A stretch of 64,000 nt of DNA. Source: Cheilinus undulatus (lineage: Eukaryota; Chordata; Actinopteri; Labriformes; Labridae). Below are positions 1 through 64,000 of the stretch, piece after piece (the first letter of the stretch is position 1; each line of letters starts with the position of its first letter). The DNA lies in contig NW_024571693.1 in assembly GCF_018320785.1 (NCBI RefSeq), positions 1 through 64,000 of the forward strand. Direction: 5' to 3'. Under the pieces are notes generated by a model that saw only the letters and a program-made list of their open reading frames with translations, was not told the origin of the DNA and did not search any database. A program made the translations under genes and the position numbers.

Positions 1-413
1 TAGAACCATGCCTGAGCATGATTGCTCCCCTTCTCCTCTCTCTCTCTCTCCCCTTGGTCTGCATTTTCTGTCAAGATGAAGAAAGAAGAAGATGCACTCC
101 AATAAGGAGCCTCTTCCATATCTACTTGCTACTCAGAGGTTAAATGGCCCTGAGGTGTGTGGATACACAGTTGACTATCCTGTACTCAGGCATGGTTGCC
201 TCCAGCGTACTATGTTCAGATAGGGGGACTTGTGTCCGGTGTCTGAGTATGGTACGCTTGCATTCACGCTGACCAAATGAAACAGACTTAGAGCTTGAGT
301 GTAATAAATCCAGGCCCTTGTCCCTGATGTAAAGCACTCTAACTGAGCCTTCTTTAATATCTGTAACACTGAAATGATGAACACTAAGAATAGGCAGTTA
401 AATGGCGATACCA

Positions 414-1624
414 CAGTGTTACTAAACCCTGCTCAACCAAAGAGCCAAATTGTTGAAAAACACCTTTGTAGGAGCCACAATCTAAGGGGTGAAAAGTGGC
501 AAAAATGGCTTGAAGTAGCAATAAAAATAAGTTAAAGGGGGCAAAAATGGTCCACTAGTGGCAAAAACATGGCAAAAAAAAGGAAAGAAAAGTCACTAAA
601 ATGGGCAAAAAACAGTCAAGAGGGGCTAAAAAAGGGCTAAAAAAATATGAAACAGTTGCTATTTAATGGCAAAAATGTAGCTTAAATGGGAAAAAATTAT
701 GAAAAGGGAAAAAATGGGATAAAAGTGGCTAAAAGAAGTTGCAAAAATGGACAAAAAGGAGGATACAAGTGGAATTTAACGGCAAACAGTAGCTTAAATG
801 GACAAGAAGTGTTAAAAAAAAAATGAACAGAGGCAAAAATGGGAAAAAATGTCAAGCAGTGGCAAAAATGGGAAAAAAATGGGGAAGGAGGTACCCCATG
901 GCAAAAGGTAGCTTAAATGGTGGTGAAAAAATGGTGAAAAGAGGCAAAAATGAGATGAAAGTGGCAAAAATGGGCAAAAAAATGGGCAAAAAAGAGGTAC
1001 TTGATGGCAAAAGGTAGCTTAAATAGGCAAAAAGTGGCAAAAAAAAGTGAAAAGGGCAAAAAAAGAGAGAGGTGGCAAAAAGAAGTGGCAAAAATGGGCA
1101 AAAAAATGGGGAAAAAGGGGGTACTTAATGGCAAAAGGTAGCTTAAATGGGCAAAAAGTAGTGACAAAAAGGTGAAAAGGGGCAAAAATGGGGGAAAAGA
1201 TGTTCAAAAAGAAGTGGCAAAAATCGGGTGAAAAATGTGAAAAGGGGTACTTAATGGCAAAGGTAGCTTAAATGGACAAAAAGTGTTGATAAAAATGTGA
1301 AAAGGGGCAAAAATGGCGAAAAGAAGTGGCAAAAATAGGCAAAAAAGTAGGGAAAAGTGGTTTGAATGGCAAAGGTAACAATCGCGTGAAAAGTCGCACA
1401 AAATGGTGAAAAAAGGCAAAAATGGGATAAATGTGGCATAAACGGGACAATTATGTTTGACAGTTAAAGCCTTCTGTACAAGTCTGGGAAACAAACTGAT
1501 TTATGTGATTAACTTCTGAGGTCAAAGTTTCCCTTTTTAAGGTTTTCTGTGGGAATAATAGTTCAAATTAAGACATAGAAGAGCCACAAATAATCACAAA
1601 AGAGCCACATGTTAAGTATCACTG
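414..1624 (+). mobile_element. non-autonomous hAT-like element with internal minisatellite
   Basis: A 1,211-bp element is flanked by a perfect 8-bp target duplication, CGATACCA (406-413 and 1625-1632). Its ends are imperfect inverted repeats (CAGTGTTACTAAAC on the left; CAGTGATACTTAAC reading inward from the right). An 8-bp duplication and CAG-type ends fit the hAT superfamily. Both ends carry AGAGCCA(CA) words, and the interior (about 490-1450) is a degenerate minisatellite of GTGGCAAAAATGGG-like units with a larger repeat marked by 'cttaatggcaaaaggtagcttaa'. No transposase frame is present; open frames here are translated low-complexity sequence. Confidence 0.8.
490..1450 (+). repeat. GTGGCAAAAATGGGCAAAAA-type minisatellite
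   Basis: Degenerate tandem array of 15-25-bp units rich in AAAAATGGGCAAAAA. It is the interior of the hAT-like element at 414-1624. Confidence 0.85.
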
Positions 1625-1632
1625 CGATACCA

Positions 1633-3540
1633 TATCCCACGCTATCAAAAAGCTGCCATAGTATTGCTTTAATTGCCATAATGAAGACAGCGCTGTGTAA
1701 TGAGTGATTTATGATAAATTTCCTTTAAAATATGTGTCCTTATCCACGAGCAGCACCACTGACTGAGTGTGAAGATGCTTTAACTTTGATAAAATAAATC
1801 CTGCCAATGATTTTGGGCCAATTTGGCAGTGTGCACATATATACATAAGGGCATTTTTTAAAAGTGGTAAAAGGGATGTGACTAACTGCAGAAATCCTGG
1901 GATTAGCCGTAGTTTCATCAAATGTTGTAAAATTTAAATTTCTAGACCAAACCTCCATCCAAACAGATTTCACCCCCTCCCTTAAAAATCAACGCTACAA
2001 TTAACCCTGTCCTTTATGTGCTATTTTGGAATAATGTCCTGATTCGATCTTAAAGAGGTGAGCAGGTGGGAAAAGCAAAACCAGAGCCACCATTATCACC
2101 ACTTTCAGCACCTCAAAGCCACCAGTGTGTGCAGCTGGGAAAACAAAGCATTCCCCAGTGACAGAGAGGAACCTTCTGACCGAACGCTGGAGATGGAGGA
2201 TCAGATAGAAGACGGAAAACCAAACATCCTCTCCTCCGTCAGCATGAGATCACACCTTCAGCCTTCCATCAGGTAGAAAGCCCCCACAGCTGCCTTTATG
2301 AGCCTTTTAAAGGTGTCTATGTGGAGGCTATCATTATTGACATACTGCTGTAAAACAGCTTTGATGTTACATTTGTTACTGTCTGCATGTCTAATCAGTG
2401 TGAGCACGGTTCGAGACGCTGGCAGGATAAAAAGGAGTAATTACAGATAAAAACTCAGAGGTAAACGCGGTGCAGAGATGTCCCGAGGCTCAAATAAAGA
2501 CAAGCGCCAAGAGTTTGTTTAGAGAAGACTGTGGTGAAGCTGATGTTTATTCAACCTGAGCAGACAAAACCTCATTCTTCTCCTGAATACACAAGGTTCT
2601 TTCAGGAATGACCAAATATGGGCATAGGCAATCTGCAGGGTTCTATATACCTGGTAGTAATTGATGGAAATACAGCTGGACAATTAAACACAAGAAATGG
2701 CCTAGATTCTAGGAGTAAGAGCCATCCAGTAAAAGAAAGGTTTAGGCCAATCAACACCCCCCTGCTGCTACAACGACAGGTGTGGGAACAAACCGAGCTC
2801 CCGCCCTCTTCCTGTCCAGTTTGGAGGTCTTTGAAGGTCCAGTGTCCATTCATTTGACCCACCCAAAAAACTCCAGCCCCTTCATTTAAATCCTTTCATC
2901 CATGAGCGTCCCAAAGAGTGACGAAGCTAAAGGCCGAATTTAGAGATGAATTCATGCCCAGCATGGTTTATTTGTGTTCAAAATTTGTTTTCAAGTGAAG
3001 TAAAGCTGATATAAGTCACAACAAAGCCCGGTTAAATCACCTGTAATTCGGCTGAGCCAGACACGTTCTTCTCTCAAAGCCAAACAGTGAGTCTTCATCA
3101 CGGCTTAACTACAGCATCCAGGTTTACACCGTAATCAGCAGGTTCACTAGGAGGAAACCACAGCGGGATTTCATAGATTGTTTTTCTAGAGACACTGCTC
3201 TAACTTACAACCTGCTTTGTTTTTATGGGAACTCATGTTTGCTTTCCCACTTCCCACTCATGACTGGACTGTTGAATGTGTATTTAAAGTTGATCCAGCT
3301 TGTGAAAAACAAGGTCTGATTTCTGTTTTAGGCCGCCTGGCATTGCACAAAACATCTGCAGTAAGGGAAATAAGAAATCTATTCAATATTTCACAAATAA
3401 CACTCCAAATAAGAAAGCATGACTCAATAGTATTTTCTGTAATTAGTATCAAGGCCATCTATAAGGGGAGATAAAGGTGGAAAGCTTTCTGGGGGGGCCC
3501 ATGGAGGTCAAGAAAATCATGGTCCATTGTAAAGTTAAGC
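1633..3540. other. no gene recognised
   Basis: Mixed-composition DNA. Short frames at 2058-2276 (+), 2602-2862 (-) and 3217-3474 (+) lack recognisable domains, splice context or a family match by eye. I see no RNA gene. Confidence 0.5.
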
Positions 3541-3569
3541 TTTGAGAACCAAATTTTTACTCAGAATGA

Positions 3570-4740
3570 AGGCTAAAAATGGGAAAAGTTGGCTGTTAAA
3601 AGTTGGTTTGAAATGGTGAAAGAGTGGCAAAAATTGACATAAAGTGGCAAGAAATTGGTTATAAGTGGCAAAAATGAGCAGTAAATATGGTAAAAAGAAA
3701 TTAAAAAGTGGCTAAAATGATTTAGAATAGGATAAATGGGTTAAAGTGGCTAAATTTGGTGGAAATAAGCAGTAAAAAAGTGGTTAAAGAGTAACAAAAA
3801 CAGGTTAAATGAGGCAAAAAGGATTAGAAGCTGCTAATATGGGATAAGAAAGGAAAAAAGTTGCAAAACTGGGTGCTAAAAATGGAGAAAAGTGGCGAAA
3901 TTGGGTTTAAAGTGGAAAAATTGGGTTAAGATGGGCACAAAACTGGATAAAGTGGCAAATATAGGCAGTAAAATGGTGAAAAGCCAAAATAAAGCAGCAA
4001 AAATTGATAAATAGTGGCACAAAATTGGCTGAAAGTCTTAAAAATGAGCAGTGACATGGTGAAAAGCAGTAAAAAAGTGGCAAAAGATTACCAAAAGTGA
4101 CACAAAATTTGCTATAGGTGGGAAAATGGGTTCTAAGTGGCACGAAATTGGCTTAAAGTGGCAAAAATTGGCAGTACAATGTGGTAAAACATGGCAAAAA
4201 AATGTATACTAATGGCACATAATTGGCTAAAAATGGAAAAATTGGGTTGAAAATGGCACAAAATAGCCTTGGGTTAAAAAAAGGCACAAGATATGCTTAA
4301 AGTGGTCAAAATGAGCGGTAAAATGGTGAAAAGTGATTAAAAAGTGGCGAAAAAATTATTAAAAGTGACATAAACTTTGCTAAAAGTGGAAAAATGGGTT
4401 TTAAGTGGCACAAAAATGGGGTTTAAAGTTGGCTAAAAGTGGGAAAATGGGCAGTATAATGTTACCGTGGGAAAACGTGGCAAAAATTGATTAATAGTGG
4501 CACAAAACTGGCTTAAAGTGGAAAAATCGGTTTAAAAATGACACAAAATTGGCTAAAAATTGAAAAATTGGGTTGAAAGTGGCACAAAAATAGGTTAAAG
4601 TGGAAAAATGGGATATAATTTGTACAAAACTGGCTGAATTTGGCAAGAATGAGCAGTATAGTGGTGAAAAGCAGGGAAAAGGTGGCAAACACTGATTTAG
4701 TGTGAAAACAAATGTTGCAAAAAAAGTGAAGGTCATGGAC
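3570..4740 (+). repeat. long AAAGTGGCAAAAAT minisatellite array (copy A)
   Basis: About 1.2 kb of degenerate AAAGTGGCAAAAAT, GGGTTTAAAGTGG and GAGCAGTAAAATGGTGAAAAG units. The order of unit variants matches the array at 6375-7430, so the two are copies of one long array and not independent slippage products. Confidence 0.85.
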
Positions 4741-4749
4741 CAAGCTACA

Positions 4750-6370
4750 ACCATCGCATCAAGAACTGCAGCCTCTGTGTTTGGGCCTCTGTTCTACCAT
4801 CTGAGCTAAACTGGTGCCCCGTGTTTCATTTCCTGATTAATTTTATGCGTAAACTGTCCTTCATGGAGTTTTTTTTCCCAAGCAATAATTCCTGAACACA
4901 CTAAATTTCTGCATAAAATGGCAAATAAAAAGCTTTAAAGTACCAAACTTCACAAAAGCATCCAGTGTGTTTAACCTAGCCTGCAGCTATAATAAAACTT
5001 TATACACACAAGTGAAGTTTCCACATTTAAACGGACCATATTGTTAAAAATGTGTCACATTTATGGGCGTCAACAGTTCCTTTATAAAACAGATATTCCT
5101 CTTTGCAGAAACACCGTCATGTTCAGACAGGCTGAAGCAGCTGTGCTGGAAAAAGTCGACAGTAAAATCCTGATAAATAATCGCTCCGACATTTTCCTTC
5201 TGATGTAATCATCAGGTAAATATCTCATGTTTTATCTTCTCTTTACATCCTGTATCTACACCACACAGCTACTAATTTACGCTGCTTTTATTAGCCTCAT
5301 TTGTTTTGGTAAAATATAGCTTCATATATCAGGGAAACACGGCTGTGAGGCCACCCAGGAGAAACGTGTGCAGCAGCATACTTCAGAGCGCTTACATGTT
5401 GTGTCAACAGAGAGGCGTTATATATCTGTTAAAGGCGGATAGAGAAAACAAAGATGATGTTAATTTGATGATTAGCTGGAGGGAAAATCCACGTTAACTT
5501 CTGCTGACGGTGAATAATCTGTTAATGATACTCCGTGTTTGACAGGAATCTCCTTTTATGGTCGAGTCACTTTCTGCAACCTCATTCACCCTCTGAATTT
5601 CCTACATTTCCCATAAACCCTTGAAGTCTTTGATAAAAATGATGCTAAGTCCTTATTTCTTATGAAAGTGTTTGCTTTTACTAAATATGTGCGATTTCAA
5701 TCTTTAATATGAGTAAATAAATGAATAATCAAGTATTTTTTTAAAAAACCTAAATTTGCATGATCAAAGCATCATGTTCCTGTAACTATGGTAACAAACG
5801 GCACCAGTTTCTGTTCCCTACACAACAAAACTTTGTGTGGAGTCAATAAAAACAACCATAAAAGGTCTAATATGTGCAGCTGAAGTTAATGAGAAACAGC
5901 AGAATCGAATAATTTCCAGTCAGCAGTTTTGTCTCTGTGTTGAAATAAAAGCTGTCTTGTGTTGCTGCATTGTTTTCTGAAGCTCCAACTGTGGGTGGCA
6001 ACTGGCAGCTTCTGCTATTTTCTTCACAGATTTTGCTCACTGTTTCTGAGTAACCCCACTATAAGACAATGAGATTGGAGCAAAGTCCGTACCCTTAAAT
6101 CCTCAGCATATTCAAATGCACCGTTATTTCCACTGGAGTAGTTTGTACGGAGCAGGTGCACCCCTGCTGGACTCGGTGGTGACGTTCCCCATTTCAGCTC
6201 GTCACTGTGGAACTTATTCCTGTTGATCTTGCAGAAAGGTTAGCAAGAAGTCAGCCAGTCCTGTGTTGAACAGCAAAAACATGGAGAAACTTCACAGCCT
6301 TCAGGATACCAGAGAATAAAGTAGAAGGAATTTAATCATTTTAAAGAACAAATAATGAAGTATTGGTGGA
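4750..6370. other. no gene recognised
   Basis: AT-rich sequence between two minisatellite arrays. The small frame at 5306-5497 has no recognisable domain. No RNA gene or clear transposon end seen. Confidence 0.45.
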
Positions 6371-6374
6371 AGGG

Positions 6375-7430
6375 AGGCTAAAAATGGGCAAAAATGGCAG
6401 TTAAAAGTTGTTTAGAGGTGGTGAAAAAGTGGCAATAATTGACATTAAGTGGTAAGAAATTGGCTATAAGTGGCAAAAATGAGCAGTAAATAAGGTAGCA
6501 TTTAAAAATTGGCAAAAATGATTTTGAATTGGATAAAGGGGTTAAAGTTGTGAGAAGTGGCAGAAATAAGCAGAAAAAAAGGAGTTTAAGAGAAACAAAA
6601 ACAGGTAACATGAGGCAAAAGAGGTTTGGAGCAGCTAATAAGAGTTAGGAAAAGATAAAAAGTTGCAACAATGGGTGGTAAAAATGGTGAAAAGTGGCAA
6701 AAATGGGCAGTAAAATGGTGAAAAGCCATAATAAAGCGGCAAAAATTGATAAATAGTGGCACAAAATAGGCTTGAAGTCTTAAAAATGAGCAGTATTATG
6801 GTGAAAAGTGTAAAAAAGTGGCAAAAATGTATTAATAGTTACACAAAATTGGCTAAAAGAAGGAAAATAGGTTTAAAATGGTGCTAAATTAGGCAAAAAT
6901 TGGCAGTAAAAGGGTTAAAGGGGTAAAAACTTGGCAATAATAATAATGGCACAAAGTTTTACTAAATATGAAAAAATTTGGTTGAAAATGGCCCAAAATT
7001 GGCTAAAAGTTGAAATATTTTGATTGGAAATGGCACAAACTGGCCTTACAGTGGAAAAATTGGGTTGAAAATGGCACAAAATAGCCTTAAAGTGGAAAAT
7101 TGGGTTTAAAAAGGCACAAAATTGGGTTAAAGTGGTAAAAATGAGCAGTAAAATGGTGAAAAGCGGTAAAAAGTGGCAAAAAAAATTATTAATAGTGACA
7201 CAAAATTTGCTAAAAGTGGAGCAAAATTGGGTTTAAAGTGGAAAAATTGGTTAAAATTTGTGCGAAAGTGCGAAAATGGGCAGTACAATGTTACCGTGGA
7301 AAAACGTGGCAAAAATTGATTAATGATGGCACAAAATGGGCTAAAAATGGAAAAATTGGATTGAAAATGTCACAAAATAGCCTAAAAGTGGAAAAATTGG
7401 TTTAAAAAGGAGCAAAAGTGGCTTAAATTG
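6375..7430 (+). repeat. long AAAGTGGCAAAAAT minisatellite array (copy B)
   Basis: Parallel to the array at 3570-4740: both open with 'gctaaaaatggg', then 'gttaaaagttg', then a 'gacatwaagtgg' unit, then 'aaaatgagcagtaaata', with an offset near 2.8 kb. Shared unit order implies duplication of the whole array. Confidence 0.85.
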
Positions 7431-7434
7431 GCAG

Positions 7435-8510
7435 CTCTGTTCGTTTTGTACACACTCTGCTTTACTTCTGGTCAAATGTGATGCTTGCCATCCTCTAGCT
7501 TATCCAAAAGCAGAAGGTGACACTTCTGCTAAACTTTGCATCCATACTGTTTGACCTCCAGGTCAAAACCTGGACTGTGGAGCATGCCCAGAACACCAAG
7601 TCTAGTCTGGTTAATTTGGAGCGTATAGATGCAAGAAAAAAAGCATATTGTGTTAGTGTGACTCTGGTAAATCATTTAGCACTATGTCAGTCATGCATGC
7701 ATTCACAAAGTCCAGTTTTAGCCGGGAAGCACAATAACTTGACTTCTACTAACTGAATGAAGAATCTTGACATGTTGGCAAAATGATTTCAGAAAAATGT
7801 TCTCCCTCTTCACAGAAAAAGGTTGCAGAACTAAAACAACAAGAACAGAAACAGCTGCATCAACCACAGCTGCTTCAAAAAGGTTTTAATAGATGCACCA
7901 GACTGAATTCTTGTGTAAAGTTTACCCAATCAGCTCTGCACATTCTCTGTCTCTACATGTATATGTGGGCATGCCTAAATGTCAGCATCACGTCTGTGTG
8001 TTTTGTATAGAGTGTGTGAGTGTGTGAGCATGCAGTCAGCAGAAAACACAAACCACAGCCAGGTAAAGCAGGCGGTATGGATGAAGAGCGTCTGTTTCCA
8101 CGGGAGGGAACCAACAAGCCCTGAAGAAGGGAAAATCTGAGCAAACCGCAAATTACCACCTTACACACTCACACAAACACACACTTAATCTGCTGCACAA
8201 CACAACAACACACTGACAAGCACCTGCACAAGCAACATCCCTCACCTGCATGAACTTTAATTCTGAACTCTAATCCTAAAAATTAAGCCTTTTGAAGTGA
8301 AGATCGGCCAAACATGGAGAATGCATTTAAACACAAGCCAGCACATGTGGACAAAATCATGGCTGGATAGATCTGAATGTGTGGTACATGCCTGTGGGAT
8401 TAGAGAACCAGGGCACCAGGTCGCTGCACAAAAGGCTCTGTTAATGAAATAATAACATTTTGTGTTTTTGGGTCAATAATAATAATAATAAAATAATCAA
8501 TGTGCTGCAA
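7435..8510. other. no gene recognised
   Basis: The frames at 7517-7756, 7783-8010 and 7953-8168 show no domain and no splice context that I can defend. Contains short TG/CA-rich stretches near 8010 and 8160 and an AAT run near 8475. Confidence 0.45.
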
Positions 8511-8514
8511 ACTG

Positions 8515-10420
8515 CAGAAGAAAAAAATGGCAAAACTGTAAAAAAAAGGAAAAGCATGACAAAGGGATACAAAATGGCGCTAAAATTACCACGAGAGTGC
8601 AAAACAACCTAAAGGATTCTGAGAGATAGAGAGACAGATGTTAGATGACCCTAAGATGTATAAGGACTACAGAAACATCCAAAGTGAAGGTAGGATGCAA
8701 AACGAGAGCAAAAGAATGCAAAATTACCGAAAAGTCTTACAAACGAACTACAGAACAATGCAAAATAACAACAAAGGGATGCAAAATCACCACAAAATGA
8801 TACAAAGCAATACAAAATACACACAAAATTATGCAAAATATATAGAAAGGACTACAAAATGACCACAAAATGATGCAAAATTATTAAAAGAGGATGCCTC
8901 ATGACCACAATTGTTTCTATAATGCAACAAAAATACAAAATGATTCAAGAATATCTCCCAAAAGACACAGAAAATCCCCAGCTGGATGCAAATTAGGGTT
9001 GGGCAATTAATGGCAAATTAGATTAAATTGCAATATGGCCAAATCATACAGGGTGCAATATTTCTTTAACCTGAAATTTTTGTCAAAATACCAGTTTACA
9101 ACTTTTTTTTGCAGCAGAGATATCATGCATTACAGAACATGCAATCATCCACATGCAATTTTTTAACATAGTCTACAATAATCCTATGTTTTTGTACGTT
9201 TTCTTATTGAATATGAGAAAGACATAAAAATTACAACTCCCTTCACAATCTCAATTCCTATCCAGTTTGCAATAGGAGTCAAAATCATCACAATTAGATA
9301 TATTTCAAAATTGCTCAGCTCTAGTTTTATCAAATATTGTGTTGGTTATAATATAAAATGATTTATTCCTTGTGTTTGTTGGTAAAAAAAAAGAACATAA
9401 TATAAGGAACTTAAGAAATAATCACATATCAAATTGCAACTGCAATACCAGGGGGAAAATCGCAATTAGATTATTTTTCCAAATTGTTCAGCCCTGATGC
9501 AAATAACTAATAGGCTAGATACAAAACATGAATGGAATATGCAAAAAGATGCAAATGGGAAAAATGTTAAAATAATCAGCATAAGGGGGATACAAAATCA
9601 TGAGAAAGAATATGTAAATAACCAAAGAAAAAACAATTTATCATCTAAAAAAATGCAAAATGAACATAAGTGATAAAAACTAGCAAGAGGAAAGATGCTC
9701 AGTGACAGCCAAATGTTGCAAAATAGCAAAAAAAGAATTAAAAAAAAAAAAAAGCTGCATGAGGATGTAAATTGGACACTGAAGGATATCAAATGGATAC
9801 AAAGGGATCCAAAATAACCATAAAGTTAAGTTAAACCACTAGTTAGGTGCTTAGAAGTTTCATGAATCAAAATTGTCTCCAGAAGATCTAAAGGAAATAA
9901 AAAGGCTACATAATGGCAACAAACAGCTGCAGAGTAACCATACTCAGATTGGGTTAAAGAACACAAAATGACCACTTAACAGCCAAGCTGCTGCACAGAA
10001 AGATGCCTCAGTGCAATAAAATGATGTAGTGTGGAAAGTAGGGATGCAAAATTAACACAGGGATGCAAAATGACCAGAGAGAATACGCTCAATAGTGGAA
10101 AATGACCCAAATATCAAAAAAGGAATGCAATAAACCACAGCTGTAACCAGCTGGCACAAAAGGATGCAAAATGCCAAAAATGAATACATATATCTAAAAA
10201 ATAACATAAAATGACCACAAGACATATAAATTGGCCTGCAGAAAGATGTAAGATGGCTTAAACAGCTGCACAATAGCTTTTAGAGGATAGGTAATGATGG
10301 CCTAATTTTTAAAATGACAACAAAAGACCTAAAGATAAAAGAGCTGAACGTGCAAGGAAATGGTGGCAGAATAACAGTAAAAGGAGGCAAAAAGGCAACT
10401 AAAAGACTTCTTAGAGCCAT
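8515..10420 (+). repeat. degenerate GATGCAAAATNACC/ACAAAA repeat array
   Basis: Nearly 2 kb of loosely repeated 'gatgcaaaat', 'accacaaaa' and 'ggatgc' words, interrupted by a hAT-like element at 8994-9496. Open frames here (for example 8638-8862) are translated repeat, rich in Q, N, M and K. Confidence 0.75.
8994..9496. mobile_element. non-autonomous hAT-like element (TAGGGTTGGGCAATT ends)
   Basis: A 503-bp insert flanked by a perfect 8-bp duplication ATGCAAAT (8986-8993 and 9497-9504). The ends read TAGGGTTGGGCAATT and, inward from the right, CAGGGCTGAACAATT. Length, duplication size and ends fit a short non-autonomous hAT element. No coding capacity. Confidence 0.85.
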
Positions 10421-10424
10421 GTCT

Positions 10425-11050
10425 GTATCCATGACCCTCCAGTGTGACCTTAGCTAGATGGAGAGGTTTCTACATGTCAGTTTTCAGGATCTAATTGGCA
10501 GTAAATGCTATAAATGCAAAAGGAAAAAACACCTGGCGTTTGATCATTACATCCTATTTTTGCAGTACTTAGTAAAAACAGGTCAGAGCATGATTGCATG
10601 AGTGCAGAGATTAAATTTCAAACAAGTCCACAGACGGTAAAGTTAAAGTATATTACTGACAGCGCACGAGATGCTGAGAGCTGTTCATGATTCCTAATGG
10701 ACAAGTTCAGACATAAACACCAACCACAACCTCATTCCGACCTGAGGAACCAAGCTTTGAGATCATGTGCCAGCACAGAACCAGTGAATTATTCAGAGAA
10801 AGCAGATAAAAAAGCCAACATTTGAATTAAATATAGCCTGGGGGGTTCTTACATGAAGTACTTTGATTTTCATGGTTAACTACTAGCTTTACTGCTGGCA
10901 TTTTCACATTGTTCAGCGATATTTCTGCGCATTTTCTTCAATATTTTGGTAAGAAGTTCGACCTTTTAGCTGTTTAATTCCCTTTAAACAGTCAATAAAC
11001 AATTTAAACATAACATAAAAAGAATTTATGTTACAAACCGTGCTGTTTCC
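10425..11050. other. no gene recognised
   Basis: AT-rich sequence to the left of the candidate signal-peptide exon at 11054-11147. It would be intron 1 of that gene if the exon is real. No Ig or other domain exon was found in it. Confidence 0.4.
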
Positions 11051-11053
11051 TAC

Positions 11054-11147
11054 CTCTTCGCTGTGTTTTTATCTGTTCCACCACCAACAGCAGCAGCAGG
11101 ATGCAGCTCCTCAGCTTCAATATCGACCACCTGTCGCGCGAGCCCAT
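11054..11147 (-). CDS. candidate first coding exon: signal peptide, gene not identified
   Basis: On the minus strand an ATG at 11147 opens a 94-bp frame, starting MGSRDRWSILKL and followed by a hydrophobic stretch (SCILLLLLVV), then a charged EQIKTQRR end. This is a classic secretory signal or signal-anchor. It stops at a good splice donor (CGAAGAG|GTAGGAAA, GT at 11053-11052) in phase 1, the usual phase for a signal exon that precedes an extracellular domain. It sits at the edge of the only CpG-rich, GC-rich stretch (11.05-11.40 kb) in an AT-rich region, as expected for a promoter and first exon. The rest of the gene should lie to the left, but I found no second exon among the repeats down to position 1; it may have a long first intron extending past the window. 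The family is unknown. An overlapping longer frame (11050-11241, another phase) is less signal-like. Confidence 0.45.
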
Positions 11148-11400
11148 CCTCGGGAAGGTTTACGACGGTTGGCACGAAGAAAAAAAATAAAATAAAATAA
11201 AATCCTTTCAGAGTTTCTTTTGAAGAGTTTTCATCGTTCAACGGCTGTTAAAAAGAAAATAAATCACCGTGTGAGAAGTTTCGCCCTCCTCCTGGCTACC
11301 TGTGGAGGCTGTGGGCACCTTTACTATTACTAGAAGTTTGGGAGCGCGAGGAGGGACGTCGTCGAGCGGGAGGGGGTAGCGTAACTTCCTGCGAGGCGTC
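11148..11400 (-). promoter_or_regulatory. CpG-rich candidate promoter of the 11.1-kb exon
   Basis: Contains many CpG dinucleotides (for example GCGCGAGGAGGGACGTCGTCGAGCG near 11345) in a window otherwise depleted of CpG, immediately upstream of the candidate minus-strand signal-peptide exon. No TATA box at a convincing distance. Confidence 0.35.
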
Positions 11401-13050
11401 TTCAAAATAAAGGCGAATATTGTTACTGAAACTAACCAAAGAACTAAAGAACTAAAGAACTGACTAAACAGATGAATAGATAAATAAATAAATCGATAAA
11501 TGAAGACATTTTAATTTGTTTGTTAGCATGCTGTTGACATAACATCGTTCAAAGTGTCCAAAGTTCGATTTTATTTTCAACAAAATGACAGTAAATCTGT
11601 TCTTAAGGTTTATTTTCCCTCACATAGAATTATTAATTATTAAATAGAATTATCTATTATACCAGTGAATTAATTAAACGGTTTCTGTCACAATTTTAAA
11701 AAAAATGCCGCCTACATTAAAGCAGATAAAATAACTTAAACACATCTTTATTCATACTTTTACACAATTCATAATATCTGTACTGAGAGTCTGACATTTT
11801 TAAAGCCACTTTTTATACTTGCCTGCTTCTATAAGATAATTAAGATATCTTCAATTGGCTTTTTAGGCATCTTTCTATCCAAGAAATGTATTTTTACTAT
11901 TTTAAGGTTCATTTTATGTTCCACTTTCTTTGTGATCATATGTTGAAATGACGGTAGCTGCTGTGATAGTGCAATGTCATTTGACGAAGCAAAAAATAAA
12001 AACAAAATAAAATACACACTCCATAATGACTATTTCCGGTTATTTTTAATTCAATCAATTATTAAAAGAAAAAAGTTCTTATATGTTTGTAGATATTAAA
12101 TTTAAGGACGTACGTACAGCATGCTTTTATTTTGAAATAGTGACTTTAACGTTGTAGGGATTCTTCATTTTTCTTACAGATATTTCAGGATATATTTAAT
12201 GCGATCAAATTGCTAAAACAGAACAAAAACTCACGTGTACCTATTACATTTTGAGAGCGTGTGTAAATCCTGCTTTTATTTTGAAAAGTTGGATTAACTT
12301 TGCCGGAATCCTTCCTTTTCCTGGCTAACTTCACACACCTGCCATCTCTCCTTTTAAGTGCCTTCAGGGTTCAAGTTTGACTTTATGAAGTTTCTTTCTG
12401 CATTTTCTCCCCAGGCTCCAAAAAGCTATTAAACTTACTGTAACCTCAGTCTGTAAATACTCAGATGACAGCTGGTGGAAACGGAAAACGCGCTATTTTT
12501 CTGAGGAAAGTTAAATTTGATTGTTTAGTTTGTGATGGAGCTAAGAGTCTAATGAAAACAAACACACAGGAAGTAATATGAATCAAACTAACAGCTGATT
12601 GCAAAGGCATAGGAATCAGTTTTATTGTGAAAATCTGTACCAATGAGGGGATCTGACTGCAGGCTGTGATTTTGTTAATGCTAAAAAAGATAATATACAT
12701 GTAGATGAGTGCACACAATGAGCTTTAAACAAGGTAGAGATACCTGTATTTATGCTTGATTATAATCTTTGATATGGGAGCTAGTGCATGCATTTTCAAC
12801 TGAATAAAGTTTTATTATTAAAAGTTTTTGACAGTTTCATGCCTTCATCTTCTTAAATGGCAAAAATTCAAAAAAGTTTGGACATCATTTGTGCAGTTTC
12901 CCTTTAAATATGCACAAAAACCTGCAGCAAAAGTTGCTTTGATATGCTTTGTAAATCAGTACACATGTAGGCTTGAAGAGTCACCATGTTCTCTTCGTCT
13001 TTAAGACTTCTGGGGCTCCATATTTTTCTGTTTTCAGATTTATTTTCATA
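11401..13050. other. no gene recognised
   Basis: AT-rich DNA with a simple AACTAAAG/AATAAATA stretch (11440-11510). The frames at 11829-12017 and 12461-12718 are low-complexity or hydrophobic with no start or splice support. Confidence 0.45.
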
Positions 13051-13054
13051 ACAG

Positions 13055-13145
13055 AGCCAGGTGAGGTGGTTCAGTTATCTGATTAGGATGCCTCTTGGTC
13101 ATGAGGCACGTCCAGCTGGGAGAAGACCTGAGGGAACCTGCTGAA
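13055..13145 (+). mobile_element. short fragment resembling the 3' end of an RTE-type LINE
   Basis: The words GTCATGAGGCACGTCCAGC and GGGAGAAGACCTGAGG resemble the terminal coding region of fish RTE-like elements (HxARPxGRRP...). Only about 90 bp remains, next to the left end of the 13156-14542 element. Recognised from memory of the family. Confidence 0.35.
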
Positions 13146-13155
13146 TCAGCACCAG

Positions 13156-14542
13156 CAGTGGAAATCAACATGTGGCTCTGGAGCCACATGTGGCTCTTTT
13201 GTGATGGTTTGTGGCTCCTTTGTGTCTAAAATTGAAACATTATTCCCATTTTAGTCATTTCTATTTGACACTTTTATCCAGCTTTTTGCAACTTTTTGCC
13301 CCTTTTTTGCCCATTTTTGCAACTTTTTGCCCATTTAAGCTGCCTTTTTCAATTAAATGATGATGATATTTTTTGCCAAGTTTCCCACCTTTCCACTGAT
13401 TTTTGCCCATTTCAGTAACTTTTCACTCATTTTTTGCCACTTTTCTCTCAGTGATTGCTGCTTTTAGCTCATTTTTGCCACTTTTTTTGTCACTTTTTAC
13501 CCATTTTGGACACTTTTGTCAATTTTTTTGCAATTTTTTGCCCCTTCATGCCTTTTTTTGCCATTTCTCATCAATTTACGCTGCATTTAGCAATCAAATT
13601 CCACCTGACTCCCATTTTTCCACCTTTTTTTCTTTTTGCCCATTTTATTCAATTTTCACTCATTTTTTTTCCACGTTCTTGTCACTTCTGGACTATTTTG
13701 CCACCTTTAATTTATTTTGTTGCCACTTCTGACCCAGTTCTGCCACTTTTCCCTAGTGTTTGCCCTTTTTTGCCTATTTTTACCACTTCTTGCCCATTTA
13801 AGCTGCCTTTTGCAATTAAATGCCACTTCTTGCCCATTTTAACACCTTTTTTTTCTTATTTTTCCCAATTCTCCTACATTTTTTCTGATATTTACCACTT
13901 CTTGACTATCTTTGCCACCTTTAACTTGTTTTTTTTTTTTTGTCTTTTTTTACTCATTTTGGACACTTTTATCCTGTTTTTTGCTATTTTTTGCCCGCCT
14001 CTTGCCTATTTTTTGCCACTTCTCACCCATTTACGCTGCATTTTGCAGTTGAATTCCACCTGACTCACATTTTTCCAAACTTTTTTTTCTTTTTGCCCAT
14101 TTTATTCACTTAACACTCATTTTTTGCCACGTTCTTGCCACTTTTGGACCATTTTGCCACCTGTTACTTGTTTTTTGTTGCCACTTCAGACCCATTTTTG
14201 CCACTTTCCCCCAGTGTTTGCCCCTTTTGCCTATTTTTACCACTTCTTGCCCATTTTAACACATTTTTTTCTGATTTTTGCCCATTTTCCCACATTTTTT
14301 TTCTCATATTTACCACCTATTGACAATTTTTGCCACCTTTATCTTATTTTTTGGTCACTTCCCCACCCATTTTTGACACTTTCTGTCCTTCCCGCCACAT
14401 TTCTCCCAGTGTTTTCTACTTTTTGACCACTTTTGCTACCTTTAACTTATCTTAATTCCCACTTTTCACCTCTTAAACTGTGGCTCTTGCAAATGTATTT
14501 TTCAACAGTTTGGCTCAATGGTTGAGCAGGGTTGAGTAACTG
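13156..14542 (-). mobile_element. second minisatellite-bearing hAT-like element, opposite orientation
   Basis: Inverted relative of the element at 414-1624. On the minus strand it begins CAGTTACTCAACCCTGCTC (compare CAGTGTTACTAAACCCTGCTC) followed by GAGCCAAACTGTTGAAAAA. It ends at the left with CAGTGGAAATCAACATGTGGCTC (compare CAGTGATACTTAACATGTGGCTC), reading inward. The interior is the same minisatellite in reverse complement (TTTTTGCCCATTTTTGCCAC). No matching 8-bp flanks remain, so it is older or rearranged. Frames such as 13455-14063 (+), a run of F/H/C/P/L, are translated repeat and not a protein. Confidence 0.7.
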
Positions 14543-14549
14543 GTCTAAA

Positions 14550-16255
14550 GTCACATTTTCTGGTGCAGAGAAGAGGCCGATTAAAGCTTAAAAAGGAAGT
14601 AGAAACAAACATGCAAGAGAGAAAAACAGACATACAGTTTCTGTGAAGCCAAAAGCATCTTTCTAGGTGAAAATGACACACCCTGAAGGCCCCTAAATGG
14701 ACAAAGACACCCCTCTAAACTAACCTTTTGTGGCTCTACAGAAGCATCACCACATCTGAAATCTTATCAGTGTTTATAGCTGTGATTGTGAGGAAATCAG
14801 CAGCCTAATATAAGTTTTCCATGTGTTTCACTGCCTCTGTTCAGACATGTCGGCCTGCAGTGTGGCACCTGTCTGAAACCTGCATTCCTCAAAGAGAGAA
14901 AGGCTTCTTATGATGACAGATGCCCCGTAAATACCTACCATCCATCCACACAACCTTTCCTTATCAAACGCTGCGCATCTTTCTGCAAGAAATCGAGCAA
15001 AAGTTGGGTTTATTCACAGGGATTCCTGTTAAATAGACTCTTTGTTTTCTTATAGGGAGGAAAAATGAGTGTCAGCATTAAAGGTTTGTCAGAACATGCC
15101 CTAGACCATACCACTGAATAGAAAAATCCCTCTGCCTGTGGAAGTCTGGATCTCAGCCTGGATCCTGTGTGCACATGTAAAGCTAAGCCCCACTTTGCGC
15201 CCTGGGCTGTCTTCTCGGGGGGCATGTGTTGTTGTAAAGACCCCCTCTTTCCTCTCGTCCCTCTCTTCAAATCTAAATTCCACCCGTCCTCTCCCCTCGC
15301 TCTCGGCTGTCAGACCTCAGGAAGAGTCATCTTGAAAGGTAGCACTTAAAGTTGCGACCTGTAAGTGAGTGGTGCGGCGCTCACCTGTCATTTACGTCTG
15401 AAAGCACAATACGAGAGTCAGAGAGGAGGATTCTGGGTCTCCTTCCAGAGAGGGTTGTACAGAAAGTTTTACCTGCCAGGTGAGATCAACAATTCCACCT
15501 GGATGTCAGGAAGTACAGCTTTATGAAGATTACTAATCCAGATACATCATAATTAAACCATGAGATGCACTCTGCACTACATGCAGGGGCGTAGCTAGGG
15601 ATTTAGGGCCCCTAGGAAGAATATTTTTGATACACAAAGATGATACACTTTTGAGCACTTATTCCAGGGTCTAGCCGGTGCTCTACCTCCCTCTACCCCC
15701 TAAATTTAATGAGGGAACACAGTAAAGGGTTCAACCAGGGGTCTATCTTGCTCTACATCAATTTACTGATAGGTTTTAACTGCTTCATCTGACCTTTATT
15801 CCCCTCTTTATATCACTATTGTATTTTTTTCCCCTTTTAGGGCCAGAGAGCCAAGGCTGCATGCTCACTGGGCGCCACCCAAGGGCAAACATCTGATTCG
15901 ACAACCACAATACTGGCAAAAGATGCCTCCAGCCATGGGAGCCAGTATAATTCGGGCAGCTTTTTTTAACTTTAGTTTTAGTCAATAAAAAGTTCTCACA
16001 TTTCTTTACTTTTAATCCAAGCATTTATTTATTTTTGCCTCTTCGTACCCTATTGATAAGACATGGATGTACCCATCATTTCATCACCCATGATGCTCCG
16101 AATATGGTTGTAAGATTTCGGAGACTTTTTGATACCTTATACAAACTATACAATCTCCACTATAGTATAAATGATAGTTGTTTCAGGCATTCTGCTACCA
16201 ATCTTTGTTCACCACTTCTGGTTCTAAAATTAAGATGCAAACAGCCAAAATGCCA
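14550..16255. other. no gene recognised
   Basis: Mixed sequence. A CAGGGGCGTAGCTAGG word at 15584 looks like a single hAT terminus with no partner found. Small frames at 15010-15349 overlap on both strands without domain content. Confidence 0.4.
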
Positions 16256-16259
16256 CATT

Positions 16260-17180
16260 TGGTGCAGAATTTATAAATTTCTATCAGGTACTCTGAGCGT
16301 GATTTCCTCAAAAAATACATAGTAAAAGTACTTTATACTGTTTGCACATATAGTCCAGGGTGTACTCTTTACAATGATGTACGTTTCATCAGGCACTTAT
16401 GGGAAAAAAATTTTTTATTGGACCTCAAAGTTGGTAAATATATTAGTATTTCAGGTACTTTGAGTGTAGATTACTCAAAAAGTGCACAGTAAAAGTACTT
16501 CATACTGCCTGCACATACAGTCATGGACAAAAATATTGGCACCCCTGGAATTTTTCCAGAAAATACATCATTTCTCCCAGAAATTGTTGCAATTGTTGGT
16601 TTTGTGTAAAATTTTGTCAATTTTGTCTTTCTTTCTTCAGATTTTTTGTGTTGTTCCAATGCACATAAAGGCAATAAACACATGTATACCAAAAACATTT
16701 GCAATTGCAACAATTTCTGGGAGAAATGGTGTATTTTATGGAAAAATTCCAGGGGTGTCAATACTTTCGTTCATGACTGTATAGTCCAGAGTGTACTTTT
16801 TTACAACGTTGTAAGTTTCACCAGGTACTTACGGGGAAAAAAAAATTATTGGACCTCAAACTTGGTGAATATGGTAGTGTTTCAGGTACTTCGAGATTGT
16901 ATTATTCAAAAAATACGCAGTAAAAGTACTTGATACTACTGGTACATATACTCCAGGTAGTACTCTTTGGGCAGTAGAAAGTTTTATCAGGTACTTCTGG
17001 GGAAAAAAGAAATTATTGGACCTCAAAGTTGGTGAATATGGTAGTATTTCGGGTACTTCGAGATTGTATTATCCAAAAAATACGCAGTAAAAGTACTTCA
17101 TACTGCCCTCACATATAGTCCAGGATGTACTCTTTGAGGTGAAGTAAGTTTCATCAGGTACTTTCAGAAAGAAAAAACTT
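16260..17180. repeat. ~170-bp tandem repeat, about five units, one carrying a MITE
   Basis: Recurrent words 'tttcaggtacttcgagattg', 'cgcagtaaaagtacttcata', 'cacatatagtccagg' and 'ggacctcaaagttggt' recur with a spacing near 170-175 bp (for example 16852 and 17027). The spacing 16422 to 16852 is larger by exactly the length of the inserted MITE. Confidence 0.8.
16518..16779. mobile_element. palindromic Tc1/mariner-type MITE
   Basis: 262 bp between TA dinucleotides (16516-16517 and 16780-16781). The left arm (CAGTCATGGACAAAAATATT...) and right arm (...CTTTCGTTCATGACTG) are long inverted repeats meeting near the middle. The neighbouring tandem-repeat units supply the empty site (cacaTAtagtcc), giving direct evidence of insertion with TA duplication. 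Confidence 0.9.
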
Positions 17181-17184
17181 TATT

Positions 17185-17935
17185 TGCTCATAGAAGGATC
17201 ACAAACATGCAGCCTTGAACGATGACAAACTCAGAAGAAAACAGACATTTCTGCACAAAACAAGGGAGAACAGTTCATGTTTTCTTGTCTCATCTGATGC
17301 CCCGTCACTACATCGTCTCCTCTGGTCTGTGATGCTCCTTGTGGCTCCCAGTCAGGGGAGGATCTAGAAAAATATTTCTGGGGTGGCAGGAGATTTTTTT
17401 GGGGGTGGCATCCCATGGCAATGTGTATTTGTTGGTTCACATCATCAATTGATATTTAAATGGAAAGCATCCAGATGAAGTTACACTGACCCAGTAAAGT
17501 TTGGCTCCCTCGTTGTGGCACATAAGTAAAACTATTGATCAAAATATACCAGATGAAAGACAATAACTGAATGAATTATAACCAGATAACTAAATTATGC
17601 TGCTTGACAACAAAATACTACTTTTTACACTATTTCACCAGCAGTGGGCACCAAGTCTATGATATACAAATACAAAAAGGGTGTTAATTAAATTGGGATA
17701 TTTCTATCAGCTATCAATCATTAGTCCAACTTAAGTGCAACAATCCTTTTATGTATATTCATTAACATACATCCAGTGTAAATTAACTGCTTTCAAAGCT
17801 TTAATACATCAACAGAAAACCAGCTGATAACTGACAATGTGGATGCATATAGAAGTAATCAGATCTGACATGAGCACAGAGACCACTGTCTCAAACACAC
17901 ACCAATAATCAACTGTTCAATGAATCAGGTTTTAA
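17185..17935. other. no gene recognised
   Basis: AT-rich. A CAGGGGAGGATCTAGAAAAAT word at 17354 resembles a hAT terminus without a visible partner. Confidence 0.4.
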
Positions 17936-17939
17936 ATTA

Positions 17940-20329
17940 AAAAATTAATGAACATCTAGAATTTTTAGTGTTAGTTTCCAGTGGCTACGTGTGTTTTAAT
18001 GCTTCATTTTCAGAATTTAATGTTGTAAAGATGAATATTTAGCAAATACTGTATAGAAATAGTAAGCAGTTTGGATTTGGGATACAGGAAACCTGATTGA
18101 GTTTATTATTTCACAAACAAGTTAAAAACCTACAAACTAATGCATGTACAGTAAACTGACTTATATACAAAAGTAGCACTGTGATAAAAAAAATCAAGTT
18201 AAAAATAAAAAATTATGTCAAAAAAACTTTTAAAAACAACAATAATAATCGTCTTCTTTTTCACTTTTTCTATTCTAACTTCAATGAAATTGCACTTAAA
18301 ACTGATAATATAAAAACTCAGATAATCTGAGGAGAAAACATCTCACTTTACCAGCTTTCTTTTAGTCCATCACGTGATCAAACATTTACACACAGCAGTT
18401 GTATGAGGCCCCCTAGAGGCCACACGAGGAACATCAGAAGGTTTAAAATGCACCTTTTAAAGGAGAAATTTCTTTTTTTTTCTTTTTTATGAAGCTTTAT
18501 CAACATGTAATGTGACCTTTCTTTCAATTATGACACATTTTTAACAATTTTCAGTAACTTCAGTAAGTATTCTTTTTTACAAAATATTTCTGTCCTCCAT
18601 TAAGGTACAGCAAAGGTCTTTTTTAAACCATTAGTTGAAGCTCTTTGGCAAATAAGCAGGTTAAAATGTTTACAGTATCACATATAGAAAAAAATCATTG
18701 CACAAAAAACCTGCAAGAAGAAACTTCAGAAAACACAAAGAAATGTTAAATGTAATTATTCATGAAATTGCAGATTTTTTTTTTTTTTTTTGTTGCAGTT
18801 AGATATAAAAAAAATCTAATACGCACTGGGTTTAAAAAGTGACTTAAATTTCTGGCTTTAGTGCAAAAAAACAGAAACAGAATAAAAATGTTACCGTAAA
18901 ATCCAGAGTATACGCTGTGCTACTGTCAAACAAGCAGTCTGATTTTTGAAGGGGAAAAGGTTTATACCGCTGTTTAATGATATCTTATTACTATAATTGG
19001 CAGCATGTCTGTGTGTCTGTTGTGATTTGAACACCACATCGTTGCTTCAATTGTCCTCACTCCCAAAAAGAAAACTTCTCAGGGGTGCTGGCTCAAAACT
19101 ACTGGAAACTATAAAAAAAATTATGTACACATGACGTCACACCAAAGTGGAATGTTCCAAGTCGATTTCCGAAATTTCGAGTTCAGGGCGTGTTTTTAAT
19201 TACGTATCTTACTGGTGGAGAGTTCAGAGATTAAATGGAACGCACCATCACTCCACCACAATGCTGAAGAGGAGACGATGTTCACTCACAGCTTTAATAG
19301 TCCCCTTAAGTTGTATGGCAATAACCACCAATATACACCAGCCCGCTGAAATTCTGAGCCATTATGCAGTGTTTTTTGGGGAAAAACAACCCTTTCAGTG
19401 CAAATTGGTCTTATAGCATTCAGCGTCTAATGTTAGGTTTGTAACAGCACAGTCAAAGTTCAATATAGATTAGTGTTGCAGTTTTAAGGAGGGAGGAAAC
19501 TTTATCATGGTGGTGCTTCAGTGAATTAATATTACCATGCCCTTACTTAAACGCACCGTCTGTTATTCTGAATATTTAACATGGATTGTCAGAATCTCTA
19601 CCAGGTGAGGGGGGGGTTTGACACACCTGTTGCGGTTGTGGGTAATGGTCAGAAACATCTTTACACATAATTAAAATGGGACCCTGAGAGAAGCAAATGC
19701 AAGACAGCTAAAGTGTTCTATTTGACTTCTATTTCTTTGACAGCAAAAAAAGAAAATGTATTCACTCAAACTGTCATCAGAAAGTTTTCAAAAGCTGACA
19801 AAACGAGTCAGAGTGGTATGAAGTGGTTAAATGACATCAGAAATAAATAGTGCATTTCCTCTGTCACTGTTTTAAACATGTTTTCACTGTTCAGCCCTCT
19901 GGAGGCGCCGTTGGATAAACTGAACAAAACAGACAAAGGAGGGTTCCCACTTGACAACCTTGGTGAAGTCCTGGTTTCTTGCTACCCATCCATCTGCACG
20001 TAGACTTGAATAGTAATGGATTAGGGATTTCCTCACTGAGCGCTGGTCCTCTTTGTAGGGCACAAAATCTTGTGTTTCTTCAAGCAAAATTTGGTTTAAT
20101 CATGTTTTACACACCTGCGCCTTTGCTGAGATTTTGGGTCATAGGAAATGTCCTGGAACAACTGTTAGAAAAAAGGAAGAGGATGCATACATTTCAAAAT
20201 AACTCAAAAGTTGTTGCACAACTGTTTAAAGATTTTCTGTTTTAAATCAGACATTTTCTACCATAGATCATCATGTTTTAGAAAATGTTAAATAGCATCT
20301 CATTACCTTTACAGTCTGGTTCTTCCATT
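17940..20329 (-). other. 3' untranslated/flanking part of duplication unit 1
   Basis: Homologous blocks recur 3' of genes 1, 2 and 3, with partial overlap 3' of gene 4: 'gtatgaggccccctagaggc' near 18400 (compare 28805, 37800), 'ctggctttagtgcaaaaaa' near 18850 (compare 29835), and 'gtcatcagaaataaatagtgcatttcc' near 19835 (compare 30315). A segment at about 19000-19735 is absent from unit 2. Gene 1's fossil tail exons (20115-20152 and probably 19884-20080) lie here. Confidence 0.6.
20115..20152 (-). pseudogene. fossil tail exon of gene 1
   Basis: Aligns with the intact 39-bp tail exons of gene 3 (41789-41827) and gene 4 (61896-61934): TTCCAG|GACAT...CTCAGCAAAGGCGCAG|GTGTGT. It is 38 bp and has an in-frame TGA, so it cannot extend the reading frame. 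It lies downstream of the gene 1 stop and may be 3' UTR. Confidence 0.55.
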
Positions 20330-23300
20330 TCACACTGATTAAAGTTCCAAGATAAAAAAAAAAGAAGAATTACAAAACAATAAAAATCCAGTTTATAACT
20401 ATTGTAGTCAAACACCATCACCAAAAACACAAACTTGAAAAGCGTACAGATGTTCATTAAACCCATGTATTTTTTTTCTATATACAGTGCTTAACAAATT
20501 TATTAGACCACCTGTCATATTTGTCTCAGAGACCATCCAGCATCATGAAGTGCTTTAATGCGGACTCTTTCATTTTCAGTGAGCTCACGTTTTACCATTT
20601 TGAACAGGAATGAGGAATTTCAAACTGAATTCACCTTTTTATATCCAAATTTGAGCCGGCTCACTGGGCTTCTCTGAGAAGTCAGAAATGAATCAAGCAT
20701 AACATTCAACCACTAAAACTCATTTTTCTGTTCAGGAATGCAAGTAAATAACTATATTTTGACATATTAATCAAGAAATATTAATGTGCTTTACTATTTT
20801 TTCAGTTTTTTTGTAAATCAGTAAATTTGAAAATTTATGGATAACAATAATAATTACATTTTAGCATTAAAAATATCATTTGGGTTAAAGAGCTTCTACA
20901 TATTGGTGTATTAACCATTGCAGAAACAAAAAATGATTTTGGTATTTACCAATGCTGTTAATATAGGGCAGCTGTGGCATAAAGCTTACTTTGGTTAGGG
21001 TGGTCTAATAAATTTGTTAAGCACTGTGTTCATTTTTTTTATTAGTCTTATCAAACATTTAAGAGAACGTTCAGTTTCTTACCCTTTTCGTTTTCTTTCT
21101 CCCATTCTGTATCTAAGACAGAGAACAGCATGTTGTAAATCAGTCATTTATAATGTGATCATCATTAAACATTAATCATGCTTAAGCAGAGTGTCACCAA
21201 AGATGGATCCTGACAGCAGAACAAACTCAAACATCTTCATATAACTTCTATAAAATCACTGATTGTATTTAATTAAGATTTTTTTCTGTTTAATATTAAT
21301 TATCTTATTTTATTATTATTATTGTTCCACTAGTAAATCTGGTAGAGAAAAACTATTAAAAACAACAAATCAGCTCTATAATTTCTGCTGAAATAAAAAA
21401 GAAATCAACTGATCAAACTAAAGTACTGTCTGTTTATAGATACTATATTGGTTGTGTAAATACATGTTAAAAAATAACAAATATCCAAATTCTGAAATTT
21501 TATGAAAAGTTTTATTTCTCAATATGTTGTCTTTTCACATCCTTAAGATCACATTTAGTTTCTTACCCTTTTCCAGTGTACCTGTGTATTGGACAGAGAA
21601 AAGCAACTTATAAATCAGTCATTCATAATGTGATCATCATTAAACATTAATCATGCTTAAGCAGAGTGTCACCTCCATAAATGTGACAGTGGAGCAAACT
21701 CAAACATCTTCATAAGACTCATATTACATTACTGATTCTATTTAATTAAGGATATTTTTGTGTAAAATTAAATATTTGGATTCATAAATCTGGTAGAGCA
21801 AAACTATTGAAAAACAACAAAGTGACGCTACAATTTCTGCTGAAATTAAAAAAAATGATTTAATGCATGTTAAAAAAGTGAATAATCTTTATATTGAACT
21901 ATGTTTCAATATACTTTTTTTTATCAAACATTTAAGAGAACATTTTGTATCTTACTGTATTGTGGTCTTTGCTTTTTTCCTGTATATAAGAGAAAGAAAA
22001 GAATGTAGTGAATCCATCATTAATGATGTGATCATTATCAGTCACTGACCATGCTTTAGCATTGTTTTATATTTGATAGTGACAGTGGAAAGAACATAAG
22101 GTACTCCTTCATCAGACTTAAACCTCAGAACTGATCTGTAGGTTATTTTGACTTTTTGTTTCAAATCAAATATTATCACTAATAAATTTTTTAGAGCAAA
22201 ACTACTGAAAGAACCCATTATTACTAAATTATTTTCATCAACACAATGACTTCTGGCTTCTTACCCCTGATGTGTTTGTTGATGAAAAATGCAGCAACCA
22301 CGATGACTACTACCAAAACAATTCCTACTGGTACAAGGATGGGTATCAGCCAGTCCCGTCCTCCTATAAAACAAAAAGTCAAATGTATTTGAATGATGTT
22401 GGTTAATGCTTTTGTTTGATATTGTAGTATCATACATATGAAATGTTGTTTTTAAAAGGTATTAAGATATCTAATCTGTGTTAACAGCGAGGATGTTGCT
22501 CAGTGGAACTACTCACGCTCAATGAAGGGGAACTTGCATATAATGAGGACGGGGTTTGTGACGCTTTCACTGGTTTCATTGCTGACTGGGTTCATCATCA
22601 AACATCTATAACTGTGCTCTGTAAAAAACTAAACATTCAGAGAAAGAAAATCACGAAAACAAATTAAGAAAAAAAAGCTCACAACACTGAGGATGACACA
22701 GTATGGTGAAGAAAGATCATTAATCATAAACTGAAGTGTTCAAACTCATCAGCTCAGGCTGACAGTGACGTCTTGGGTTTTTCTTACCTCTGTTAGAAGG
22801 AACTTCTGGCCTGAAGGTCCCTCCACATCATCTACTAACCACGTATAAGTGACTGGTTCAGCATCTGCAGTGTTGCCTTCACAGGTCAGGTTACAGTAGG
22901 TCATCTCAGGGCTGCAGGATTTGATGACAGAGGGTTTAGCTACACGAGCTGATAGAAGAAAGAGCAAAACATAAGTAGAGAGTGGACTTGAAGTAAAAAG
23001 AAATAAAGAAGTAGTGAACTTTTTTCACCTGAACACGGAGGTATCTGACTGAACTATTATAAAATGTCAATGTTGGTGTTATTTCTGACATTTACGCCAA
23101 ACTAATAAAAATCTGCGTTTGACGTCTTTTAATTAGCTCAAACGGACTGCCTTGAAAAACCAGTTCTGAAAAGGTGAGGCTTATGTACGTCACAAACTCT
23201 AGATAAAAGGTAGAAGGTTACCGCCTCTAACTGACTTTCTTATTCAGAGACCACTCCCATCCTCTCCTGTACCTGCCCTGCTTCGGCTCTGAGAGCTCCG

Positions 23301-26300
23301 GCTTTAGTAACGCTGGTGTTGGAGTAAACAGTGCAAACAGGTAGTGCTCAGGACCACCATGGTCCACTACCACTCCACAGCCTGCTTCAGGCAGTATTAA
23401 TTTCGTCGACTAAAACTATTTGTTGACAGCCTTTTTTCCATGTCAAAAATTAGACTAAAACTAACAAAAATAGATCTGTGATGACTAAAACTGACAAAAA
23501 CTATGTTTAGTTTTTGTTAAAATGACTAAAACTAGACTAAAATGAAATTTAGTTGTTGCCGGACATTCAAAATCTGTGATATTTCTCCACTGTGGGCAAA
23601 TCTGTCAAAATGCAGTGCAGCTGTAGCTCTTCTTAGCTGTAGGGACCCAAGCTTTGGCAGGGTGCAGAGAACATGCTACCACGGTTTGGTATCAAATTTA
23701 GCCAAGAAAATAAATGCTTGGACTTACAGTAAAGACTAAAAGTAGACTAAAATGTTTTGAGTTTTCGTTGACTAGAACTTAAAAGGGTAGAGAAGACTAA
23801 AATGGGACTAAGACTAAAATGCATTTCGTTTAAAGAGTAATACTAAAACTAAAATTAAAAATAGCTGCCAATATTAACACTGGCTTCAGGGGACTCTGGA
23901 GGGTAAAAATCCTCCACCTCTAAAGATCGCTGTGAGGCAGCAGTGCTGCGGGACTCTGTGTCAGTTTCTGGCAAGGGGACATCACTGTCACTCCTAACCT
24001 GGCAAGCCAAATGGATTTGTTCGCCAGTGAGAAACACGGAAACGGGCTTATCCATCTGCTTTGCAATGTTTTGTTACTCCCGCTTCATCTGGGAAACCCA
24101 TCCTTAAAAACAAACAAACAAACAAAAAAAAAGTCAATTTCCCCTCCTTCCTCTCAGTACCAAACTGCCCACTTTCTGTGCATTTTTTTAAATCCTGAAG
24201 TGGGTGGGGTCAGCGTTGAACTGGGGGTTCACTTTCACTTTAAAGAAAATAATTATCTGAAGGTTAAACTTCATTTAAAATTCTCCACTCACAGATAACA
24301 GAGAGTTCAATCTTGCTGAAGTCTTCGCCGTTAATCTCTGGTGTGTAGATGCCGCTGTCGCCAACTGTCAGTCCTTTGATGGTCAGCGCTCCAGTATCAG
24401 TGTTCACCTCACAACGACCTAAAATGACACGGTGACGCCAGACAGGAGAGAAAATTCAAAATGGTAGAAAAAAGAAGTGGTAAAGCCCTGATTTTTTATG
24501 TTTGACTGCATTACTCATCAGAAGACAACTACTGTAACCATAGACCTTCACAAGCATCCATCTTTAACGATCACTGGTTGTAGTTTTGGTCTTTGGAAAA
24601 TTTTAAGATTTCTGACCCTCAAACACACAGGAAACACTCTGAAAACACAAATAAAGCCTAGCATTCATTGGATTGATCAAATTTATTAAATCAGAGCAAA
24701 CCAGGCATTAAATGCTCTTTGAAAGTATTTTAAATATAGAATTATATTTAAGAGTGATCATAAAAAACACTTATGCAAACCCTTTACTTGAAGTTTTGGG
24801 GTGTTTTCTGTGGTAATGTGAAAATTGATGAGCAGAGATTGTAGTATCCATAAGTATGGCTCAGCCTTTGCACAATCTGCTTCTTCTTTTTTCTTTTTTG
24901 GGTAACTTTAATTTTTATTAATTTTAACATATTACACACATGTAGCCCACAGATTAACATGCTGGCTTTAAATCTAAAAGAAGTTAAATAGAGGAAAATA
25001 AAACAACATTAAAGACACTGTTGGGAGTTAGACCTCTAGTAGTTTGTCTGTTCCTTTAGAATCAACATCTGAATAATTCATCTCTTTATTTTCCTGTTGT
25101 AATGTCGCTGTTTTTCATCCTGAATAATCTCCATTTCTCACACCTGTCTTCCATCCTTTAGAGTTGTTTTATTAGCTGTAGGGAGGTTGTTTTAATCTAA
25201 AAAAAATGTTTGCTGTAGATGACTGATCTGATTTGTGTCTTATTGTTGCTACTCATTTACCCAGGAATGACTGATGGAAATAAGCTTGTAAACCTGGTAC
25301 AATGCATCTTTTTTAGATTCATGTTATTTTGAATATTGTCCCTGATGCAAATAAATTTCACAAAATGAAATAAACAGAAGTGTGAGCATGAGGCTCAATG
25401 ACATTGGCTTTCAAATCTAATCACTTCATGCTTAAGTTAGAGTACTCTCAAAGTATTCTAGTAGTATTACAGTCACAATAATGGCAAAGACAAATTCACA
25501 ACCCAAAAACATAATACCTCTGGCATCATCTGATGCTGGCATGAAAAATTTACACCTGATAAAACATCTTATTTACACTGAAAACATGTAAAAGCTGAAC
25601 ATCAAAACAGAATCTTTAACTTGGTCATTTTTTTTAAAAGTTATTTAAATACTCAGACACTGCTAAAAGTATATTAAAGGCCATAATAAAGTCACTGCTC
25701 ATTTACTTCAAACAAAACGGTGTCAGTATAATCAAAATACCTGTAAGTATCTTTAATATGCATCTCTGCTAACATAAGAGCTTTGACTTGGATCAAGGTG
25801 CTTGACTGTTAGTTACGTTTTCCAGTATAAATAAACAGATTTTACTATATTTGTTGGTGAATTTACCTCTAAACTTGGTCTGTGACACATTTAATGGATA
25901 GTAATGGGAACATACTTGAATTGGATGAATTCATGGTTAAATATAACATTAATTGCTCTGCTGAACTCTACAGAAAAGTTACACAGAATATTCCAGAAGC
26001 CCTGATTCAATCAATCAGAAACAACATGCCAAACGTACATACTCCAGTTCTACAAGTTAAAATTGATAACAGGGACCTTGTTAGTGAAAAATGTAATAAT
26101 AAATTTTTAAGACAGTACTTAGTTAACATTTTTTATCCAAACATAGTCAGAAGTACTTCACCCATATAGAGTATGATAAATCTAAAAGAGCATCTATTCG
26201 AACAAAATATTTAAAATTCTCAATCCCTCCCAAATGCAAAGAAGTACACTTCAAAACCATAAATAATATTTACCCCTCTAATGATTTCATTAATAAAAGA

Positions 26301-27574
26301 TTTAAATTAGCTGTAGAACATTGCTATATCTGCCAAACGAATGTAGAAACAACAGAACACCTGTTCTTTGAATGTGAAACTATTCAAAATTTATGGAAAT
26401 CTCTCTATAACTTAATTTCATCTGATTCCATGAACATGGACTTCTGGTCATATAGAAATATTCAAGTTGGTGTAATCTTGAAGGAAAAGAAATCTGAATT
26501 CATAGTCAATAATCTGATAATCTTTACAAAATATTTCATACACAAATGTCGCTATGCCAAATCCCCTCCTTCGTGGCCTGGTTTAAAAAATGACTTAATT
26601 TTGTTTAAACAGTGCCTAAAGCAAGTTGATAACCCCCAAGCAAATAAACTATACACTGCTATAGAAATTTTTGATTTATCCTGACCCCTTGTAATTTTGT
26701 TTTCTTTTAGTTTTGTTGTTGGTATTTCATTTATTTACCAGTTTTATTTTTTATCTCTCATTCTCTCCTTGCTCCTTACTCCAAAATTTCAAGCTACAGT
26801 TTTGTACTACAACTTAGAAAATTGTACCTAGGAGGTGTGATAATTCTTTAATTCCAGTGTTGGAAAGTTACATATAATTATGTTTTTCTTGTTTACTGTA
26901 TACAATGTTCTACATTTTGTATAATACCCTGATTGTTCAATTTTTTTAAAAAAAAAAATTACCTTTAAACTGGAGAAGGCAGTGACCTTCATTTCCATCC
27001 ATCTCTGCAGCAATATCACCATTGTGTTTCCACTGTACCCTCTGGATAGGAGACTCCACCAGGGGTAAACTGAGGACAACATCTTCACCTGTAGCTTTGT
27101 ACACTATTTCAGCTGTAAAGGAAAAACAGCAGAAGTCATTTCTCAATCATACTATGTTATTGCATTTTAAAGTAGTGGAGTAAAATACATCGAAACTTAG
27201 ATTAAGCTTTACCACTTATGGTAAATGAAGACCAGTTCAGACAAAGCGAAAAAGTTTTAAAGGTTAGCAGAATTCATAACAACAAAAACTGACAGGCCTC
27301 AAACATCATGGCGCATCTCCTGAATGTTAACGCACCTAACATTGAAGTAATGTTTTACATTTGACTCTACACACTTCATATCAACCAGAAAACGGTTTTT
27401 TAAATCTCTGTGACAACACATTTAGTATTATCAACCCAGAAGACGGATTTTTAGATCTCCTTAACAATTGTAATATTTAGTAGCATTTCAGCACTTACCG
27501 TCGTTGGGTGACACAGAAAGAAACAACAGGAAGACGTAAAACAATCCCAACGGTTTGAGCGCACGCCACATCAT
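20330..27574 (-). CDS. gene 1: CD48/SLAM-like Ig receptor (V-C2-TM), 263 aa model
   Basis: Exons, minus strand: 27574-27499 (signal, MMWRALKPLGLF...), 27112-26963 and 24418-24293 (the V domain in two halves), 22948-22788 and 22628-22517 (C2 in two halves), 22363-22265 (TM, LIPILVPVGIVLVVV), 21979-21956 (24 bp), 21581-21567 (15 bp), 21106-21083 (24 bp), 20334-20330 (stop). All have GT/AG ends, and phases match throughout. V shows VQWKHNGD, RCEVNTDTGALTI and DSGIYTPEIN; C2 shows CNLTCEGNT with an NLT sequon, YTW, YRCLMMNPVSNET. This is the CD2/SLAM arrangement: V without the usual B-strand Cys, then a Cys-rich C2. Family members are leukocyte adhesion/signalling receptors; that role is inferred. 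The tail is about 27 residues with QYSTL (a YxxL) but no clear ITSM. A LINE sits at the V1 splice donor, a nested transposon in the V-C2 intron, and an MITE (20485-21026) in the tail. Confidence 0.8.
20485..21026. mobile_element. Tc1/mariner-like non-autonomous element, copy 1
   Basis: 542 bp with terminal inverted repeats CAGTGCTTAACAAATTTATT and (inward from the right) CAGTGCTTAACAAATTTATT. TA precedes the left end; the right flank is TG, a decayed TA. Near-identical to the copy at 46450-46996. No transposase frame. Lies in a tail intron of gene 1. Confidence 0.85.
23011..24240. mobile_element. DNA transposon remnant with a hAT nested inside it
   Basis: The intron between V and C2 is 1.34 kb in gene 1 but about 104 bp in gene 2. 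The extra DNA is flanked by TAAAGAA (23004-23010 and 24241-24247). The fourth pair of gene 3 keeps the empty site, aaattaaagaaaataa at 44568-44583. The ends share the word AGTGAAC in inverted orientation. Removing the nested hAT (23392-23882) leaves about 730 bp. Related words occur at 54880-55110 ('aaacgggtgtattcatctgc'). Superfamily not assigned. Confidence 0.7.
23392..23882. mobile_element. non-autonomous hAT-like element nested in another transposon
   Basis: 491 bp with perfect 8-bp flanks GCTTCAGG (23384-23391 and 23883-23890). Ends are CAGTATTAATTTCGTCG and, inward from the right, CAGTGTTAATATTGGCAG. The interior is rich in ACTAAAACTAGACTAAAATG words. No transposase. Confidence 0.9.
25863..26973 (+). 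mobile_element. 5'-truncated L1-type LINE (ORF2 C-terminal end) in gene 1
   Basis: Body about 25879-26958, sense on the + strand, antisense to gene 1. It encodes the last part of an L1-like ORF2: HLMDSNGNILELDEF, then after frame breaks CYICQTNVETTEHLFFEC (the CCHC-like Cx2C...HxxxxC motif) and ...QNLWKSLYNLI, ending IEIFDLS and a stop near 26684. A 3' UTR and an A-rich tail (26948-26958) follow. Flanks are imperfect 15-16-bp duplications (TTACCTCTAAACTTGG at 25863-25878; TTACCTTTAAACTGG at 26959-26973). Frameshifted, so inactive. Confidence 0.85.
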
Positions 27575-27702
27575 TTTCACGGGATACACCGACACAAAAG
27601 CTACGTGGACCACTCTTTTCTGATTAATTTTACTAATTACAGGTAGCAGAAACTTCTTTAAAAAGTACAGGAGACGTGAAATTCAACGGTTGTTTGACAC
27701 GG

Positions 27703-28241
27703 CAGTGATGGGTCGTTTGCGAACGAGCCGGTTCAAAGAGCCGACTCATTTATATGAACCTTAAAATACAGATCCTGTTTGAGAACCGTTTATTATTATT
27801 CTTACTATTTGCTATAACGTGTTTTTTATATAGTATTGTTTGTGTGTGTGTTATGTGATTGATTAGCAGGGACATTCTTCTCCGCACATGTTTAAGGGAC
27901 ACAAACATAATGATGTAACATTGATGTATTTAAGGTGCGTCATACAGCTCAGCTAGGAAGCTAATTTCATCTGACCCTCATTGTATTTTTGGGTACAAAT
28001 CTATGTCAAAAACAAATTGCCAAATTATTTATGAATTAAAAAGCACAGTACTAGGATTGATATAAATAATATGTCAAACAATGTCATATCATATGACATT
28101 GCATGACATTGTTAATTTTGGAAGGTCAAATCAAGCCAATCGGGGACCCAAATGTAGAGCCAATTGGAAGTAAAAGGGACTGACTCTTCTTGCTGAGCCA
28201 AATGACCCACTCACTTAAAAGAACTTAAATTCCCATCACTA
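27703..28241. mobile_element. hAT-like element 5' of gene 1
   Basis: 539 bp. Ends CAGTGATGGGTCGTTTG and (inward from the right) TAGTGATGGGAATTTAAG, with GAGCCGACTC words inside. The same element sits at the corresponding position 5' of gene 2 (35583-36146), so insertion came before the gene 1/gene 2 duplication. Flanking 8-mers no longer match. It begins about 130 bp upstream of the ATG and may overlap the promoter. Confidence 0.7.
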
Positions 28242-28249
28242 AAGTCATG

Positions 28250-30820
28250 TCAGGACAAGACGAGAAGGAAGAGGCAAGAAAAGGGGCGGAGCGGGCAGCA
28301 GGGCCGTAGCAGATTTTAAATCTCAGCAAATGAAAGTCCTCAAACTATAAAATTTTTAACATTTCAAAAACACAATAACAATTAAATAACTGCAAAAAAT
28401 TAAACAAATTTTCTCTTTCGTAATTCTTTTTAAATACATTTTTTTCAATTTTACAAACAAGTAAAAATCCTACAAATTAATGCATGTACAGAATACTGAC
28501 TTATGAATATGTTATAAAAAAACAGCATTGTAATTGAAAATAAAAGCTGGTTAAAAATAAACAAATATGTCTATAAAAACTTTGAAAACAACAATTCATC
28601 ACATAATCCCATTACAGACTTCCAGGAACAATGACACATCATTCATAGATATTCTATTGATGTTAAAATATTTAATAATCCTCTTCTTCATCTGTTATTT
28701 GCACTTAAGTTCATTATAAACACACTGAGATAATTTAATGATAAAACATCAGAAACATTCATCCTCCAGTAGAGTTCATTTTATGATTAAACACAGCAGC
28801 TGTACGAGGCCCCCCAGAGGCAACAAGAGGAACTACAGCAGAGGATTAGACGTACACCTTTTAATGTACAACCTCTAAAATCCAAGCTGTTTATCCTTCA
28901 GTCAGAATGGATTTTTTGGCATAACGTGAAGCAGAATACTGGAATGTGTTTAAAAAAAAAAAAGCAAGCCAGGGTTGTAAAAAAGGCCTATAACCCCTTA
29001 AATCGAATGACTTAGTCCTTGAAATAGAGAGGATCTTTATCACGAAGTTTGAAGAAAATCTAAAAAGAGGTATTACAATCAAAACAAGGAGGAATATAAA
29101 AATATAAACAGTAAATAAAAAAGTCTCCTGTGTGGTTGAGCTAGAAGATGAAGTCACAAAATAATACCAGTCCTTTGGGGAATATGAATGTATTAATCTA
29201 ACTTTAAAGTAAAGAGAAAAATCTCAAATATATTTTCAGCATCAAGTCTGTTTTTATTTCAAACTAAATGTTGTCCCAAGTACTCTGTCAGAAGCAGACA
29301 TACATCTGAGCTTTTACATCTCTGCAAAACAAAGTCCTCAAACTATAAGTCTTAACATTTCAAAAACAAAATAGCAATAAAATAACTGCAAAAATAAGAC
29401 AGATTTTCTCTTTTGATTTCTTTAATACATCTTCTCCATAAACACCCACACAAAGTTTTCAAACATATATGGGTCCCTTTTAGTTAACAGTCACATCTTT
29501 AATCGTACATAAAAAACATCCAGCTGTTAAGGATTTAATACAACACAATAAATGTCTCTTTCTAAGAAATATTTTTTTTAATCATCATTTGAAGCTCTGT
29601 GCGTCTGCTCTTAAGCAGATAAGCAGGTTAAAATGTTTCCAGTATCACATATAAAAAAATCATTGCATTAAAAACCTGCAAGAAAGTTCAGAAAACACAA
29701 AGAAATGTTAAGTGTAATTATTCAGAAAATTGCTATATATATATATTTTTTTTTATTTTTTTTATTTTTTTTGCTGCAGTTAGATTTTAAAAATCTGATA
29801 AGCACTGGGTTTTAAAAGTGACTTAAATGTCTGGCTTTAGTGCAAAAAAAAAAGAAAAAAAAGATGATATTACTAGAAATGGCAGCATCAGAATCAGAAT
29901 GTCTTTATTGTCCCGTGAAGAGAAATTAGTGTTGCAGCAGGGGCACAAAGAAGACAAGGTATACAATGACAACATCAGCAGAAAGTCTAAACATCAGACA
30001 AATTAAAAAACAGCACAATATAAGAAACACCACACACATACAGAAAATTACCAGGTTTTAGTCTAGAGCTCATACCAAAAATGGAAAATTACTACCAGGT
30101 AATGCAAAAAGTGCAATGTGTGAATGTGCAAATGAGTAATAATAGTGCAAGAAGAACAGGAGCAAACCTAAGGGCTAATTGCTGTTGAGAAAATAAATTG
30201 CACTAGTGATAAAAGAGACCTGAAGTAAAGAGAAAATTTATTCACTCAAACTGTCATCAGAAAACTTTCAAAAGTTGACAAAACGAGCCACAGTGGTTAT
30301 AAAGTGGTTAATTGACATCAGAACTAAATAGTGCATTTCCTCTGTCACTGTTTTAAACATGTTTCCACTGTTCAGCTCTCTGGAGGCCTCGTTGGATAAA
30401 CTGAACAAAACAGACGAAGGAGGGTTCCCACTTGACAACCTTGGTGAAGTCCTGGTTTCTTGCTACCCATCTGTCTGCACAGTTGACTTGAATAGTAATG
30501 GATTGGGGGTTTCTTTACTGAGCGCTGATTCTCTTTGTAGGGAACAAAAATCTTGTGTTTCTTCAGGGAGAATATGGTTTAATAATATTTTATACACCTG
30601 CTCCTTTGCTGAGATTTTGGATCATAGGAAATGTCTCGCTGATCTCTGGAACAACTGTTAGAAAAGAAAGAGGATATATACATTTCAAAATAACTGAGAA
30701 GTTGTTGCACAACTGGTTAATGATTTTCTGTTTTAAATCATACATTTTCTATCATAGATCATCATATTTTAGAAAATGTTAAATAGCATCTCATTACCTT
30801 TACAGTCTGGTTCTTCCATT
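28250..30820 (-). other. 3' untranslated/flanking part of duplication unit 2
   Basis: Homologous to the gene 1 3' block (see 17940-20329) and to those of genes 3 and 4. A gene 2 counterpart of the fossil 38-bp exon lies near 30600-30650 (CTCAGCAAAGGAGCAG before GTGTAT). No independent gene seen; the 28891-29157 and 30359-30661 frames have no domain. Confidence 0.55.
29885..30225. repeat. dispersed fish repeat (AGAATCAGAATGTCTTTATTG type)
   Basis: 'cagaatcagaatgtctttattg' followed by 'agtgcaatgtgtgaatgtgcaaatgag' resembles a common teleost interspersed repeat. It interrupts the 3' block of unit 2 and is missing from unit 1 at the same point. Related words occur at 53225-53410. Confidence 0.5.
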
Positions 30821-33800
30821 TCACACTGATTAAAGTTCCAAGATAAAAAAAGAGGAATTACAAAACAATAAAAATCCTGCTGTTTTTAACTACTGTAGTC
30901 AAACACCATCACCTGAAACATGAACTTGAAAAGTGTACAGATGTTCATTATACCCATATATTTCTTTCCACATAGCCTATATACTAAGTATGTTTTTAAA
31001 GTCAAGAATAAGATAGCTCAACAAAGTGATGTTACAATTTCTGCTAAAATTTAAAAAAAATATATATATACAGGCATGTTTTGCATGTTAAAAATGAATA
31101 ATCCACATTTGAGAACTATGTTTATCTTTTTATTTGTCTTATCAAACATTTAAGAGAAAATTTAGTTTCTTACCCTTTTCTATTTCTTTCTCCCATTCTG
31201 TATCTAAGACAGAGAAAAGCATGTTGTAAATCAGTCATTTATAATGTGATCATCATTAAACATTAATCATGCTTAAGCAGAGTGTCACCTCCATAAATGT
31301 GACAGTGGAGCAAACTCAGACATTTTCATATGACTTTTATCAAATCACTGATTGTATTTAATCAAGATTTCTTTGTAGTTTAATATTACTTATTTAGACT
31401 AGTAAATCTGGTAGAGAAAAACTATTAAAAACAACAAAGCAGTTCCATAATTTCTGCTGAAATAAAAAAGAAATCAGCTGATCAAACTGAATTATTGTTT
31501 TTTTTTATAGATACTATATTAGTTGTGCTAAATACATACATTTAAAAATATCTAAATTCTGAAATGTACATAAACCACAATGGTGTTTTTTCTCATGATT
31601 AAGAGCACATTTAGTTTCTTACCCTTTTCCAGAGTACCTGTGTATTGGACAGAGAAAAGCATGTTATAAATCAGTCATTCATAATGTGATCATCATTAAA
31701 CATTAATCGTGCTTAAGCAGAGTGTCACCAAAGATGGATCCTGACAGCAGAACAAACTCAAACATCTTCATAGGACTCTTATCACATTACTGATTGTATT
31801 TAATTAAGGATAATTTTCTGTGTAAAATTAAATATTTGTTTTCATAAATCTTATAGAGCAAAACTATTGAGGAAACAACAAAGTGATGCTACAGTTTCTG
31901 CTGAAATAGAAAAAATTATTTAATGCATGTTAAAAAGTGAATAATCTTTATATTGAACTATGTTTCAACATACTTTTTTATCAAACATTTAAGAGAACAT
32001 TTTGTATCTTACCGTATTGTGCTCCTTGCCTTCTTTCTGTATATGAGAAAGAAAAGCATGTTGTAAATCAGTCATTAATGATGTGATCATTATCAGTCAC
32101 TGACCATGCTTTAACATTGTTTTATATTTGATAGTGACAGTGGAAAGAACATAAGGTACTCCTTCATCAGACTTAAACCACAGAACTGATCTGTAGGTTA
32201 TTTTGACTTTTTGTTTAAAATCAAATATTATCGCTTATAAATTTGTTAGAGCAAAACTACTGAAAGAACTCATTATTACTGAATATTTTAATCTACACAA
32301 TGAATTCTGGCTTCTTACCCCTGATGTGTTTGTAGATAAAAACAGCAAACAGAATGACTATTAGCAGAAAAATCAATCCTACTACTGCTACTGGTACAAG
32401 GATGGATACCGGCCAGTTCCGTTCTTCTATAAAACAAATGGATAAAACAAAAAGTCAATTGTATTTGGATGATGTTGGTTAATGATTTTGTTTGATATTG
32501 TAGTATTGCACATATAAAATGTTGTATTTAAAAAGGTATTAAGATATCTAATCTGTGTTTACAGCGAGGATGTTGCTCAGTGGAACTACTCACGCTCAAT
32601 GAAGGGTTTCCCACATATAAAGACGGGGTTTGTGATGCTTTCACTGGTTTCATTGCTGACTGGGTTCATCATCAAACATCTATAACTGTGCTCTGTAAAA
32701 AACTAAACATTCAGAGAAAGAAAATCACTTAAACAAATTAAGAATAAAAGCTCACCAGCACTGAGGATGACACAGTATGGTGAAGAAAGATCATTAATCA
32801 TGAACTGAAGTGTTCAAACTCATCAGCTCAGGCTGACAGTGACGTCTTGGGTTTTTCTTACCTCTGTTAGAAGGAACTTCTGGCCTGAAGGTCCCTCCAC
32901 ATCATCTACAAACCACTTATAAGTGATTGGTTCAGCATCTGCAGTGTTGCCTTCACAGGTCAGGTTACAGTTGGTCATCTCAATGTTGCAGGACATGTTA
33001 ACAGAGGGTTTAGCTACACGAGCTGACAGAAGAAAGAGCAAAACATAAGTAGAAAGTGGACCTGAGATAAAAAGAAAATTTCAAAAACACCTGGAGGTTA
33101 AACTTCATTTAAAATTCTCCACTCACAGATAACAGAGAGTTCAATCTTGCTGAAGTCTTCGCCGTTTATTTCTGGTGTGTAGTTTCCGCTGTCGGTCAGT
33201 TTCAGTCCTTTGACGGTCAGCGCTCCAGTTTCAGTGTTCACCTCACAACGACCTAAAATCATGAGACATGGTGACGCCAGACAGGAGAGAAAATTCAAAA
33301 TGGAACAAAAAAGAAGTGGTAAAGCCCTGTTTTTATGTTTCAGCTGCTTTTCTCATTAGTAGACAACTGCTGTAACCAGTAAATTTGGTAAATTTAAAGA
33401 TTTCTAACCCTCAAACACACAGGAAACACTCTGAAAACACAAATAAAGCCTAACATTCATTGGATTGATCAAATTTATTGAATCAGAGCAAACCAGGGGT
33501 TAAATGCTCTTTAAAGGTATTTTAAATATATTGAATTATATTTAAGAGTGATCAAAAATACACTTGAGCAAACCCTTTACTTGAAGTTTTGGGGTGTTTT
33601 CTGTGGTAATGTGAAAATTGACGAGCAGAGATTGTAGTATCCATAAGTATGGCTCAGCCTTTGCACAATCTGCTTCTTGTTCTTTTTTTTTGTAACTTTA
33701 ATTTTTATTAAATTTAACATATTATACACATGTAGCCCACAGATTAACATGCTGGCTTTAAATCTAATTAAAAGAAGTTAAACAGAGGAAAATAAAACAA

Positions 33801-35451
33801 CATTAAAGACACTGTTGGGAGTTAGACCTCTAGTAGTTTGTCTGCTCCTTTAAAATCAACATCTGAATAATTCATCTCTTTATTTTCCTGTTGTAATGTC
33901 GCTGTTTTTCTTCCTGAATAATCTTCATTTCTCACACCGGTCATCCATCCATTAGAGGAGATTTCTTAGCTGTAGGGAGAGTTATTTGTCTAAAAAACAT
34001 ATTGTTTCCTCTGCATGTTTTAAATTTGTTGTAGATGACTGATCTGATCTGTGTTTTATTGTTGCTACTCATTTACCCAGGAATGACTGATGGAAATAAG
34101 CTTGTAAACCTGGTACAATGCATCTTTTTTAGATTGTTATTTTGAATATTGTCCCTGATGCATTTGTAAGTGAATTTACCTTCAAACTGGCCAAGGCAGT
34201 GAACCTCATTCCCACTCCACTCTGCAGCAGTATTATTATTATTGTGTTTCCACTCTATGTGTTGGATAGCACCAGTCATGGGGGGTGGTCTGAGGATCAC
34301 ATCTTCACCTTCAGCTCTGTAAACCAGGTCAGCTGTAAATGAAAAAACAATGTCATTTTTCAGTCATACTATTTAACTATTTTAAGTATTTTCTCTTATC
34401 AATATTACATTTTAATGCCATGAACCATTTTTTACTGCAGAGGAGGGGGGTTGACTGGCTGCTTGGTATGACTAAGGTGCTAAATAGTAAACCAAAATTG
34501 GGTGCTCTTGGAAAACAGGGAGAAAAAACTGTCAAAAAAAGGGGAGAAAACCAGGCACTCCAAACACAAAAAAGTGCAAATGAGGAAGGAAATACTAAAA
34601 AGCCTTTATTGTAATGGCCAAATCATTAGAAAGCCAACATGTTTCGACCAAACTGGTCTTCTTCAGGGCTCACAAACATTTGTGGTGTGGTCACAGCTCT
34701 ATGTAGACTACAGCCAATAAGGGCAGTCACATGAATCAGAGACGAGAGAAGCCAGGTGAGACTTTACAGGACTCACTGATCAGGTTTCGCCACTCCCAAT
34801 ACATGTTGGCTTTTTAATGATTTGGCCATCACAATAAAACCTTTTTAGTACTTCCTTCCTCATTTGTGTTTGGAGAACCATTTATTACTGCTGAGAAAAA
34901 AACATACTGTTAAAGCAGGCAGACTGAATTGACTGCTCTACATTTTCGACAGTTGTAGTCACTTTTAAATCATTTTTCTTCACACAAAAAAATGAATTTA
35001 AATAAACACATATATAACTAAGATGAGAGATTTCAAAACACAATCATAAGTCTATGTTACAGAACAGTAATAGTCAGCCTTTCCTCACAGCTTCAGTTCC
35101 TTAAAATACATTTCCCACGTCTTAACTTTTCAGTAATCGAGAAATAAAGTAAGTAAACGAAACTTGGATTAAACTGACAGGCCGCAAACATCATGGCACA
35201 TCTCCTGAATGTTGACGCACCTAAAAGTTAAGGAATGGTTTACATTTGACTCTACACACTTCATATCAGCCACAAAATGGATTTTTTAAATCTCCAAAGC
35301 AACACATGTTGTATTATTAACCCAGAGAACGGATTTTTATATCTCCTAAACAATTGTAATATTTAGTAGCATTTCAGCACTTACCGTCGTTGGGTGACAC
35401 AGAAAAAAAGAACAGGAAAAATAATCCCAACGGTTTGAGTGCGCGCCACAT
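30821..35451 (-). CDS. gene 2: CD48/SLAM-like Ig receptor (V-C2-TM), 263 aa model
   Basis: Exons, minus strand: 35451-35385 (signal, MWRALKPLGLFFLFFF...), 34332-34180 and 33252-33127 (V), 33022-32862 and 32702-32594 (C2), 32426-32319 (TM, VPVAVVGLIFLLIVILF), 32036-32013 (24 bp), 31637-31623 (15 bp), 31197-31174 (24 bp), 30825-30821 (stop). V carries IEWKHNNNNTAAEW, CLGQFEG|RCEVNT and YTPEING; C2 carries CNLTCEGNT, YRCLMMNPVSNETSES and an extra Cys (VFICGK) before the membrane. Same exon plan and stop position as gene 1. The LINE and the nested transposon of gene 1 are absent. The tail has QYGTLEK and no ITSM. Role as a leukocyte-surface adhesion receptor is inferred from the family. Confidence 0.8.
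34556..34875. mobile_element. foldback element with ~80-bp inverted arms
   Basis: Left arm about 34556-34642 (AAATGAGGAAGGAAATAC, GGCCAAATCATTAGAAAGCC) and right arm about 34799-34875, its imperfect reverse complement. The centre holds GTTTCGACCAAACTGGTCTTC, a word seen in many fish repeats. Lies in intron 1 of gene 2. Confidence 0.75.
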
Positions 35452-35582
35452 CTTTTTCACGGGATACACCGACACAAAAGCTACGTGGACCACTCTTTTC
35501 TGAGTATTTTAACTAATTACAGCTAGCAGAAACTTCTTAAACAAGTATACGAGACGTGAAATTCGACGGTTGTTCGACACGG

Positions 35583-36146
35583 CAGTGATGGGTCGTTTGT
35601 GAACGATCCAGTTCAAAGAGCCGACTCATTTACATCAACCTTAAAGTACGGATCCCAACTGAGAACCGTTTATTATCATTCTTACTTTTTACTGTAATAT
35701 TTTTTTTTATATAGCGTTACGTGTGTGTGTTATGTGACCGATTAATAGGGACAATCTTTTTTCCACTCTACCATAGGCAAAACATGTTCAAGGAACACAA
35801 ATATAATGGTGTAACATTGAAGTATTTCAGGTGTGTCATACAGCTCAGCCAGGAAGCTAATTTCATCTGACTCAGTGTATTTGTGGGAACAAGAAGACGT
35901 CAAAAACGAATTGCCAAATTGTTTTTTTTTTTTTTTTTTTAAATTAAAAAGCACAGTGGGAGTAAAATACCAGGGCTGATATAAATAATATGTCAATGTC
36001 AAGTCATATGACATTGTTAATTTTGGAAGGTCAAATCAAGCAAATCTTGGAACCATATGTAGATTCAATTGGAATAAATAAGAGCCGACTCTTCTTGCTG
36101 AGCGAAATGACATGATCAATTAAAAGTACTAAAATTCCCATCACTA
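35583..36146. mobile_element. hAT-like element 5' of gene 2
   Basis: Paralogous copy of the element at 27703-28241, at the same distance upstream of the signal exon (CAGTGATGGGTCGTTTG ... CCCATCACTA). It has a poly-T expansion near 35923-35940. Confidence 0.7.
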
Positions 36147-36149
36147 AGG

Positions 36150-39100
36150 TCAGGTCAGGACCAGAGGAGATGGAAGAGGCAAGCAAAGGGGCGGAGCAGC
36201 AGCAGGGCCGCCCCTTCTCAAACTTTGTCCAATCTCCACACAAGCTCTCTGCACTGTCTATGAGATACTGAGATTCAGTGTTGAAAAGCAAGGAGAAAAC
36301 CTCAGGTCAAAATCTAATCAGTTCATCATTGAATCAGAGTGGATATTTATAAAAAAAAAAAACCTCTGAAAGCAATTTTGACCTTTCACATTCACAAAAA
36401 TGTAAAAACATAAACATAAAATTTAAAAAAGTCTGCTGTATGGTTGAGCTAGAAGATAAAGTCTCAAAATCCCCCCTAGTTATTCAGATCAGTCCTTTGG
36501 GGAATGTGAATTTCTTAATCTACTTTTACAGTATAGAGAAAAATTTAAAATATCTTTTCAGTTTTAAGTTACTTTAAATCAAATTTTGCCCCAAGGAGAT
36601 AGACAGATACTAGAGGTTTTAAATCTCCACAAATAAAAGTCCTCAAACTATAAAAGTTCTAATATTTGAAAAACAAAATAAAGAAATAACTTTAAAAAAA
36701 TTAAAGACATTTTCTCTTTTGGTTTTCTTTTTTAATACATTTTTCCATCAACATCCACGCACAGTTTTCACACATGTATGGGTCTCGTTTAGTTAACAGG
36801 GTCTTTAATCGTACATAAAAAAACCTTCAGCTGTAAGAAATAATGACTGGACTCAGTTATTTCCAACATTCACTAGAGTGAACATACTGTATGGCAGAGG
36901 ATTCACAGTACATCAGTGTCACTTCTGTGGTGTTATAATCTCAGTGACTACCTGAACCATTTAAGTCAAAACTCTCCTGAGTCCCAAATCCATGGCAGAC
37001 TATTTTGGAGTCACTTCTATGTGGGTGAATTGTGTGTCTCACAATACTGCAGAAAAACAAGTGTATGGAGTACCAGAGTAATCATTTCTATGTATCGTTG
37101 AGTTGCACATCCATATATGACATTCATCTTCATAACATTCATATTATTTCATATTCAGTAGTTTTATGGATGATGCAGGAGCTGAAAAAGCTCCAGAAAG
37201 ATCTGAAAGCAAACATCAATTAATCCTTCAATTAATCAGGTTGCTGATTTCTAAACTTGGACATCTAGCATTTCCAGTGTTGGTTTAAAGTGGCTATGTG
37301 TGTTTTACAGCTTAATTTTTAGAGCTTAATGCTGTTCAGGTGATTATTTAGCAAATATTGTATAGAAATAGTGTGCAGTTTGGATTTGGGAGACAAGAAG
37401 TTTGAATGAGCGTACAATTTTTACAACAAATAAATATCCGACAAACTAATACATGTACAGTACACTGACTTGTAAACATGTAAAAAAAAACAACAACATT
37501 GCAATTGAAAATAAAAGCAAGTTAAAACAAAGTATATAAAAACTTGAAATAACAATTCATCACTGAATCCCATTACAGACTCTCATGAACAATGACACAT
37601 CATTCATAGATATTCTATTGATGTTAAAATATTTAGTAACCCTCTTCTTCATCTGTTCTTTATCATTTGTTCTATTTTAACTTTTTCTCTGAAATTGCAC
37701 TTAAACTCATTATAAACACACTAATTTATTTAAGGCTAAAACATCAGAAACATTCATCCTCCAGTAGAGTTCATTTTCTGATTGAACACAGCAGCTGTAT
37801 GAGGCCCCCGAGAGGCAACAAGAGGAACTACAGCAGAGGATTTAAAGTACACCTTTTAAAGGGCATATGCTTGTTTTTTTTTTTTTTTGGTTTGTTTGTT
37901 TTTTTACTTGATCCTCAAGTAACATGATTTTTTTTCCCAGTTAGGTTGAGAAAATATCTTTTTTTAACAATATATTTAAAGCTATGTGTTTCTTCTGTTT
38001 GGCATGTAAGCAGGTAAAAATGTTGTCAGTCTAAACTGTAAAAACATTCCTTTCATCTTAGAAATCCTCATCTGTTTTGCATTCAAAAACTGCAAGAACA
38101 AATTGTGGAAAATACCTTCAAAAGTTACATAAAATTTTTGGAGGGAAATTATATTTTGGATAATTTTCCCTACTTTTATTTACTTTAATAGAAAAACAAA
38201 GCTTTGTAATCTACAAGTGACTTAAATTACTGGTTTTGGTGCAAAAGAAACTGCTGAAACCAGGACAATGATGGAGAGAAAGGCATGTCTCAGCACTTTA
38301 TACAGGTATACTAGCTGCACTGATAGAAAGGAGGCAGACAGTGTTTCAGATGAATAAAAAAGTGTCTCATATACCAGATTTTACAGTAATTAGCACCTGA
38401 CAACCATTCAAGTTTGAAGACGTCACAAGATTTCAGAGTTCTTTTACATCATTCAAGTGTTGGAACAGTCACTTTAACATGTATAAAATAGAGATAGTTC
38501 ATGGGGAATAAACGATCAGATTAAAAAAATGCCACAAAATGTTTGTGTTTGGTCACGACCATAAGAATGTAATGAAATGTAAACATACAAAAATAATCTC
38601 TTTACTTTGGTTTGGCAAAGATCTCAGGATTTATAGCAACGAAATGGCTAATCGTTATTATTAGAAATTTTAACTAAATTCTCCCAGAACTTCAAGTTTT
38701 GGCATCAAAAATGGCAGCACAGATTTGATTCTCTAAAAATATATAATCTAAAACCCTGAAGGAATATAAGACAGTTGTACAGAATTTAAACGGGATCCTA
38801 GGTGAAGCAAATTTGACCTCTACTCTTTGTCCTACAGATTAAAATATAAAAAATATAACAACAACTTTGGGGTGTTTTGTTCAGCTCAAGTTTGCACAGT
38901 GACTACAAAGAAGGCACTTTCTAAAAGGCTTGTTTTTTATCCTAAAAAAGAAGTTTGTCGATGTAAATGCTATAAAAAGTTTGGTGTTCTAGCCTAGTAA
39001 AAATGTCACAAAGGATTAACTGTGTAAAAATAGAGACTCTTAAAATCTTCTAAAATCCCTTGACATGAATCCCTTATCTGCTTCTTCATATTTTCCTCCA

Positions 39101-39400
39101 ACATACAGCAACAATGATGATTTACTGGTCTGAAGCTGCTGTAAACAGAAATGTTAACTACTATCACTCAGTGGTCCTGAACCATGCAATGATTTTAAAA
39201 TGCATGATCTGCAGAGAGCAGCTATTTGTATTCATTCTTACGCTACAAGCTGACGTGGCTGTTAGGTAGTTAACGTCAGAAATAAATAGTACATTTCTTC
39301 AAGTTTTCTCACTACCGTAACACTTCATCCCATAGTGAGTGTAACATCTTCAAACGGAACGGAACAGAAGTCTCTACCAACGAGTTTTGAGGTTTACGCC
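36150..39400 (-). other. 3' untranslated/flanking part of duplication unit 3
   Basis: Homologous to blocks 3' of genes 1, 2 and 4; for example 'gagtgaacatactgtatggc' at 36875 recurs near 59525, and 'gcatgatctgcagagagcag' at 39200 recurs near 60340. No independent gene recognised. Confidence 0.55.
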
Positions 39401-39407
39401 CATCTCC

Positions 39408-39952
39408 TCAGTCATCTGCTCTCTGTTCATCAGCTGATGGTTCACAGTTGGTTTCCGGTTTGTCTGGCATCAGTGCAGATTTCTCTGTTGGACAACAAAG
39501 TAAAGGATGTTTTAAAAAAAAAGCAGAACAAAGGTGTCTAAAATTATTTTTATTTAAATACAGTTCAAACCATGATAAAAACCTGACAAAGTGATAGTTT
39601 CTTAGTTTCACACATCCTCCTTTCGTACTTTCTGTGCAGATTTTTTTTTTAAGATTTATTTTTGGGCTTTTTATGCCATTATTTAGAGAGGAGGACAGTG
39701 GATAGAGTTGGAAACAGGGATGAAAAAGTGATGACTATTTTTCAAACTAATTCTTGGGGCTTTTACTTGTGTTTGGGAAGAAAATGATTCAACTGCAAAA
39801 CACCAAAGACAAAACATTATTCTTTCAGTCATTAGAAACTGTGAGAGAACTAAAAGAGAATGACAAGTATGTTAAATATTACTTACCAGAGTCCTTGTTG
39901 GTATCCGGAGGTCCAGAGGTCTGCAGGTCAGGAACCACTGCAGATGAGAGCT
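39408..39952 (-). CDS. gene 3 terminal tail exons (in-frame only by alternative splicing)
   Basis: Two exons with good signals: 39952-39887 (E LSSAVVPDLQTSGPPDTNKDS, donor ACTCTG|GTAAG) and 39484-39408 (KSALMPDKPETNCEPSADE... stop). The second matches the end of the gene 4 last exon (KMPDKKPETNCEPSADG). Both start in phase 1, but the upstream exon 41624-41561 ends in phase 2, so they would be read correctly only if that exon is skipped. Whether they are used is unknown. Confidence 0.5.
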
Positions 39953-40051
39953 CTATAAAATGATGAAACATAAAAGTACATTGATTCCTGGTCAGTGTTA
40001 GAGACTGCAGCTTCTGCCAGGCCCTGGTTGGAAGTTTCTGGAGTCACTGAC

Positions 40052-43000
40052 TCAGTCTCTATTAAATACAACAACACAATAACAAGTAAGAATTTTAATA
40101 CACCTTTAACACCTGAAGCCACGATGTCTGTCCCACCCCAGCCTGGATGACAAAAGCTAAATGTCTTTACTGGATGTTAGAACTAGCTTCAAGCTTAAAA
40201 AGCTTGAAATGTCAGTTAGGCCGGCCACACACTACAGGATTTTAAGCCCGATTTGGGGCAAGATTTGCCTCCCGCGACAATCGTGGGGGCATATACCGAC
40301 TGGAGCCTCGTCGCAAACGATTATTTGTCTGAGTAGTCTGCATGTGTGTGGTGTCAATGCAATTAATTTACTGCTCCAAATCGCGTTGTAGCCTCCCAGA
40401 CCCTGAATCATAAATATCAGACATGTCTGATATTTAAGGTTCTAGGTCGTAGTGCCACTGACGGAGTACCCACAACAACCAACGAGAGTGAGCACACTGG
40501 GTATTGTCACCAGACGAATCATATGTACTTTCACCACTCACAACCATAAACACAACGGTAGCTTAATTTCAGCCAGGATTTCGCCCTGAGTCTTTCCCTT
40601 GTTTTATGATTGTTGCTGCACCTGTAACATGCCAGGACAGCCTGTTGTAGAGAGACAGCAAGACGGCATCGACAGACAATCATTTTTTGTTTTTGTTTTT
40701 TTTTTTTTTTTAACATCACGTGATCACGCGAGGTCATAGGCAGGTCGGCAGGTGTGTGGTCTCCAGTGATCTGACAGTCTGGCCGAGTCGTCTAGTGTGT
40801 GTGTTCAGGGGATTAAAGATGAAAAATCTTTGGAAATTGTCCTGAAGTCTGTCTGTCTCCCACGGTTTTAAAATCGTTTCATATTAAAAAATCGTCTAGT
40901 GTGTGGCCAGCCTTACCTGATAATCATTTTAATCAAGTGTAAAACAGTATTTTTCATAGCAGCGTCTTATGTGCAACAGAGTCAATGAATGTGCAAACAA
41001 TACCACTAGTAAACTGAGGTGTTATGGTTTAAAATGTGACCATGTTTACTGATGACTCTCAACTGAATGTGATGTTTAAAACAGAAAGAGTTCTCTTGAA
41101 TGCATCTTTGGGTTGATTTCCATTAGATTCATGTCTGATGAGCATATTTTGACCTGATATAAATAAATAAACAAAGATTCTTTATAAGGATAGCTACACA
41201 GACACCAAGGCTTTTGTTTGCTCTCAGATCAATGCTTATGTACAGTCAAAGGCCTCTTTCTGTCCAGCAGTCTTCACGTTTCTCTCTGTGAGCACCTTGA
41301 GATGACTCAGGTGTTACTTTATGTTACCTTTAGGCCTCTGAGATACACCTCCAATGTAAGTATCAATAAATAGCAGAGTGCTCAAACTTAAAGTAGTAAA
41401 TAACTTTAAAAATAATGCAGAGAAGGGCATTTCCTTCTTAGATTAAGAGGAGCTGACACATTTGAGTAAAAGTGCCTTAAATGACGTACTAAACTTGGGT
41501 AAACATTAAGACGTTTTCCAGAAAAGGAAACTCAGGAAACGTGCTTAGGATTTTACTTACGAGCTCCACCGTGGCCATTTTGTATTACTAGGGGGGTCTG
41601 AGACCAGGCTGGTTCTCTGGGCTCCTGAAGCAACTGAGGAAAATGATTAAAATAAATAAATAAATAGTAATGATAACAGAAAATAGAACAGTAACTAAAA
41701 CACACTTGGTTGATTTTCTACTATCAGTCAGTCTTCTGTAACTATTTTGAACATGTTTTTATGTTTGGTTTAATAACATTTTACTCACCAGCTCCATTGC
41801 TGAGATGTTGGTTGTCTTTGGGATGTCCTGAAACAAATGGTAGAAAAAAATCCATTGTAAGATAACTGGTGAATGATTTTGTTTAAAGTCAAACAAGTTT
41901 TATCATAGTTTAAACATGTTTCAGAATAGGTCTAATAGCATTTTATTACCTTCAGCAGCTAAATCATCTGGAGTTTGATTTAGTGGGTCCATCTCATGCT
42001 CATGTCCTAACAAAACAAAAAATAAATATATATGTATATATAGGTCAGACTGAATCATTGTATCAGTATAAGGGGTGCGTGATAAGATGATCTCAGATCA
42101 TGAAGAAATAGATGAGCTGCTAAAGTTGTTTTATTGTAGAATCTGTTTTTTTATTCTTCTAGCTCTTCGTTCCTTCTTCCCTTCTGCTTCCCAACACAGC
42201 GGTGATGCACGGCTGCAGATGAAACTGAAACTTAAGATTTAGTCCTTAAGAAGATTTCTATCTGACCTATACGAAACTGTATTGGGGCTTCCTAAACCAT
42301 GAATGTGCAAAAGAAATGTATTTAAATTAAAATAAGACAGGGACATTATTTACTGCATAACCATGTGTCTCAGACATCAAACATCTTCTGGTTTATGTTT
42401 ATTTGCTTATTTAGCCAGTCTGTAAACAAGGCTGTCATATAAAAATGTGTATGCTCAGGCTACTTGTGCAAAGCTGCACTACAGAATTCTGTTTACAGTC
42501 CACATGCTTTCAGCTTAAAGTCATTGTGTTAAAATTTGCTACATAAACACTTGAACAGATCTAAAAACACAAAGGAGGACACATAAATCATATTTCCTAA
42601 GTTGTGCAGAAAATGCAGAAATTGATGATGATGGTGATAGTGGCAACAATGAAATGGCAAATTCTAATCTCGTCATACATTGGCCAACAGGTTTTTGCAG
42701 AAGAGAATGAAGACTTAAAATGCTTGACTTGTAAAAATAACATTTATGCATGTTAAAATTACATGGGGTATAAATTGTTTTTTCTGGTCATTATGTTAAG
42801 ACTTTGTCATAAAATTGAAAGAAAAATTGTGATAAATGAAGATTGTTATCTGGCCTTAAAAAAATCATGATATGTTTTGCTCCATATCGCCCTTCTCTAT
42901 GTATACTATATTGCATGTGGTGAAAACTTAAAGTGGGCTACAGATTTGGAATTTTATACTTAAAAATAGTGAATACAGACATGTTTGCATGTTAAATATA

Positions 43001-46000
43001 TACATATATTTTAATGTTGATATTATTCAACTGTAGTTCATTTAAACAAGTTCAACTTTTCACATGTTAAAAAGGAGATTTAGTTTCTTACCCTCTTCTC
43101 TTTCTACATCTCTTCCTGTGTAGACAAAGAAAAGCATGTTGTAAATCAGTCATTCATAATGTGATCATCTTTAAACATTAATCATGCTTAAGCAGAGTGT
43201 CACCAAAGATGGATCCTGACAGCAGAAGAAACTCAAACATCTTAATAAACTTTCATCTCATTACTGACTGTATTCAAATAAGGATTTTCTCTGTGTAAAA
43301 TTAAATACTTGGACTAAAAATCTGGTTGAGCAAAACTATTAAAGAAACAACAAAACAACTCTAAAATTCCTGCTTAATTAGAAAAAAATCATTCGGTACA
43401 ACTGAGTTATTGTCTGTTTATGGATGCTCTATTGGTTTTGCAGGATACTTTAAGCAGCCTACAGATTTGGCTTGAAAATGTTTTGTTTTGCATTTTACGA
43501 AAATGAAAACAAATTTATTAATTTAAATAGACTTCAGTTGAGAATTATGTGAAACTTTCACATGTTTAAGACAGCATTTAGTGACTTACGGTTATTTGGT
43601 CCTTGCCTTCTTCCTGTATATAAGAAAGAAAAGCATGTAGTAAATCCGCCATTAATGATGTGATCATTATCAGTCACTGACCATGCTTTAGCATTGTTTT
43701 ATATTTGATAGTGACAGTGGAAAGAACATAAGGTACTCCTTCATCAGACTCAAACCACAGAACTGATCTGTAGGTAATTTTGACTTTTTGTTGAAAATCA
43801 AATATTATCACTTATAAATTTGTTAGAGCAAAACTACTGAAAGAATTCATTATTACTGAATATTTTATCAACACAATGAATTCTGGCTTCTTACCCCTGA
43901 TGTGATTGTAGATGAAAACAGCAGCAACCACAATGACTACCAAAACAACCACTACTATTACTGGCACAAGGATGGATATCAGTCGGTCCTGTTCTTCTAT
44001 AAAACAAAAAGATAAAACAAAAAGTCAAATGTATTTGGATGATGTTGGTTAATGCTTTTGTTTGATATTGTAGTATTGTTAATATGCAATGTTTGTCTAA
44101 AGATAAAAAATCTGTGCTTATAATGAGGATGTTTGTCAGTAGAACTACTCACCTTTAGTGATGATGGGGTTTTTGATGCTTTCACTGGTTTCATTGCTGA
44201 CTGGGTTCATCATCAAACATCTGAAACTGTACTCCTTTGAATCCTAAACATTCATGGAAAGAAAATCATGAAAACAAATTAGGAAAAAAGCTCAGTAGCA
44301 CTGAGGATGATACAATATGATAAAGAAAGATTAATGTTGTTAGTTTTTCATACCTTTGTTATAATCAACACAACATTTGAAGGTCCATCCCTGCCATCTA
44401 TAAACCACGTATAAGTGACTGGTTCAGCCTCTGCAGTGTTGCCTTCACAGGTCAGGTTACAGCTGGTCATGTCAGGGTTGCAGGATTTGACGACAGAGGG
44501 TTTAGCTACACGAGCTGACAGAAGAAACAGCAAAAAATATGTAGGAAGTGGACTTGAGGTGATAAGAAATTAAAGAAAATAATAATCTGGAGGTTAAACT
44601 TCATTTAAAATTCTCCACTCACAGATAACAGAGAGTTCAGTCTTGTTGGTGACTTTGCCGCTAATCTTTAGTGTGTAGATGCCGTTGTCTGTTTGTTTCA
44701 GTCCTTTGATGGTCAGTGCTCCAGTTTTAGTGTTCACCTCACAGCGACCTGATATAGCGGTAAAACAGGACACCAGTCAGGAGGGAATATTAATACAGGA
44801 AAAATATACTGTGGTGAATCCCTTTTTTTGATTTTATGTTTAATATTTGATATTTCATCGTCAATGTTTTTTTGTAACTCTAAAGATTTCTACTCCTCAA
44901 ACACTTAAATAACTCAGAATACACAATTTAAAACCTTTTTTTTTTTAACATTTTGTGAGCTGTTTAAGATTTGTAAGTATCAACACTGATCAAAAATACA
45001 ATCATGCCTTTCCTTCAGTTAAAATATTTCATAAAGGATGTAAATAATTAAAATACCATGGATATAAAGTGACTTATGAACAAACACAAAGTCAGCGTAT
45101 TATAACCTCAAGAATATTTCTAGGATTTAAGGACTAATGTCACAGCAGGACCTTGAAAAACTGGTCCATGCATTTATCTTTAGTCGAGTTGACTACCGTA
45201 ACAGTGTCTTTACTGGTCTGCCTAAAAGTCTATCAGACTGATCAGCAGCTGATCCAGAACGCTGCTGCTTGAGTCCTCACTAAGACCAAGAGTGGGCCAT
45301 ATCAGTCCTGTTCTGAGGTCTCTACACTGGCTCCCTGTCTCTCAGAGAACAGACTTTAAGATCCTCCTGTTAGCTTTGAATGGTTTAGGCCCAGAATAAA
45401 TCAGAGACCTTCTAGTCCAGTATGAACCATCCAGACCACTCACGTCATCTGGTGCAGGTCTGCTCTGTGTCCCTAAAGTCAGAACTTAACACGGAGAATC
45501 AGCGTTCAGTTTCTATGCTCCTTATATCTAGAACAAACTCCCAGAAAACATCCGGTATGCTGAGAATTTGAGTTCTTTTAAATCAAGGTTGAAGACTCAC
45601 CTGTTCACTGCTGCCTTTGACTTTGAACTCTGCACTGTAGCTTTTACTTTAATATCTGTTTTTATCTTTATTGTTTTTTTTTGCTGTTTTAAAAAAACTT
45701 ATGTGTTTTTATCTTTTTGGATTTTATCTGTTGTTTTACATATAAAGTTCAGACAAATGGCACTAGGGATGTGTCTATCTTCTGTGGGTCTTATTTGCTG
45801 TTTGTTTTGTAATAAAATGTTTTCATTGTGTTTCTTTTTCCCTTTGTCAATGTATTTTAATGACCTGTGTGAAGCACTTTGAATTGCCTTGTTGCTGAAA
45901 TGTGCTATGCAAATAAACTTGCCTAGCCTTGCCTTACTGAAAACAGGTGAAAGGAGCACCCAAATGTACATCCTAAAATGAAATAAAATCAAAATGTTTA

Positions 46001-49000
46001 ACTCTCTTTCTTACCCACAAATACACTCAGATTGATGCTAAAAGCAAATTAAAGGTCATGATAAAGTCACTGGTCGCGTTTCCTTCAGCACAAATCAATG
46101 GCTGAGTTATTCTAATACCGTGAAGTTTGTTTCTCTGTTAACATATCAAAAGCTATGATTTTGATCAAGGTTCTGCTTGTGTTTTCAAGCTGAATAAATA
46201 TGTTTAAGTACATCAGTGAGTGAATTTACCTTCAAACTGGTTAAGGCACTCAAACTCATCTCCATACCACCCTGCTGCAATACTTTCATTGTGTTTCCAC
46301 TCGATTCTTTGGATAGTATCATTCATGGGGGGTGGTCTGATGATCACATCTTCACCTTTAGCTCCGTAAACTAGGACAGCTGTTAAAAAAAAAGTGCATC
46401 AAATGTCATTATTAAACTACTAAATACACTGTTAAGTTGAATAAATATACAGTGCTTTACAAATTTATTAGACCAGTTGTCATATTTGTCTCAGAGACCA
46501 TCCAGCATCATGAAGTGCTTTAATGCGGACTCTCATTTTCAGTGCGCTCTCAACGTTTTACCGTTTTGAACAGGAATGAGGAGTTTCAAACTGAATTCAC
46601 CTTCTTATATCCAAATTTGAGCCGGCTCACTGGGCTTCTCTGAGAAGTCAGAAATGAATCAAGCATTTCAACCACTAAAACAAAGCTTTCTGTTCAGGAA
46701 TGCAAGTAAATAACTATAATTTGACATATTAATCAAGAAAAAATAATGTGCTTTACTATTTTTTCAGTTTTTTTGTAAATCGGTAAATTTGAAAATTCAT
46801 GGATAACAATAATAATTACATTTTAGCATTAAAAATATCATTTGGGTTAAAGAGCTTCTACATATTGGTGTATTAACCATTGCAGAAACATAAAAAATGA
46901 TTTTGGTAATTACCAATGCTGTTAATATAGGGCAGCTGTGGCATCAACCTTACTTTGGTTAGGGTTAGGGTGGTCTAATAAATTTGTTAAGCACTGTAAA
47001 CAAACAGCATATATGAAGACTGTGAGAGATCTTGAAACAAGGCAAAGGTTTATAAACAAGGTCAAAGACAAGGGCAGAACTGGTATCAAGTTATGTTCTA
47101 GTATGTCTCTATAGACCTGCATTTGTCATGAATGATCTTCCTTTTACAAAAATGGATAATTTATCATAAAAAAAAATGATCTACTCAAAAGATGTTAGCT
47201 AACATTCTTTATCTGATAAGCGTAGCCTTGCATATGTGAAATGATTATTTAAGTATTAAATTATACAAACTTTGTTTATTATTGGGATCTTTGATGAAGG
47301 GGTTTGTGACGCTTTCACTGGTGTCATTGCTGACTGGGTTCATCATCAAACATCTAAAACTCTCCTCCTTTGTATCCTAAACATTCAGAGAAAGAAAATC
47401 ATGAAAACAGATTAAGAAAAAGCTCAGTAGCACTGAGAATGCCACAATATGGTAAAGACAGATTAATGTTGTTAGTTTTTCATACCTTTGCTATAATCAA
47501 CACAACATTTGAAGGTCCATCCCTGCCATCTATAAACCACCTATAAGTGATTGGTTCAGCCTCTGTAGTGTTGCCTTCACAGGTCAGGTCACAGCTGGTC
47601 ATCTCAGTGTTGCAGGATGTTTTTACAGAGGGTTTAGCTACACGAGCTGACAGAAGAAAGAGCAAAGATACGGGGTACTCTAGGGGACTTGAGATCAAAA
47701 AAATTTCCAAAATAATCTGGAGGTAAAACTTTATCTAAAAAAAATCACCGCTCACAGATAACAGAGAGATGAGTCTTGCTGGAGTCTCTGAAGTTAATCT
47801 CTGGTGTGTAGATGCCGCTGTCGTTCAGGTTTAGTTCTTTGATGGTCAGTGCTCCAGTATCAGTGTTCACCTCACAACGACCTAAAATCATCAGCAGACA
47901 TGGTGACATGTGACAGCAGGTAGCAGGAAAAATGTAAAACAGAGAGAAATGGAAAAAAGACAAAACAAAAATCACAAACAACGGTGGTAAATATCTGGGT
48001 TTTTAAGGTTCAAATGCATTACTCATCCATCCCTCAACCTTAAACCACTCAAAAAAACACAATAAAATAACTCAGAATAGAACAAGCATGGGATTTATCC
48101 ATTGTTTCAGTAAGTGACAGAAAGAAAAGCCAAAACACGATTAGTCCTGTCTTGACTTTTGCTGACACAGAAGTATTATACCTGATATAACATCTTACAC
48201 TGAAAACATGTGAAAGGAGCACCCACATTTACATCCTAAAATGAACTGAAATCAACACCTTTAACTCTCTTTCTTACCCATTTAAACACTCAGATCAACG
48301 CTAAAAGCAAATTAAAGGATAAAGTCACTGGTCGTTCACATTAGCAAAAATCAGTGGCTGATTTATTCTAATAACTGGAAGATTGTTTCTCTGTTAACAT
48401 ATCAAAAACTATAATTTAATCAAGGTACTTCTTGTGTTTTCAAGCTGAATAAATATGTTTAAGTACATCAGTGAGTGAATTTACCTTCAAACTGGCCAAG
48501 GCACTCAGACTTGTTTCCATACCACCCTGCTGCAATATTTTCATTGTGTTTCCACTCGATTCTTTGGATAGTATCATTCATGGGGGGTGGTCTGATGATC
48601 ACATCTTCACCTTTAGCTCCGTAAACTGGGACAGCCAGAAAAAAAGGCACCAAATGTCATTAAACTCCTAAATGCACTGTTAAGTTGACTAAATATAAAC
48701 AAACAGCATATATGAACATGGTGACAGATCTGGAAATGATGACAAAGGTCTATATACTAGGTCAAAGACGAGGGCAGAACTGGTATCAAGTTATGTTCAA
48801 GGATGTCTCTATAGACCTACATTTGTCACAATCTACCTTTTACAAAAATGGATAAATTATCATACAAAACAGATAATCTACCCAGAAGATGTTAGCTAAT
48901 GTTTTTTATCTGATAAGCGTAGCCTTGCATAAGCACAATATTTATAAAGGTATTAAAATATACAAACGTTGTTTAATGAAGGGGTTTGTGACGCTTTCAC

Positions 49001-52000
49001 TGGTTTCATTGCTGACTTGGTTAGTCATTAAACAGCTGAATCTGTCCCCCTTTGTATCCTAAACATTCAGAGAAAGAAAATCATGACAACAGATTAAGAA
49101 AAAGCTCACTAGCACTGAGAATGCCACAATATGGTAAAGACAGATTAATGTTGTTAGTTTTTCATACCTTTGCTATAATCAACACAACATTTGAAGGTCC
49201 ATCCCTGCCATCTATAAACCACCTATAAGTGATTGGTTCAGCCTCTGCAGTGTTGCCTTCACAGGTCAGGTTACAGCTGGTCATCTCAGTGTTGCAGGAT
49301 GTTTTTACAGAGGGTTTAGCTACACGAGCTGACAGAAGAAAGAGCAAAGATACGGGGTACTCTAGGGGACTTGAGATCAAAAAAATTTCCAAAATAATCT
49401 GGAGGTAAAACTTTATCTAAAAAAAATCACCGCTCACAGATAACAGAGAGATGAGTCTTGCTGGAGTCTCTGCCGTTAATCTCTGGTGTGTAGATGCCGC
49501 TGTTGTTCAGGTTAAGTTCTTTGATGGTCAGTGCTCCAGTATCAGTGTTCACCTCACAACGACCTAAAATCATCAACAGACATGGTGACATGTGACAGCA
49601 GGTAGCAGGAAAAATGTAAAACAGAGAGAAATGGAAAAAAGACAAAACAAAAATCACAAACAACGGTGGTAAATATCTGGGTTTTTAAGGTTCAAATGCA
49701 TTACTCAACCATCCCTCAACCTTAAACCACTCAAAAAAACACAATAAAACAACTCAGAATAGAACAAGCATGGGATTTATCCATTTATTCAGTCAGTGAC
49801 AGAAAGAAAACCCAAAACATGATTAGTCCTGTCTTGACTTTTGCTGACACAGAAGTATTATACCTGATATAACATCTTACACTGAAAACATGTGAAAGGA
49901 ACACCCACATTTACATCCTAAAATGAACTGAAATCAACACCTTTAACTCTCTTTCTTACCCATTTAAACACTCAGATCAACGCTAAAAGCAAATTAAAGG
50001 ATAAAGTCACTGGTCGTTCACATTAGCAAAAATCAGTGGCTGATTTATTCTAATAACTGGAAGATTGTTTCTCTGTTAATATATCAAAACTATGATTTAA
50101 TCAAGGTACTTCTTGTGTTTTCAAGCTGAATAAATATGTTTAAGTACATCAGTGAGTGAATTTACCTTCAAACTGGCCAAGGCACTCAGACTTGTTTCCA
50201 TACCACCCTGCTGCAATATTTTCATTGTGTTTCCACTCGATTCTTTGGATAGTATCATTCATGGGGGGTGGTCTGAGGATCACATCTTCACCTTTAGCTC
50301 CGTAAACTAGGACAGCCAGAAAAAAAGGCACCAAATGTCATTAAACTCCTAAATGCACTGTTAAGTTGACTTGAACAATGGCAAAGGTCTATATACTAGG
50401 TCAAAGACGAGGGCAGAACTGGTATCAAGTTATGTTCTAGGATGTCTCTATAGACCTGCATTTGTCATGAATGATCTTCCTTTTACAAAGATGGATAAAT
50501 TATCATACAAAACAGATAATCTACCCAGAAGATGTTAGCTAATGTTTTTTATCTGATAAGCGTAGCCTTGCATATGCACAATATTTATAAAGGTATTAAA
50601 ATATACAAACGTTGTTTAATGAAGGGGTTTATGATGCTTTCACTGGTTTCATTGCTGACTGGGTTCATCATTAAACAGCTGAATCTGTCCCCCTTTGTAT
50701 CCTAAACATTGAGGGAAAGATAAAGAATACAGACTATGAAAACAAAGGATGACACGATATGGTTCAGAATGATCATTAATGATGAATTTAAAGTGTTCAA
50801 ACTCATCAGCTCAGGCTGAAGGAAACGTTTCTGCTTTTTCATACCTTTGTTATATTCCACTCCTTATATGAAGATCCATGCTTGCCATCTAAAAACCACT
50901 TATAGACAACTGGGTCGGCGTTTGTAGTGTTGCCTTCACAGGTCAGGAGACAGCTGGTCATCTCAGTGTTGCAGGATGTTTTTACAGAGGATTTAGCTAC
51001 ACGAGCTGACAGAAGAAAGAGCAAAGATGCGGGGTACTTTAGGGGACTTGAGGTAAAAAAGCAAAACAACCTGGATGTTAAATTTCATTTTAAATTCTCC
51101 ACCTACAGATTACAGAGAGTTCAATCTTAAAGGGGACTTTGTAGTTAATCTCTGGTGTGTAGATGCCGCTGTCGTTCAGTTTCAGTCCTTTGATGGTCAG
51201 TGCTCCAGTGTCAGTATCCACCTCACAACGACCTAAAATCATAAACAGACATGGTGACATGTGACACCAGGCAGGAGAGAAAATTCAAATCAGGGAGAAA
51301 TCAGAAAAAACACTGTGGTGGACAACTACTGTAACCACAGACTTTGCACAAGCAGACATCTTTAAAGATGGATTACATTAATGGTCTTTGGTGAATTAAA
51401 ACATTTCTATACCTCGCAAAAAAATGTAAATGTAATGCCTCATAATCCTCGGGTTTATCTGTAAACTCAGTCCAGATCAGGGTTGAAATGCATTAATGTA
51501 TTGTTATAAATGTATTGTTAAAATGTATTGTTATATTAATTATTTGATATTTGAGAGCTTTGAAAGAATTTAAGGTCCAAAAAGTCATTAAAATACACTT
51601 CAAGTAATCCTTTTACTTCAAGTTTCCATAAAATGTCTGTAATAACTGAACTGAAGTGGATATTAATGGATTCCAGTCATGGTTACCTTGTATTCTGTTT
51701 CCGTGGTGTAGCGGTGAGCTAAGAAGAAAAGCTGGGTGGTTTCTGTGGTAATGTGATGTAGACATTTTTAAAACAGAGACTTCAGTGTCCATATGTGTGA
51801 TTAAGCCTTTGTACAATCTGTGTTTTCTTTTAAAGACATAATAGTGTAATAATCCTCCAACACATTTGAAACTTGCAGACTCACACTGTCTCACCAGAAG
51901 TAAAAAGTCGATTTTAAGGGACCAGTCTTGTCAGCATTATTTTATATTTTGATAACTGCTCAAAAACACAAATATGCATTTTGACTTCTGCCTGTAAAAA

Positions 52001-52816
52001 GGCTATTACTAGATGGTAGTTGCTTCCTGAACCCCCCACACTACAGGAGTGGATTAATATTGTAAATGATATTTATGCTATGGAAAGAATTACTTTTTGT
52101 TTACGTCTACAAAAAGATATTTTTGTTAAACTATGGACCAACTGGGTCAAATATGTCAAACCCATTCAGAGAGACTTTGTGGAGGTGATGATTTAAGGTA
52201 TCTGTGGCACTATGCAACCTTGACAAACTACAACTTTGTTTTTCTTTCACTTCCCACCTCTTGAGACTATTTATGGTGTATTTTTGGTTGATCTTATGTA
52301 CACACTTTACCTCTCCCAAGTTGCACTTAGTTCCTTATACTTAAACAAGAAAAAGAAAAGACTGAATAGCAGAGGAAACTCAGTTACTCCAGCATGGATC
52401 TGTTGAGCTCTGATGTCTGCCTTTCAGAAGTGAAAAATAAAGAATTAAAAAAAAAAAAAAACACAAACATGCTAATTATATTTTGTGTTTTGTGCTCTAC
52501 TCTCATGAAAAGTATTAATGTGGCACTGTGTGTGTATGTGTGCGTGTGTGCACACATGCTTGTAGATGACTGATTTGATCTGTTTTATTGTTACTATTTA
52601 TCTGCCCAGGGATGACTGATGAAATAGCTAGTGTTTATGATACAAAGCATCTCTGTCTAGAGACTAATGTTATTTCAAACATTGTCCCAGAGACATATAA
52701 ACTTGATTAAAATAAACTAAACAAAGCTAGGGATGACCATAAGGCCCAATGACCTTCACCCTCAAAATTTAACCAGCTCATCCATGAGTTACAGTGTTTT
52801 TTTTTATGTAATGTCT

Positions 52817-52855
<39 letters not shown>

Positions 52856-55800
52856 AAAAGTATTCTAGAGGTATTACATTCACAAGAAGGTCCAGGAAGG
52901 ACTGACAACCCAAAAATATAACGGCTGGCATGGAAAAACGACCCCTGATAAAACATCTTATTTACACTGAAAACCTCTGAAAGCCCCACATCAATCTATA
53001 TCTTAAAATAAAGTTAAACTACAATCTTTAACTCTCTCACTTTAAAAGTTTTCTCCCCTAGAAAAAACACTTAAACCAATGCAAAAAGCATACAGAAGGA
53101 TAAAAGATCACAGATATCATAACTGTTCCTCTGGGAAATCAAATTGCCTTTTCTACACAAAAAACATTTATAAAAAGTTGGAATACAAGGAAAAAACATA
53201 CACCAGAAAAAAATCCATAATAAATATCACAAATAAATATCACATTAAGCTGTTCAAGAGGCTGATGGCAGTCAGAACAATTCTTTTATTTTTTGGAGGT
53301 GTTACAGTCCTTCTTGTAAGAGGGACATATCTGGGGTCAGACAGGGGCAGCAAGACCTCCTTCAAAAAGGTCTGGTTCATCCAGGATCAACTGGGCCCTT
53401 GAAAGAGTTCTAGCTTTGAATAATTTAAACAGCTCATTCAGAGTAGTGCTGGCAATTTGGCAACACATTTTGAGCCCAGCCATAATAACCATAATAAAGT
53501 CACTATAAAATACCTTCAAATGCCTTTTATTTGACAAACCAAATAGTCAAATTTGGATTAAGGTGCTTATGTTTTTAAGTGTAAATAAACAAGTATATTT
53601 GTAAGAAAATTTACCTTTAAACTGGCCAAAACACTTAGACTTGTTTCCATGCCAATCTGCTGCAATATCCTCATTGTGTTTCCACTCTATGCTTTTGATA
53701 GGAAGATCCATGGGGGATGGTCTGAGGACAGCATCTCCACCTATAGCCTTGTAAATTGGGTCAGCTGTAAAAAAATGGACATCAAAGGTCATTATTGAAT
53801 ATTTGTAGTCTTTTCTAAGTTATCTAAATCACATTCTGAACCATTTCTTAATTCATGAGAGAAAAAGCTCCTAAAGCAGAAGTTGTCTGAAGTTATGCTA
53901 CAAACTTTTTCACAACACAAGTAAGATGGAATCTACAGCAACATAAATTAATCTATTTAGTTATTCATTCGAATTTATTTAACCAGGAAAACCTCACTGA
54001 GATTAAAATCTCAGCAGCACAATGAACAGAGCTGCAAACATGAAACATAAGAAACACTACAAACACAGATCAACCAACGACTGGTTCACAGAGCAGAAAG
54101 TCATCAGTCAAAACATCTACGACCTGATCAATCTTCCTCCAATGCCTTCAATCTTAAAAATTTTAAAACAACTTTAAGAGACCAGCTCCCCCAGACATTC
54201 ATGCTCCTGCAGAATATTCCAGGCTGTTAACTGAAACTCCTTTTACCATCCTATGACTGACTTTGGGCACAGAAAGCAAAAGCAAATAAAGACTGTAGCT
54301 TTCAGAACTTTTCACATGAATAAAATCACACAAGTATGATGGAAGTAAAGCTGAAGGTTAAATAAAGCTTTATAAATGATGACATGCCAATAATTTAGCT
54401 TAAGAGCTGCCAAAGAAGGCCAACCAACTCGCTCATACAGAATGCAATAATAAGTCATGGACTTATGGTTCGAAAGAAAAACAAGACGTTTTCTGGATAA
54501 TAATAAGATAAGTGCTTTGAAATGATGGCATATCTCCATACTATGCATATTATTCAGTTCTGTTGTGCCTCCAATGTGGTAGACCTGACCTAACGTGAAA
54601 ACACTCGGCTTATTTTATGCTTAAAGTCAGAGAGAAAAAGCCTGAAATACCCATAACTTAACCTGACACGCCAGATGGATTTGTAAAACAAAAGCTTCAA
54701 TAGGAAAGGTTTGAGAAAAGGCAGAGGATTTGAAAAAAACTCGGAGTGTGATTGAATTACCGCAAAACATGGCGACTACATGTCAGTACTCAACTTTTGT
54801 CGTTTTTGAAAAGAAAACAACTCACTGCTGATCTTTGATCTTTTCATGAAGACATGTAATGAAGTTCTGATAAAACTAGTGCTTTAGCAGCATCCACGGT
54901 AACCTCTTCCTCCATAACTGCACCAGCTCTTGCTGCTGCTTGTTTGCGTAACGACACTGCCGAAAGTGCTGCCCCTCGTCACTGATTGGTCCTGCCGCTG
55001 GCTAACCGGGCCCAAACGGTTCAGATGGGTGCTTAACAAGATGGATTCGCCAGTGAAAAACAAGGAAACGGGTGTATTCATCTGCTTTGCAAGGTTAACA
55101 AAAATCGCATCTTGATAGTAAATTAGCTGAATTGCATTACATGATTTATATTTTGGTTATTTTTAATCGACAAAGAAATAACAAGAACAGTCACCCCTTA
55201 GTTAAATCCACATGGATCAAATGTCCCACTGTCACTTTCATTAACAACAAGCTGATCAGTATGAATATGGACATGAAAAATTACATAAAGATAAACTATA
55301 TGTTTGGGGGGGAAGACACACTATTAAACAATAACGCTCCTTAAATGAAATAAGACAAATAAAATGCTGTTTCTCCACTAGACCTAGCATTTAAAATACA
55401 TTATCTTATGGTCAGTAAGCCTGTTACTGTTAGTGATTCATAAAGCATTGTTTTAAGATCATGTTGTTGTTTAGACAGGCAACATGTATAAACTCTGGAG
55501 CAGCTGAGGTGACGTCATTTTCTCTGGCCATCAAATCCCTGTCCCTGATTTGTGCACACCCTGATCTCTTTCTGGAGCTGCACGGAGCAACTTTTCTGCA
55601 GTGAGTGTTTCAAACTGAACTAGTTTGTCTTTCATCTCTTTTTTGACTGAGTTTCTCATGTTTGTATTTTTCTTGTTGGCAGACTCTACGCTTTATCGGA
55701 AGAAGGTGTGGAGCCTGTTGGGATCTTTAGAACTCGGCTGTATGTGACCATAGGGTTTTCGTCTTTGCTGGCATGTCCCCATCCATTGTGTGGAGCGCTG

Positions 55801-57921
55801 GAAACAAGAGGAGGACAACCTCATTGAGTGTGTTGACATGGACTTGACTATCCCAGTTTGATGGTATTTTTAAGTATCCTGTTTATGTGTTAGTACGTAT
55901 ATAATCATATTGTGATGGAGATATACACTGAATGCTTTGTTTTAAATCCTGCTCAGCGCTTCATTGTCAGGGGAATACACAATGACTGAGTGAGGTGTGT
56001 AATGATGGCTGTGCTTCTCATCTCAGCAGTGGTAACCAACTAGATGGACACAGGCATCTCTTCAGTAACACAGTAGCCTTACCTTAAACCTGATCAAACA
56101 TATGCCTGATGAAAGCTGCTGTTTGATTTACTGCTCTGAAAAACTCTGATGTGTCTTCTGCTAACGCCATGTTGATTCTGTGCTGTTTAATATCATTTTT
56201 GTAACTGCTGTATCCTGCCAAGGTACTTTAAATTTTGGTTGTTAACTCTTTTCCAGTGCATCATATGGAGCATTTAAACTTGATTGTATGTAGTCCTTTT
56301 AAAAATACACGAGTGGGGTAAAGTGATGTGATTTATTATTGGATCATAATCATCTTGTTGCTAAAAACTGCAGTTTCAGTTGAGATATCTAAGTTGTGTT
56401 TATCTGAGAACTGAATAGAAAGTGTGTGCTTCAACATCAAAATTAAAATAAAAAGGTAGTCTAATATATTTCCCTTTGGTTTGCACCTTATTTCCGTCAC
56501 TTGTCTTCTTCAGATCAAAAGTTCCAAGTCTCAACTTGAATCAAAGATTGAATTAAAGATCTATGAATCACTTCCTTGAATGTTTGACACTAACCTTGTT
56601 TGACAGTCTCTCTCTGAATAAAGACTTCCCTTTATTATCTCTTCTGGGTTCATTTTATCTTGGTAATGTTTGTGAAATAGCTGTAGTGATAACCATTGTT
56701 AGCTCGTACAGCTGCAGGGGTCTGCATATCCCTAAGCAGATCCCCATACTACTTGAAATGTACTACTGCCTCTTCCCTGATGCCAAGCCATTTAAAGAAA
56801 AACAGAATTAATACAATTTTCCCAGCCTGTGTCTGTGAACGGGGTGATGGGCCCATTGGTCTCCACTGTGTGCATACAACACTCCAGAAAGAGTAGTACA
56901 TAGGTCATTTTTCACTTCATTTCATAACATTAAAGTGTATAGATAATTAATACACAAAATCTTCCCAGAAAGTGCTTCACAGGAATTTTAATTTTATCGT
57001 TATTGTTTGATGTAGATGCAGTTTAAAATCTTACGGATGGTAATTTGACACACACATATACGTATATATTGAAAATCAGAATATAAAATGATTTCTGTAA
57101 TCGCGGTATGTAATTTGCAGTGTGTTTTCCGTGTTTTTTTCAGTTACTGTAACCTCCTGTGTAGTTAAATGTAGTCAAATGAATGGATTCACACATCTAT
57201 CTACATCAAATTGATCGATAATTAGTCCATTCATTCGTCTGACAGCTCTGAGCTCCAGACAGTTTTCCAAGCGCGCCATTGGATGAGAAGCCCTATTACG
57301 TCATGCATAGCGGACCCCCAAACGTAGCTGTCCGCGCTATTTGCCGGTTGAAATAACTTTTAAAACTGATCGATTACAAAAATACGTGCAAGAAGTGAGA
57401 GTGACAACAATTTTATTCTTACTTGTAATGGAATGACGATTCAGCAGTCAAAAGATTAGGTACTCCCTCACCAGGGATCGTTTAAATACACAATATCTCC
57501 CGTTGGCCCACCGCCTACAGAGGAGAACGTGCTCCATGAGAAAGGAGGGGTACTCTAACAAGGAAGAACTAAAAATACGGACTCTGGATTACCCTTATTC
57601 ATAACGTTTCCAGTTATAACCACTGTTAGGTACACTAAGATGGCGCAGATAAAGCGTTTTACGTTGATTTAGTAAATGTGATCCATAACACACTGACAAT
57701 GGCACATTTCCTGCGTGACACAGCAGTAATTACTTCTCGATATACATTGTATTTATCTGTGTAACACGTATCAAATTTAAAAAATACACACCTCATATGA
57801 ATTACACAACTTCTTTAAAATCACCACAAAACACATTTAAGTGATTTCTGTACTTACCAAGGCTGGAAGAAAAAAACAGGACCAGGAAAAACAATCCCAA
57901 CTTTCGATGCGCGCCCAGCAT
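40052..57921 (-). CDS. gene 3: eight-Ig-domain CD48/SLAM-like receptor, ~829 aa model
   Basis: One signal exon (57921-57858, MLGAHRKLGLFFLVLFF) and one TM exon (43996-43895, ISILVPVIVVVVLVVIVV) enclose four V-C2 pairs with no other signal or TM exon between them. Pair a: 53764-53615, 51232-51107, 51005-50845, 50701-50611. Pair b: 50306-50166, 49563-49438, 49328-49168, 49058-48968. Pair c: 48625-48485, 47881-47756, 47646-47486, 47376-47271. Pair d: 46379-46230, 44748-44623, 44514-44354, 44243-44153. Tail: 43613-43590, 43115-43092, 42006-41950, 41827-41789, 41624-41561, then stop at 40052. Phases agree across all junctions and the total is divisible by three. Each V has IEWKHNE, C(L/F)xQF(E/K)G|RCEV and YTPEIN (YTLKIS in d); each C2 has CNxxMTSC and LTCEGNT. 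Mammalian Ly9 has four Ig domains; eight is unusual. The weakest joints are the GTTTGT donors ending pairs a, b and c. The alternative is several shorter transcripts. Confidence 0.65.
40219..40912. mobile_element. PIF/Harbinger-like non-autonomous element
   Basis: 694 bp between TTA trinucleotides (40216-40218 and 40913-40915). Ends GGCCGGCCACACACTACAGG and, inward from the right, GGCTGGCCACACACTAGACG. A 3-bp TTA duplication and these ends fit PIF/Harbinger. No transposase. The corresponding intron of gene 4 (near 61470) lacks it. Confidence 0.75.
45121..45937 (+). mobile_element. L2/CR1-type LINE 3' fragment
   Basis: Encodes, with breaks, the C-terminal end typical of fish L2-like reverse-transcriptase proteins: QLIQNAAA-like, HISPVLRSLHWLPV-like, FKILLLALNGL-like, then SFKSRLKTHLFTAAFD (45568 on). 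It ends with AAATAAACTTGCCTAGCC, the simple tail expected of L2-like elements. Lies in the V-d intron of gene 3, antisense to the gene. Confidence 0.8.
46450..46996. mobile_element. Tc1/mariner-like non-autonomous element, copy 2
   Basis: 547 bp flanked by TA (46448-46449 and 46997-46998), ends CAGTGCTTTACAAATTTATT / CAGTGCTTAACAAATTTATT inward. Same family as 20485-21026. The sister block keeps the empty site (aaatataaacaaacagc at 48691-48707), proving insertion after that block duplicated. Confidence 0.9.
47271..50640 (-). repeat. tandem duplication of a V-C2 exon block, unit 1,682 bp
   Basis: Matching exon boundaries differ by a constant 1,681-1,682 bp (48625/50306, 47881/49563, 47646/49328, 47376/49058), with introns almost identical by eye. 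Gives pairs b and c of gene 3; intron identity marks it as the youngest step of the expansion. Confidence 0.9.
51960..52462 (+). mobile_element. second L1-type LINE 3' fragment
   Basis: Encodes KKAITRW, a stop, then LLPEPPTLQEWINIVNDIYA and ERITFCLRLQKD, ending with a TAA near 52196. This is the extreme C-terminus typical of fish L1-type ORF2. About 250 bp of 3' UTR and an A-rich tail (52447-52462) follow. It lies in the V-a intron of gene 3 and is inactive. Confidence 0.75.
52529..52558. repeat. TG/CA microsatellite
   Basis: Short (TG)n run with TATG and GCGTG interruptions. Confidence 0.7.
52815..52850. repeat. poly(A) run
   Basis: About 30 consecutive A residues starting near 52821, probably the tail of a retroelement or simple slippage. 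Confidence 0.8.
53940..54350 (-). repeat. dispersed fish repeat (TTTATTTAACCAGGAAAACC type)
   Basis: Words TTTATTTAACCAGGAAAACC, CACTGAGATTAAAATCTC and AGACCAGCTCCCCCAGACA belong to a very common teleost interspersed repeat. Class not assigned. In intron 1 of gene 3. Confidence 0.55.
55115..57850. other. intron 1 of gene 3; no second gene established
   Basis: Contains a stretch at 55560-55870 with a donor-like (CTGCA|GTGAGT near 55601) and an acceptor-like (TTGTTGGCAG near 55682) signal and a short frame reading VERWKQEEDNLIEC. I could not assign it. A GC-richer patch at 57265-57360 has an inverted CCAAT word (ATTGG) and a CRE-like TTACGTCA. Confidence 0.4.
57265..57300. promoter_or_regulatory. 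candidate CCAAT plus CRE-like cluster
   Basis: CGCGCCATTGGATG followed within 20 bp by TTACGTCATGC, in a CpG-bearing patch. Could be an internal promoter of gene 3 or of an unrecognised transcript. Motif evidence only. Confidence 0.25.
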
Positions 57922-58083
57922 ATTCCTTGAAAGTGGACCAGGCGTTATCGCCCATAGATATAGAAGAGTAGATACGACACGCCCCTTTAGAGCTGCGTGC
58001 CTACGGCGAGGCTAAGCTAGTGGGGGCAAAAGTGTCGGGTCATGCCGTGGTTGTAGACGGCACGAAAACTCAAAACAACAAGG
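57922..58083. promoter_or_regulatory. candidate promoter upstream of the gene 3 signal exon
   Basis: CpG-bearing stretch (GATACGACACGCCCC, GCCTACGGCGAGG) between the minus-strand signal exon of gene 3 and a plus-strand THAP-like ATG 162 bp away. Possibly bidirectional. Confidence 0.35.
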
Positions 58084-58149
58084 ATGCCTGCACATTGTGC
58101 TGCATACGGTTGCACACTACACTGTACGGTTGAAACAAGGAAACTGTAA
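58084..58149 (+). pseudogene. THAP zinc-finger start fragment
   Basis: ATG at 58084 opens MPAHCAAYGCTLHCTVETRK and then TAA. This is the beginning of a THAP domain: M-P-x-H-C then A-Y-G-C (first two zinc-binding Cys) and a VETR segment. The remainder (the GITFH...P region, later Cys and His) was not found downstream. A real first exon would need a donor inside AAACTGTAAATAACC (possible CT|GTAAAT). More likely a broken copy of a THAP-bearing transposon or gene. Confidence 0.5.
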
Positions 58150-59250
58150 ATAACCTTTCATAGGTAAAAATAGTTTTTCGGCTCTTTTTTTCATTGTTAA
58201 ATCTTGTGGAGAGCTTCACTAACTACCTGACTAGCAAAACACTAACGCGAGCTAGCAGCTTGACAGCCAAATACCAGACTATTAATAGTAGCTGTAGTAT
58301 AGTTGTACATCAGCAGTAGTAGTATAAATAGCCTTTAGAGTCATAGAAGTAGTATCAGCATTAGTATTACTGGTTGTAGAAGCAGTGCCAGTATCAGCAG
58401 TAGTAGTTGGTGTACCACCGCTACTACTAGTAGTAGTTATATAAGTTATATACGTTATAGTTATATGTATAGTTATATACGTTAGGTCCAAGGTGAAGTG
58501 AAGTGTTACTATATACTCAGTGACACGTACAACAATTTCAATGTACATTTCTCTAACTTGTACAAATGGCAATAAACTCTATTCTGTCTCCACAGTGTGT
58601 TTGTTTCTATAAACATACAGAGTGAGAGAGAGATAAGGAGGGGGAGAGAGATAAATAAGTTAATATAAACGATTATTTTTGATTACCTTTACAATTAAAT
58701 CTTTCAATCTAGAAACATATTTTCTATAGGGTGACATCAGGTAAATTGGGCCACTTTTTGGTTAATTGCTTGGGTAACTAAGAAAAAGTAATGTGACACT
58801 AGATTGTGTTTTTATAGTTAATAAGGACTGTTTTTAATATTTTTGGGTTGAATTGATGTGATAAAATCATTTAGGTCTTACAGCATTTGAAACATCAGCC
58901 CTCCTACATTTTTGAGATGATCAGTGTTCAGGTAAAATGGGCCACTGAATTTCAGAGCAAAACAGAGTCATTTCTGATAAAACAATTTAACCTCAATTTT
59001 AACACACATGTAACACAATATAACCTTACATTTAAAGAACTTTAAAATAATACATGAATAATGACATTGAAATGTTAAGAATCATTAATGAGAACTAGCA
59101 ATTTAGGAACTGTAATGTTAATGTGTGTGTGTGCCTCTGTCTGTGTGTTTCTATGTGTGTCTCTCTGTCTGTCTTTCTCTCCGTCCATCTGTCTGTGTGT
59201 GTCTCTGTCTTTCTGCCTGTTTGTTTGTCAGTCAGTTTTTCAGTTTGTTT
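58150..59250. repeat. simple-repeat-rich spacer between gene 3 and unit 4
   Basis: AGT trinucleotide runs (58309-58440), TATAGTTATA runs (58437-58485) and a TGTC/TCTG-rich stretch (59120-59240). The frame 58282-58572 (T/I/Y-rich) is translated repeat. No gene. Confidence 0.65.
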
Positions 59251-59254
59251 TCCT

Positions 59255-60553
59255 CAAACTATAAGTTTTAACATTTTAGGAATAAAACAGCAATAAAATA
59301 ATTGCAAAAATAAGACACATTTCCTCTTTTGATGTCTTTGTTTATTATGTTTTCTCCATAAACATCCACGCACAGTTTTCACACATGTATGGGTCCCTTT
59401 TAGTCAACAGAGTCACATCTTAAATTGCACATTAAAAAACATCCAGCTGATTAGGATTTCATGCTCCACAATAAAATTCGGTAAGACATAATGACTGGAC
59501 TCAGTTATTTCCAACATTGACTAGAGTGAACATACTGTATGGCAGAGGATTCACAGCACATCAGTGTCACTTCTGTGCTGTTATAATCTCAGTGACTACC
59601 TGAACCTACACACTCACTCTCTGTGCTTCTGGATTCAGTCTTCTGTCCATGTTTGGAAATGATTCATAGATTTACATGAACTAATGAGATGTTTCATACA
59701 TTTAGGTCACAACTCTCATGAGTCCCAAATCCATGGCAGACTATTTTGGAGTCACAAGATTTCAGAGTTCTTTTGCACCATTCAAAAGTTGGACCAGTCA
59801 CTTTAACCTGTATAAAATAAAGAGATAGTTCATATGTCATGATTAAAAAAAAAAAAAAAAAGCCCAAAAAATGTTTGTGCTTGGTCACGACTGGAAGAAT
59901 GTAAGGAAATATAAACATACAAAAATAATCTCTATACTTTGGTTTGGCTCAGATTTCAGGATTTATGGCGCTGCAAAGGCTAATCACTATTATTAGGAAT
60001 TTCATGAAAATTCTCCCAGAACTTTGTTTTGGCATCAAAACTGGCAGCACAGATTTGATTCTATAAAAAATATAATCTAAATCTTAAAAAAAATTGTTTG
60101 TCTATGTAAAAAACATAAAAAGTTTGATGTTCTTGCCTAATACAAATGTCACAAAATGTTAACTGTGTAAAAATAAAGACTAAAAATCCTCTAAAATTCC
60201 TTGACATCCATCTCTTTTGTTTCCTCATATTTTCCTCCAACATACAGCAATTATGATGCTTCACTGGTCTGAAGCTGCTGTAAATAGAAATGTTAACTAC
60301 TATCACTCAGTGGTCCTGAACCATGCAGTGATTTTAAAATGCATGATCTGCAGAGAGCAGCTATTTGTATTCATTCTTACATCACAGGCTGACGTGGCAG
60401 TAGGTAGTTAATGTCAGAAATAAATAGTGCATTTCTTCAAGTTTCTCACTACCTTCATGTAACACTTCGTCCCATAGTGAGTTTAACATCTTCAAATGGA
60501 GAAGATTCTGCAACAAAAGTCTCTATCAACATGTTTTGAGGTTTACGCCTTGT
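59255..60553 (-). other. 3' untranslated/flanking part of duplication unit 4
   Basis: Matches the 3' blocks of genes 1-3; for example 'ccacgcacagttttcacaca' at 59367 recurs at 36757. No independent gene seen. Confidence 0.55.
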
Positions 60554-62712
60554 TTACGCTCTGTCATCTGCTTCCTGTCCATCAGCTGATGGCTCACAGT
60601 TGGTTTCTGGTTTCTTGTCTGGCATCTTTACAGATACTGCAGCTTCTGCCGGGTTTTGGTTGGAAGTTTCTGGAGTCCCTGACTCAGTCTCTATTAAATA
60701 AAACACAATAACAAGTAAGAACAGTAGTGTAACATCATGCTGATAGGCCCCGGTGCAATATTTTTTTGTGCTCCCACCCCTGCCCTAAACACAAGCACAC
60801 GCGTACACACGCGTACACACACACACACAGCCACTCGAGAGAACTGCTATTGTCACCATGTAGGCTAGGTAACTGGCCACACACTCATCCTGCAAACCAG
60901 CCTTTCAGCACCACGGACAGCGGCTGAAGCTCCATATCAACACTTCCCTAACAGCCTGCCCTGACCTGGGCTCAAACTACCACAGCCTGATGATGTCTTT
61001 TCCTTCCTCGTTTTGTGCGCCGCTTTTTTGTTTGGGCCTGCGAAACATGATGATGCTACCTTTTCTCGTCAAATTTCATCCACTTGCTTTTTTTTTCTTG
61101 CTGAAAGGAGAAACAACTCACATCACGAATCACGACTCATCATGACTGACAGGTATCAAGATGATTGGACAAATCATCATTTCATCCTCCAATACCAGCC
61201 ACTCAGCGTTACCTTACCGACCTGCCTCGAGCTATTCCACTCACAAAAACAGGGGCCTGTCGCAATTCTGCTGCTTTTTTTCCCTCCTTCATGGGCCCCT
61301 GACGGTGTCTGGGCCCCGGTGCAGCTGCACCGTTGATATTTACGCCACTGAGTAAGAGTTTTAATACACCTTTAACACCTAAAGCCACGATGTCTGTCCC
61401 ACCCCAGCCTGGATGACAAAAGCTAAATGTCTTTACTGGATGTTAGAACTAGCTTCAAGCTTAAAAAGCTTAAAGTAGTAAATAACTTTAAAAATAATGC
61501 AGAGAAGGACATTTCCTTCTCAGATTAAGAGGAGCTGACACATTTGAGTAGAAGTGCCTTAAATGACGTACTGAACTTGGGTGAACATATTAAAACATTT
61601 CCCAGCACAGGAAACTCTTCCATGTTTTTTCTGAACTGTTTAGGGTTAAACTCTCGTGGTTAGGATTTTACTGACCAGCTCCACTGTGGCCGTTTTGTGT
61701 CGCTGAGACCGGGGTGGTTCTCTGGATTCCTGAAGCAACTGAGGAAAACAATTGAAAATTAATAAATATTAATGATACAGAAAATACATCACTAACTAAA
61801 ACACATTTGGTTGATTTTCTACTATCAGTCAGTCTTCTGTAACTATTTTGAACACCACTTTGTGTTTATGTTTGGTTTAATAACATTTTACTCACCAGCT
61901 CCATCGCTGAGATGTTGGGTAGTATCAGTTTGTCCTGAAACAAATGGTAGAAAAAATCCATTTGAAGATAACTGGTGAAGGTTTTTGTTCTAAATCAAAC
62001 AAGTTTTATCATAGTTTAAACATGTTTCAGAGTAGGTTAAATAACATTTCATTACCTTCACCATGAGGAGATTCATTTAGTGGTCTCATCTCTTGTTCGG
62101 TCCCTATCAAGATAAAAAATAATAATTACAAAACAATAAATAAATGCTTTTGTTTAGAACTATAGTAGTTGAACACCATCACCTAAAACAGATAACTGGA
62201 AAACAAAATAATAATAATACACATATATCATAAATCTATGTTGTCAACATTTTTATTGTGGTTATGGTTTTTATAGCTAAGAAGAAGGTAGCTCAATAAA
62301 ATGACTCTACAATTTCTGCTGAAATTAAAAGAAAAAATCCACAGGCATGTTAGATGAATAATCCACATTTGAGAGCTATGTTTATTTTTCAGTATGTTTT
62401 CTTATCAAACATTTAAGTGAACATTTTGTATCTTACCTTATAAGGTAAGATACAACTGATTACTGAACTGTTTGTATTTAATTAAGGATAATTTTCTGTG
62501 TAAAATCAAATATTTGTATTCATAAATCTGGTAGAGCAAAACTATTGAAACAACCACAAAGTGACGCTACAATTTCTGTTGGAATAAAAAATTATTTAAT
62601 GCATGTTAAAAAGTGAATAATCTATATACTGAACTATGTTTCAATATACTTTTTTATCAAACATTTACGAGAACATTTTGTATCTTACTGTTTTGTGCTC
62701 GTCGCCTTCTTT
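60554..62712 (-). CDS. gene 4 (partial): tail exons of another CD48/SLAM-like receptor
   Basis: Exons, minus strand: 62712-62689 (24 bp, ERRRRAQN), 62103-62056 (TEQEMRPLNESPHGE), 61934-61896 (QTDTTQHLSDGA), 61729-61676 (IQRTTPVSATQNGHSGA), 60690-60554 (ETESGTPETSNQNPAE..., ending KKPETNCEPSADG and a TAA stop). All are phase 1-1 with GT/AG ends and open throughout, making this the only copy with an intact long tail. No ITSM-type tyrosine motif seen. The TM and Ig exons are not in the window; upstream sequence is interrupted at about 63148 by an inserted repeat exactly where another tail-exon donor (agcacatttagtttctt-acc) is expected. The 3' UTR homology and exon phases tie it to genes 1-3. Confidence 0.65.
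60722..61350. mobile_element. non-autonomous hAT-like element in the last intron of gene 4
   Basis: 629 bp with 8-bp flanks AGTAAGAA (60714-60721) and AGTAAGAG (61351-61358). Ends CAGTAGTGTAACAT and, inward from the right, CAGTGGCGTAAATAT. Gene 3 retains the empty site AGTAAGAAttttaatac at 40085-40101. Includes a CA/CG-rich stretch (60785-60830). The frame 61013-61336 is not recognised as a transposase. Confidence 0.9.
62426..62455. repeat. perfect 30-bp palindrome made of two opposed splice-donor words
   Basis: Centre TTATAA; arms TTGTATCTTACC and its reverse complement GGTAAGATACAA. The left arm continues a tail-exon donor context shared with gene 1 (gaacattttgtatcttac at 21940). A deletion or recombination junction between repeated tail-exon modules is likely. 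Confidence 0.8.
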
Positions 62713-63147
62713 CTGTATATAAAAGAAAGAAAAATGTTGTAAATCAGTCATTCATAATGTGATCATCATTAAAAATTAATCATGCTTAAGCAGAGTGTCA
62801 CCAAAGATGGATCCTGACAGCAGAACAAACTCAAACATTTTCATATGACTTCTATAAAATCACTGATTTTATTTAAATAAGATTTTTTGGATGTGTAATA
62901 ATAATTTGGACTAATAAATCTGGTAGAGGAAAAACTATTAAAAACAAAGCAGCTCTATCATTTCCACAGAAATAAAGAAGAAATCAACTGATCAAACTGA
63001 ATTATTGACTGTTTATAGATACTATATTGGTTGTGCTGAATACATGTTCAAATGAATTCTGAAATTTACATAAACTACAGTTGAAGAATGTTTTATTTCA
63101 CAACAAGTTATCTTGTTTACATGTTTAAGAGCACATTTAGTTTCTTC

Positions 63148-64000
63148 CTGTCAAGGTCCTAAAAAACTCAAAAGAAGGACCCAAATACAGAACTCAAAAA
63201 AGGATTTAATACAAACAAAATAAGGCAAATCCAAAAATGATAAAGTCCAATACAAGTAAAACTAAACTGAGGAACCACCAGGGAAAAATCTAAACTTACT
63301 TCAAAAAAAATCTAGCTAAAGGCAACATACACGGGAGGCACGAGGAAAGACACGAGGAGACAAACTGAGGATCACACTGAGAAGACATCTGGACAAAGTG
63401 ACAAAGGACAGGGAGAAACACAGAACCTCTCCTTGTGATTGCACAAGGAGAGACAGGTGTGGTTAGACAAGTGAAACTAGTGAAGGTAATCACAGTGGAG
63501 GGAAACTGAGGCAGGAAGAACACTGGAAACACACACAAGGGAAATCAACTACAAAATAAAACAGGACATCTTACAATACACAAGAACAGTGGACCAGGAA
63601 GAGATACAAAACATAAGAGACACGAGGAGGGGAGCAAGGGAACAAATACACACACAGGGAGTTAAACTAGACATGAAACATTGCACTCGGATGCAGGACA
63701 AAACAAGAGATCGCCAAAATAGGGTGGTCTCAGCTCGCCATTCGAGCCCTGTCGCAGTTCCTTTGCAGTGAGAACACAATCACCTCAGAAACCGGCACAA
63801 CTGACTCATAACTGTAGTACACACCGTAGTCGTGGGGCAGTAATGCGCCCTGCCAACCGTTCAGTAAAAACAATAGAAGAAAAAGGAATAGAAGAATCAG
63901 CAACAGAAGAAGAAGAGAAGGAGAGAAAAAAAAACAACAGATCTATCTGGATGAAATTAGTCGTGGCTCCGTGAGGCGGCACGTCTTCATTTTAACCAAT
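63148..64000. repeat. unclassified dispersed repeat and right-edge sequence
   Basis: Begins abruptly in the middle of a conserved tail intron (agtttctt|cctgtcaagg). The composition (GGACCCAAATACAGAACTC, GGAAACTGAGGCAGG, ACAAGGGAAATCAACT) resembles a common teleost repeat. Further right (63710-63990) the class is not recognised. The right end of the insert is not visible. The frames 63296-63974 on both strands are not convincing genes. Confidence 0.45.

Follow-up and report, generated by a model that had tools for sequence, protein, structure and literature searches.

Contacts of CD2-family receptors are thought to be set by a fixed height of two domains. The C2 domain of CD2/SLAM receptors carries a second disulfide, the tail of Ly9 carries an ITSM, and carcinoembryonic antigen (CEA) is built from one V and repeated C2-type domains, not from repeated V-C2 pairs. 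Gene A of Cheilinus undulatus, which is described here, resembles CD48, CD58, CD2 and 2B4 in that a V domain without the canonical disulfide is followed by a C2 domain; in contrast to the single pair of these proteins, it has four pairs, and its V and C2 domains are each divided between two exons. It shares a multi-Ig ectodomain with the CEACAM proteins, and CEA, an adhesion protein, is its best PDB match. A review of the family, in the part on which we draw, describes CD2/SLAM members with two Ig domains and Ly9 (SLAMF3, CD229) with a duplicated pair (PMC4718992), which agrees with what an earlier sequence-only reading of this DNA had stated about the known members. Like gene A, Ly9 has an ectodomain lengthened by V-C2 duplication (PMC4718992), and its four-Ig layout is that of gene Q, a relative described below. 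However, Ly9 has two pairs, whereas gene A has four and an all-exon tail without tyrosine. The Xenopus FcR-like (XFL) receptors, as part of their description has it (PMC2413239), are like this cluster in being lineage-expanded immune receptors with many Ig architectures. They differ from gene A in that they belong to another Ig family and combine several domain subtypes, with no repetition of a single pair. A search of the titles and abstract openings of the open-access literature returned no CD2/SLAM protein with more than four Ig domains, and gene A would have, to our knowledge, the longest ectodomain of the CD2 family.

The window, which is the whole stretch of DNA analysed, comprises the initial 64 kb of contig C42, which has 145,255 bp and belongs to a genome of 1.17 Gb in 46 contigs. 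Its minus strand contains a cluster of CD2-type receptor genes (A, B, C and the 3′ end of U). Gene B (signal exon at 35451, TM exon at 32427; window 35451–32300) and gene C (signal exon at 27571, TM exon at 22358; window 27571–22250) each have two Ig domains and are one-pair (V-C2) TM receptors of the gene A family. The remainder of C42, in which positions 110001–115000 are a run of N, holds the further family genes U, W, X and Y. When single exons were used as tblastn queries, at least six matches to each of V1, V2, C2a and C2b were found in the window with E values of about 1e-8 to 1e-36, far above chance. A genome search with one C2 exon returned at least 34 places, 19 of which lie on contig C24 (17.74–17.98 Mb), 13 on C42 and 2, both weak, elsewhere; a stop is present in two of the 34 matches, gene U and its counterpart on C24.

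Gene A is formed by one signal exon, 16 Ig exons that make up four V-C2 pairs (a to d) and one TM exon, which extend over 57921–43895 of the minus strand (Table 1). The chain of 18 exons with AG/GT borders is in phase and without a stop through the TM exon, a total of 758 aa, and the 16 Ig exons of the window copy are free of stops and frameshifts. The sequence-only reading had proposed four V-C2 pairs between one signal and one TM exon on one strand with unbroken phases, and all 18 exons were indeed found and are open. Its estimate of about 829 residues is right as to the open chain with a tail, but the model with all five short tail exons, which stops at 40052, gives 832 aa. The V domain is split over two exons and so is the C2 domain, with border phases 1,1,1,0,1 in each pair, which makes each pair a phase 1-1 module. 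The best explanation as a whole, to which we give a probability of about one half, is that gene A is one gene whose four V-C2 pairs, set between one signal and one TM exon, would encode a type I membrane protein with as many as eight Ig domains of CD2/CD58/CD48 type in a row. If this is true, its ectodomain would reach unusually far from the membrane.

Table 1. Exons and inter-pair introns of gene A in window coordinates (a slash marks the exon border at a donor).
Feature	Position	Strand	Basis
Signal-peptide exon (phase 0 to 1), MLGAHRKLGLFFLVLFFSSSL	57858..57921	-	phase join + signal-exon scan
Pair a V exon 1	53615..53764	-	exon matches + phase join
Pair a V exon 2	51107..51232	-	exon matches + phase join
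Pair a C2 exon 1	50845..51005	-	exon matches + phase join
Pair a C2 exon 2, weak donor AAC/gtttgt	50611..50701	-	phase join, donor score, alignment
Junction intron a/b, 304 nt; query that found C24 copy + other multi-pair genes	50307..50610	-	
Pair b V exon 1	50166..50306	-	phase join
Pair b V exon 2; C24 copy 2 nt shorter	49438..49563	-	phase join, C24 comparison
Pair b C2 exon 1	49168..49328	-	phase join
Pair b C2 exon 2, weak donor AAC/gtttgt	48968..49058	-	phase join, donor score
Junction intron b/c, 342 nt	48626..48967	-	
Pair c V exon 1	48485..48625	-	phase join
Pair c V exon 2	47756..47881	-	phase join
Pair c C2 exon 1	47486..47646	-	phase join
Pair c C2 exon 2, 15 nt longer in frame, weak donor AAA/gtttgt	47271..47376	-	phase join, donor score
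Junction intron c/d, 891 nt, with transposon-like insert	46380..47270	-	
Pair d V exon 1	46230..46379	-	phase join
Pair d V exon 2	44623..44748	-	phase join
Pair d C2 exon 1	44354..44514	-	phase join
Pair d C2 exon 2, strong donor AAG/gtgagt	44153..44243	-	phase join, donor score
Transmembrane exon	43895..43996	-	exon search + phase join
Cytoplasmic exon CYa	43590..43613	-	
Cytoplasmic exon CYb	43092..43115	-	
Cytoplasmic exon CYc	41950..42006	-	
Cytoplasmic exon CYd	41789..41827	-	
Cytoplasmic exon CYe, 73 nt, leaves phase 2 instead of 1	41561..41633	-	
Last codons + stop, given use of all five tail exons	40052..40058	-	

The four pairs might instead belong to separate tandem genes, or the assembly might falsely repeat one block, and pairs b and c are indeed nearly identical from V1 to the third intron (97–100% over most of the length). 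This alternative is already largely refuted and is very improbable. The introns between the pairs are short (304, 342 and 891 nt), and a scan for signal-like exons, which as a control recovered those already known in A, B and C, gave no candidate in the three intervals whose donor scores above 1; the best one, at 0.9, lies inside the transposon-like insert of the c/d intron. A search with the family TM exon (E up to 10) placed none between the pairs of gene A among the matches listed. Scan and search together disfavour separate genes with signal exons of their own. A false duplication of b and c is opposed by their C2b exons, which are only 86% identical, and by a second copy of gene A on C24. 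The latter was located with the a/b junction intron, which has 15 matches in the genome, on C42 and C24 (17.74–17.96 Mb). Over window 54570–39300 the C24 sequence is 99.3% identical (61 substitutions and 21 gaps in 15,290 columns) and contains all four pairs, the TM exon and the tail exons in order, with no difference between the copies in pair d and the TM exon. The presence of four pairs in this copy as well argues against a simple assembly duplication.

We read C42 and C24 as two haplotypes, although they may represent two loci. Upstream of 54570 the C24 copy diverges and uses a different signal exon, which likewise ends in phase 1; the promoter/signal segments of the two copies thus differ (window 54570–59400 versus C24:17943883–17946346). 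On C24 this segment shares 98.5% identity with its counterpart in gene U of C42, which suggests that 5′ ends have been exchanged between genes. Within the coding exons, V2b of the C24 copy has 124 nt instead of 126 owing to the loss of CT in CTCTCT, so that the all-exon reading stops after 292 aa and the eight-domain frame is intact in one of the two copies. The two missing bases may reflect a true difference between the copies or a fault of the assembly; as it stands, the C24 sequence does not allow an eight-domain protein when all exons are used. The length of CYe is unchanged in this copy.

The donors that follow the C2b exons differ sharply in strength. With an approximate scoring matrix, they score -2.9 in pairs a and b, -1.9 in c and +8.3 in d, and among 3732 minus-strand GTs 73% score no better than -2.9 and 81% no better than -1.9. 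As a control, the V2 donors, which are used throughout the family, are also low (a -1.3, b -0.1, c -0.1), while the C2b donors of genes B and C score 1.7 and the signal-exon donor of gene B 6.3. Pairs a to c, when aligned with pair d and with the B, C, U, W and Y genes, lack the ancestral gtgagt donor and adjacent bases. As judged from this alignment, the ancestral donor is deleted in the three pairs and the C2b exon now ends in former intron. Read-through of C2b in these pairs meets the first in-frame stop 114–129 nt from the exon start; GPI anchoring by this route was rejected, as the added tail was judged too short.

Weak donors could also lead to the skipping of pairs, such that gene A, still as one gene, would mainly give shorter products, usually with two, four or six Ig domains, and the extra pairs would be optional cassettes; the signal exon joined to pair d is one example. 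All gene A pairs are of phase 1-1, the C2b donor is strong in d and weak in a to c, on C24 the frameshift would do no harm if pair b were skipped, and the examined stretches of C42 and C24 contain one-pair and two-pair genes and no other four-pair gene, all of which fits such products. However, the acceptors and the other donors of a to c are kept and pair 1 is open in genes A, P, Q, S and X, which suggests inclusion, and a skip of 12 exons would be out of the ordinary. We consider predominantly short products somewhat unlikely. For the four-pair gene that we prefer, we infer that splicing can cross the weak donors, and the combination of phase 1-1 pairs with weak inter-pair donors leads us to expect transcripts with fewer pairs beside the long form. 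The claim of an eight-Ig receptor in the sequence-only reading therefore holds in part: the open frame makes an eight-Ig product of the window copy plausible, while the three weak donors and the frameshifted C24 copy speak against it.

The same junction between pairs is found in other genes of the family. Gene Q on C24 is open from the signal exon through two pairs to the TM exon (399 aa), and genes S and X have two pairs that are open over the examined parts (292 and 341 aa). With the borders placed by us at these GTs, Q, S and X cross the inter-pair junction with the donor AAA/gtttgt, and the hexamer gtttgt recurs unchanged in every one of the six junctions aligned from A, X, Q and S. The junction intron of gene X contains an insert of ~5 kb, and its two ends match the intron of gene A at 82–83% and 81–97%. 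A, Q and S occupy three separate places on C24, and gene X on C42 may be either an additional gene or the equivalent of one on C24. The common junction and donor indicate that the V-C2/V-C2 junction predates the divergence of A, X, Q and S, and that gene A extends a two-pair, Ly9-like stock to four pairs. Together with the C24 copy and the short junction introns without detected gene ends, these two-pair relatives bear out the proposed in-frame multiplication of V-C2 within one gene. The anatomy of gene A is real and more widespread than had been seen, and it takes the Ly9 principle to greater length, in a family that lacks ITSMs.

Two other genes depart from this layout. Gene P (C24:17741089–17749792) has two open pairs and a different junction, with atgagt instead of gtgagt at the position of the final C2 donor. 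Its last C2 exon stops before any TM exon (NPIIIKHE), so that a secreted four-Ig form is conceivable. In gene U (C42:74046–68400) the first pair has lost the second half of C2 through a deletion that runs to the next V exon; a V-V-C2 protein would be possible via skipping.

It can also be argued that pairs a to c, or the whole of gene A, are decaying remnants left after the deletion that removed the donors and are drifting to a pseudogene. Besides the deleted donors, this reading is favoured by the 2-nt deletion in V2b on C24, by the shifted frame of CYe and the lost donor of CY3 in the tail, and by dN/dS near 1 (0.91–1.67 in 15 comparisons), which does not point to strong purifying selection at the amino-acid level. 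However, the ordinary two-domain genes B and C likewise give 0.98, and dN/dS thus does not discriminate. The Ig exons of the window copy are all intact and gtttgt is invariant at the aligned junctions, which also oppose decay, and we regard this explanation as improbable.

The intactness of the pairs was compared with a neutral model. Between pair 1 of gene A and pair 1 of gene X there are 82 differences in 528 nt and a single 3-nt gap, and neither has a stop; pair b and X2 show 34 differences in 428 nt and no gap. In 20,000 runs the absence of a stop was reproduced in 7.9% for a/X1 and in 33% for b/X2, and the Poisson probabilities of no frameshift are 0.0015 and 0.068, respectively; with an indel rate taken from only 7 intron gaps and gene conversion ignored, the intactness of a/X1 and b/X2 appears unlikely under neutrality. 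Within gene A, seven segments that we chose and took as diverged within the array carry 43 substitutions and no gap in 912 coding nt, versus 7 gaps in 1502 intron nt (P about 0.007, the 15-nt difference in C2b of pair c being outside the count). This value, which depends on the same 7 intron gaps and again leaves gene conversion out of account, comes mostly from frameshifts, as the no-stop chance alone is 0.22.

Pair b is a mosaic. It is c-like from V1 through the third intron, as described above, and its V1, V2 and C2a exons are 82–85% identical to those of pair a, whereas its last C2 exon and the following intron are 95–96% identical to those of a and the same exon is far less similar to that of c. 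The junction-intron identity of b and c (79%) is disturbed by the insert in the c/d intron and was set aside; a and c are 86% identical there. The mosaic points to unequal exchange or conversion between pairs. We propose that the source was a two-pair (four-Ig, Ly9-like) gene of the same cluster, to which such exchange or conversion would have added the near-identical b and c. Gene A is a clear case of pair multiplication within a gene, with a rebuilt splice donor and with genomic copies that differ.

The ectodomain is assigned to the CD2 family by several profiles. The whole chain matches Pfam Ig_3 (3.5e-25), V-set (8.5e-22) and Receptor_2B4 (9.8e-17). Against a Receptor_2B4 cut-off of 21 bits the chain reaches 61.6, while a and d, the two pairs scanned singly, are barely above it with 22.0 and 21.4. 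A profile of six sequences aligns over nearly the whole V-C2 pair with CD58 (1ccz, 6e-13), CD2 (1hnf, 7e-8) and SLAMF6 (2if7, 1.6e-6), and, across Pfam and PDB profiles, the pairs fall with CD58, CD2, CD48, 2B4 and SLAMF6. The best single PDB match is CEA (1e07; 2.6e-12 for pair d, 4e-17 for the profile), which spans profile positions 58–172 only. CD2 and CEACAM are not fully separable by sequence alone, and the whole-pair coverage favours the CD2 family. Six aligned V domains of the window have no cysteine at the B and F positions that we assigned and share two other, invariant cysteines; as in CD2/SLAM receptors, the distal V domain thus lacks the canonical B-F disulfide. Each of the four gene A pairs has the canonical C2 cysteines, in LTC and F(R/S)C. 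Genes B and C possess a further cysteine close to where C2 ends, which the gene A pairs lack; in the latter, two invariant cysteines precede LTC. Instead of a CD48-type GPI anchor, gene A has a TM exon followed by tail exons. A pattern search of IMG/VR for relatives gave 27 matches, none of which was confirmed.

The tail departs from that of signalling SLAM receptors. In the 832-aa model it contains no tyrosine and hence no ITSM (TxYxxV/I), a motif that is absent from SLAMF8/9 too, according to the part of the family review used here (PMC4718992). Where Ly9 combines one duplication with a signalling tail, gene A has four pairs and no ITSM. A variant of 849 aa that skips CYe ends in SMYFYVSSF... 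and contains tyrosines and an ITIM-like SxYxxV, again without an ITSM. A motif scan of four tail regions left, from 19 raw hits, two ITIM-like candidates in gene A, both outside the modelled exons, and none in those of U, B and C. The label SLAM-like in the sequence-only reading consequently suits the ectodomain, with its V and C2 of CD2/CD58/CD48/2B4 type, and does not extend to SLAM signalling. As counted from the alignment, CYe (41633–41561) is one base longer than its counterpart in gene Y and ten longer than that in U, which shifts the frame relative to the paralogues, and the tail exon CY3 (40058–39976) has lost a donor that is kept in W, X and Y.

The first and the inner pairs of the family differ in variability. 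Among the six genes with at least two pairs (A, X, U, Q, S and P; for gene A only d was counted as inner, leaving b and c uncounted), the proteins of the V1 exon share 59% identity on average at the first position and 85% at the inner position. Of the 15 gene-to-gene comparisons, which are not independent of one another, 14 show the higher identity at the inner position. The V2 exon shows no difference (76% versus 75%, higher in 7 of 15). Gene Y, whose first V lies beyond the contig end, is outside this comparison. A V1+V2 tree of the 12 modules on C42, which does not include Q, S and P, sets a, X1, U1 and the single-pair W apart with a support of 100; the tree of V1 only separates them less well (support 53), and gene C there groups with the first-position domains. 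The contrast suggests, as its simplest reading, a variable, gene-specific V tip on a uniform stalk, and homogenisation of the inner exons by conversion would give a like pattern. Gene A would act in adhesion or recognition, with the gene-variable first V as the putative binding tip and the more uniform inner pairs as a stalk that would lift it off the membrane.

On a wider view, pair number (1, 2 or 4) may be an evolving length setting of this cluster, in which copies differ in usable length, a gene-specific V tip that changes fast sits on a recombining, nearly uniform stalk and a donor was born from intron after a deletion; we put this forward tentatively, as a possibility with less than even odds. 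A four-pair receptor beside one- and two-pair genes would offer natural variants for the study of ectodomain height and of repeated binding faces.

Several minor features were noted in the window. In the intron between the signal exon and V1a, the plus strand has open stretches with exon-like borders, as judged by eye (55437–55827), and two peptides from them had no match in Pfam. Two inserts that are 93.6% identical to each other lie at 46445–46997, inside the c/d junction intron, and at 20480–21027, and their inverted ends look, by eye, of Tc1/mariner type. Arrays of tandem repeats are found at 700–1335 (unit of 125 nt), 13482–14207 (233 nt) and 16813–17163 (167 nt).
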